Assembly (NCBI GenBank): GCA_003640385.1
Contig: RCAB01000019.1
Span: 310,001 to 374,000 of the forward strand
Length of the DNA: 64,000 nt
Source of the DNA: Setaria digitata
Lineage: Eukaryota; Nematoda; Chromadorea; Rhabditida; Setariidae
Direction: 5' to 3'
Shown: in pieces, positions 1-64,000 of the stretch
Position numbering within the stretch: the first letter of the stretch is position 1
Layout: each line of letters starts with the position of its first letter
The notes under the pieces: model-generated
Seen by the model: the letters and a program-made list of their open reading frames with translations, nothing else
Told to the model about the DNA's origin: nothing
Databases searched by the model: none
Program-made: the position numbers and the translations under genes

Positions 1-1475
1 TGGTAATAAAGTTGGTTGATATAAATAAAAAGGAAGTTGAATATGAAATAAGAAACAAAGCAAATGCTCTTTTTTCAGCAAAGCATAACTTATTTTTTAC
101 CAGGAACTTTGGAAATGAATGTCTTGGAAGGATGGCGAAGAAATGATGTGAGATGTACGGATGAAGTGGACTGAGGAACATCAATGTAACATGCAACAAT
201 ATGCATCTTGGCGGATATTTGGAAGAGCCAAGGAGGAAGGGTGTATGTAATAATTAAAAGGATGGGAGGATGTTTAGATGAAGTGAAGGGAAGGGTGACA
301 TAAACGCAATGACAAGTGATATATATAAGTCTTTTGACAGGGTCCCATCCGAACCAATCACTCGCACATCAAACTCGAATTCTCAAAGATGAAAAATAGA
401 AAAACCCTTAAGAAGGAGCCGACACCAATCATCATTATGTTGTACTATTGATGAGACAGACAGAAGGGAGAGGTCCGGGGATTAGATCATATCCATATTA
501 TATACACATCCATGTCATTCCCATCAAATATATATACCACCCCCATCCCTCACACTATTTTTATAGTTTTCCTATCCATTTACCGCATTTTTAATCAAAA
601 CTAATTCACTCTCAGAACTCTGTAAGCAGAGGTAAATTTGATAGTTGCATTAGCAAATTTCAATCACCTCTGTGCCATCCGGGCGAAACTTCAAATTTGA
701 ATCAATCTATGACTTCATCACAAAATAAATTCCTGCAGATGTGACGTTCTTGAAAAGGATCACCAAAGAAGCCTTTGATTAATACTCTTTTCATGATTTT
801 TCTAGAAATACATTTCGAAATTCAGATGAAGGAATAAACTGATTCAATTTGGCCTATTCATATTTAGAATGAAATTGGACATGACAATTCAGTCTAGAAA
901 TAAATGCGCAGAATGGACAGAAGGAATCTTTGACGCATTCCGATGTCGCCGTTGAGTTCACTTATCAGATTTTCACAATTTAGTGTTTTTCAATAATTCA
1001 TTCGAGGGAAGGTTATTTGTATCATGTTGGGCAGCTGAAAGACAAATGGAGGAGAGGATGCGCGGGGGAGATGGGCGCTGGTCTGAAGAGTAAAAAGACT
1101 GGTGCTTTGATGAATTGCAGGATAGATAGAAGCAGAAGAAGCAGTACATTCCAAAATCCATATTTCGATACTGAAGATAAGTTAGAGGACCTCTGGATCT
1201 GGGCTAATTCAGATATTTCACGGAGAGAAAAATAAGAAACAGCTAGGCATTTGGGTCTCTGGATTTTGGGGTTTGGATTGATGAAGAGGTTTAAAATGAA
1301 AAAGCAGATAAATTTCATCTGTTATGAAAGCCGAAACAACACTGAGAGAGACATAAGACGGAGACAAAGCAGTTGGTATGATTGATTCGAAGAGAGCGTT
1401 TGATTGAGAGCTGTTCATTTTTCAAAAACAAGAGATCTCAGGAAAAGAAAAAAATGATAAACGGGCGTCAACCCA

Positions 1476-1535
1476 TTCCCTTCCCCTCCTCACGGGCAAA
1501 ATATATTGGGCAGGAAGGGGAAGGGGAAGGGGAAC
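1476..1535. repeat. GGGGAA tandem run with upstream CCCTTCCCC arm
   Basis: The + strand has a run of G tracts at 1,513-1,532 (GG AA GGGG AA GGGG AA GGGG). It is preceded about 20-30 bases upstream by a C-rich arm containing CCCTTCCCCTCC. The G tracts could form a quadruplex, or the two arms could pair as an imperfect hairpin. No function is shown. Confidence 0.5.
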
Positions 1536-4500
1536 GAGGATTGACGCCGCTGCCTGCTGCTGGAAGTTGTTTGTAAGCCGACAGAATGGAACCATTCATC
1601 AAGCGCATCCTGAATTATTGCCTTTTCCCTTTCTACCACATCTTTTGCCTTTAACCTTCCCGGCTTCCTCTTCTTTCCCTCACACCTTCCCTCAGCTTTT
1701 CCGTCTTCCTTTGGCAGCTACTAATCGTCGAGATTCGTCCCAGCTTAGACGAGAGTTGAACAAATTTAAACTGCCTGACAGTAGCATTGTTATTGGCTGC
1801 GCACTGGCCAGCACCACAACTCCAACAACTTTCGAAGCCCTGAAAGCACGTCTGATGTCTCCTACATCGTTCTCTATGTCCTTTTGAACTCATTTTTCAA
1901 AAAAAGTCTCTTCACAAGGCATGTTGCTTTCTTTATAGCTTCGAAAATTCGTCTTTTTCTTTTTTTTTTTAATTTTTTTACCATAATTTGACTGGAACAT
2001 CAACTACACATTTTATCTAGTCAGCAACAGTGGGTCGATTTCAACAATCATATATGTCAAACTTCAAGACTGATAAGCACATTAATTTCTAGGCTAAAAT
2101 TAGCTCAGTATTGTAGTAGTATATAAAAATTAGAAGAAATCTAAGAGAAAAACCTCATAAATTGGTTTCAGAGTAAGAAACCGATATGCACAAACTTATC
2201 AGACAGAAACACATTATAAGCACAATTCATAACCAACTAAATTGTTAGAGGGTCATTTCAGAAGCACACATAGAGAGATTGAAAATATATGTAAGACTGA
2301 CATGTGTGCGCAGTTGAAGAATTCGCAACTTATCAGACAGGGAATTCTTAGTATGGCTTTACTGATGGATTACAGAATGATGCCGATATTTGTTTAATTA
2401 ATAAATGAAAAGTCACTTTTGCTGATGAGAAAGCTAGAAATTAAACTACTGATTCCGGCTGTTTGCTCCTTGCTTTTTTTGACCAGTAATTGACCATTGT
2501 TTTGGATTTATTTTGCGCAGAAATATCTGCTAAATGAATTTGTTTGTGATGTATGGTAAATTCTCTTATTCATTTTTTTTTTTCGGTTAAATTCCTCGCA
2601 GTATGTGTAAAAGCATCGAAACCTTTGCTAAAGTCTTCATGAAAAAAAATTTAAAAATCACGAGAACTGATACATGAAAAAGCTTACATTTTTTTTAACA
2701 GGCATAGGACATCCATCCATATTGAGTATATTCTGTAGAGTATAAAAATAGTTTCTGGGATGAAACTTGATATATTGGAAACTGTTTCCACAGCAAAATA
2801 AATCCAAGCGCTTGCAGGTGCAAAGTATTTGCCCTCCCCCCCACTGAGTCACTTCTATTACAGTTTACTAAGGATTTCTTTGCTGATGAAAACTACGGAA
2901 TACTTCATTTTGAAGGGGTCCTTATATCAAGTATTCGATGTGACAAGTATTTATGTTTTAAATGGAATTCCATATGATTCGCTTGTTACAACAAAATCCT
3001 GTGGAACTTCTTCCGTTTGCAACTGGTCACAGAAAATAGCAGTTTTTGATCAGGCGGACGATTTCGTTTGGAAATGGTTATGCAACATAGAAATATAGCC
3101 CAATTTCCGTAAAGCACTGAAATCACTGCATTTTAATAGATCGTGCAATTAAACTGCCAGCGTCTTTTTAGAAAATGCTCTACATGCAATCGTGTTACAC
3201 CAAGATATGTAGCAAGTTTGTTTTAAATTTAAATTGGAAGTAGCCAGGAAAATTAAGTTGTGCTTCACTAGAATAGTCTAAGTCTAAGTAAATAGAAGAC
3301 CTCAATTTTGCTCGTTTGCTGATAATTTACGGCAAGTTTAAGGGATTTCTCTGCCAATTTATGGTAATTTTTTAGAAAGTAAAAACCTGAAGATGGTTTG
3401 TTTCACTTCTCCCTTGACCTAAATTAGTTCTCAATAAACTGGGTGGAAAGGAAGACCAATGTGGGCTTAATGTAACTAAATGATTCATTGATAGGGATGT
3501 GGAAGGGTTGAAAAAAGTCAACTTGTAAAAGTAGCGCATGCGAAGTGGGCACGCGGAATGCGTAGCAACTATTTTGTGAATGCAGTTAAAGTGATAACGA
3601 GCCCCATCGATCATCATCAGAAAGATCATGATAATCACTGGTCATCAATCATATGCAAATACATTTTCTTGTACTACGTCCCTTTTTTAATGTCCTCAAG
3701 ACGTCTAATTCTTCTTCACTCCCGTTTCTCCGTCTTCTTATCTGTATTGCATCTCCATTCTATTACCAAAGTTTGTTCTCTTTCATAACCATTTTGACCA
3801 TTATTAATATAATATATAACTGTAATATGAATCGCATTCACATAAATATATAACCTTTCAATTTTATGTCTTTCAGCAATTTGTTCACTTTTATTTTCCC
3901 CATCAAACAATTCTTTTCTTCCGATATAAATGACTTTATAATGACCTTTTCCGAAGTATACCTCAATCCATCATCCAGTCAGCTATATTTCAGATATCCT
4001 AGACTTCAGTGCTTTTTTTGAAATTCCAAAAAGTCCTCAATTAAAAAAATTTTTTTTTTCGGGGAGGAGGTAAGGGGAGGGAGAGAATTTTGGAGCAGAA
4101 ATGCAGAAGTACTTACATTAAAAACTTTTTTGTTGGTTAATTATTTTTTGTTCCGCATTTTCCTTAGTAAATTGAAGAAAATATTGAATGATAATTTATT
4201 CCCCTTGATAAGGATCTCACAACAAAGTTTATGGCTCAAAAAAATTGCCATTACATATATTTTGAAGTTCTGTCCAAATTTCTGAATGAAGAGTCTTATA
4301 CAAATAAAATCATATTTTTAGAAATAAATGGTAGAAATAGAAAGTGGGAATGGGAATGAGAATGAAGGAGAAGTTGTAAGGATCATTGAACTAAACAAAT
4401 CTATTCCAAACCAGTGACTGACATAAAGTTCAAAAATGCTGAGTCGCAAAGGGAGAGAGACAATGTTGCACAATGGTGGACATAGGGGACAGGGGACAAA

Positions 4501-7301
4501 AGAGGATGGATGAGTGATCATAATGATGTGAGTTGTGATGATGTGTTATTTGTAGATGATTGGCAAGGATTAATTCGGGGAAATGTAGCAAAGGACTGAG
4601 TAGAAAGGGCTGAGCGTAATACTATCACGTTGGCTAAGCCGACCAGCGGCTTTCTACAAACAGAATTTATAAGACGATTAGGTATTCCGGATAAACTTAT
4701 GTGTGTGCTCTTTCAGAAAAACAATTTAAACCAGTCGAGGAAATGTGCAATGAAAAGGTATGGGGAAGGGAGGGAAAGAAATTCAAAAACTAGACCTGAA
4801 ATGTTCTCTATTATTTATTTAGCCATCCAGTATCAAAAAAAGTGCTAAGCGCGAATTTCAAAATTTATGGGACAATTTTAATGATTTCATAAAGATTTCT
4901 GAGGATAGTTTCGATTAAGTAAATAGAATTCATGTTCACGAGGTGTTTTTTCATAATCAACGCTTTGTGTTTCATGGTAATGACAGCAAATAATTCCTTA
5001 ATTCCAATTAACCCTGCATTTCAACATTCAGACTGCTGAGAAATTGTCTTTTAATTTGAACGGCTCTAGATAGAACTGCTGTTGAAGGAGTAATGAGTCC
5101 AAAATTGAAAAGTCTCACAATAACGCGAAGTTTATGAAAATAGCAAAATAAACAAAATTTTCGAAAATTGATTTGAAAAAATAGACAAAAATGAAATTTT
5201 AATGCAATTAAATCCACCATTGCTTTTAAACAAAATAAGAAAAAGTGGAATTTAGATTGAGATATTTCCTTATTCTGAGAAAAGTTTTCCATGTATACGC
5301 ATCGTAAATGGAAAACGTTTATCGCTTCAGCATGTTGTTTTGACCCTCAGAGAAACTGCTTAGGAGTGGAGGATAATAACCTATTTTCATACTCCTTATC
5401 TTCAGGTCCTTTCACCAAGAAAGAGGATTCTCAATTTCTATTCGGTTTTTCAAAGCCTTCTCAACACCTTTTACTATTCTTGTCAACAGCTTCTTACGAT
5501 AAGTGCCATTAGTACACATTCTATTGCATCACTTTTTCAATACACAATAGTGGATAATTAAATTGTACGGGTTCAGTTTAAATTCCACGGAATGAGGCAT
5601 ATTACCTAATAACACTGCCGCATCGCTTCAGGCATGGAACGGATACACCGTATTTAATCTATCAGGCTATGTTCGTATCACTGCGTTTTGTTTCTTAAAT
5701 CAGCTTGTACGACCAGTTTGTTGGTGTTAATGAATTTAAATTAAGAAAAAAACTGAGTTTGACGACACCTAATCACCAGGTGATGAAAATTAAAAAGATT
5801 ACAGAGAGGGAAGAAAACTCGAGAAATGAAATACCGTGATATTCGTGATGCTGTTGTCAAATTAAAATTTATGTCAAGAAATTTTTAATTTATAAGAGTT
5901 TTATTTTCTGTGTTTTAGAGTATTTCGGAAAGACAGAGAAAAAATATTCGAAAATTTACTCGGATTTGTTTGAAAAGATTATTAGCAAATTTTTGTGTGC
6001 TATGGAACTTTTAACATATCAGTGTCGCATTATCACCCGTTTTTTGATACTTTGAGAAAACGGACAAGGATTTTTACAGAACAAAACACTACTATTTTCT
6101 AAAAAGGACATACATTGAAAGGAGTTTGAAGAGCAAGAAAAACGTAGAGTGGAATGTTCTCAGAGGCTCTAATTTCTCATATTGCAAACGCAGCTTCTGT
6201 GTACTAGTAATGAGGATCCTCAAAGACAAAAAATAAAGCAGGGAAGGGGAATGTTAGACCGTAATCAAAAAGCTTTCAGTTATCTGTAAAATAATGTGGC
6301 TAAAATTTCTTAGTTATTCGGAAAATTTCATAACAACGTAAAATGGAGGTTTTGTGAAATTTGGTCTTGTTGCAAATCTATCTTGTGATCAATCTTGTCA
6401 TCCTCAGTGATAATATTCTCAGTCTGATGGGAATTATCAGTGGTACTTCGCTGTTCAGGTATTGCTTTGCTACCTAGCTTTTCTAATTATCATGTATAAT
6501 AAAATGAAAATTTATTCCTTCTATTCTTTACAAATTGGTGTAATCTCAAGAAAATTTTTTTGGTTAAATAAAATCTGCACTATTCAGTTCTGCTATTATT
6601 AAAACACCAAATATTTTGTGAAAAGATCTAACATTTTCAGTTGTCAAATATATGTCATCCGACACACATGTGTTTTCATTGTTGATGTAAGGCTGTAAAT
6701 GATATTGTGATGATTATTGCAAGTGGAAGCAATGAATATTTTTGACATTATCCAGAGACTGCAATGGTGGTATCCGTATAATGGCTGCTCATATTTTAGT
6801 CCATGGAATAATAAAAAATTATTTGAAAAGAAAAAGCAGCAGATATCGAGCGCAAAGTCTAACAGGATATATTTATCATCACTTCATCATCATTACTATT
6901 AGGTAATGTGAAGAATGTAGGCAAAGATGAAAAGGAAGAAGACCGGACAGGGTCATAAAGTTCGAGGATGTGTCTTGCATTTGCTGCCAACTAATTCAAC
7001 AGCAGAGGTATTTATGACGGACAGGTATTTCGGCGAGGGCCGTCGTTGTAAGCGTAGCGGCCGCTCTTTGATATTACATCAACACAAAACGCTCGTAAAT
7101 TGTCCCACCAAAACCTTTTTTTACGTTTATGTATCTTTTTATGAGATGTGAGATTATGGTATTTTGCGAACCACCTGCCCTATACCTCCGTTCCTTCTCG
7201 CCACCAATCTTCCAACTACACTAGCTCCACAACTAGTACCTTCACATCAGTACATATATCAGTTCAAGATTTTGTTCCGTACCCAGGTTCAGTTTCGAGA
7301 T

Positions 7302-7303
7302 GA

Positions 7304-7349
<46 letters not shown>

Positions 7350-7389
7350 TCTTTATTTTACCTTATATATATAAGGTAAAATAAAGAAC
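7302..7389. repeat. Two overlapping perfect palindromes built on (AT)n
   Basis: The first palindrome (7,302-7,351) is GAACCTTAT, then (AT)n, then ATAAGGTTC. The second (7,348-7,389) is a perfect 42-base inverted repeat with arms GTTCTTTATTTTACCTTATAT and its complement. They share GTTC at 7,348-7,351. Extrusion as one or two cruciforms or hairpins is possible. There is no transposase or obvious target-site duplication beside them. Confidence 0.85.
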
Positions 7390-10300
7390 ATGACGGATTG
7401 CATTATGAAATTTACATCATATTATAAAACAGAAATCAAGTGCAAAAGGAACTGCATTTTCAACACACGAAATCTTTAACTGAATAAATATAGAAAACAG
7501 TGAAAGGCGGATTTTTCATTATAAAATACGAGGTGATATACGATAATGGAAAAAATGTGATCCGTCATAGTGGTAGTAGTGGATTATTCCTCATGTTCCT
7601 TGGAATAAAAAGGTTTAGGGTGTACTTTTTTCTTTGGAAAAACTCAAAAATCCTTGTGTACCATTTTTAGATGAATAATGAGAAAAAATATCCAGAAGAC
7701 ATTGAATTGAATTGCACCAGTGAATTACATTCGATTAGTCGGTCAACGATTTCATGTTAATCGGCTTTTTAGCAGTGAGTTCCAACTCAATTCACAAATC
7801 ACAGACAATGTTTTGCAGCTGAGGCTTTTAAATTTTATTTTAAGAACGAAGCATTGATGAGCAGAATAATACATCACAATAATTTTGGTATCAACTGAAA
7901 AATCCTTCGGGTTTGTGGATTTGAAAAACGGCTGAGCTATATTTCTCTTAAAGTTGCTATATAATTTAATTTTCAAATTGGCTTCCGTTAAAGATGTTCT
8001 AAACAATCATGTTAAATTATTTCCCACTTTCTGCAACGGTTTACAACCGTACTTTTCTTTCAAGGTAGCTTTCAGAAAAACTGGTGAAGCATCTGACAGA
8101 CAGTTCAATGACACTAAGTGAGCCTAGAACTAGAATAAAAAACCGACTCAACTCTATTCATCAAAACCTTATTAATGCCTGGAACTTGTCAATGTATGTG
8201 CATGAATGTGGAATGAGTGAAAATTTTGGGACAATTGGATCTGTTTAATATTTTCTTCCTTATCTGTAGACAACTGTTTCGTATCGATACTTCAGTTTTA
8301 GTAAGAAACGAATTATGCACTGCTGAAATAATTATATACTCATAAATTATTTCTTTGATTGAACACAAATTTTAGAAACTGCCTTATTCATGCCACGCTT
8401 TTTTACCAATCAGTTCAAGGACAACTGCTTACGTTTTGAACGAAAAAATTTGTGGCGGAAAGTTCCAACACTCCAGAAGGTTTCAGAAACTTCAAGGCGA
8501 AAATGTGTGGTGCTTCATTCACATAAAAATAACAGCCATCTAATCATTCGCTTTCTTTTCGGAAAGAATGACGCTTTATATTTTATCGCCTCATATTATA
8601 TTATCATTATTTTTGTGCACAACTTTTCGGGACGTCTTTTTCGGAAAATCTGACGCATTTTTTCAGCAATCACTGCCAAATATCACAGCAAAAGTATTCG
8701 GAAATCAATAAATCAATCCACACAGTGGCGATTGGAATAAATGACCACAGTTTTCTGAATAACCCTTTGAGGATGTTGCAGTATACGTTGGAAATAATGT
8801 ATTATGAAACATGTTGCTAATTTGACCAGTGAATAGTGCATCTAAAGCATACAGAGAAATCGCTAAACTGAATAGGATATTGATCATTCATTTGGGATGA
8901 CAGATAGTTGAATTTGTTGCAGAAGCGGAGAAAAAAAGCAAAAAAATAGCGCTGAGAGTCTGAAAGACGCTGAGCAGCTTGTAAACATAGTCATTACCAC
9001 TATAATCAGCATAATAGCACTGTAATCAAGGGAATACTCTTACCTATTTGTTCGACAGCGGTAGAACTTTGAAATGAAAAGAGGAGGAACAGAATGAAGC
9101 TGGTTTGATAAAGTCAGTCGTGAAGTATTCGAATTGTTTAGGAATAAATTTAGCAAATGGATGATCCGATAGCGATAGGGTGGCCTCTGCTGCCGCAAAC
9201 CAGAAACGATTCATTGGTTTGCTGATGCTTATTTGAAGTGACAAGACCATTGCTCATTTGATTAAGCTAAAACTGATCATCGGATCAGTGATTTACAACC
9301 CTTCACCAAAAAGTATTGCAAAATAATGACTCGATTCTAACAATGGACAAGTACGGCTACCCAAAATCATTGCTTGCCATTGTTTTTGAGATGCGAATTC
9401 ATCCTGATAGATGTAAATTATTTTATTATCTTACTCAAATTCAGTCGAACTAAATACAAGCGTAACATTTGAGCAGGACTACTGCATAAATAAATCATCT
9501 TTTTAAATTGAGTATAAGTAGAAAAAAATCGGAATTGAGGACTTGAGACCATAATAAAGAAGTTCGAGACGCAGCAAAAACAAATTCATATGAATTAACA
9601 AAAATTACTTTCAAAAGTTTCACTAGCAATTCAACTACATTGAATGAATGATATGCATGTAATTTGCATTACGGTGTTCAACTAAGCTATAATTTACATT
9701 GTAGAAATGAAACAAGTGGTGAAGAACTAGAGTCATAAGAAAGTAAAAAAGAAAGTAAAACCTGAGCAAGTAAATGATTTAGAGTTTAACGTGTTTTGTT
9801 GTGCATCAATGGAAAATCCTATCTGTAAGCTGTTTCACTTTCTTGCTGATAATAAATATTCCTTTTATTGATGTAGGAAGGTACAAAAGACAAAAGTTAG
9901 AGACCAGAAGGACAAAAAAAATATGACGATAAAATCTAACTAATTATTCACTTGTTGAGCGCAATAACAGACCTTATCAAATCAATCAGTAAAAGGATCG
10001 ACTGCAACAATATATCATTTGGTGAGCAATTTTTTGTCGTTTTTTAAAACTAAATGCCGTACCTCCTAACACTAATGACTACACAAACAAACGTATGGAC
10101 GTAACGGTTATCCATTGACGTCTATTCGCGTTAATTATGGATAACAATAAAACGGTTTATTGCGACAGCAAAAGGGAATCATTTTTGGGTTTTAAATGGG
10201 AGTTGATATATAGATTGCACTAGGTTTGAAAAAGTGGTAATGACAGATGAAACTCAAACTTTTAAATAAATCAGACTCAAGGTTACAGAGGCCGTGTATG

Positions 10301-13300
10301 AAAAGAATGCCGGGAAGATCACCAGGTACGAGTTGCTTTTGCACATAAAACAAGTCTCCAAAACTTTTTTTTTTGCAAAAAATGCTCATAATTATTAAAA
10401 TTTATTATCCCGAAAGAGAAAAACGAAAACCGAACAATAATAAAATTTAACAAGAATTCTCCAAAATTAATTTGGATTGTAATTTGGCACCATAACAATA
10501 AGTGGTCTAGTGAAAAGAAACCAGTTAAATCGAATATTTTTCTACCTTCTCATATTACCCGAAAACAAGTAAAATAACTTGAATCCATTTAAAATAAAGG
10601 TTTAAAATACATGTGTGACTCACTCGTTGCTCACAATAACTTCTGTAAATTTTAAATTTTTAGACTACTTCAAATACGAAGTTTCTACTAATGTTAATTA
10701 TTTTTTAATCCATTTGCCTTTACATTCTTCTGGAGAAATTAATTTACTCTTTCATACCAGTGAGAATTTAAACACCTTCAGTTTGCAGTCTAACACTGAA
10801 TTCTTGAAAAACATTTGAGAAGAGAAACATTTTCTACCTGCATTCAGTCATCAGAAGATAACTGTTCAACTTGGATATACATTATTCAAGTAGAACACCT
10901 TCGGTGATCAAATTTTGTTAAATCGCGAAAACAGCTTCATTTAAAGACTGAAAACACGTTTTGATTAAAGCACCGCCTAAATGGCTGTATGCATTATAAA
11001 GAAACAGTTTTTTCTTGTTCTCATATTGCAGTTGGCTTAATTGAAATGCTGCTGTCAATTATAATTGGTGATATAATGAGGAACTTTATGGATTAGCATA
11101 ACGCCACTTAAGTAAGGAAAGAAATGTTTGAGAAGTGCAAGAAATAAACGCGAAGAAAATCGAATGAAAGCTTTCTTTTTATGGTGACTTAGCAGTATTT
11201 TACACTTAGCTCATTATGGGAATAAGATTAAGATTCATTCAACTGGTTAACGATTAGTATAAGACAAGAAGGCGGAAAAGAAGTGGGAGACATGTACCCA
11301 CAGCCATATTTTATTGCCCAAAAATTTTGATATCCAACATATCAATGGGTAGAAACCAAAAATGTGATAAATGGATGGCCATTAATTCGCTTTTATATCC
11401 TAAAAGGAGAGTGAGTGCAGAAAGGCCGATATCATCCACTGTTTTTATTATTCTAAAAAGCAGATTGATCGTAAAAGAAGCCAATAAATCAAAGGGGTAT
11501 AAATAATGGTCAACCAAGCGCTGGCAATGATATTCGGTCAATACCATTGCCATTCACTGAAGGTCAACCGCTTTTCCTTTGCGGCAGATTGCCTTACTTC
11601 CTTTCAGTAGTACCTAATACAAAAGCTACACTTAATATGTCAGCGTAGCACGATAATGATCACTGCAACACTGTAGTTCCAACCTTTTGAAAAGAGACAA
11701 AAAATTAACATGGAAATACTGAAAACCAAGATTTCTTTTACATAATGACCAAGAAAGGTATAGGATATACCTTTTGCATACAAATATAAAAAATAATCGT
11801 TTTAAAAAATAATTTGGTGAATGTGTGTAATTTATGCATTAAGATATGACATTAATTTTAATTTGTGCATTACTTGTGTCTAAAACAGATATCTCGCTGT
11901 AGTGAAGCTGAGAAAAAAGTTAGGAATGGCTGCTAGAAATTATGGCAGTACTGAGAGAGCATCGTTCTTTAGATGCGATATGTCGTTTCTCTTTCAACAG
12001 GTAAATTGCTTTCTAGAAGACTCAAATTTGAAACGATCAAGAAGCTCGTTCACGGTAGGCTGATTCTTTTTAATTTTTATTTATACTAAATAATAATCGT
12101 GGCTAGTCGAATTGAGCACCAAGCAATTTTCTTAACACATCACAAGCGATTCCAAAAAATCCGAAATAAGTTGACTGACTTAAACAACAAAGATTCAGTT
12201 TTCCTTCCACTAATAATCGCCATTGCTTAGTTTAAGTTTTGCAGAATATATTATATATTCGTTTAAGAATCTTCTTTCGAAAATTGCCACGCTTAACTTG
12301 ATTCGACTCATCCGACAGCAACGAGTTCAACTTAAAATGTAAGGATGCTGTCCAATCACTGTCCGTAACGAGAAGGCCCAAATGATTCAGTGACATTCAC
12401 TTATGATTTGATGTGGATCCCGAAAGATGATAGCATTTTTTCTTAGACAATCGTAACTGAAGTCATTTAGATAGCATATGACAAGGTCACAACAAAATGA
12501 AAGGGAGATAGAAAGGCGACGGACAAGTGAACAAATCATTTTCCGGTAACCAAGGTTTGCTCTCATCGAAGCGGGAGCTTTCATCTTCTACACGTCATAT
12601 ATGTATAAAACGAAAAAAGAGCGGTATATGTAATAACTAATAATAATAATAATGACAGTGATGTTTCCTTTTGGAAGAATAAAAAATGCTTCTCCCAAAT
12701 GGCTGATCAGTAATTCATCTGCAACTAAAGATGCATACATCTACATTCTCACTTTCTTGCAGACCTACATCTTTCGCAGTCTTTTTCATTTTACAATTCT
12801 TTCAATTTCCCATCCCATCTACTTTTTTTCTACTCTTCTCTTTCATTTACAACACTGCATTTCCCCTCCGTTTCCCTTTCTATTCCATTAATTTAATGAC
12901 ACCAAAGAGCCAGCTTTATGGTATGAATTTCTACTAGAATGACAATCAAAATTCTTGCCATCGTGTTGCGAAACAGTCTGAAATGGAATGAGTGGGCCTG
13001 TTCACTTGGTACAGGAGGACCATGTTTAGATGAGGTGGAATTTCGGATAAGAAGGTAAAAAGGTGCCACTACCGCAGTTAAGTTTTACAGTTCTTGATTA
13101 ACTGGAAGACCTGGAAATGACCGCATTGTGCAGCAAACCGCTTAATAAAATTAGAAAGTAAAAACCATAGTAAGAGTACTGAAATGTAAGAGGATCTTGC
13201 GCCACTCTGACCCTATAAACCGTGCCGTCAACAGATTAATATAAATCAATTGGTCATGAATCAGAAAGCATGCAATTACGCAAAATATTGAATACGTGAT

Positions 13301-15125
13301 TTGAAAGCTAACTAGTCGACGGAGAATTTTGAATGACGTTTCCTTTATAAAAGAGTGAACCTTACCTACAGTTTGAAATGAAATGCTTCTGTTAAAAACA
13401 CCAACAAAAGCCTTTAAATTAACTCTAAGGATTTTATCTGATGAGCTGATTTAATTTTTGAGATTAAAGATGAAAAAACAAAAGCAAATTGGATGTTATA
13501 TAAAAGGCACCGACTTCTCTAGCACTTTTGTTGCAGCGTTAGTTTTAACATGCTGTGTTTATTTCACCAAACCCTTGTTATGTTTACGGTTATATACTCG
13601 TAAAAATTGAAGAAATATGACAGTGAGTGAGTGAGAACCAGAATAGCTAATTTGACCATACATCATAAATTCTTGCTGCTTGAGAACTGTAACTCTGATA
13701 AAATCGAATCACGCTATTAAAGAAGGAAATTTCACACAGAATGTGCAAAATATTAATTGTTGCGGTCATGGAATTTAAGTTCTTAAAATAAAGGGTGGAA
13801 ATGCCGACAGTAAAAAAATATTAATGAAAATAATTACTCATATGAAGAAACATGATGAAGGTGAGTGAAAACGTGAACTTCTGTCTGTACAGTGGTGCAG
13901 ACAGACACGCGAACGCATATTATTACTTCTAGCGGATGGGCGATTATATACAGACTATTTCATACAACAAACAACCGCCTTCTTTATTGGTATAATAAAG
14001 TTTTTATGATTTGTGAATTGCATCTGAAGGAACAAAATTGAAGCTTATTTTCGCTTTTCGCAATCATTTAACATCGACAATAAACTTGTTTAGCTTTAAT
14101 TGCACTTCAGGCATGTTGTTTCATCATTTCTTGCAAAAATGCGATAAAATTAATACGCACACCGTTACGAAGTCTCAAGCAGTACTGTTGTGATTGGTTA
14201 AACAACTGAAATTCAATTCTCACGACATTTGATCAAATTTAACTTTATGGAGGTGTGTGGATTCGGTGAAATTCAAGTTTGCAAGTGGACTACTAATTGC
14301 TTACCTTATCCGAATTCCTTCCCGATTATGAGCTGAGAGGAACCGAAGTAAAGGCGCAGTGCTTAAATGCTACTGATTTTGAGCGAGATGAATAAGTCTG
14401 TCCCTATGTTTCACTCCCATTTGTTAAATTTCCTCTGACTAAAAGCTACCCGTACTTTCCTTAATTGGAACCATACCTTTTCTTGAATCATAAACTATAA
14501 AGTATTTAAAGCTTCAGCTTTCATGTTAACTGTAACAAATAAAATCAGAACAGCAGGGCATAAAATTGCCGGAACAATGCCCTATAAAAGTACATAAAGC
14601 TGTTTAACATTTTTGTGCTCGAGCACGTCATGATGATTGATTATAACATTATGAATTCGAATTTTGAAATAAAATTTTCCATGTTACTGGTATGTGAGTG
14701 ATATGGGATAGTATAACCTAGTCGTTCGAAGTCAGTTGTTCAGTCTCCATTTAACCTTTTTATTACATGAAATACTTTAACATTACGCTGAAGTTGTATT
14801 CTTCAACTGCTAGTAATCTATGGAGTTAAATGAGAAGCTATGAATGGATTTGTGATCATATAAACAGTTAACACGACTCATCCGAACTGCAGTTTTTCAA
14901 TTCTCATAATAGTACAGAAACGCTTTGAATTTAATTTTTTAATCTTAGACTATTCAACAGCAAGTTTATGTTATCCTTTTTGCAGTTAGAAATGGAAGAA
15001 GAGAATAGAGGAAAGAGATTTTAATTCACTGAAATGAATTCGACATGGAATTACATTCCAGTATTAAAATGTCATAAATATGGTAGTAGAGTCTTTTGAA
15101 ATATATTTTTTCGTTTTTTTTTTTT

Positions 15126-15128
<3 letters not shown>

Positions 15129-15166
<38 letters not shown>

Positions 15167-15323
15167 TATGTCAAGTTCGAGATCAGGTACCTGAATGAAA
15201 GTCGCTGATCAAGAAATCTGATGTCGGGTCCGAGATCGAACACACGGATAAAAGTTCATGATCAACAATTTGAGGTTAAATTAAAAAAATTTATATATAT
15301 AAGTATATATATATATATATATA
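15129..15323. repeat. Two (AT)n tracts flanking a diverged ~53-bp tandem pair
   Basis: (AT)17 at 15,129-15,162 and an interrupted AT tract at 15,292-15,323 flank two roughly 53-base units. Both units start with GAGATC, at 15,179 and 15,232. By eye they agree at about two thirds of positions, with a well-matched centre containing AAAGT..TGATCAA. This looks like an old minisatellite duplication. No coding role is visible. Confidence 0.55.
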
Positions 15324-17296
15324 GTTTCTTTAGTATTTATTCACTTATTTACTACATTATGTTGAATTTTTTCGTGTTAGCATTAACACAAGGTTCAGTT
15401 CCCAACACGACCACTATATTTTTGACCGGTAATGAGGCAGCTCTTTCTTTGATAAACAGTCATAATTTTATGGGAAACAACTGGCGCTACAAAAGTCTAC
15501 CAGAGAAATTTAGCGCTCCCTCATAAATTCATTCAGCGAATATGACGAAAATCTTATTAAAATCATATGTTTAAACAAATCAACATATCTGCTTCGCCCA
15601 ACCCATAAACTTTTAGCGATGCTTTCGTTACATTCTCTTGAACCAGATCTAGAGGGAACCATCATCTGACAAATAAGACATATATTTGAATGACTTCAAC
15701 TAAACAGTTGGCGATTTCAACGTAATTTTGGTAATAATTACTGAAATGGAAAGAGTTCACCGGAACCCACATTTCTGCCAACTGTCCAACTTGGAACATG
15801 AAGTTAAACAGCAAGAAATTTAGCTTAGACTGGCTGACAATAAACTAGCTAATTCTTCCAAGTGATAAACCGAAAAACTTTTAAAGGAATTCTTGTTCAC
15901 AGTAACAACAAAACAAAGCAGAAAAGGAACCACGGGAAGGAAGATGAACAGTTTTTAAAACTTACAATAAGTTGGAAAATCAAATACACGCAATACTTTT
16001 TCCATTCACTTCTACTTTCTGAAGAGCTCTTTTAAATTTACGAAGTCTTTTACCTTTTTATTTATATATTATACACCAGCTCCATTCCTTACAGTGAACA
16101 CTTTTCTCTTAACTCCTTCCTATTCCTCTTGTCGCGAAACATTGCGGAGCTTGATCAATCAGCCCACTAAGCTTGAATGAATCTGAAATCTCAGTATCGA
16201 TACTTGTACATTCGGATTCCCCTTCCTCACTTCCCATTTCATAATTCATAAAAATCATTCAAATACTTTCACCCGGTGCTAATCACTCTTTTCTTTTAAA
16301 AAGAGAGCAAGACTTGGAGAAAAACAGAACAAGTTAAATGTACAAGCATGGATAAAGGATGGCATTCCTTTAAAGATGATCATTCTGTAATATGTAATAT
16401 CATAGTTTGCAGCGAAGCAGGGAAGAACTAGGCAGGTCATCTCAAAACACTTTAAATTATAGTATTAACTATATACTAACGACGACCCCTCAGAAAAGGG
16501 TACATCGCATCTTCCTTTCGTCATTATTTGGAAAACTGATCTCTCCTGAGCGATGATCGAATAGCTTCACTAAAGCTTTCATTTTTTTAGCCAACCGTTG
16601 TATACGGCAATTTTCTCCGGTCTTTATTTTATGTTATCCCGTAATTCCAATTACAGAAATTGTCATGAATGTTCGGTCATTCAGTTTGGCACATTAATTA
16701 ATTGTGATGTTGCGAATCACTGAACATCAGCGGCCTGACCTTCCCTTCTGGAAAGACTTTATTCTGGATAAAGCTTAGAGAGAATCATCTTTTCTGTCGC
16801 TTCACATAGCTCCCACAAATGTTCCCCGCGAAATATTCCTCCTGCTCAGTTTGCAACTTTACAAAGTACAAATCAAATACTGATCCACAGAACTGACCTT
16901 ACTCCCTGCAGGCAGAAACGGGAAAACTGTCATACTTTCTACCATAGGCAAATGAAACAACGGCTCATGTACAAAGCAGTAAGTAAGCTTTTCTGCATAT
17001 GATAAATACCAGCAATGTAAACACGATCTTGCCGCCCTAACTTCAGCACATGCACCAGCAATTCATCCCCCTCACCCCAATAATATGCCGTTTCTTCGTA
17101 TCAGCGCCGTCAAGAAGCACTTCATAACGGGCCGCGCTGCTAATCTTGGGCGTACGAAAGGGGGCTTCCGGGGAGACAGAGAAGTGCTTCGTTGGTTTTC
17201 TCTTGTGGTGTAAAGGTTTGCATTATTCTCGAGTTGATCTTATTTGGGAACACTGATTTTTAAATATTGTTGTAAGGAAATGTTTGATCGTATAAG

Positions 17297-17311
17297 ATGG
17301 AAGTGAACTAA
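17297..17311 (+). promoter_or_regulatory. Possible minimal uORF before TBC1D22-like start
   Basis: ATG GAA GTG AAC TAA ends 9 bases before the proposed start at 17,321. If this stretch is in the mature 5' leader, reinitiation would be needed. Trans-splicing close to the start could remove it. The leader structure is not known. Confidence 0.25.
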
Positions 17312-17320
17312 GCGAATACA

Positions 17321-20300
17321 ATGAGCCACAATTGGACTCAACAAGCGGCAATACCTGGAAGGTTCGGCCGATTTCTCACTTTTCTCTACTTCGCAGCACC
17401 AGAACAGTTTAATGAGTTTTTACACTTCATTAGTAATTATCCAGTTTGCTGTTATAGCGTTAAGCCAGTTTATGGTGCTCAGTATCCCCCGTTAACAGAA
17501 TACGGTGATTTGGCGAATGGTAGCAGCCGAACTGAAAATGTCGATAATCAGCATTCAAATTCTGGAGCAAAGTTCCAAAATTATATGGATAGGTTATTTT
17601 CAAACACTTTTTGTTACTTTGTTTAATGAATCCATATTCCAACTTCTCGTTATGGTATACTTTGTATTCTTTTTATAAGCAACCTCATTGAAATTCGAAT
17701 GCAGTACGGAATTGAGGACGATATTCTATTATCATCTGTAAAAACATTTCTAGATGTCTCAGATAATCACCAAAGACCTTTTTGTTTATTGGCCAATCAG
17801 GAGTAAATGATTTCCATCACCTCACAAGCAATGATTTTTTTAGCATTACCTTCTTCCACTTTTTTCCTGTGTTGCTTTAAGTTAGGCTGCACCAGTCCTT
17901 TACAACACACAGTTTTAAGCACCATTAGACCAGCCTGGGCGATAAATCATGTAAGTGATACATGGAGTTTGTGGATTGCTAATATATGAATGAGCGGAAT
18001 AATCCATGTTCGTCGATACTTTTATAAGGTTTTCTCGACCGGTTTTTGTTCCGATTTTGCTAGGGAAGTCAACCATTTTCTTATGCTTAGTTTATTCCAC
18101 TTCTCTTGTTTGTCTCAGCTCAGTATTAATCATGCTGGTAAAGTATTTTCTTTAAGTGGTGAACATGTGCGTTTTGAGCAAATAAATACAGATCAAAACT
18201 TTTTCAGCGTATCGGATGCTTGGGACGTGTCCGTAACTTTAGATGAACGAGCCGCTTGCGCAAGTGCAGCAAAGGTCCTTGAACGGCATGCCAGCATGGT
18301 GGCGCGTGACCTGATAATGCCGCCAGTTAATCCAATTCCTTCAAGGAACAATAAAGTCCAGGCCATGCAGCGTTTAGCTATTCAGAAGGGTAAGCAATCG
18401 TTTCTTTCATTTTTTTTTTTTTTTTTTACAAATTTCTATTTTTGTTACTTCGCTTCTTCTAATCTCGGAGCGCATAAAGTATGATTTAAGAACCGATACC
18501 GGGAACTGCAGTACCAATGGGAAACAGTGGAGTGCAAGTATCTCTAAATTTGTATCCACGGCTACCAGAAGTAAGTACTTTCTCGTATTAAAAGTTCAGG
18601 TTTTTTTTTCGCGAAACGGAATTAGATTCCCGAGAATTTCAAACCAAAATTTATGTGGAGACAAATGAATTAGTAGGGAGGGGAAAGGGAGCAGTAATTA
18701 TTGCTAAACACTGAGTGGGTAAATATCCATGAAATGGAATTCAGTGGAATCATACTAGACTTGAATCAAACTTAAAATAAGGACGAGTTGTAAATAAATC
18801 TTATATTTTGTCTGTGGAAAGTTACAGATATCGGTTGAATATGGAAGAGCAGCATCAAGCTCAGTGGTATGTGCTTCGCTGACCGCACGTGATTCACCAA
18901 CAGTTTCTGGACACAGTTTAGGTTATTATCCCTGTTTTTATATGGAGTTTCAAAGTCGGATTACGAAATGATCTTGAACATTTTTTTTTAATCGGCATAT
19001 TTTCCAGCAGTCATGTAACATTTGTAACGATTACTATGTAACCAATAACAACTTTTTTTTCCTGTATATATGGCTTCCTTACAGCTGTTCAGCGTGACCA
19101 TGCTCGCTTTGATCGATTACGAGCCCAACTAGGTGTTCACATAAGTCCACCTTCAAGTACGAAGAATGTTACGCAACCCTTGAAAATCATAGATATTGAT
19201 TTGGAGCAGTTGCGTAAGGACTGTTGGATGGGCATACCTCATAAATTACGGCCTATGATTTGGAGAATATTACTGGTAAGGTATCGCATACTGTTTTCTT
19301 CGAATTGTTGGTTTTTGTATCTTGATAGCCCCACTCAACATATTTTTTTTCGTATTAAGTGTTTTTTCTTTCTACTCTGCTTAACAATTTTTCTGTAAAT
19401 CAGGGTTACCTTCCAACAAATTTTGAACGTCGTGAAATAACACTTGCAAGAAAAAGGGAGGAGTATTGGCGTTATGTGGAACAGTATTTCCATACGCGAT
19501 ATGACGAGCAGCATCAAGACACTTTTAGACAAGTTTGTTGGCTGAACTGATCGGTTATTTTCATCAGTTTCTTTGGAGACAATATTCAAATTTGAATATA
19601 AATGAATTGATTTACAGATACACATTGATATTCCACGAATGTGTCCTTTGATACCTTTATTCCAGCAAAAAGTAGTGCAAGAGGTACGCTTTGATTGTTT
19701 TGGGTTTTCAGTACTCTCTTTATTGAGCTTTTACTAAGCTGCTCACCACCACTTTCACTTTTTTTTTTCTTTTTTTTTTTGCAGATTTTCGAGCATATTT
19801 TGTATATCTGGGCAATCCGCCATCCTGCAAGTGGTTATGTGCAGGGTATCAACGATCTTGTCACGCCCTTCTTTGTTGTATTCCTCTCTGAATTCATTTC
19901 TGATGGTTAATTTAACCCTTTAATTCATTGTAGGATAACTGGTTACTGGGAGAATTCTATAGAAATTGAATGATCAAAAGAAGAGGGATTTTGAGTGATT
20001 TAGATACGGAAGTTGGTACGTACGATGTAAGTCAGTTACCGCGGGAACAAATTGAAATCGTTGAAGCGGATAGTTTTTGGTGTGTCACGGCGTTGCTAGA
20101 TACGATTCAGGATAACTACACATTTGCGCAGCCAGGTATTCAACGTAAAGTGTCGCAGTTACGACATCTCATGAGTCGTGTTGACAGTGAGTTTATTTTT
20201 CGATAAGTTATTTTTATTTTTTGAAATGGTAATATTAAAAGACGAAATGTATTTCTTGGATTTTAGAGCAACTTCATCGTCACTTAGAAGCGCATGGCGT

Positions 20301-20979
20301 GGAATACCTGCAGTTTGCATTTCGTTGGATGAATAATGTTCTCATGAGAGAAATTCCTTTACGAGCTACAATTCGGCTCTGGGACACTTTTCTGGTCAGT
20401 TGAAAACGTGCATAATTTCTTTGAAAGATATTCTTTATAACTAGGTGTTGAATTTCCATCCGTACAAGATTACCATCGCATTTTCTGGCTGATAGCTATC
20501 ATGCCTCTTTCATTATATATACACCATTATACAACTTGACCTAGATTTCTCGCAAAAGGAAAATAAATTAGAAGTGTCGATGACTAAGTTATTTATACTG
20601 ATCTTTTGTTTGTTGAGATCATTGGGTGGATTTGAGTTTTTGCGCACGGCATCTAAATGTTTTAGAGTGAAAGAAATGGTTTCTCGCAGTTTCATGGTTA
20701 CATATGTGCGGCATTCCTTCGAATGTGGTCTAAACAGTTACAAGCAGAAAAAGATTTTCAGGTTCTCACTGAGTTCTGTTATTACATTCTCTGAAGTATG
20801 ATTACTGGCTAGTTAATGATTTAAATTCTAAATTGCAGGGAATAATGTTACTGTTGCAAAATCTTCCGACTCATAGCTGGGGAGATCAACAGATATGTGA
20901 ATTAACAGCGGATGCCTTTTCTTTGATGGCACTTTTCGATGGAGCTAAGAATCATTTGGCACAAGATGTGAATATATAA
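17321..20979 (+). CDS. TBC1D22: TBC1D22-like Rab GTPase-activating protein
   Basis: Predicted GTPase-activating protein for Rab-family GTPases (about 500 residues; human TBC1D22A/B are about 505-517). Exons: 17321-17361, 17458-17592, 18208-18389, 18512-18570, 18828-18866 (optional), 19093-19275, 19404-19532, 19618-19683, 19785-19905, 20004-20186, 20267-20394, 20666-20761, 20839-20979; all phases close. The N-terminus carries the family motif VYGAQYPP and a SDAWD motif. The TBC domain runs from about residue 190 to 470. It keeps the arginine finger in IHIDIPR (Arg263) and the glutamine finger in YVQGIND (Gln298), so catalytic activity is expected. The sequence RHPASGYVQGINDLVTPFFV is nearly identical to vertebrate TBC1D22. 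The start is supported by the match of IPGS-VKPVYGAQ across the first intron to the family N-terminus. The first donor (GTTCGG) and the exon at 18,828 are the least certain parts. It faces the small membrane-protein gene tail to tail. Confidence 0.95.
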
Positions 20980-21631
20980 TAAGATTCAGACACTTTATTT
21001 CGTTGGAATTGTTTTCTGATTCAGTGGGCCTTGTATTAGTGAGCAATGTGCATTTTATTCAAATCAAAACCTTTCAGGTGTTGCTCATACTGCATAATCG
21101 ACTTACACATATTGCGGACATACATCTCTCCCTCTATATAAAAGTGCCAGTCACTGGTCTGCGTTGAAAAAGTTGTGAGATAGCAGTTGCTTTTTATAAA
21201 AACCAGTAGAATTAGCTTTATTCCGGGAAGGTTAGAGGCGCAGTATTGCTATGGGTTCCTGCCTCTTCATAAATCTAAAAACTATAAAGGCTTTGGTGCA
21301 CAATCTCTTTCCCAGGCGTGTTTTCCTAGAGGTCATTTCCGTTATGCGGTTCCTTTAGTTTTGTGTTTAAAATGGAAAAAGTGCCTCACTTATGGTAGCT
21401 ATCAGAATTCTCCTCTGTATTTTTGATTCCACACCAAATAAATTATTTTCTCACTTAGTGCACTTTTACATAAGGCATAATCGCCAAAATTTTCAATAGA
21501 TCTAATCAATCGAGAAAAAAATGACTGCATAATGTTAAGAAACTGTCGCATGGAAATACCGACATACTTTACGGACAGAAAACGAGAGGAATATATATAT
21601 TCAAAAAAAAAAAACAGTGAGTCTACACATT
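20980..21631. other. Convergent 3' intergenic gap
   Basis: This gap lies between the stop of the TBC1D22-like gene (+) and the stop of the small membrane-protein gene (-). It must hold both 3' UTRs. The open frame at 21,187-21,426 (+) shows no family signal. Short AT and A runs occur near 21,590-21,614. No further feature is seen. Confidence 0.6.
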
Positions 21632-21991
21632 TTAAATAGAACGTTGATTACAGGAAATGAAGCACGGCTGTAGTCCATTCACTAAAGAAGTGCGCTTTAG
21701 TTCCATAAGATTCAATCTAGAATTACCACCAGTACTGTAAACCCCTTGAAAGAGAAGCATAAAAATAAGAAACACCGGAATCGATAAAGTGACAGTCCGG
21801 AATAAAATTTGCGAGACGCCTCCGCATTCACGCGTGGTAAAATGCCAGCGAATGAGGATGCGCTGGAAAGCCGAGGGATCCGAGGTAGTCACATCCGGAA
21901 AATTGTAACAGGTACATTCATAGTGAACTGGAATAGACATGTAAGCACTAAATAAGAGATACAATGCACATAGGCCGGACCCAACAAACAT
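21632..21991 (-). CDS. Small predicted membrane/secretory protein
   Basis: Unrecognised single-exon frame, 119 residues from the first ATG at 21,991; the frame is open from about 22,045. The N-terminus looks like a signal peptide or anchor (MFVGSGLCALYLLFSAYMSI). A short loop with three cysteines (HYECTCYNF ... RECGG) follows, then a strong hydrophobic segment (VTLSIPVFLIFMLLF, about residues 68-84) and a polar tail of about 35 residues. Use of G/C-ending codons (TCC, GGC, CGC, ATC, CTC, GTC) is more gene-like than in nearby chance frames. A possible acceptor (ATCAAAATCAG) ends at 22,048, only about 95 bases after the DCAF1 stop, which fits a downstream operon gene. A donor-like GTAATT late in the frame could join an unseen exon and change the C-terminus. 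I assign no function. Confidence 0.55.
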   Translation of the reverse strand: MFVGSGLCALYLLFSAYMSIPVHYECTCYNFPDVTTSDPSAFQRILIRWHFTTRECGGVSQILFRTVTLSIPVFLIFMLLFQGVYSTGGNSRLNLMELKRTSLVNGLQPCFISCNQRSI

Positions 21992-22046
21992 TTTTGGAAA
22001 AAATGTTACGAAACTCGTGTGCAGTATATTCACATTTGCAAACAAG

Positions 22047-22050
22047 ACTG
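22047..22050 (-). other. Putative trans-splice acceptor of small membrane gene
   Basis: On the minus strand ATCAAAATCAG is followed by a 56-base leader to the ATG at 21,991. The upstream gene's stop codon lies about 95 bases before it. This is the arrangement seen for internal genes of nematode operons, but the polypyrimidine tract is weak. Confidence 0.35.
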
Positions 22051-22142
22051 ATTTTGATAACCAGCAAAACGACAGTTGATTGAAATTACAATTTAATGAT
22101 AAAGAGATAAAAGGAACCCTTCAAATACTATAAGAGTAATGG

Positions 22143-25100
22143 TTATTCCCGTTCAGCTCTTCGTTGTCTTCGAAGTACCGGATTTAAAACGATTGAACTC
22201 GAGCCGGGATGCATTTCTGCATTTGCTGCGTCTTCGTCAGGATTATAGCTCACATCCACCTCTGCATCGCTATCCGAATCCACTGCCAGAGCTTGCACTT
22301 GAAAAAAATATTTGTCATCCCAGGCTTTTAAAATATGAGAGTTTAAAAGTTTAAAGGAAACTTTTCCATAGAAAGAAGGGATCAAAAATTAACCTTCAAC
22401 AAAAACGAATACAAATATCAAAATGTTCTGACCATTATTAGAATAGTGAAATCTTTTCAAATACATAATGGAAACACACGCAAGCGAATATCTCGTCGGT
22501 TCGTGCCCGGATCAAAAACAATGTTTAGAGCCTCACGATCGCCAATCCTCAGTAGAACGCCATTACTCCTTTCTGCGCTTTCGCCATTTTCTGAAGCACG
22601 GTCATCCTCATCCGCCCACTGAAAACAAATTAAATACTGTCTTTGCTAATGTGAATCTTACATACTAAAAGTCGATAAGAGAAACTACATCCGTTAATTT
22701 CTAAGTTAAAGCTCCTTAACTGGTCTTGATGGACAGCACTAGAATGTCTCGAAATTACAGAATATTTTGTATACTTTCTTATGAAATATATTAATTTCAA
22801 TTATCAACTACCTAAGCATTAAGCATTAATAACAAACCTGTTCATCCTCATCATTCAAACTGCCGTTCAGACTATGTGTCGATTCATATAGAGATTCGTC
22901 ACTTTCTTCATCGGAATTCTCTTCTGATGAGGATTCCGTAGCGGTCGTATCTCCAAGCGATGTATCCATTTCACTTGATGAGCCCATATCATCATCTTCA
23001 TTATCGTCACCCGTTTCTTCCTTGAAAGTATTTTCTATCATAGCTAAGCTCTGAATGAGAACTATTTCTATGGATCTCTGATGTATCCTCTCCAATCCTT
23101 TTCAACTATAAACAAAGTGTAAAATACTTTCTGTGGGCAAGCAACGAGAAATAGAAATATCATTCATCTTCAGCACAAAAGTAAATAACATGTACCTGTT
23201 CATCATCACACTCATCTGCTTCACGACGTTTCCCGACTTCATAGAGACGACAGACATTCTCTCGCAGTTCCAATAAATCATCTGCATTCCCATGAGCTTC
23301 GATCAAAGCCATAAACTGATCGTTATGATCAGCACAGAAGTCGAATAAAGCCCGTTTTGCATCTACTGTTGTGATTACCTGTTAAAGACTTATATTCAAT
23401 TACATTTTTGAAAGACTATTCCTTCTATAGCACAACTGTGATTACATAGCTTGAGCTCGCCCCATAAACTAAGAAAGGGATCATGAGGAAAAGCTGTTAT
23501 TATTTAGTGCTGAAGAGTTTTGAAAAAATTTGCATCTAATTTTAAACTGGACCTTGTAGGTAGTAGAGTCAAAAGTACGGAACGAACAAGCAAATGTTTG
23601 ACGAAAGCGATCGTCTATTTCTTCCACATCCAAATAAGCTGCTAGAAAAATTTAAGGTCGTTAGAAAAGTTTTACATAACTGCTTAATCAGTTAAGATCA
23701 TAAAGATAAATAAAATTCATTCGTTGTGAACATCGAAAAACCTGTACAAAACTTATATGCAATTTTACCACAAATATAGAAGTTTCAGTGCGAAAAACGT
23801 ACATCCGTAAATAGCATCCGTGCCACCGCTGAAGACAATTTTACACTGGTCAAGTGCACTGACACTATGCAGCAGTTTGAAGTTACGCACATCCCACTAG
23901 AAACTTCATCTTTAAATTAAATCACTTCACGTGGACAGAAAGGATTTGTCGCTCTGAACCTATTCAGACCAACACATGAAATTTTTAATTTAAAATGAAA
24001 AAAATGGGACGGATGCAAACAACCACTGAGAGACTGATGGAAAAATGCATTCATTCGACTAAGAGCATTTAGGAAAAGTGTGACAATAAAATATGTCATT
24101 TGAAAAGAGACAAAAACTTCTGTTAAAACAAATCAGTTTATACAATCACTGTCACGCTTCAAATAGCTTGGTGACTAATATAAATCTCATAATGAACATT
24201 TACTGACAGCTACAAATCGATAAACTGATCATATTTTATTAGATAAAAACAAGAAATAAGAGGTAAACTAACTAACCACTTCCGAATTTATGATGACTTC
24301 ATTTCCACGCGGATGAAACATACCACAATTTACGGTATTCATTTTGTCAAATTTGTGCACCGTTTTAACTCCCATTCTTGGATCCCATAATATACCATCA
24401 TTTAATACTAATTCATCTCTGGGATCAAATGTTGCCCTGCAATTAAGAGAAAGCCAATACAAGCACATTGTGTAAATATATGGTAAAATATTCTCATGTC
24501 ATACTAGTTAACTATATTAGGATACCAATATAATTATTTTATAAAACTTTAGAACTTCATGAAATCCAACAAGAGCACACCGTTTGTGGTGTACAGTATT
24601 AGTCAGATGCCGGATGATCTAGATGTGCAGAAACTACCAGCGAATGTTCACGCAGCTGCAAAGTAGTTTCTAGTCCACTACTTCTCTACTTCTCTACTCA
24701 TCATATTCCATAAAAAGTAAAGCATTCATATCATCTTCAGAATACATGTGGAACACCAATTTTAAATAAATAATGAACCAACTTATTACGAGTATAATTA
24801 TTTGCCAAAGTATCATCAAAAAGGCGAATCACAGCTCGACCAGTTTCTGTATCATAAATCTGAAATGTGTTTCAACTACAAATTACATGACTAAGTCCAT
24901 CATAAAGTAAATAAAAATCATGAAAAAAATCAAGGTACCGTTGCTTTACTTCCTTGAGTCCCAATAATGCGATCTTGAACTGTTTTGTTAAATTCAACAA
25001 AATACTCGTCAGGAAAATTGATCATATGCTCCTGAGTTTCGCCAATGCGCCAGAGTGAAGAAAGTGGTTTCACAAAAGCCGATGAAGTGAGCAAGAGTGA

Positions 25101-28100
25101 GCCATCCTCAAACATTTCGCCGTTAACAGTCATGAATCATAAGTCGAAATTCTGTGTTCAAATGTTCAAATATATAACAGACCAAAAAGTAAGAATGATT
25201 ACTTTTGATTGTTCGATGCCAGTGATAGCACTGTGATGGCACTCGGTATTTGATTCCTCTGCACCAGTATGTATATTAAACCAATTCAAAGCACCAGCAT
25301 AAGAACCCAACAGTATATGCTCGTCGTCAATCTTGAAAAATTTAGTTAAAAAACAATTGCTGAAAGCTACAAAAAAATAGCACTTTATGATCAAAATGAA
25401 GAAATGAAATCTTTTTTTTTTTTTTTAATTTTATGTAGTTCTGAAAAATTACCGAAAAACTACAACAAGTAAATGTCTCTTCGCTTTCCGTGAATGATCG
25501 TACAGGACGAAAGCGACTGAAAGCAAAATGAATATCCTCTCTGAACCTTTCCCGATTCCAAGCAGCCGAAATTAACTAAAATATTGCCTACTAGTAGAAG
25601 GTAATGTGTTATGAACATATGACCATTAAGAAAACAACGACCAAAAGCGACCAAAATTGATCGAAATTAATAAACATGTATGAATATACGCTTTACTTAT
25701 AAAGTAACTAATAACCAATTTAAATTCTAGAAGTGATTATTATTTGCTTTACATTTTGCAGTTTAGATGGAAAACAATTTACCGGACGGCTTAAAAATCG
25801 ATTAGCAATATTTTTTGGCGCAAAGCGTTTCCGCTGTGGTTCCGGACAGTGATGTGGACTGCAGTGAAAGTATTACAGAAGTGTTATGTTAGACTTCACA
25901 GTAAAACAATAAAGAAATTTAGACTTCAAACTTTCCCTCCGAATAATTTTGCCCTCAAAAAATTATTTCTGAAGAATCCGAATAAATAAGTTTCAGTATA
26001 ACATACTAGTAAAGTGAGAAAGGAGGACAAGTGGAAACTGGATTGCGACATGTCGAGTGCTGCTTTCTAAAAAATTAATTTGATGAAAGGAATTGTATTT
26101 GAAAGCTTTTTCTTCAAATAACCCATGGTTTTATTTCGACTTCAGAGTTTTAGAAGAAAATACGAAAAGTACCTGAAGAAATCCGTAATTATTTCGTCAA
26201 GATCTTTTGGAGGAGCTGGCAGTGCAGATGAAAATTGATAATTAGTAAAACAATCACTGTTGCTTGTAAGCTCCAATTTTTTACGATCTGGTGAATAGCC
26301 CACAGATGTTCCTGGAGGACTCCCATCGAAATGACGCCCTAACAACAGAACGCTTAATCATCGGAAAAAATGAAAGGCGCAGGACAAAAATAATGCAGCA
26401 AAATTCTGGAATTAAAAGAAATTTGGCATTTTAAAGACATCTACTTCGTTGACATAAAGTGAAGTAACCAATATTATTTGCTATTCCTACTATAATGGAT
26501 GAAAGCATAATATGTACACACCATTTACTTGCATAATGCACACAAGAAAAACTCACGTCCAGTAATGCTCAACACTTTTGCTAATTTTGGTGTTGAAGGT
26601 GAAGCAACTATCTGGTCCTGTTGCTCATCACATGGTGTATGTTCTGCCCTTAAACTTAATATGTTCACATTTCATGTTATTTCACAATACCATTTAAAAT
26701 ACAAACAATAATTTAGTAAATACTTTCTATCCATTCACATATAATAAATGCAGTATCTATGGAGAACACAAAGCTTTTTGTTCCAGAAAGATACGATAAC
26801 CATTTTCATGAAACTATTTATAATTAATTATTAAGTAATGAAGATCACTAAGTAAAACATTTAGTCCCATGTAGCAAATAGTATAGAGTTCCCGAAAAAA
26901 GCTTTTATTTGCTAAGATCGCCATTTAATTTTTAAATCTTACATAAGGTCGAGTGCTGTTAACCATTCACTTCTTCGACGTCGATTACCACCACCGAAAG
27001 TACTCAAAATTAAAGTTTTTCCCGATACAATATCGTTGTCGACATCAGAGAATGTATTCTCAAAACGTTTCGGCTGGAAAATTCCCCTATCATAGATAAG
27101 GGACTAATTACATTGGACCTCAATGAACAATAAAAAGAAAAAAGGAATTACCAGCAAGCCAATAGATGGCAGGCGAGTGGATACACGACTTGCAGGTATA
27201 TCAGGTAGACCGGCTTCGTCTTTTAAATCACTCGCCGTTTTGAGCAGACCCTTTTTGATCAAATGTTGATGTATGAGTTGCAAGAGTTCTTTTTCATTGT
27301 AAACAACTTTGGTATGAGCAACGATATGCCACTTCCAAAGCTTTTCCTAGAATATTCACAGGATATCACTTATCAAAAACAATCATAATATAATCCTTAA
27401 AAACATATTTTTATATCTATATGCTTTTGGAAGAGAAAAAAAGACAAAAAGATGAACAGAAAAGCATATACTTTAGTCAGGTCTTTCGGAAACTCATGAA
27501 TTTGTTTTTTAGTAATTCTCTCGATTAATAAATGAGCTTGCTCGCAAAATCTAGCGTGTTCAGCACGTCGCTCCGGTAGAACGGGTTCACGCATAAGACC
27601 TAAAATTGAGATAAATAGAGAAAATTGGAGTCGGATGATTCCGCCATGTGTCAAAAACTATATCTAGAAAATCTTGAAACTTAAGAAAACTACAGCCAAA
27701 ATTGCACTTACCGCACAATTCACTGTTTGCAATAAGCGGCATTACTTCAAGCATTTGGCGAACGCTTTCTGAACGCGCCAAACCATTTAGGGCTTGACAT
27801 GCAATCGCACGAAGTGCATCAGCTTCTGTGATCGGCGTTTCTGTATATAACAGTTTTTTCAAGATCTATAAGAAAAAAAAATTGAGTCAATGAAGCTTAA
27901 AACAAATTGAAATTTAAGAACGCACAGGAAACAAAAAAAAAAACCCAATGGTGAAACAATTGATATGAATTTTAACTTTTAAATTCATTTATACGCTGTG
28001 CAAGAATGCATGAGTAACTGAAATGTCTCCAGCAAAAGCTAGCCTTTGTTTCCTTAAGCAAAGACACAGACTGCGCTGCTGTGCTGAGAAAAAAATTAAG

Positions 28101-31100
28101 ACTTTGAACTTGAAGTATATCGTACAAAGCCCCAGTTTCCAATGAGGAAGATCATATATAAGTGAAAATCACCATAATTCCGTTATTTCTTCGAACGGTA
28201 CTCCACATTTTTTCCAGAAAAAATTCCATTTGGGCCTTCCTTTGTTTTCGTATTTTATAAGGTGTTCCGATGCTTCGGCAGCTAATTCGAGAATCAGAAG
28301 CATGCACGTAAGTATCACTAGTTGAAGGTGATACAGCCAGTCGTCCACTGTGCTGAAAAAGATGAACAGAAATTTTTGCAATCTATTGGACCATAAACAT
28401 CTTATTCTCCAACCAGTCCTTGTTATAACGAAAGACAATTAATGCCCTTTTTACTTCCAGTATGTGTCTGCCAGCTTTACCTTTATATGTTATCTCAAAG
28501 ATCAGACAACTCAACAGGGAAAAGAACAAGAAATCCTGAAATTAAAACTTACTCGCTCCAGCGGAGCACACACACAATTTGTTATCACCCTTAAAGCAGC
28601 AAACTGAACTTCGGGGTCAGTTATTAGTTCTCCTTCGCAGAATTCCAAAACTGTCCTGAAATTCGAACACTGTGATAAAAAAAAAAAACCGCCTCACTAC
28701 CACTTAGAAATCGCATGCCCTTCCCTCCTCCCCCTAACATCATATTAGAACTGGTATGCTTGATTATGGAAGCATAAGCTTACCCGACAGCTTCAACATT
28801 TTGTTCCCGAATTTTCAATGTACTCTCGCAAATATCCATTTGGATCCGAGGTACTGCAGAACACATCCACAAAACCTTGAATGTGCAATTTCTATTGGTT
28901 GAATTTTATGCAATTTTAGTCGAAATATAGCGGCCTTGAGGACCATCATAGGGAAAAAAACTCCCTAGTACATTACTATAAATCAATTTCAACAATCTCC
29001 GAAGAAAGAAATCTGAATTAAAAGGTGTCCTTTGTATTAAAAGAGAAGAAACATAAGTGTGTAAAAACAAATTAAAGGGAAATACCGTGCTGTTGAAAAA
29101 AAAAAAAAAAAAAGAAATGCGTAGCTTACATCAAGAGACATCTTCAGAATTTCGATTTTGGAACCACCATTCCAAGAATTAGCTGCACCAACAAGGAAAT
29201 GCATAGTGCGTATAACTCCTAAACGCTTCAATTCTTCAACAGGTCGCCAAGATGAATGTAAACCCAGAGTATGCAACAGAATCCAAACACAAGTTTTCAA
29301 GTTCTCATCGTCAAGATGCATGCCCTGTAAGAAAGTTTTGCAAAGAAAAAAGTCAACAGGAAAATAATTACTTATATTCAATATGATGAATATCTGACAC
29401 GACAATATTCAACCTTGTTAGCCGGTAAACCATGAACACATGAAGGAATGACAATATCCCTAAGACACTGCAAACGAGATACATGAGTTCGTTTCAGATG
29501 TTCCACTTTGACAAAAATGTGGGCAGCCATATAACTGAAACATTAGAGAATATGGATAAGCTACAGATTGCAAAAGTCAGTAAATGAGATTAATGGTGAT
29601 TACTTTTTGGTCAAGTAATATTAGGAATTTTCTATTACTAAAAAATTATACCTTCGGAAAGCCACGCAGGTATTTCTGATAGCCTGCATACTAGTATAAA
29701 GATGCTCATCAGAAAGAACGTTATCTGAATCTTCTTGTAGGAGGGTTAAGGTCGAAATCTGAAATGAAAATAAGGGAAAAAAGTCTGGAGATACAGATAT
29801 ATTCTTCTGTCAAGTAATGCTTTGGGACCAAAGAATTCAAAGCGCACAAAAAACAATTGATATGAATCACTTTTTGCCAAGTTAAAATCCACCTGTATCG
29901 AATTACAAGGAAAAAGCAAGATGAAAATGTGAATACAGAATATACTTCAGAATAAATTCTAATTACAAACCAGTGTAAAATCACTACCAATATACATTCC
30001 CAAACAGAAGATATTTCAAAAGGCACACAAATTTTCTTCTAAAATGCTTACATAATTGAACAAACGCCGAGGTCCATCATAATCATCGAACCGCTCAAGT
30101 ATAGGTCGAAACTGGAATGCGTGAGTAAAAAACATTGATGAGCCAGCTCGACCGCTTTCATAACTATGTTCCAAAAGCCACAGTGCATAACTGAAAGAGA
30201 AAAATTTCAAGGAAAATAATTTCACACGGAAGAATAAAATCAGTTATTGAATACCATTACTACAACAAAAGCCTTCTATGAGGAGTACAAAATGAAGCGT
30301 AACTTTTCATATATCAACCTTAAAAACCAATATTAAGATACTACGCTGACTTATGAACTGTCCAGAGAGGTTCACATCATTACACAATGCAGTGAGCTAA
30401 TGATACCATCGTAATCGAACATAATAATAATGAAATAGATGGGTAACTCACTGAACGAGTTCATTAAGAGTTTGTTCTGGCAAAAGGCAAACACCCTCCA
30501 TTGCATCCGCATTATAAGCCAGATAATATAAGCACGTCCCAACAACGACAGATGCCAATGAATCGCGTTCTATACGAATTAAAAGATCCACTCCACCAGC
30601 AGCTACAAAATCCAGTGCCAATCTACGGTGAACCAAAAGTCCGGCAAGATACTAAAAAAATAATTCAAAGAAACATTATGTAAGAAACAATCGCTCATTA
30701 GCATTTCCATACAGCTTTCCATATAAATTAGGAGATTCAAAAAAAAAAAGAAAAAAAAAAAAAAGAGATCCTAAATGATTAAAAAAAAGCAATACAGATT
30801 TCTTATTAGCTGGTGAATTATCTAAAATAATAATTCCCATTGTCTTGGTACAGTCGATTACCTTCAGAACATCAAATATGAGTCGACTATCGTGACTTCG
30901 TGCACCACCGAGATATCGTAAAACAAGATCTAGTGAACGATTCTCGTATGTTTCTTTCAAAAGCTGAAATATTTAAATAAAATATCACCAGGCGACTGTG
31001 ATTTGAAACTACATTCTCAATGAGGAACAGAAATACCTGGTACTAGATATTTTATTTCGCAACATTAAAATTAACACCACTTACAACTTGGCTACATAGA

Positions 31101-31333
31101 TTCTAAAATCTCAAATTAGTTGTAAACTATTTTATATATAAAAGTGAAGTACATCCTGATATTCTCCGACAGGTGTAAGGTATTGAATAATGAGACGCTG
31201 CTCCATAACAGTTGTTAGCGGAAATATTCGATATTCTCCAAGACGTCGCTTTTGCATTAATGTCCACTGACTATTACTTTTTCCATCAATAATAGATCCC
31301 AACGATGCTGTGCTTTCAGAATGTGCCTAAAAG

Positions 31334-31364
<31 letters not shown>

Positions 31365-33509
31365 CTGAAATCGATTAAAATGATATTACAATACCATTTA
31401 AAAAATCATTTTTTTTTTCGTGTCATTCAAATACCTGTTATAATACTCAACCAACACTAAATAAAATCAAAAATCATGTTCTGCTTGATTAAGTTAGAGA
31501 TCAGAACAAACAATCCTAAAAAGAGAAACGGACTTAAAATATGAAGAAATTACACTATCTGAATGGAAGCAATAAATGTCTAAAACAACTTTTGAAAATT
31601 TCAACAACTTCAAATCCATACTTACACGATGTTCTTTATCTAATTTGACTTTTTTCCGCGGTGGTACAGTCACCTCTAGATTTTCGGACATTGAAGTTTT
31701 GCAAGCCGGTCCACTGAAACTACTCACAATTAAGAACAAAAAAACTTGACAACTTTGAATCCCGAAAAAAAAGTGAAAATAAACCTTATTCTCAAGATGG
31801 ATTTCCTTTCTTCACTATACAAAGGCCCTATTGAATTCATTGGAGAAATTGCTACTGATGGTCCCGATGCTTCCTCACCGGAGCACTTCGTTGTTTCACG
31901 CTCTTTCAAAATCTACAATAAATCTAACTGTTTGACAGAAATCAATACTTAGCTTTCACTTCCCGTTTTAATAAGATTTCTCAGCAGATGAAAACATAGA
32001 TCGGCCGGCAAACATTAATGTGTTTTAAAATTGCAATTTTTAAAAAAGTTTCAACACGCAGACGCTTTACTTTACAGTTCATTACTGAAATTTTTATCCT
32101 TGCTCGTCTTTTCTTGTACATAAGAGTTGTCCAACTAAGAAACAAAAGTGTTTCTTTTTTCTGATTAGTGGATTTTATTTCTTTCAGTAGCTACATAATT
32201 TTCCACTAGTTCTTTTTTTTGATTCTTCTGCACAACTTTTAAAAATATAACCAACATCAGCCAATGAAGGTCTTTCACCACTATGAAATGTTTCTCTTGG
32301 CATACCAGCAAACGGACCACCATTTTCAGTATCTTCCTCTTTATTTTCTTTGTCCGGCTCTGATACTTCCATTGCTTCTTCTTTTTCTTTTTCCATTCGC
32401 TCCTTTAATAGAGACAGTGAAAAATTAAAAGGAAAAATCTATAAGTCTAACAGTTGAATTTAAAGCCATCAATGAGCGGAGCTACATCAGGCAGAATTTA
32501 TGTAACCAAAACTGCTATCAGAAACAAAATAGCTTACAAACAAATCCTTTAAACGTCTCAGTGCAATTGGAATCAGAGCAGAGTTTTCTGTTTTAAGACT
32601 ACTTGCAACACTTGTCACATCTAAGGCAGCAGCCAGCAAACCAAAGGAGTAAGCTCTTAAATAACAGTTGGTCGCATCGCTTTCTGCCCATCTATAAAGC
32701 TGCGGTATCAAACCTTCTGGTTCCTGAAACATTCCCACAAAAATAATAATAACTCTGTGCAACTTTCATGAACAATGCCTTTGGAGATTCCTACTTTTGC
32801 GCATTTTTCTTTAATGGGAGAGAAAAATTTCAGTAGGGAAACTCCTAGATGTTGTAACCAATAAAACTTACGGATAAGACAGCAGAATCTAAACCGGGAA
32901 TAAGATTGAGCAACAGTCTTGCGGAGGCAATATTCAATTCGATGTCATCGCGGGACATTAAATACGACACAAGAAGCTGAAAAGAGTTCCTTCATTAGCG
33001 CAAACAGTAAAACAAATTTTAAAAAGAGCACTATGATTTTCACAAAGTTTACGTTACAATTTCCTTTACCTTATTCATGAATTCTTCATAGCGACTGATA
33101 ACTTTTAACAAATGGCCCAGGATGCATGACGGATATGTTTTGGCCGGATGACGATCATCTAATGGATCAGGATCTTGCTTCAAAAAATCATCTGTTGCTT
33201 CCTCTATTAGTTCCGAAAGTCTACAATATTCTCTAGGTGTAATAAAAATAATAAAATAGTAATAAAACTGAACAAATTCAGAAAGATGCTGCTCGTCCCA
33301 ATTTTTTCAAAGATTCAGTACTGACAAGTGCATCTTTGAAAACTGATAACAAACCTTATTAGGGATGGTTTGACACTAAATGAGGCATTGTCATTTTCAG
33401 CTTCCCAAACAGCAAGAATAGCTTGCAATTCTCCCGCGGCGCTTGACTGACTAGGATGAGGAAGATGGGACGAGTGTGTCCCGTGGTTCGACCGCGACGG
33501 AGCAAACAT
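22143..33509 (-). CDS. dcaf-1: DCAF1 (VprBP), CUL4-DDB1 substrate receptor
   Basis: Nuclear substrate receptor of the CRL4 ubiquitin ligase and scaffold of the EDVP complex. The model has 35 exons and about 1,614 residues (human about 1,507). Exon 5' ends run 33509, 33220, 32976, 32723, 32402, 31912, 31713, 31326, 30963, 30651, 30190, 29758, 29534, 29324, 28875, 28655, 28352, 27865, 27599, 27346, 27073, 26648, 26338, 25858, 25575, 25331, 25106, 24859, 24436, 23896, 23641, 23378, 23050, 22618, 22297. Phases close at every junction. Landmarks in order: N-terminal [10 protein letters not shown], helical-repeat region with [13 protein letters not shown] and [16 protein letters not shown], LisH motif about 902-933, then the C-terminal WD40 region. 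That region has both WDxR motifs (WDPR, Arg1291; WDVR, Arg1328) used to bind DDB1. The family block [10 protein letters not shown] is followed by an acidic Ser/Asp/Glu tail. The donor of exon 5 (about 32,256) is uncertain. The last intron (donor at 22,479) rests on phase only; otherwise the protein would end near 22,459. The tail finishes in a basic RRQRRAERE. Confidence 0.96.
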
Positions 33510-34500
33510 TGAAATATAAAACCAATCTGAAACGATCTAAATGTAAAATGATTCTAAGAAATTCGAAGTTATATAAAAAAAATCAAATCGCTATATGTAA
33601 ATTTCGTTTTAATAGATAAATTTGAGAGTTGTTATAGCTTGCATACACTAAATTATAGACGCTAGGAGATAAAGCATAATGTAACATCGTATTTCGTTCA
33701 ACAAAATCATAATGTAGCCAAAGCAACCTAACCAGAATCTTGCACTTCTTGAAACCCTTCCGCCACGAACCAAGTTTCATTAAGTTACTAGAAGAATTTT
33801 ACATGACCACAATGAAAATATTGACCATTCTTCACGATTTGGCAGGATTTTGGACTTTCTAGTGCTCAGGCGCTCAGTATGGCATGGTTTATTCACTTTT
33901 TCTTGTATTATAAATCCATGTACATTACTGATTAGCGTGTCCTAAATAATCTACACCACTGACTAACGTGCACTAAATGATCTTTTGGGATCCCTTGATG
34001 CTTCATGAATTGGTCAAGAAGTTGTACTGTACTATAACCCTCGTGAAGTTTTATTGTTTTACGATTAATTTATTCATTTACATGAGAAGGACAAATACCC
34101 TCAGAGTTCACAACCGTTACGTTACAATACCTACAATCAGTGAAAGAGAAATGTATGAAGTAGGAAATCAAGCGTGTTCCACACTTAGGACAATTACTGC
34201 TCATTTGACAAGTGCGAATTTCTTCTCAGAAAGCTTGTCTCTAAATGCAGCTAATAAAGACTAGACAGGTTCAATTTCTCTCGAAGAACATGTAGAAAAC
34301 GTTCTGTGTGGAATAAGAAAACTGGGATTAAAGGACTAATGGCTCCGAAAGTATCTCGCTTCATCATGCGCATCAGTCGGATTTCGGAGTGAAATCCTTT
34401 AAATACATTCACTTGTAAGTTTCTCCATCGTTTAAAATCGTCGAAACATTACTAGTCTGATTATTTACTAATTTTATTATCTCATGGGGAAACAAAACAG
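33510..34500. other. DCAF1 upstream intergenic region
   Basis: AT-rich sequence upstream of DCAF1 (-) and of the poorly defined + strand locus. It contains chance frames at 33,583-33,780 (-) and 33,977-34,264 (+) with no family signal. Promoter elements cannot be identified by eye. Confidence 0.5.
33525..33532 (-). other. Putative trans-splice acceptor of DCAF1
   Basis: Minus-strand GATCGTTTCAG ends at 33,527, leaving a 17-base leader before the ATG at 33,509. There is no upstream in-frame exon that family homology would require. This supports both the start choice and spliced-leader addition. Confidence 0.55.
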
Positions 34501-35228
34501 ATGACGGGAAGGACGTCTTGTATGCAACAAATGAAATGCCCAGATCAACTGACTGTTGAAAATCGCCGCAAACAATCAATTACTGAACTTCAGCCAGCGC
34601 TCCTTCGTCAGAAAACGACATATTGTGTACCAGGTGCGTGGGAAGCTTGCTCCACGAGATTCATTTGCACAAGTAGGAAAATTAGGTTCTCATTTCTACG
34701 TTTATCACAACGAAATATTTGGAAATGACCATCTCATCGAAATTACACTGATGGAATGGCGCCGAAGGAGTCAAAATTATTAGTTCACTAATAACAATCC
34801 ATTTTCCAAGCTTTCTGCGCTGTAATTTGCCGTTTCTTTGTTTTGTTCCAGCAACCTATCTAACTCGCAACTCACAAGTCCCAAAGGTCGGCAAAAAACC
34901 GGAAATTTCAGTAACACCAAAGAGCGTCAACAAACAGTGCGAGAGGCAATTTATCAGAGGCTTTATCTTACGTCTCCATTTCTCACATGATTGACGTGTT
35001 CCCAAATAATTTTTAGCCAGGATGTCTAAGCGAAACTCTGATGAATTTGGATCAAAAGCGCGATGCTTAGAAGATTGTGGCATAACGATCAGTCAAAGTG
35101 CTTCTAGTGATTTTGGTGATACCAAAAGTACTGGTAGCAGCTACAAGGCCGAAACCACGATACAAGCTGATGAACCGCCATCGTTACCATCAGAATCCCT
35201 TGAGGAAGTACTTCAACTTCAGAATTAG
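34501..35228 (+). pseudogene. Uncharacterised + strand locus with frame conflict
   Basis: Protein-like frames occur in a row but do not join cleanly. One from 34,501 has an ATG and the segment ENRRKQSITELQPALLRQK. A second, offset by one base, continues to 34,782 (KLGSHFYVYHNEIFGNDHLI, then an EW segment) and can splice in phase from 34,782 to 34,853 (acceptor TTTTGTTCCAG). That segment holds ERQQTVREAIYQRLYL and then a stop. The last (about 35,014-35,228, acceptor AATTTTTAG) encodes a Ser/Thr/Glu-rich tail beginning SKRNSDEFGSK and ending LEEVLQLQN. Either the first part belongs to another exon, or there is a real or assembly frameshift. No family is recognised. It may be a fast-evolving gene or a decayed one; the label pseudogene marks that doubt. 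Confidence 0.35.
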
Positions 35229-35231
35229 GCT

Positions 35232-36690
35232 TGATCCCAATTATCGTCATAATAATAAATTTTCAACGCTGTCTATACTGGGTTGGGCCGCGTTAAATCA
35301 TTGTAGCGGCATTAGTCCTGGATGAGTCGCAGATGGTTTCTTCATGGACAGAGTGGTGGGTAAGGCTCGGTCCTCAGAGGTGATGGGGTCAGTGGTGTAT
35401 TTGTAATTTGTGATGAAGTGTCTGCCAGTGAACTCTCTAAGGTTTCATCAAAGGTTGTAGTTAATGTGTGCCAATAATACCGATGTGAGTCATGAAATCG
35501 ATCGGTAAAAAAGAAAAAAAAGACGTTCGAAAAAACTGACTCTTGCGTCTTTGCAGACGTGACGATTTCCCACTTCGTATCCTTGACTATGGCTGCACCT
35601 ATTAGCGTTTTGTCATCTTCAGTGCAGACTTTGCACCTGCGTGAACTGAAATTTTGTACAGGTCGGATTTCCTGATGTTGATGTCGTAGATGTGTTGTGA
35701 AAAGCCATGGTACGCATCTGCAGTGTGCAGATTTACATGAATGTGGTTGCATGCTGGGCTAAGCGATACCGTCTCTGCTTCATCAAAAAGTGTTGAAAGT
35801 ATTCTCTGGAAGCAGTTTCTTATTTTAGTGTTCTACCTCAAACTGAACAATGTGTGAAGGATTCGCCAAAATGATATGAATTATCTTATAAGAGAGAAAA
35901 AATATGAACGAAAACTAGATGTTTGTTTGAGGTTAATGTGGAGTGAAGAGTTCGTGCATTGCTTCATATATATTCAGGCTTTAAGTCCTGATATATTGAA
36001 CTAAGTGCAGCAGTGTACTGGTTGTAGTAGCCCTGCGCAGTTTTCAAGACCGTGCTGTGCGCAGTGCTCGGTCATGTAATCAAGATGTGAAGTTTGGTTC
36101 AACAGAGTGTATATTTTTTTTCAGATTTTGATGCAATGATAAAGTTAGTTGTCTCTTAAGCCACTTGCAGTTTGTGTATTTCGGTATTTTTTTTCTTTTT
36201 CTGGTATGTTTTCTTAGGGATATTTTGTATTTTACACAATTTGTTTCATCCGCGGAAAATGCTACTCATTTTGCTGTACAGTGCTTTTGGTAAATTCTCA
36301 GTACGGAGTCCTCTGGTATTCATATTTGAAATTTTTATCTGCAAATCTGCAAGTTGGTGCACTGTTTTCTAAAATTTGTTCTTCAAAAAGAAGTGCATAT
36401 ATGAAATAAAATATAACTCTCCAGTAATACTCTTGTATTGTGTTAGGTGTTTAGTAATAGATGCCGGACTGGAGATGGTTGTGTAAAGGAGCGTTGTGCT
36501 CACTAAAGCATGTTTAAACTGCGCATTTATGAGGCTAAACTTTCCTTTTCTGGTCGATCCCAACACTAATGGTCTGAAGACTTCTTACACTCTTTTTCAT
36601 AACCAATTATGACCGTTATACACTTAATTAGTTGTCAAAAACTGATTGCTGAAAAAATAGAAAGAGGACTGTTTCTCACTTCAGATTCTT
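35232..36690. other. Region between uncharacterised locus and Trabid-like gene
   Basis: Mostly non-coding AT-rich DNA. A minus-strand frame at 35,342-35,752 (136 codons) has a protein-like end (TTFDETLESSLADTSS) but also a run of Phe from a poly-A/T tract and no splice or start support. I treat it as unproven. The rest holds T-rich tracts and no feature I can name. Confidence 0.45.
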
Positions 36691-36701
36691 TGCAGAGCAA
36701 A
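36691..36701 (+). other. Putative trans-splice acceptor of Trabid-like gene
   Basis: TTCTTTGCAG ends at 36,695, six bases before the ATG at 36,702. The frame is open further upstream to 36,609, but family homology begins right after 36,702. The short leader therefore decides the start. Confidence 0.6.
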
Positions 36702-39700
36702 ATGGCAAGCGATGTAATAGGGAAATGGAGTTGTTCACAGTGTACGTATGCAAATTTTCAAACGGCAAAAGTATGTACAATGTGTCGTACACCACGACAC
36801 TCAGTTTTCATCACCGAGCCGCCTTGTACTTCTAATGCTGCTTGTGGTAGTGAAGAAACTCAACAACGGTGGCCTTGTCCAGATTGCACATACCTGAATG
36901 TCCTGAAATCTCGCCATTGTACAGTGTGCATGTGTAAACGGCCGAGTAATTTTGATACTGAAGATGAAAAGAAATTCGTCTCCAAAGGTCACAAATTTTG
37001 AAAAATAAAGTGATTTTCAGATTTTTTTTCTGTTGCATTTTCTTGCCTCTCAGCAGTATTTTTTCTGTTTTTGTGACAGTACATCTATGATGTGGCTTAA
37101 TACAGGTTATGAGACGGTGCTTTTTCTAGGATTGCGCATGAGGCATTTCTGCAACTAGTATGCATTCTTTTTAGCTTCAAATATTTATCTAATGTCAGAT
37201 GAATGCTCAATCGATCTCGAACAAGTTGACAAATTAGGAAAGGCATTACATAAGTGGGATTGTTCCCAATGTACTTACAAAAACTGGCCTAATGTTAAAC
37301 ATTGTACGATGTGTGGAACACCAAAAGATTATGTTTCTGTGGGGATTGGTAACGACATTATCGATCAGGAATCCAATGGTTTGTTTTAAGTTAATGTTTT
37401 TTATATTGTCGATTCCTCTATAGGTGGCAACAAATACTTTCTTAAGTATGCATCTATTTTTTGACATGCTCTTATGTTAAAATCTATTTTTTTTAAGGTG
37501 ATGATGCTGCAGCATGTCGCCTTTCAGTTAAGGAGGAAATTGGAAATCCATCAAAATATACAGAGAAAGGTTTAGAACTGTGAATTACTTTCTTTTTTTT
37601 TTCCTTCTTTTTCTGGTGTAGATACGAACATATATAATCAGTTCTATAAGAATAAACTATAAATTGCTGCATATCACAAATTTTTATGGAAAATTTTTTG
37701 GAAATTCTAATTTCTTTTCAAAAAGGTTTGTAGGCAGAATGAGGGTTTTGTCCATGAATATTTTTCTGGTAAATTTACGGAGAAAATAAGGTTCATGTTC
37801 CCTCGATTCTGAGCTATAGGCATTGTAATTTTAGCAAATGATAATTTTTCAGATCACGTTGAATTAGGGAGCGAAGACCACCATGGCGTTGGAAAGGCCT
37901 CCAATGTAAATTTAAATAAGCGGATTACTTTTCTCGACATGTATCTTTCTCATCTAAACAAATCAGTAAGTTGTCAAGGAGTTATATGGCACATCCTTTC
38001 CTATTTGATGATTTTTATGTGCACATTTTTATTTTGACATGAAACAAAGTGTAGGTTGATACGGGTTGTGCATCATTCTTGGAAACGTGTGCAGAAATCC
38101 TCCGACAAAGCAATGATGCTGAAGCTAAACTCATTCATTACATTTATCATTATGGTGAAGGCAATCGACGAGTCAATGGCTTTGAGGTTAATTTTTGTTA
38201 GTTTTAATATTGTGCGCTTCATGTTGCTCTCTGCTGGTAGCTGATGTTTGTCAGAGAATTCTCGTGGTCTGATATCGGACTATTCCTTTTAATTTGCTCT
38301 TTATTACTAATCTCTTCTATTTTTTTTTATTTTTTTTTTATTTTTTTTTTTTTTTTTTTTTGAGAGAGGAGAAGATAAGGAACAAATTCTTTTCCTTCTT
38401 ATTATTAGTTCCAATAAAATCATCACTGAGGTCTTTTTTTTTTTTTTTTTTTTTTTTTAATGAAATTTTTGCCTTGTGATGTGATAGCTCGAGCAAAATA
38501 CATTTGCGCATTAGGATTGCGAAACAAATCCGTCACTCTGCTTTGCGGCATGTGTGGTTGCGATAGCCAACATGTGACGGTGTTATTTTAAGCTAATTGA
38601 AACTTTTAAAGTTCTAGCAAAACAAAGTGTTGCTTCCATTTGTCATTCTTATTAGTTTTTTGCCTTCATGTATATATTTGTTTTAAGCGTAGAAGTAGGG
38701 TTTTTTTTTTTTCTGTATGCGGAAACTTGTTATTACAAACGGAGTTTTCAGTTGTGGTTTTGTGGAAGAGGTAATCGTTATATTTACAGAATATGTTACT
38801 GAATGATGTTGATGAAGAGAGTGCTGCAACAGTTGTCAACCGCTCAATTATAGATATCATTCGAAGCAAGAATAGTAGAATTTTAGCAAGTGTACCAAGA
38901 TTTTTTATGGATTCCTTGTCGTGCACAGTTGCAATTCCAGGATTAGGTATGTAATGATTTTGTGTTTATCCGAAGGAACCAAATATTTGTTTTTCTAAGA
39001 GGTAAGCTGTATTGCACTGTCATATGAGTTTTACTTTTCAGAAAGATAAACTGGTTCATGTTATATATTTTTTTTCATACGTTTTCTATTGATCCTTTTG
39101 GTTTTTCTGGAGATTCTGTACTCTGTGGCTTCTGTATAAAAAATTTGTCTTAAAAAGTAAAGGATTGCATTGTAATTATTGCATTATTTTTGGAGCAAGT
39201 GGTGACTGTTCTGATGAGATTCACAAGAAAATACGTGAAAGTATGTACGAAGATTATGATATGACTCGTGTTGCCAACAATAATACCTTGTTCACCCTGC
39301 CAAACGGTAACTGTTATATCATTAATTTCCTCATTGGTGCCATACCACATTTGCTGTCCGTGATGCCTGATGGAGAAAAAAATTACCTTTGTAATATGTT
39401 TTATTTCTGGAAGACCTACCTCACGGTATTAGACTGCTTTCGTAGGGTTGCAATTACAACAATTGGTTCGACGCTATTATTAGATGCATTAAATCTTAGT
39501 GCAAATGCCCCTGAATATAAAAGAATTATACTAAAGAAAATTTCCAGCCATTTACGACTTGCGACCATGGGTAGTTTCCGGTGAAAGTAATCTTCGTGTC
39601 ATCATGGACCTCGACGATCGTCGTAAGATATTGAAAATGTTATGATTGTTTTCTGCTTTGTGAATCAGCCTTATTGAACATTACCGAAATATTTTTTCGG

Positions 39701-41610
39701 GAATGTTTACTTTGGAAGGGGAAGTAATGTCAAGCCCTAATACACCTTATCCTAAAATTATGTCCCAGCATGTTTTTTTTTTTAGAAGTACTTGATACAG
39801 TGTGTTGCATGGATGCACACTCTCTATCGGGACCAACCGGCTGCCAGACTTACGCGCCACTGTTATTGCGAAACCGTGGAGGGGGGCACAGTCTTGTAGA
39901 TGCTGTTTCTCAGGTATTTATATAGGTTTTTTTTTGGATTTCAGTTAGTGGAGTTCAAATTGTTTCTGTAACAAATTGGTAACAGAATTGATCGTAGATG
40001 TGTTTATAATTTATTTCCTTTTCTTCTAGGCATTATGGGGTGTAATTGATAAAAGCAACACACTTCGTGATGCACTATATCACACGTTGTATGCAATGGA
40101 GACTAAGTAAGTTTGTTTAGATTTCTTTTTTCATTTTCCGAACTAATTTCATCTATTATGTTGTTTGTTCTTTAGCCCAGGATTAGTGTAAATTCGTGTT
40201 TCCATCTCTTCAAGCAAGTTTTTCAGTTTTTTTCAGCTTTCGAGGTCGCTGGGCATCTTCTCTAATGAAACTTGGATTAAATTTTGACATTTGGATGATG
40301 CAGCGTCATTGGTCAAGCATTATTGAATGTAATGATCCTGGTTTCCCGTTAGAACAGGTATTTATAGTGATTTTTTTCGCAGTAAAATTCTAATGTTTTC
40401 AGATCTTATATGTTTACTTGCAGTATTTTACTAGTTAACTTGGTGTTTGTAACGTTTCAGATTCATATACTTGTTTTGGCGCAGGTGTTGAATCGTCCAA
40501 TTATAGTATTTCCTATTGAATCATCAAAACTAAACCCATTCCCTGCTCGCGATGGACGTCCTAGTGGTTGGAAACATCCAGTTGAAGGATTTTATCCACA
40601 ACTACCTGGTTTGAACAACTATCGATTGTGTCCACCCTTACTGCTTGGCTATACTAATGGGAACTTTTATGCACTTGTATTACCTCCACGTCCTGTTATT
40701 GGTTAGTTTTCTTATTTTAGGCCATATAAGAAAAATTTACAAAGGACTGGTAAAATTCATTCATTTGTCATAAATGTTTGGCTGACTTTTAAACAGTATA
40801 GAGAATGTAAAGGAGGTCCTCTTTTGCAAAAATTTATACAAAATACAGTGTATCAAACTACAAAGAACTGAGATGGAATAATCCAACTTCTACAATTCAG
40901 GACGAGTGGAAACAGGTCGTCCGTCACGCATTTACCGATACATACGCTGCCCACCTTATCCTCTTACGGAATATGTACAATTTGTTATGGATGCTAAGGA
41001 AGCGGAAGATTTTGTTAAGGACAATATTGTTGTTGATGTAGATTGTAATGGGCAACAATGGATCTACCATTCAACCTTTGGTTCGCCACATACAAAGAAT
41101 GATTTAGGCTTTCTCTTGTGGAGTAAGCTCTTATCTGATTTTTTCCAAGTACTGAGTTTTTCTAAAATTTTATTTAATTCATTATGACTTGATTTCATTT
41201 TTGGCTGTGAAATTCATGAAATTAAAAATGAATTTTCTTCAGAAGATTGGATTAAGGCGCATTTTCCAAAAATAATTCACGAGGACTGTGAGGTAAATAT
41301 TATGATCTTTGGTCAGTAGCATGTCATACCGTATTGGTTATACCTTTCCTATTCTGGAAAATTTTGAAATTGCTTAGCGTCTTTTAGCTGTTAACGCAAG
41401 TGTTTGTAGTAAAATTCTGTTTGTCGTTACTATACAGAATAAATTGTAAATTATTATATCTTTTTGTGTACCGTATTAGGCTTCAGTCCGTAGTGATCCT
41501 ACCAGCATATTTTCAGAACACAAATGTTATATTTTTAGGTGCAGAATGCAGTTGCGGCTTCCGAAGATAGTGCTTCAAAAGTGGGCCGGATTAGTGGCAA
41601 ATCACCCTGA
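36702..41610 (+). CDS. ZRANB1: Trabid/ZRANB1-like protein with catalytically dead OTU domain
   Basis: Homologue of the K29/K33/K63-linkage ubiquitin hydrolase Trabid (653 residues; human 708). Exons: 36702-36987, 37199-37378, 37498-37569, 37853-37965, 38055-38186, 38790-38946, 39196-39306, 39786-39913, 40030-40106, 40237-40357, 40461-40701, 40901-41122, 41243-41292, 41539-41610. Three NZF zinc fingers have complete cysteine sets (11/14/25/28, 59/62/73/76, 117/120/131/134), each with the CTY ubiquitin-contact motif. A poorly conserved middle replaces the ankyrin-repeat part. The OTU fold follows, with DAVSQALWG, LVLAQVLNRPIIVF and LGYTNGNFYALV. The active-site motif reads GGGHSLVD where Trabid has GDCLLD, so Cys is Ser386. 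In the second motif His is Asn527. The spacing of the two positions (141) matches human Trabid (Cys443 to His585, 142). The protein should still bind chains but is not expected to cleave them. It lies near DCAF1 in divergent orientation. Confidence 0.93.
38310..38460 (+). repeat. Long poly-T tracts in Trabid-like intron 5
   Basis: Two T-rich runs (about 38,321-38,361 and 38,434-38,458) lie inside the intron between exons at 38,186 and 38,790. Open frames across them encode only Phe runs and are not genes. Confidence 0.7.
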
Positions 41611-44600
41611 TGAAATCATTTTATTGTAGAATATTAGAATGGTTATGACTGTATTAGTTTGTTATAATGATTTCGATGAAAATGTTTTTCTTTGACTAGG
41701 GACAGTAGAAACGAAAACTTTTTGTTGTCATGCATTTGAACTATACAGAATGCTGTCTTTGCTGATTTCTGGAAATCTTTCTTGTGAAGCAGTCAATTGT
41801 GGTTTATTAATTAGACGATAAATGGTATAAAGTTTGCATTGGATATGAACTGGTGGTGTATTAAAATACTGCATGCTGTCTATATTTTCGTCTAAGTAAC
41901 CGCTTAGTAGTTTCGGGATATTAGTGTTAAACTGTTTTACGAAGATTATGTCGAATTTTTTTTACAAATGTTTCTTGTATTTAGTTTAGTTTCTGAATTT
42001 CTATTCTTCCACTGATTTCCTGATATCGTTTAATGGTAAAAACTCTGGAACACTGAAATCAATAGAAAATCTGAAGGTGAAGAATTTGAAAAAAAAAAAA
42101 GAGATCCATTCATTTTGTGTCGATCAGGGACTGAAAGTTGTGATACCCAGCCATCTTTTTATCTATCGCGGATGTGTAAATGTGGCGTCTTCGATACAGT
42201 GTTGCTCTTTTTAATTCGTCCGCCATTACAATTTTGTGGGAAAAGACGAAATCATCTGTTAGCAAAAGGAGTTTTGCAAATTATAGAAATCCTGGTAGTA
42301 CGTAGTGCCTACAGGACTTCGTGAGTCAATGCTTTGTCTACTGTTGTACTCATGAGCTATCTGTTTTCAGCTAAGACCGCTGACGACCGTTATTGGTCCG
42401 TTAGGTTGAACGTTGTTGGGAAAGATTCTGAGCCAGTAGAGCGTGGTACTGAATTTTAATTATATTCTTGTGATGCTTTGCATCCCACTGCTATAAAATA
42501 CGGGACTTCGGTATCGATTGATGTTTTCACACCACAATAAATAGATTTTTCTTCCTGTTGATGGGATAGTATAGTTTGTATCAAGTGAAACCAGGAAACG
42601 CTTGAACCAGAAATGTAAATATTTTTCAAAACTGACGGGTGGAACCATGCCAGTTGGACTGTTTGTGAGCGTTTTATTTTGACAAGATTACCAATAACAA
42701 CAAAAAGAACATCCAAACAATAAACGTATATAAATTACGAACTTTGCTAGTACTTTACCTGAAACCCGAATTTAGTCACTATTGCACATGGTCAATCCAT
42801 GAACAAATTATGATTACGGAGTTTTTGAATGGGAGTCTTATCACCTTCCAGCCTATACTCATCTCTGCCTTTGCTTACAGAGAACCAGTTAATCTGTTAA
42901 TGCTCTCAACAGATATGATTTGGATCAATTATTTTAATCGTCCAAGCGTAAATGTTAAAAGTCTTTCTGCTTATCCTCATGCGATAACCTTACATGTGTC
43001 ATTCCATCGAAAGGAATGCAGTGAACTTAACGAAAGACTTGACCATTATTTCATCTTCCAGGATAGGGAAGTCAAAGTTTACCAACATGAACTGTACATG
43101 ATCCCTCTCCATGAGACGGCAACTGATGATTTGTATTTGTTCGCCAGTTATCAATCGTGGTAGACATGAAACTTATCGTGTTCGACGCTTGCGATTTAAA
43201 CGTGCGCAAGGAGTAGCCATCCATCGCGAAGGATATCTGACTGTTTTTAGATGAGTCACCTGTTATTTCATTTGCTACCCATGGTGCCGAGAATGTTATA
43301 CACTGCTTGCTAGTTTTTCCCGTGCTAAAGAAAATTTGTAAATGGACGTTCTCGGAACTTGTAGGCAATATAAAGTTTACGCTTGTAAAAATTCAGAAAT
43401 ACTTAGCTCTTCTTGAAGCTAGTTTGCATAGGTTGATGTAAGCGTTCAGAATCACCTCTCACTATTATGGTACTACAAGTTTTTCAAACTTTTTTCTCAA
43501 AATACCTCCCAGAGGTGGAAATACAACGTTCTTATCTTAAATAATAACCATGTTCTTTCAAGAACTTTCAGTTTAAAGGAAAGAACTCTAGTTACCATTT
43601 TGACGCCAGTGATTGAACTCCAAGAGGTATACTTGTGGTATGATTCGACGATCTTATTTGGCCGTCACTTGTAAATCCTGCAAATTTCTAACTACAGGTG
43701 GGGTTTTAAGAAATAAATCATTTTAACAAAAATGAATTTCGCAAATTTCGGCTCAGTAGTTGACTAATGCTATTAATCTTAAAAAAAATTAACAAGAGGT
43801 TTGAGAGTATCAGAATAAGCACCAAAGTATGCCAGAACTTGAAACTAGCTCTGGTAGTTCAGTTGCATCATTTCCTGGAAAAGTTGGTAGAAACCGAAAA
43901 AATTCTCTTTTGCAGAATATGTTTTTTAAAAGCCTAACTGGAGTGAAGAAGTGCTGTGAAAAGAGGAATAACCTTTCAGCCAAAGAGATTCATCCTGGTT
44001 ATCACTGGTTCGTAAAACCCCTTCCAATATCAGCCTTTGAACGTCACTACCTCCTGATGTTAGATTTTCATATATTTTTCTATCAGTTGACAGACTGCCT
44101 GAACAAATGAATTAGAACTTTAGTTATGACTTACATGATGAAGAGAATTTAAAAATAAAATTTTGCACAGTTACTCGTTGTCTGCCTATCAGTTAATAGA
44201 GATTTAATAGAGCGGACATATGACACTGGAATGATTTTGTGGAAACTCCACTAAACCTTTGAGTGATGCAAGAGCGTCTCTCTTTTGGAAAAAATTATCT
44301 TCTCCATATAGGTTGGGCATGATACTGTAGTTTTTGCTGGATGAAAAACTTTTCAAAGACACAATAGAAGATTCCTGATTCTCATCGCACTGGAAAACAT
44401 ATCTTTATTTGCTTTAATTTTTTTAATATTGGGAATAGATGTATTCTTTTCTACTAGAACTAATTTAAAAATATACATTAAATGCAATAGATTCTAGATT
44501 TTGTGCAAGTAATTATTCTAATAAGGACAATTTTCCTCTTGCTCAGTTTTTACATTTTGAAATTGGTTTCATTGGTGTCTAATTATCATTACTCCTGTTG

Positions 44601-44671
44601 AATGCACCTAGTTGACTTCATGCCTTGATGAGCAAAAGTAAAAATTTGGTCAAAACTCTTGTTAGAACTGT
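41611..44671. other. Intergenic region after Trabid-like gene
   Basis: This gap lies between the Trabid-like stop and the 3' end of the Ig/FN3 receptor gene (-). The only candidate of note is the open frame at 42,744-43,163. Smaller frames at 42,115-42,324 and 43,829-44,110 show no family signal or splice links. Both neighbouring 3' UTRs must lie here. Confidence 0.5.
42744..43163 (+). other. Unassigned 139-codon open frame
   Basis: A frame of 139 codons without a stop in AT-rich DNA, longer than most chance frames here. The first ATG is at 42,810. Its middle looks protein-like (RPSVNVKSLSAYPHAITLHV; RKECSELNERLDHYFIF). Just past its stop, another frame continues with INRGRHETYRVRRLRFKRAQ to about 43,254, so a frameshifted or spliced gene is possible. 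No domain is recognised, and neither a start context nor good splice sites are clear. It could be a decayed gene or a chance frame. Confidence 0.25.
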
Positions 44672-47600
44672 TCACTGTTCACTAACTTCCTTTTCCTTTA
44701 GAGGAGTGAATTCATCCACATCGCTGATGGCCGACATTGCTATTGCTGGTTCGTAGTAAAGATGGGATTTTTGGACTTGCTGTTCGTTAAATATCCTATA
44801 TGACGTGTCCATAAACTTAGCGCGAGCAGCTTAAAGTGAGGAGAAAAAAGATATTTCATTGGAATATCAAGTAAAATTATTTATAATTATAAAAGAAACT
44901 TCACAACAAAAGATCAGACTCGTCACTCTGCATAGCAAAGTTACATGAAAACAAACGTACCCCTACCAATTTTCCTTTTATGTCGTTGCCTAACGTTGTA
45001 GAGCAGTAAGCCAAACATAATGAAAAAAGTGGGTACGAGGAATAGGACGATGATGAGAAGGATAGCATTGTGCGCACTCCAGCTGGATGCCATACGTGAG
45101 AAACGTTGATTGAACAACGCCAAAAGATTTGCTGAACTGTTACTCATCAAGTTTCGTGGTATCCTATCTGAATGACAAAAAGTAGAAAAATTAGCAGGTA
45201 AATCAAATTTCCATAACTACCAGAAAGATCCGGACTGAAAATCTTTATCATTTCGATGAAAATGTAACCTAATGTCCGTGCTAGGGAAGGTTCGCTTCTG
45301 TAGGTCGTTTTGTCAGCAAATTCGACTTCAACAATGGCTCGATATTCCGTAGAAGGCATTAAATCATTTAAGTTAACCATCGTAAGTGAACTATTCAGTC
45401 GCACCTAAAATAATACCTTACAGGTTTGATTTTAAAACAAAAATAGTAGTGAATAAAATGAGGTGTATCTCATGACTCCAAGCTATCTGAATAATTTGAA
45501 ATTTTTGTAACTTCGCGAATACAGGATTACCGTGTGTGTATAGTCTTTGTCGGAAACGTTAGAATAAAGAATGAGGAAAGTTTCGGGAGATTTCACGTAG
45601 CTCGGAGCACTGTAATTCCAACTTAAATGAAGAATGGTATCCGAAACTGGAGAAAATAAGGTAATATTAAGTTGTACATCATTCATATCACCGTTTTCAG
45701 TTTGAAGCCAATCGGTAGGTGGGCTTACTATAACACTCTGATCCAACATCTTCGCTAAAACTCGAAACTGGTATCTAAAATGTGAGTTTTTTATAGTTTA
45801 CGAAAAAGATTTGTTACACATTTAAAATTCAGCACGTCTGGCTGCTTGAGCTACTGAATAATATGACTGTTACTGCTTCATCAGTAAAAATCATTTCCTT
45901 TTTAAAGTAATAAAACTGGAATGAGAACCATAAATTCCTAAGACTTCAGTACTCTGCAGTTTTCACCTTCGAGTTTCAGGTATTTTGCGTATGTCTGAAA
46001 TGACCCTCCAGATCAATCCTTATTGAAATAATTAATACTTGTAAACCCTTATATTTTTTTTTTAAGTTTTAAGAAAGATCACAAATTAGCCTAACCTGTT
46101 TTTAGAAAGCAGCATCTCGACAGTAACAGTGCGCATGTGTCTGTCTACTGTGCCACCTATGATCCATTCCTTCTCATTGCCTTCAGCTCGAAATTGAACT
46201 TGAAATGAAGTAATTTTGTTTAGAAGTGGGTGATTTTTTGGCAGCGACCACATTACTCGCACCTTTTTTCCGGAAATGATCGCTCGTGGTACATCAAGTG
46301 AAAGCTCCCCCGCTTCCCCCGTTTTCGATTTCGGTTTTCTCTGTTTCTTAATCACTTTCGCTTTAGATCCTCATTTTAAGCATGGAAATTTAAATCAATT
46401 TAATTGGAGCTTAAAAAGCCTAGGTCAAAAAGAGTAGTTATATGAGATTTCTCAAGTTATCGAAACTACGAAAAAATGTGAAGGTTTTCAGTATTATCAA
46501 ATATTTAACGCACCGATTGGTATTAATTATACGCTACTAGATAACTTTTAGGGCTTAAAGAATTTAATTAGCAAAAATCTACGCACTGAAGTCTTTCCGC
46601 TTTTACGTACTTCCAGGTATAATTTAAACAAATTAAACCTCATCTTCTTGATAATGAACAGCACTGCTACCAGAAATCAAGGTCTTAACACCTTGATTTT
46701 CCGCTTGACTTTTTTCTTCACCTTGTGAAAACACTTCTTTCGCTGAAAATCTTTTTTTAATTTTGAAATTCCCAGAAATGTATTTCAAAGCATAGGAAGC
46801 AGTGAATTCGAATGATTTTAAATAAATACAAATAATTAATTACGAATGATTTTTAGGTAGGCGCTGGAACGTGTCATGTGATTTGTGTTATCGGTCACTT
46901 CACATGTATACCACCCTTCATCTTCTCGTTGTACATCGGAAATTTGCAAACTTGCTGTACCAACCAATCGGATACGTCTTTTTCCAATTAGTGCCATACG
47001 TTTGCCATCTGCACATGACAAAAAATTTGATTTGAAAAAATTGAGGAAAAACAATTAGAAAATGAAGGTAAACAAATTGCATAGGCATCTGATTTCTTTG
47101 TTTCTTTTTTTTTTTTAATTTGATTCAAATTATCTTTTCTATTCGTTCCTTCTAGTTTTAAGTGGCAGATCTAAAACTTAATTCTCAATTCTAATAACGT
47201 TTCCAGCTACAAATGCTCAGGATTCAATAAACCTTTGGTCCAAATGGTCTTTGTCGTTCTTGGTACCACCAAACAAACCATCTGAGCTGTTTCACCAATT
47301 GATTTCGTGGAATTTTCTGGTCCTTGTAAAATTAAATTAATCTGCTGATTGACTCTATTATCGACATAGAGATTCATCGCTCGACCACGTTCCAATCCAT
47401 TCCCATAAACTTCTGCTTCATCCATTGCTGCACGTGAAATACACTGTAATGTGGTAACTGGATCTTTCCTTTATAAAATGTGAATCTGAAAGATGGAAAT
47501 TATGAATATACCTGTACACTACCCGATAAGGCAACACTGGAAGTCAGTGTAGCATTTATCGGGTTGGTAAAAAAATTAGTATGCGGTGGCACACCAAGCT

Positions 47601-50379
47601 GATCCATTGCATCAATTAGTGCTAACCCATTCATATACACCATGGGAATCTCGTAATGCAAATTAAGCGCCAAGCAGCTTAACTAAAAATTGGAAATATT
47701 TAGATCAATAAAGTAATTTTAGCTTGAGATTTAGAATAGTTATATTTGATTGATACAGAGAAATTCCGACATAATTCAAAAAGAAAATTTTTTTAAAAAT
47801 TCTAACATTTCAACTCAATCATTTTTCGTCTGGTCATCCTCAAAATTCTAGCAAATGGGAGAAAAAAAAAACAGTGAAGTCAGAACATTCAGAACGACAT
47901 CAAAATGTTCCAAACAGTCAGCTAAACATAGAGAAAATTTGAGAAAGAAAAAATTCTTCTACCTTCCAGCTTTTATCAGCCGCAAGTTGTCCTAACATAA
48001 GCTGTACATCGGTTGGTGCATGCACCCGTAAATTGTAATAGACTTTAGGAAATTCAACAACAGTATGAGAAAAGAGCGCCATACTTTCACAGATGTAAAT
48101 ACCAGTATCAGCTTCATTCACTTGTTGGATTTGCAAATTACCCCAAATTTGACGTAGTCGTGTTTTTTCGCTACTTATTGATATTCCTGTTTCACCGGGA
48201 TACAGCTACACAATAATTCAAAACATATTTAAAAAAATTGCATACGCAAAATAATCATCCCTTTTTAGCACCATCGTCCTCATCATAATAATTATCACTT
48301 TCCCTGTTACTGTTACTTGGAGTTACCGAATTTCAACCTGGCAGTGTTGACAAAAGTAATAAAAAGTATGGGAAATGATTACCCTTGTCCAAACAATTTT
48401 TGCAGATGTGACAATACATTCCAGAAGCACTGTTTGTCCTTTAACAGCATCAACAATGATGGGACCACTGAGTGAGGATAATGTTGCAGGATAGACAAGC
48501 ACAGGTGTAATGCTGTTGTACTTTTTTGCCACTACCTATATCATAAATAACAAACTGATTAATTAAATAAGTACATATGTACATTATATATAACAAACTG
48601 ATTAATTGAATAAGTACATATGTACATTATATATAATGTATATATATATATATATAATAATGTACATATATATATATATATGATTCGAAATAAAAAATGT
48701 AACAATCAGAATAATTCAGAAATAAAAAAAATTGTAAAACTCACCTCCAATTTAACAAAATACGGCGATTTTCGAGTCTGATTGGTAAATGTATTACGAA
48801 CAACGCAATAATAATTACCTGAATCGGATAATTTTGACAAAGGTATTTGCATGCCAGAAGATGTTGACAAATACCTTTCGTCACCTGGAAAACTACTCGT
48901 AAAAGTCACGTTTCTTTTCAAAATAGTTCTTGCTGTTTTCCTTTAACTTTTTCTTCACTAGCCAAGATCCGAAATTTGCATATAGATAAACAGCAACTAC
49001 AAGCAATGAAAGACATGAAAAGGGCCACGAGAGTTTTATTAATGTGGCTGCGCAGGGAAACAGATGCCAATATGCATTTAATTTTAAGAAATGAGGTTGA
49101 TTCTTGAGGTTTGTGTTATTCAATGACAACAATTCAAGAATAACTGCTAAGAGAAAACCTACGAATTTTAAATATTCTGTTGAATTAACATCAAAACTTA
49201 TAGAAGAATAAGAAAACTTTTTATCACACTATTCAAAGAGTCGATATGTCACTGATCATTACCCAGTATCCCTAGAAGTTTATCATGGCCTTCTTTTTCG
49301 AACGTTATCTCCGGAGGACCAGGAATCACATCAGGCATCCCCGAACATGGCAGACGAGCAATCTGCCCTTGAAGTACTGTCACACTCTAAATAAAATAAG
49401 TTTACTTAATATAGTAATTTACCTTCGATCGTTAATAACGGACCACTAGAATTTAATGAAAATGCACTGTATTCAATAAAGAAGTAAATGGAACCTCTGG
49501 TGCAACTTTTTCAAATTTAGTAATCCTGGCACGACGGAATTTCACCGGAGCGGAGACGAGACGTGTATCGATATGTTTTCCGTTTGACAGTCGTACTCCC
49601 CGTATTAATGCTGAACATTGATAATCTCCTTCGGCATGGTGCTTTCCATTTTGTATTTGCAAACTATAAGTTGATATATGTGCCAAAATCAGGATTTTAA
49701 GACAATGAAAAGGCCATTCTGTTGAATTTCATATTGGCTCAGTAATTTATGTCTACGCCTTCAACAATGAGTGAGAAAATTACGTAGGCCCATCAACAAG
49801 CAGCTCGTTGCGCATATTTTCGCTTTCGAGTTCACTGATAGGTATACCGTCCTTGATCCAGTGTACATCGGCTATTGTCGCTCCACGCCAACCCGGCTCT
49901 ATCTGACATGACATACCAACGGCTTTGCGCTTAACCAAATAGTACTGATCTGCATGTAGTATTAGTCTCGGCAGTTTGAAGATCCCTAAAAGGAATATAG
50001 CATAGACAAACATTTCACCAACTGGAAGGAGTTGTGATCAATTTTCATCAGTCTATTACAGGTTTAACTTCTCAACCTTGTCTTTTATTTAAAGGGATGT
50101 CCCTTTCGTAAATCGTAGTTGTTCGGCTTCCTATCATTTCATATAATTAAGGGCTTTTTAAATAAGTGGGATTGACATGCGGTGTGGCCGAAATCAGCTG
50201 CATCATTTTTAATTAGTAAACAACTATTTTGCATAAATTTATTACATATTAAACTCTAAATCAGTAAATGTCCAGACGACAACACAGAAATCAAACTTAC
50301 TGTTTTCTGAACAAACAAGAAACATCTGATCTGTGAGTAGCAAAATCGCTGAACAATATCTATACAAGAGATGACGCAT
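44672..50379 (-). CDS. Ig/FN3 transmembrane adhesion receptor (5 Ig, 2 FN3)
   Basis: Predicted type I membrane cell-adhesion or recognition protein, about 918 residues. Exons: 50379-50301, 49985-49784, 49663-49495, 49386-49263, 48884-48745, 48535-48383, 48205-47963, 47682-47512, 47443-47233, 47008-46844, 46742-46639, 46346-46096, 45774-45531, 45404-45269, 45167-44961, 44829-44672; all phases close. The signal peptide lies in exon 1. Five Ig domains have cysteine pairs about 53/110, 164/218, 278/328, 373/428 and 484/533. Two FN3 domains (about 600-690 and 700-790) follow, then a transmembrane segment about 832-854, a basic stop-transfer (RQRHKRK) and a cytoplasmic tail of about 64 residues with YYEP and SAISDVDEFTPL. 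The 5 Ig + 2 FN3 order resembles Turtle/IGSF9, but I cannot claim orthology. The acceptor at 46,346 is the weakest. Reading through the donor at 44,960 would give a tail ending after six residues (GTFVFM). Confidence 0.9.
48548..48682. repeat. 44-bp tandem duplication plus (TA)n tracts in receptor intron
   Basis: Two 44-base copies (48,548-48,591 and 48,592-48,635) differ at about one position. Each contains the palindrome GTACATATGTAC. TA-rich microsatellite follows to 48,682. All of it lies in the intron between exons ending at 48,745 and starting at 48,535. Confidence 0.85.
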
Positions 50380-53300
50380 CAGATTCGAATAATGAGGTAA
50401 ATGATATAAAACCGACGAAATCAAGCTTAAAATTAATAGCAGGTGTTATCTGTTGCTCGCTCTCCCTGCTGTTTCATCGATGAACCCATTATTCATTTAT
50501 AGTTTTCAATTGTGGCAACTATTTTAATAAGTGGTCATGTGTCACCTTTCCATCGCATATCTACCTAAACAGGAGCACTCTGAAAAAAGGGTGGTCATTA
50601 GATGTGACACAAAATTTAGAGGCAAAATGATTCGGTGGTGAAAGGTGGGTACCATATTGTTTCTGAACTCCCCAGCCTACTAATCCCATTGACAAAAATA
50701 TTACTTGTTGAGAAATGAAGCTGTTGCTGGATCCACAAAAAAAAAAAAAAAAAAAAAAAAAAATGAAAAAACAGTATTTCAGAACAATTCCAAGCTTGGT
50801 CGAAGAAAAATCAAAATGCATCTCCTCTTTCAATCAGCAGCCATACAATGAGATTTTAGATGAAAGTCTCATAAAAAGTACAACACTTAAAAAATCTAAA
50901 AGAAGTGAGCAAATTTTATTTAATGAAATTAAATCAACATTGACCAGAAATCAGACAGGATAAACAGTTTTACAAAATCGTGGTAGGCAGTTGATCCTAG
51001 CAGTGCACATTTCTATTAAAGATTGTTCGAAAAAATGAGATATTGACTGATAAATATGAAGTGAATTCTTAACTGACTCGGTAATATATAATGAAATCGA
51101 ATTCACTCTTACTTTCGTAACTAACAAAGACATTTTGAAGATTTGAAGGAATAGAGTGATTTGGTCTCTCATAAGATTCTTAATATTAAATTTTAGATTC
51201 GAAATATAGGCAAACGACTCAGTGAAAACTCGACGACTTATATAGACATTTTAATCTGATAACAGACATTAGCTTGTTGCCAGAGTGAAATAGGACCTCA
51301 GCATGAAATATCACATGAATTCGTTTCCCGAAAGTATGTTATCAGGAAGATTTATAGAAATCTAATGCTATATGAAGCTTTTGCATTCTGAAGACACTTC
51401 CCGTTTTACCGACCATAGTTACTGAAAACTATATAAATTGCAGTTTGTGATCCTAGGATCCGTTAACACAGCTCCATTTAGACCAGCAATATGTCTTTCC
51501 ATATAACAGATTTTTATGAACCATACAGAGACGAGGACTATCTGAAACATTTTTGCTCTAATGACTGCCTGTGCAAGAATAGAACTCATTACCAAGGGAT
51601 TACATTACTGGTTCTTAGTGTTAAAGTGTGAATAAGTTTACCCTGCTTCAGTGCTTACTAACAGGCTTCTGAAAAGGAAAAACATTCCACTGCATGCGTT
51701 GGTAGGTTCAAATTTTTGAAACTTTAAACAGCTTCAACCACTTTCTTACTGAATGGATGAAATAGTCGAAAAATAATGACACTGTTTACGAACTATCCTA
51801 GCGGCAGTCTTTTCCCACACTTTCCTATCGTCTCTCTATTAAAGGAAAAAAAGATACAAAACTGATGATAGTTCAGTGGAGATATGTAATAAGCAACATT
51901 TTACGAGTAGTTTGCTTATGTAAGGAGGTTTCATGTCAATTAGTTTTATATTGTGGAACAATTTTGTTGATGAAATACTCAAATTTTAACTACATGACAT
52001 AATAACTAGATAGCTAATGTCCATTTGATAACTAACAGCATCTTATGACCTGAGCCAACAAAATTCAGCTGAAAATGTGGCAAGATCGCGATTTTTAAAA
52101 AACAGAATGTTGCCAAGTTCTCAAAGTGGTTGCTGAAAATAATGAGCATGTTTCAGCTACTCCCTAAAAAATATCTTAACGGGAACATGATAAGTGAGAT
52201 ATTGTTAGTAGTGTTCGAGAGGATGTGATATTTTACTATGGCAAACTGTGAGGATTTGACATCTGCTATTGTGACAGAATTGAAAGAGACAACATATCTC
52301 AATAACACTTTTTATATTAAAACATGACAATCATTTAAAAAATTCCGGGCCGCACGGAAACTGAAGAAATTTTTGAAAGAGAGAAATAAAGGATTAGCAA
52401 AAACGGCTGTGGCTTTCAGCAAAAATCGTAATAATCAAAAAATGGTGATTTCCAGAATTTTTTCCGGAATGTTTAAAGTTAAACCTTGAAAGTTTTCGCA
52501 AAACATTTTGGAACACTTTTTTGGTTAACAGGAATGAAAGCAGTGAATGGATAGGATAACATATCACTACTTATCATAACCTAAAATGCAACTAACTTCC
52601 GCTTAACAATGTATTGCTCTAATAAAATTTTCCTAGTTTCCACTATTTTATAATGAATACGTCTACGACTAGAGTCGAAATTAAATTTTCCTTAAGGAAA
52701 TGGAAAAATTTTCCTAGATCTTTAACTGCACAAAAGGGTATCCTAGAAATATGTCTGAGAAAAAAAATTAAAAAAGGGCTAATTTAGCAATTAAAAGTGA
52801 CACCTATAATTTTTCTCGTCGATTTGGATGCGATGTAAATTTATGAGAAAAAAGTGGTTCATTCGTATAACACCCTAGTCCTTATTATTTGGAAAAATCT
52901 CTGCAGAAGTACTTAAGTCAAATGTGAAAAATTGAATTTTAAAATAAATGCCTGTTAACTGCTTCCTGTAATAGTGTATCATTGCTACTGTAAGTATCCA
53001 ATTAGGATAACAAAAAAAAAGTAAGTGGTCCTCTTGTTGAACTGAACATTTGGCATCAAATATGAGAAATAGCCGAAATCGATCCAGCAACCGAATCCAA
53101 ATGGTCGTACTTTTGACACTTGACTGTTTTGCATTTTAAGCATCTTCGCAGCAATAACAGATGCTACAGCAGCAACAGACGTATTTTCGATAAATAAACG
53201 TAGTCCTTTGTCTTACAATTTTTTATTTGAATATGCTCTCTTTGGTCATTATTCCAACTCAATTTGCCCAGTTTAAATTGTTTTAAAGTTTATTACAAAA

Positions 53301-56300
53301 TATTATTTCTAATTCTCGAGAAAAATTTTTGTGAGAAAATGTAAGTATTCTAACGGACAAAACTGCAGAGAAATTTAAGACACATTTTCCACGCAACTTC
53401 TCATGTATGCTGCAGAGCATTTGAAAACGTTAGTTATTACAGCCAAAGCAAAAAGAAGACAATTTCACAGAAAGAACAGGCACTAAACCAGCGACCGATG
53501 TCAACCAGAAACTTGAATACTTGTCAAAATTCATATGCTAACTTTCCAAAAAAAAAAAAGAGTGAAAACATGGAACCGTCATTAAGCTACTTCCAATTAA
53601 GAAATTTAGATTTCTTTAAAAAGCAAAATTGAATTTGTGAATGATTTCGAAAGACAATTTGAATACACTCCGCAAATCAGATGTGAAAAGTCGCCGAGAA
53701 AGGCCAAAAAAGAAAAATGAAGAGATAGGAAGAGGAATGAAAGATACGATGAATGAATGAACTAGAAGTGGGAGAAATATAGAAAATTTAGGAAAGTGAA
53801 GGGAAAGGGTAGAGTTTGGGAAGTGCGAAATGAAAAGAGAGCTGTAGACGTTCAAATCAAAGAATAAGAAGGCTGTACGAATTCAAGTGAATTTTTCAGT
53901 CAGAAAAAAATTAGATAGAGAAAGAGGGAAGTTGAAACTTAGAGCTGCTGTAAAGTTTCTAGGAGATTGCAACTACCTGAAGAAGGAGTGATGAAACTTA
54001 ATTTCATAGTTTCTGTATCACTAGAATCTGTTATCTTTACCACAGCTTATACATAGACTTGGGTGAAATCAAAAGTCTAGGACTTGGTGAAGTTCAGAAC
54101 TCGAAAACTTTGAAACCTCGAAATTAATAGCTTCCTGTTACATTTAGTCTAAAAAATACGCAATATGCTACGCAGTTTAATAATCTTCACACACTTACAT
54201 TTTGCCTTTGAATTTTAATAAAAGCAATCTGTTTATTATTATTATTAAGTTGTTGGTCAGTACAATTACCATATGCATTAGATTAACTGAACCGAATTAA
54301 GTTTAATGACAGGACTTGAAAAAATTTCAATTGAGTTTATTTAACAAACCTTAATTTATTGTTGACTGATAAATATAACCTTGTCGGATTTTCGACATTT
54401 TATACACTTTACTTTTCAGCAGAATGGAAGAAGTAAACGGCTTGAATGATTTATTATTTTGTAATGACGAAGACAAAATTATTTTATGAATTTATTTCTC
54501 ACAAAGGAAACGTTTTCCTTTTCTCGAAGAGAAAAATCAATCTCTTGCCATTTTCTGGAATTCAGAAAAAATTTCAAGATATTTAATGGACCGATAACAG
54601 GAAAGAGATCCGGAAAGCCATTGATTGGATCACTGCCCCCCATGAACAGATGAAAGCAATTTAACAGAATGCTTTGATCAGCCATCACTTCCCGATTATC
54701 ACTTCATTTTACTAGACAGACAGTCAAGCATCACTAAACAATACTTAAGAGAGCAAAGAGCAAGGGTCAAAACACAGGGAACGTTTTAATTTTTAAATTA
54801 TAGTTTCTGGCATCACTTCAAGTCCATTTCTTAATGATATGAAATCATTTCCCCAACATTCCAGCCGCGTTGTTAAATTATGAGGCAGCTGGACACCACT
54901 TGCAGAACGGAAAAGTTTTTTCTTTTAAGGTCAAAGAATCAATTAAGTATTCCAAAGTGTCGCCACATTTGTTGTAAAAAAAGTAATAATAATTTATAAA
55001 GAAAAAATATGATGACAAAATCAATGTAATTCTACAGTATACTGTGGCAACGGCAAATCTAAACAGCGGTAATATATCGATTTGATAAATTTGAAAATAA
55101 GTGTAAAAGTAGCAAATTCATTTATGTAATTAAAGCTACATTATTTGACAGTCATTCAATGACTAGAAGAATTTAATTCTCGGGAAAGTTATGAAAACAA
55201 AAGCTGGACAGTAAATAGAAAAGGAAATATGAATCAACCTGAATGATAATTTGCTTGCAAATGCTACCTATCTCATGATTGTCAAAAAGCAGATTGTGAT
55301 TTTTTTCCTACGAATAATTTTCTAGAAAACTTATGTATGAAAATTCACAGTAAAAAAATTATCGAAATTTCAGCCTGGTAAAATGTGTTAAAAGGCGGTG
55401 CGAAACTATAATACTTGTGCATTCAGGGAACAAATTTCATTACTGCTATGTTTGTTTTAGTGGTTGAAACTTGAATTAACATTTCGGGAAACACCACTAT
55501 TAACGTTCCAGTCATTGCATCTCAACACAATTGTTCAATTTTCAACATATTTCAACATTATTATCACCTCACCGTTAAATCTTAAAGCTTAGGTTCAGTA
55601 GGTGGATTATTTCTGGATAAGCATGGACGATGTCTTTCGATTCGCATTTGCATTGCATGCATACTACAGTGGTTGGTTGAACCCATAAGATGAGGAAGAA
55701 GCGTGTGGGAGCAAGAAAACAAGGAATTTAGATTTAAAAGAAAATGAAGCAATTATTTAGTCATGATTTACTGATGACCCTGGGAGGGAAGCAAGATAAA
55801 TCGACCTTTTTTGACAACAGTCACTTTTCGAAATACGATGATGATTCAGAGTTCAAATTATTTGCTGCTTATATTGGTAGCGGGAACAATGAATGTCAGG
55901 GTATTCGGGAATTTAGCTATAATAAGTAAAAGAATTGGAGAGGCATATGAAGACGAGATGAACATCTGTGAAACGATAGGAGTGGACAACAAATTGCGGT
56001 TATTGTTCGTCTAGAAAATGCCAAGAGGCGAGTGTCGCCTGCCCGGTCATTTCAGATGAAAGGCAGTTCTCGCCATCATCGATCATCAGCTATTTATTCG
56101 ATATTCGCTTTGTATCGTTGTTGATGATGTGATGATCGTTTCAAAGGCGATGACAATCACGGGTTACATCACTGCTAACGATGATGGTAATTACGATTAA
56201 TCGTGATAACAATAGTGACGGTAGTCCACTGTTAATTGTATTCGTGCTAATAGCTCTATGAACAAAGTCACTGATCATAAATGTATTGATTTTTCAAACT

Positions 56301-59300
56301 ATTTTTAATCAAAACTGGAAAAATAATGTCTTATTAAGCTGGGTGACTTGATTTCTGAAACATGCATCATTTGTAATGCCTTAAAGCTGAGATATGATTT
56401 TTTCCTAAAAATGTTGCCATTGATCAATGAGCAACGAAATTTATGATTAAATGACTAAAACAGTAATAAAAAGCGGGGTAATGATGCAATTATGTACTAT
56501 CATTAATAATTGTATTTATGAATGATAACACATCAGTATTTACAGAGGTTGGTGATAAATAGTAAGTGTAAGTGACAATGGCATTATTACAAGTCTGAAG
56601 TATAAAGGTCTGGTAGTGGTGATGACCACTCCAGATGAATATCATGTTGATAATCAATCATTCAATCCATAGAAGCTGTGTGCATCTTTCAACCGTTTTT
56701 CCGAATTATTTGAATAGATTAGCGAAATTATGATAAAATTTATGATAAAATGACTGAATATTAATAAAGAGAAAAATAAATAGATGATAATACTAGAAGC
56801 TATCGGGTTCTTTTTTTATTGAAAATGATTTGTAGTACATTTGAAACATGTATCAATGTACCGACAGATTGACAATGGACATTCAAGTCCAAGAATATAT
56901 GATGGACAATTGTGAAATCATTTCCAGCCTCTAAATTATGCTTTTTCACTTCGAAAGCTCAACCTCCACACTTAACCATACAAAATTTAATAACTTAGTT
57001 AAACTTCCATATGCGCATAATATCTACACTTCTAAAAATCATGTGTTGAACTTTGACAGGTATGTGACCAATTTAGACTAATGAACAAATGTAAGTCCAT
57101 AATCCTACTTTTCCACGAAACTTTAAGTATTCCAGTCCGAGAATGTCATACAGGAATTTTTATACCTGGTAATAAAGAAAACTAGTTCCGCCCTTCATTC
57201 TTGTTCACTTATGCACGATTTCATAAACCGGCTGATACATTTCATTAGCTTACAATTACGTCGCTAATCATCAGCAATTCCTTCCCTCTCCAACCTCCCT
57301 CCCTTTATTCAAATCTTTTTATCCAAATCCCCACTGGGCAATAATTTTTAAGACAACAATTGTCTAATAAACTTTTATTTTGCGATGTTAGCCAATACCT
57401 AAATAACGCCGAGAAAATACCCATTCAGTAATTACCGTGAAAATTATCATTGGCCAGTAGTGTGTACTGTCGATAAATCTAGCATTGCAAGACATCTCAG
57501 TATTTGGGTATTTTGACAAGTTGACACCAAATTAAATCTCCAGATTGTATTACTCCAACAATCACTTTTTGATACTTTTTAACATCCAAGTTTGGCAGAA
57601 AGAGGCATTAAATCCTTTTTTTTTTTTTTTTTTTTAAGTTGTAAGCAGCTGTTCTATCAAGTTTGAAAAATAAGCGATTTTCCTTCGTCCAGTCTTACAA
57701 TCAACATGACAAACGACATTAAAATTCATTTGCTGTAAACTGGACTCAACGATTCCCAGCAAATGCTACCCATATTTTGGTTTGAAAAATTTCTACATAT
57801 GTATATTTGTTGCTTATCTTGCAATTTTTTTATTTGATGATAGAAATATGTGATGGAGAAGATAAATTTCTTTCAGAAGAAAAAATACAAGTAAAAATCA
57901 TTTCATTTTGTTCAGTTTCTTGCCAGAGCTATTGCACATTCCATCATGTTTCGATCTTCAAAAGTTTTGGAGAGCTTTCATTGTTCATAAAGGCTAAAAA
58001 GTGGGAATGCGTATCCTGAGCTAAAATTTATTGGTTTCTTAGATTTTCCCTCTTCTCCTGCCTATCTCCTACATCACTATAAAAGTTCTAGCTAATGAAA
58101 GAACAGGTCTAACAGAATGCATTACTTTTGACTCATATTAAAAAAATTTTTACCACAGTTCGAATCAGAATCTCTTATGCCTTAGTTTTATAGCTCAAGC
58201 ATGTTTTTAATTAAATTTGTTGAGTGATGAAGTTAAAATCGGTCATATTCTTATGGCTTCATCTCCTACTTCAGGATATTCAGAACCAACAAATTGTTGA
58301 AAATCTCCTGTAATTTGTATTCCATACGATAGTGAGTGAATACACGGTCAAATTATGAATTTCGAATATAATCAATTCATAGATTTTCACAGAATTTTTA
58401 TGTAACCGAAAACGTTAGAATCCAGAAGCATGGACAGTTTAGAGTCGTTCCCTTCAATGACAGCAAACTTCTCTACTCTTTAGGTCCGTGTTCTATAAAT
58501 TCTTAAATGGACGTATATAATAGTAAATACGATTTACTAATACACACTCTGAACAACTAGAATAAAGCAGTGACATAGTTATAATATGTCTTAACGTTTC
58601 ATTTTAAATCTTTTTGCAGGGAACATAGCAACATCAAACTTGAAAGTTCACTTTGCAACTTTCAAAATCTCCAATGGTCGCCCTCTAATAATAGCTGCGA
58701 TTGATTAAATTAGAACGATATTTCCTTAAGAAAATAATTTCTGCATTTTAATATTGTACGATGCTGCTTGAAAGTACCCTGTCATATCACTCTGACAGTG
58801 TGCTACTGATTTCTAAATATTGTAATAACTGCCACTACTTCTTTTGTATTTAAAGGACGTTCGATGCTGATTCTAGAAAGAAGTTTTAAACATTGAAAAC
58901 ATATGCAGTCTTGGTGACATGGAATTTTCAGCTCTGAGTAGAAAAAAACTGAATTTTCTCAATGCACCTTCCAGAGAAGTTTTTGAAACGAGGTCTTGCG
59001 TTGCACTGCTTTTCTGTACTACTCAGCTGCCACTCTTGTGATATGGAACGTATCATCACTTGTGAAGGAAGAACGAACATGCTCAGGAATGAATATAAAC
59101 GGTGAATATCACAAGAGCGTTGGGATATCAGAAGTAAAACGAATATTTCCTGAAGTGCGGAATATTATGCCTTCCTCGAAAAGCTGCTAACTCGAGAGCA
59201 ACCAGAGCAAATGTTAGTTAACAGTTATCCACATCATCTAAGCACTCTAAGTTGTGTGATCCGACAGCTTTATTTCGGATGAAACACAGGTATCCGCTTC

Positions 59301-60503
59301 TCAACAAACTGGAATAAATACGACACAGGGTGAAATCCCTTTTCCCAAATGGGATTTTATTTTCTGCTACTGCCCCATTCTCCGCAGATCGAACTGTATG
59401 ATAACTTCAAAATAAATTTCACGCTTCTAGCTATAATTCTTTGCAAATATTTCGTGCTTATTTGTAACTACTAATATATGGAATTTGAATATGAAGTACA
59501 TGAAATTTGTTAAAATTTATAAAAATTTATACTAAATATATGAAGTTCCTTCAACACGTTGCCTCTATCATACGAATACAAAAATTTACCAAAATATGCA
59601 ATTTTCCTAAATATGGATGTGATATGCATCAAAAATTCTCAAAATTCTCGACTAATTTTTATTACACAAGACGAGGACAAGGTGAGAGCTTATTTCGTAA
59701 GGAAAGGCAATGTCACGATACATTTTAGAGCTTGAATTTTTGCGATAACTCAGAGCCTAAAATGCTCTTGAAATTTTAGGGTGCTATTGCTGAACAATTT
59801 TTCCTTGGTGTCTGCGCATCGAATTAACGTGAAATGCTAAGAAACGAACTTTCACTCATTTATATTGAAGAGATGCAAATTATCTTCAACTAGGATAATT
59901 CTACCAAAAGCCCAAGTCATCACGACCTGATTGCCACTAGTGATCATGGAAAACTGCCCAGGAAGTTACGGCATTTTCGTTTGCATGTTGCCATTTTTTA
60001 AATGATTTTGACGGTCAAGTATTTAACATATCTATTCACTATATACTATAGCAAAGTAAAGAGGATATGGAAAAAGGGACGTCACCTCAGTCCATTTCCC
60101 TTCGCTGCACACATCAGCATCAGCTGACATCGAAACCCGACAGAACAGTCATTCCGAAGCAGTTTTCGGTGCTATAAAGGAATTCTTTTATCGGTATTGG
60201 TGATCGTTTTTCTCTTTGCTCAGCAAAAGCTAGACACTCACTCTTCCGTTCTGATGTATCAAAACATCGTGCGTTGAAGATAATTCCCAAAGCCCTACGG
60301 TGTACCAACGAGTGTTGATAAACTTTCCAGTGTATCTCAGTAGGAGAGAGGAGGAAAAGATGAACCTCGAGCAAGACAAGTCTCACTAGTCCACTAATAG
60401 AACGATTACTTCTGTTCGTCTATTCCAATGACTCATTCGCAGTGAAAATGTAAATCTTTTCGTGTAGTCAATGAGCGTTGACATGTGACCTTCTTACTCC
60501 CAA

Positions 60504-60528
60504 ACACACACACACAGACACACACACG
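60504..60528. repeat. (CA)n microsatellite
   Basis: Interrupted CA repeat (one GA interruption) within the long intergenic gap. Confidence 0.85.
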
Positions 60529-62062
60529 TTTCACCAAAATGAAAGCACTCACTTCCAAGGAACAATTTTTTCTGCTAAACAAATCCTTTTTCTTCTCGGA
60601 AGCGGCAAGAAGGGAGATAATAAAGGAGATAGATTAGTCGAAACTTTTAGGTTCAGCACAGTTAGTAGGAAATATTAATCACAAGTAATTACATCAAATG
60701 AATAAAGTCAAAAAATGCAAAAATTTGACGGTTGAGATTTTTAGAATGAATAGTAACATTCCTAAGTTGCTGCTCACTTCGCTAAGTTTTTAATCTCGTA
60801 GTATGCAGAAAAAGGAAAACAAGAAATTGGCCTGAAGTTTAATTTATAAATGAGTTTAATTAGCCAGAAGCCCAAATTAGTTCGCTGAATGTAAAGGAAG
60901 GTAAAAACAGCATACGTGACATACTCGTCGTATCCGGATGACATAGGTCACTGACGCATACAGTCCGACAAACTTCGCATAAACTATTCGACAGTGTGTG
61001 GGGCTGCGGCAGTGCTGCTGTTGGTGTAGCTCTTAGTGTTAGTGTTGGTGTCTGTGGCGTATTCGAGACGTTCAGTACCGTCGTGTTGTACAATGCGCTT
61101 GTGCACAATTTACTCGAAGATATATCACAGTGCACTTTGACCTTCCTCTTATTTTTAAATTTCTTAATTAGAATCCCTATGTTGAATCCATTCTTCCAGT
61201 TTTCTGTCAGGACGAATAAATTTTCCAGAAAGTACCGAACCTAACTAAAACGAAAATTCGTAACACAATGCTCTGCTTATTTCTATTGAGTTTGCGAACT
61301 AATATGATTGTAAAGTGTAATTGGTTGATAATATTATGCGGTATGTCCTTGACAATTAACAGAATTCTTTCGTGTGATGATATATTTAATCGCATTGCTA
61401 AAAATTACAATTCTTTGTTGTTTAAAAGGCGATGTGGAAATTAAGTATCCACCGTTGTTCTTAAAATTTTGGAGACACTTGGATCTGGCCAAAATTCCAT
61501 TGGAAATTCTAGCTATTGAGTAGAAACGCGTAAGATTAAATTGTTTCATTATCAAGTCTTACTAAACAGTGCCTCTTTTTCTCATCCCTTCCCTTTCAGG
61601 AATATCAGGAATATTGTATTTCTTTGTTAATATATTATATATATATATAGCGTTGTTAATTGTGATATTTTAAAAATTTACTGGAAAATTCAGTTCTCTT
61701 AATTTAAATCATGGATTAGTCCGGCCTGAAAATACATCATCTTATTTGTTAGTGAAAGTATCGTATTTGTATGTGAACAGACGCAATGTACTTCATGTTT
61801 GGTTTTTAATTCAATCGCGTGATTAGTGACGCGTTGGTATTTTGTGGTTTGATTTATTTTTTCCATGAAACTGATCTATCCTGTTCAATTTCAAATTTCA
61901 CTTCCTTCAAAAACGATAAAGTTTTATTCTTAGCCTCTTTTCCACCTGAGTTCTTTACTACGCAATTTATTTTGCATTGAATAGGTGGAATTCAGAATTC
62001 TGAATTTTTTTGTAATAAAAATCTGCTGAAAAAAAAAATTTAGAACGAATAAATAACATACA

Positions 62063-62082
62063 TAGAGAGAGAGAGAGAGAGA
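62063..62082. repeat. (GA)n microsatellite
   Basis: Run of about nine GA units some 190 bases upstream of the Sema-gene start. It may fall in its promoter or leader; no function is shown. Confidence 0.8.
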
Positions 62083-62273
62083 TGATAAGTCGGGTTCCTT
62101 AAATTTTAGAATTACAATGTTCCTTATTTGTGCTTGCTGCAGTTTAGCATTTTTTTTTAATTTCCATTATGGAGGAAGTGATACTTATCTTAAACTAAAA
62201 AATTTAAGGAAGAGTCAATGTAAGTGAAGATTAAACTAAAAGAACTGGTTTTGGATTGATGAATTCTCCGTGA

Positions 62274-64000
62274 ATGCATATTCCCTGGATATTGTATTTA
62301 ATAACATCATTAATTTTCACCTGTGATCCGTTTTTTCATCTCATCAATGCAGTATACGTCGATTACAAAGACAGTCCGTTCACTGATAATAAAGGACTCG
62401 CATTTGGCAGTAAAAGTTCGAATCAAGCTACAAGCATACTATACCCAAATGGCAGTACAATATACGGTATTACAATATATGACAAACTCCTTGCGACTGC
62501 TGTGGATAACACCATTATTGTATACAATATTTCATCCTCTGTGAATATTGAGGATATGTACCGTATAAAAATACCGAAACCAATCCAAAAAAAAATATTG
62601 GAATTCAAATTTATCGATCATGAAATGCTACTTTATTGCGACGCATTGACATGCAGGTTCATCCGTTTTTAATACCAAAACATAGTCCTAGGAATATCAT
62701 CATTTATTTCAAGAAATCCAAGAGCTGAGACATCAAGTATAAAGCACTGGTTCTATAAAATGGTGCAAGTTTGAACAATTTCGAGAAAGCTTATGTAACA
62801 ATATTTTAGGTTATGCAAATTGAGTTCTCCAGAGAATTCGTGCAAGGAATACTTATTGATATTAAATGGAAAAAAAGTTGAAGAACTGATGTACGCAACA
62901 GCAGTGAAGGATTCCAGTGAAAATGTTAACATAAGGATAGTAACTGAAAATGCTGACAAAGCTGCCATCTTGAGATTCCCTTCATATCACTCACTTAGAG
63001 AGTAAATCATTTATTAATAACGCTTAAAGCGTGCTGTAATAAAGTAATTTTAGAAATATGTGAACTTAAAACATCAAGTTTCAAGAATCTTATAGGGAAT
63101 AATTATCATGATATAATTCTGCCACTAAAATTTGGCAAATTTTTTCTTAGACTTAGCAAATTAATATCGATTCAATCCGCTGAAGATATACGAATCATTG
63201 ACGGGCACGGTTTAGCAACTGCATTTAATCGACGTGGTTACACTTTTTTTGTTGGATCAGCGCGACGACCTTACGAGCCTTATATCAATGCCAAAGTAGA
63301 AGAAATGATTGTGATGTCGGTTCGGATAACGCGGATATGTGATAGTGATCGTACAGAAGAGCTGGAGTCTCGCATTGATATGGCACTTACTTGTGGAAAT
63401 TTCAGTAAATTTATTCAGTAACCCCCTTAAGGGTTTTTCATAATTATTGGCCAGAAATAGTGAATTGAGCTTTCCTTTTTCCTTTTTTTTTTTCAAGGAA
63501 CGCTACTATTATCTGCTTTCTAAAAGAAAATAGTTAAACACTTTACTTTGTGAATGTGGTCATTTCATTTAGGGTTGAGGATCGTTGTTTCTTGCTGATT
63601 CGCTCATATTTTGATTGCAAAATCAAATTTAGAAGGTGTTTTAGGTTTGCGAACGAATGTCCGTTCGCTGGCAGCCCAATACAATCCAAGTAGTGACGAA
63701 CTGATTGTTATATTTCAAAATTTCGAAAAAAATGAGAATGTAGCATGTAAGTATGCTATGAAACATGTTGATAATGCCTTTGATCGAGTATGGATGGACT
63801 GTCAAAACATTTCCTATAAGTCATCAGGAAAGGCAAGTTATGTTGCTTTCGGCTTCAAAATGAGATTTAATCGCGCTTTTATTCCTCTCAATGGTAGGAA
63901 GAGAGTTTTCACAGTAGTATTTTATTTCTCTGAATAGCTGACCAAAGCAGTTCGTCGTGTTCGCAACTTTTTAGATTTTCATTATCAATAATATAGCTGT
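62274..64000 (+). CDS. Sema-domain (plexin-like) protein, N-terminal part, runs off window
   Basis: Start of a secreted or membrane Sema-domain protein, truncated by the window edge. Exons: 62274-62656, 62810-63001, 63151-63404, 63633-63893, and a fifth beginning about 63,938. Phases close for the first four. The N-terminus is a signal peptide (about residues 1-26, hydrophobic stretch WILYLITSLIF). The following about 340 residues look like a beta-propeller. Features include SILYPNG..IYGITIYDK and CKLSSPENSC. A segment YTFFVGSARRP then VRITRICDSD then LTCGN corresponds to the plexin/semaphorin blade with the conserved R(V/I)xRxC. CKYAMKHVDNAFD corresponds to the CxYxMxxIxxAF block. This last pattern favours a plexin, but a divergent semaphorin or another Sema protein is possible. 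In the fifth exon the frame meets TAG at 63,994, so its donor or acceptor is not resolved. The acceptor at 63,633 was chosen because the upstream frame has a stop. Confidence 0.78.

Follow-up and report, generated by a model that had tools for sequence, protein, structure and literature searches.

A TRABID (ZRANB1)-like gene with serine and asparagine at the catalytic cysteine and histidine positions: a probable natural pseudo-deubiquitinase

Can a deubiquitinase lose its catalytic residues and yet be kept for its ability to hold ubiquitin chains? TRABID cuts K29/K33 ubiquitin chains and also binds them, and how much the binding counts by itself is, to our knowledge, not settled. The window analysed here, a stretch of 64,000 nucleotides, contains a TRABID/ZRANB1-like gene (36702..41610, + strand) in which the codons for the nucleophile and the catalytic histidine read as serine and asparagine. 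We consider it probable, on the evidence set out below, that we are dealing with the orthologue of TRABID (ZRANB1) in a nematode-like animal, and that it has turned into a pseudo-deubiquitinase. If so, an animal with the reader but without the cutter separates the two functions of TRABID, and supplies a natural form of the trap mutant.

How sound is the gene itself? Its 14 coding exons, set by GT-AG borders and phase compatibility, are joined across 13 GT-AG introns into a frame of 741 codons plus stop, with no internal stop (model A). Exon 1 (36702..36987) holds the start codon and NZF fingers 1 (residues 9-28) and 2 (57-76), located by PF00641, the finger pattern and PDB matches, and exon 2 (37199..37378) holds finger 3 (residues 115-134), located by alignment to 4s1z, its second match. 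Exon 3 (37498..37569) is linker and exon 4 (37853..37965) is linker or the beginning of the AnkUBD-equivalent region, both being placed by GT-AG borders and phase. Exons 5 (38055..38186) and 6 (38790..38946) are AnkUBD-equivalent by position, exon 5 having no significant sequence match. Exon 7 (39196..39570) spans the AnkUBD end, with its FTLP motif, and the N-terminal OTU helix where Asp404 is expected and a Ser is aligned. The Cys-loop, GGGHS in place of TAGDC, is in exon 8 (39786..39913). Exons 9 (40030..40106) and 10 (40237..40357) encode OTU sequence, exon 11 (40461..40701) the OTU core and the His-loop GYTNGNFYALV, and exon 12 (40901..41122) the C-terminal part of the OTU; exon 13 (41243..41292) and exon 14 (41539..41610), the latter with the stop codon, follow. 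In all 14 exons the codon score of the gene's own frame exceeds that of both other frames, a result to be taken as a consistency check because 13 of the same exons had served to train the scores.

One segment of exon 7 deserves comment. Positions 39307-39483 form an in-frame stretch of 177 nt with a plausible GT donor and a weak AG acceptor, and this stretch may be a further intron, or one that is retained in some transcripts, in which case the protein would have 682 residues (model B) instead of 741. The alignment score to TRABID rises from 145 in model A to 193 when the stretch is removed, and to 177 with a shorter removal (model C), a gain that can be mostly explained as gap cost. The codon score of the stretch, -0.04, lies between exon and intron: the flanking parts of exon 7 have values of 0.31 and 0.04, the 13 remaining exons range from 0.16 to 0.58, and the seven introns longer than 170 bases reach -0.18 at most in their best frame. 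The codons at the catalytic positions are identical in models A and B. At the beginning of the same stretch is the sequence LPNGNC, which by eye resembles an OTU Cys-loop. We do not take it as a rescue nucleophile: the aligned Cys-loop is a long way downstream of it, and LPNGNC either belongs to the possible in-frame intron or borders it. The resemblance is probably due to chance. Apart from this look-alike, inspection by eye of the three-frame translation of 36600-41760 revealed no alternative exon with a Cys-loop.

What occupies the active site? The exon at 39786-39913 reads ...LLLRNRGGGHSLVDAVSQ and the exon at 40461-40701 reads ...LLLGYTNGNFYALVLPPRPVIG, each with GT-AG borders and compatible phase, which bears out the initial annotation in placing AGT (39890..39892) and AAC (40662..40664) in these exons. 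When the protein is aligned by phmmer to PDB 3zrh (human ZRANB1), Ser474 (model A numbering; AGT) stands opposite the Cys of GDCLLD, which is Cys443 of TRABID, and Asn615 (AAC) stands opposite the His of GYTRGHFSALV, which is His585. The same assignment, already proposed in that annotation, is returned by all six MAFFT alignments, that is, three modes by two gene models run with one program on overlapping input. In the same six alignments human TRABID, Cezanne and A20, and a Cezanne-like gene of the same genome, all have Cys and His at these positions. Might a nearby Cys or His sit in the active site instead? We looked for one and found that the closest Cys to Ser474 is Cys458, 16 residues upstream, with none within 15 residues, and that the closest His to Asn615 is His586, 29 residues upstream, with none within 28. 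The spacing had been described as intact, which needs correcting: from Ser474 to Asn615 the distance is 141 residues, versus 142 in human TRABID, with compensating indels in between.

AGT and AAC are each one base away from a Cys or His codon, so that one might suspect both codons of stemming from faulty assembly or sequencing, or from a null allele carried by the sequenced individual. Error, though, requires two independent mistakes that hit precisely the catalytic codons, and the domain has 11 further changed core invariants and a changed LNW motif besides; we regard an explanation of this kind as very improbable.

The TRABID triad is given as C443/H585/D404 (PMC10723793, Figure 1 legend), and the fate of its third member is less clear. 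At the Asp404 position the window protein has Ser in all six alignments, within a weakly conserved helix. In pairwise alignment of this helix the A20 pairing beats 986 of 1000 shuffles (14 reach the real score), whereas the pairings with TRABID and Cezanne are at chance level, 473 and 766 of 1000 shuffles, respectively, reaching their scores; moreover, the TRABID pairing favours an EVLD motif closer to Ser474 over the helix aligned with Asp404. Because the helix is weakly conserved and the pairwise alignments disagree, loss of Asp404 is less certain than the losses of Cys and His, and we say only that the third residue is perhaps lost also. For A20, both Asp70 and Thr97 have been named as candidates for the third triad residue in the text cited (PMC10284599). 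Two residues that flank the TRABID nucleophile, R438 and A451, have equivalents that are kept in the window protein in all six alignments; both are reported to be mutated in patients, and A451V to break STRIPAK binding in human cells (PMC10723793).

Is the domain that carries these changes truly an OTU, and is it TRABID's? The Pfam OTU family, PF02338, matches the window protein with E=2.6e-7, and when PDB entries are ranked for the OTU part, human ZRANB1 (3zrh) comes first with 2.1e-18, followed by OTUD7B/Cezanne with 4.1e-11 and A20 with 1.8e-10. Chance resemblance to an OTU is ruled out by the Pfam value together with the leading PDB value. The gene thus has a PF02338 domain with two catalytic residues replaced, which is one of the marks of an OTU-class pseudo-deubiquitinase. 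Like human TRABID/ZRANB1 (3zrh, 4s1z, 5af6), the protein has three N-terminal NZF fingers, then a C-terminal A20-like OTU that is closest to TRABID, in the same order and with the same placement of the catalytic positions. It differs from the human protein in having Ser for Cys443, Asn for His585 and possibly Ser for Asp404, in the reading of the AGDC loop, here GGHS, and in its AnkUBD region: from about residue 200 to the Cys-loop phmmer gives no significant match. A FastTree tree of five sequences groups the window protein with TRABID with a support of 0.931. The unrecognised AnkUBD and the long branch of the window protein would fit another NZF and OTU fusion, one that is not TRABID and never was an active deubiquitinase. 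Such an origin seems improbable to us. Three NZF fingers precede an A20-like OTU; TRABID leads the PDB matches of that OTU and comes first or second for every finger; the tree groups the two proteins; and the FTLP boundary motif can be aligned in models B and C, if not in A.

If the protein is a TRABID, its OTU has changed a good deal. Its branch length in the tree is 1.32 versus 0.33 for the Cezanne-like gene, about four times as long. Human TRABID, Cezanne and A20 agree at 48 core positions, of which the window protein retains 35 and the Cezanne-like gene 43 (L-INS-i), so that 13 are changed in the window protein, the two catalytic ones included; over all modes and models the count for the window protein is 33 to 35 of 46 to 49. 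The window protein shares 59/149 core residues (40%) with TRABID; the Cezanne-like gene shares 104/158 with its human counterpart, Cezanne (L-INS-i). On these alignments the OTU is recognisable but appears accelerated, and the earlier description of the rest of the OTU scaffold as intact therefore overstates the case.

The NZF fingers present another picture, and here the claim that all three are intact has stood up well. PF00641 (RanBP2/NZF-type) is matched in three stretches, and the finger pattern occurs at residues 9, 57 and 115. Each of the three fingers has its zinc cysteines and the T-Y-hydrophobic motif for ubiquitin, and 27 of the 27 positions of a pattern of our own choosing are kept if Val is accepted as the hydrophobic residue of finger 2. 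Among PDB entries, TRABID NZF1 is the second match for finger 1 and the first for finger 2, and 4s1z is the second for finger 3; RanBP2, with eight fingers summed, is the first match for fingers 1 and 3. Human TRABID NZF1 is reported to contact the distal ubiquitin through T14, Y15 and M26 (PMC4386640) and the proximal ubiquitin through Y15, N17, W18, S20 and T25 (PMC4386031). Finger 3 of the window protein has six of these seven contact residues (T14, Y15, N17, W18, T25 and M26), with S20 replaced by Asn. Finger 1 has five, with W18 changed to Phe and S20 to Thr, and finger 2 has four, with Val for W18, Lys for S20 and Val for M26. According to the pull-down results cited, W18 and T25 are both required for human NZF1 to capture K33 di-ubiquitin (PMC4386031), and finger 3 has equivalents of both. 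At the level of sequence, then, finger 3 appears to keep most of the K29/K33-selecting surface. Human TRABID nevertheless cautions against carrying the K29/K33 property over directly, since there it belongs to the first finger: human NZF3 is reported not to bind K29 chains (PMC4386640), and the puncta formed by human TRABID C443S are reported to need NZF1, not NZF2 or NZF3 (PMC4386031).

What would a protein of this composition do? With the nucleophilic Cys gone, and with it the His that serves as general base and perhaps the acid too, the OTU would be unable to cleave ubiquitin. That the window protein carries out no hydrolysis we infer from this chemistry and from the human C443S mutant, for which cleavage is reported to be abolished while polyubiquitin co-precipitates (PMC10723793), and which is reported to gather in ubiquitin-rich, NZF1-dependent puncta (PMC4386031). 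One might argue that the protein is still a hydrolase by way of other residues, for instance with Ser474 as nucleophile or with a displaced His such as His473. A Ser nucleophile is possible in principle, and His473 is immediately before Ser474; moreover, according to a review in the part cited here, some supposed pseudo-deubiquitinases have since been reconsidered, and USP53 and USP54, which had been annotated as inactive, are reported to be active. The human C443S protein nevertheless fails to cleave, as do Drosophila CG3251 and Otu, in which a Ser is accompanied by intact His and Asp (PMC4654579), and the closest His to Asn615 is 29 residues off, so that residual hydrolysis seems to us improbable.

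Our best reading of the gene is therefore as a natural pseudo-deubiquitinase which would resemble the laboratory trap TRABID C443S. The two share the Cys to Ser change and intact NZF fingers, and trapping of ubiquitin would be expected of both. The window change differs in being natural, and in being accompanied by His to Asn and by many other OTU changes, which may alter binding between OTU and ubiquitin. At the level of sequence, the three NZF fingers retain the contacts for the distal ubiquitin, and finger 3 also retains most of the surface that selects K29/K33. In the proposed mechanism, the protein would bind atypical (K29/K33-type) chains on its targets, and would shield, cluster or recruit by way of these chains, much as inactive human C443S does in cells. 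As at least two of the three catalytic residues are lost and the three fingers are kept, the window protein probably reads or holds atypical ubiquitin chains rather than cutting them. A reader or scaffold in place of a hydrolase had been proposed from the start; the loss of catalytic residues and the retention of the fingers agree with it, but its maintenance by selection is not established. As for a scaffold, change of A451 breaks STRIPAK binding by the human protein, and the equivalent residue is kept here, so that a scaffold role via the STRIPAK complex may be entertained as a speculation.

Is there another gene in this genome that could supply the missing activity? Copies were sought, exon by exon, over the assembly of 75,555,924 bases (75.6 Mb). 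With the window OTU as query, only its own six exon matches were found in the whole assembly, and the N-terminal 481 residues found their own eight matches and one weak match on contig C201 (E=0.0175). The human TRABID OTU found only the window gene and a gene on contig C866 whose OTU is of the Cezanne type. These searches of the assembly thus gave no second intact copy of TRABID, which would have marked the window gene as a decaying paralogue; the nearest relative found is of another subfamily. A search of the assembly with the Pfam OTU family matched contig C623 only and missed both the window gene and the Cezanne-type gene, from which we conclude that exon-by-exon profile searches are insensitive here; a further, diverged TRABID copy in the assembly remains conceivable. 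Other loci with NZF fingers, on C157, C70 and C239 (minus strand), are by our reading FUS-like, RYBP/YAF2-like and RanBP2-like, respectively, and were set aside as not TRABID. In viral and prokaryote contigs, 3 and 20 stretches, respectively, matched a pattern, and none was confirmed as an orthologue.

The Cezanne/OTUD7-like gene (G000:C866:18454-21600) is a control for OTU evolution in the same genome. Its OTU, assembled from five joined exons, has OTUD7B as its top PDB match (E=8e-80) and keeps GDGNC, the acid in an LEKD motif, and AHFSALV. It shares the A20-like OTU with the window gene, and differs in subfamily and in having kept Cys, His and acid. Human Cezanne carries A20-type zinc fingers. 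A search for such fingers matched contigs C697 and C261 only, and because none was found on C866, the Cezanne label for that gene is a statement about its OTU domain only. An OTUD5-like gene, the subfamily name being our own reading, lies at G000:C623:59636-62830, with GDGACLF and HYN motifs. Since the Cezanne-like and OTUD5-like genes keep Cys and His, catalytic loss is not common to every OTU gene of this genome.

Has the window gene been kept by selection, or is it decaying? The initial annotation took the preserved frame to argue for selection. We put a figure on decay with a neutral stop-only model on the gene's own codons, in which indels are ignored and which was computed after both codons had been noticed. 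Of random substitutions in the gene, 4.2% create a stop, and 0.11% are missense changes at any one of the two catalytic codons. Replacement of both codons with no stop arising is most probable near 40 substitutions, where the chance has its peak of 3.4e-4; when the 27-position finger pattern must also survive, the peak is 1.2e-4 and is reached near 30 substitutions. Because the calculation is post hoc and ignores indels, it is an argument, not a test; the neutral figure together with the intact fingers would favour a protein that has been kept. The accelerated OTU, for its part, would fit relaxed constraint or early decay as well as it fits a new role. The gene might accordingly be an early unitary pseudogene, wholly functionless and drifting, that has acquired neither stop nor frameshift yet, and the 13 changed core invariants of 48 are what such a history would leave. 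Against this are the 741 codons without internal stop, the 13 GT-AG introns, the fully kept finger pattern and the two neutral peaks, with the reservations just given, and we think a pseudogene unlikely, if a good deal easier to imagine than a pair of errors. The claim of selection over decay is thus supported by the open frame across 14 exons and by a chance of at most 3.4e-4, computed post hoc, and is weakened by the acceleration of the OTU.

If the gene is instead a maintained pseudo-deubiquitinase, how far does this extend? In one scenario a whole animal lineage has turned its sole TRABID into a dedicated K29/K33 reader, having lost the entire triad and kept the NZF module. We hold this broader proposal tentatively, at somewhat less than an even chance. 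Were it true, the A20/TRABID branch would have its own natural pseudoenzyme, and TRABID a non-catalytic function that is separable and selected. Perinatal lethality is reported for mice that lack TRABID or are homozygous for C443S, partly on the authors' unpublished data (PMC10723793); a dead orthologue would hence imply a different requirement for TRABID in the worm.

Natural OTU pseudoenzymes are known from the OTUD4 branch (PMC4654579) and the OTULIN branch (PMC7862380), as reported in the parts of these papers cited here. In the titles and abstract openings of the open-licence papers listed we found none reported for the A20/TRABID branch. Drosophila Otu and CG3251, of the OTUD4 family, share with the window protein a natural Cys to Ser change in the OTU, and in their case inactivity is reported as shown; they differ in keeping the catalytic Asp and His, in having a Tudor domain, and in having no NZF fingers (PMC4654579). 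Knock-down of CG3251 in Drosophila is reported still to give a phenotype (PMC4654579). OTULINL/FAM105A is likewise an OTU-class pseudo-deubiquitinase with a disrupted triad, but it belongs to the OTULIN subfamily, has an active OTULIN in the same genome, and is reported to be unable to interact with ubiquitin (PMC7862380). The window gene, by comparison, is the only TRABID-like copy found, and it has kept its ubiquitin-binding fingers.

Several other features of the assembly and the window were observed. The exact SL1 leader is absent from the assembly, which has one copy with one mismatch, not followed directly by a splice donor, and two copies with three mismatches; a match to the SL1 RNA family on contig C355 scores 56.6 bits, against a gathering score of 75. 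It may be that the spliced-leader genes are absent from the assembly or have diverged. Matches to the motile-sperm-protein domain in the assembly number 23, and these, like the SL1 RNA match, are compatible with a nematode. Within the window, several open frames occur at 22826-32765 (- strand), three of which were tested and gave no Pfam match; these may form one large gene, which by eye looks DCAF1-like. Open frames are also present at 45483-49728 (- strand), two of them with immunoglobulin or fibronectin type III matches under the Pfam cut-off, and this region is perhaps a neural cell-adhesion type receptor.
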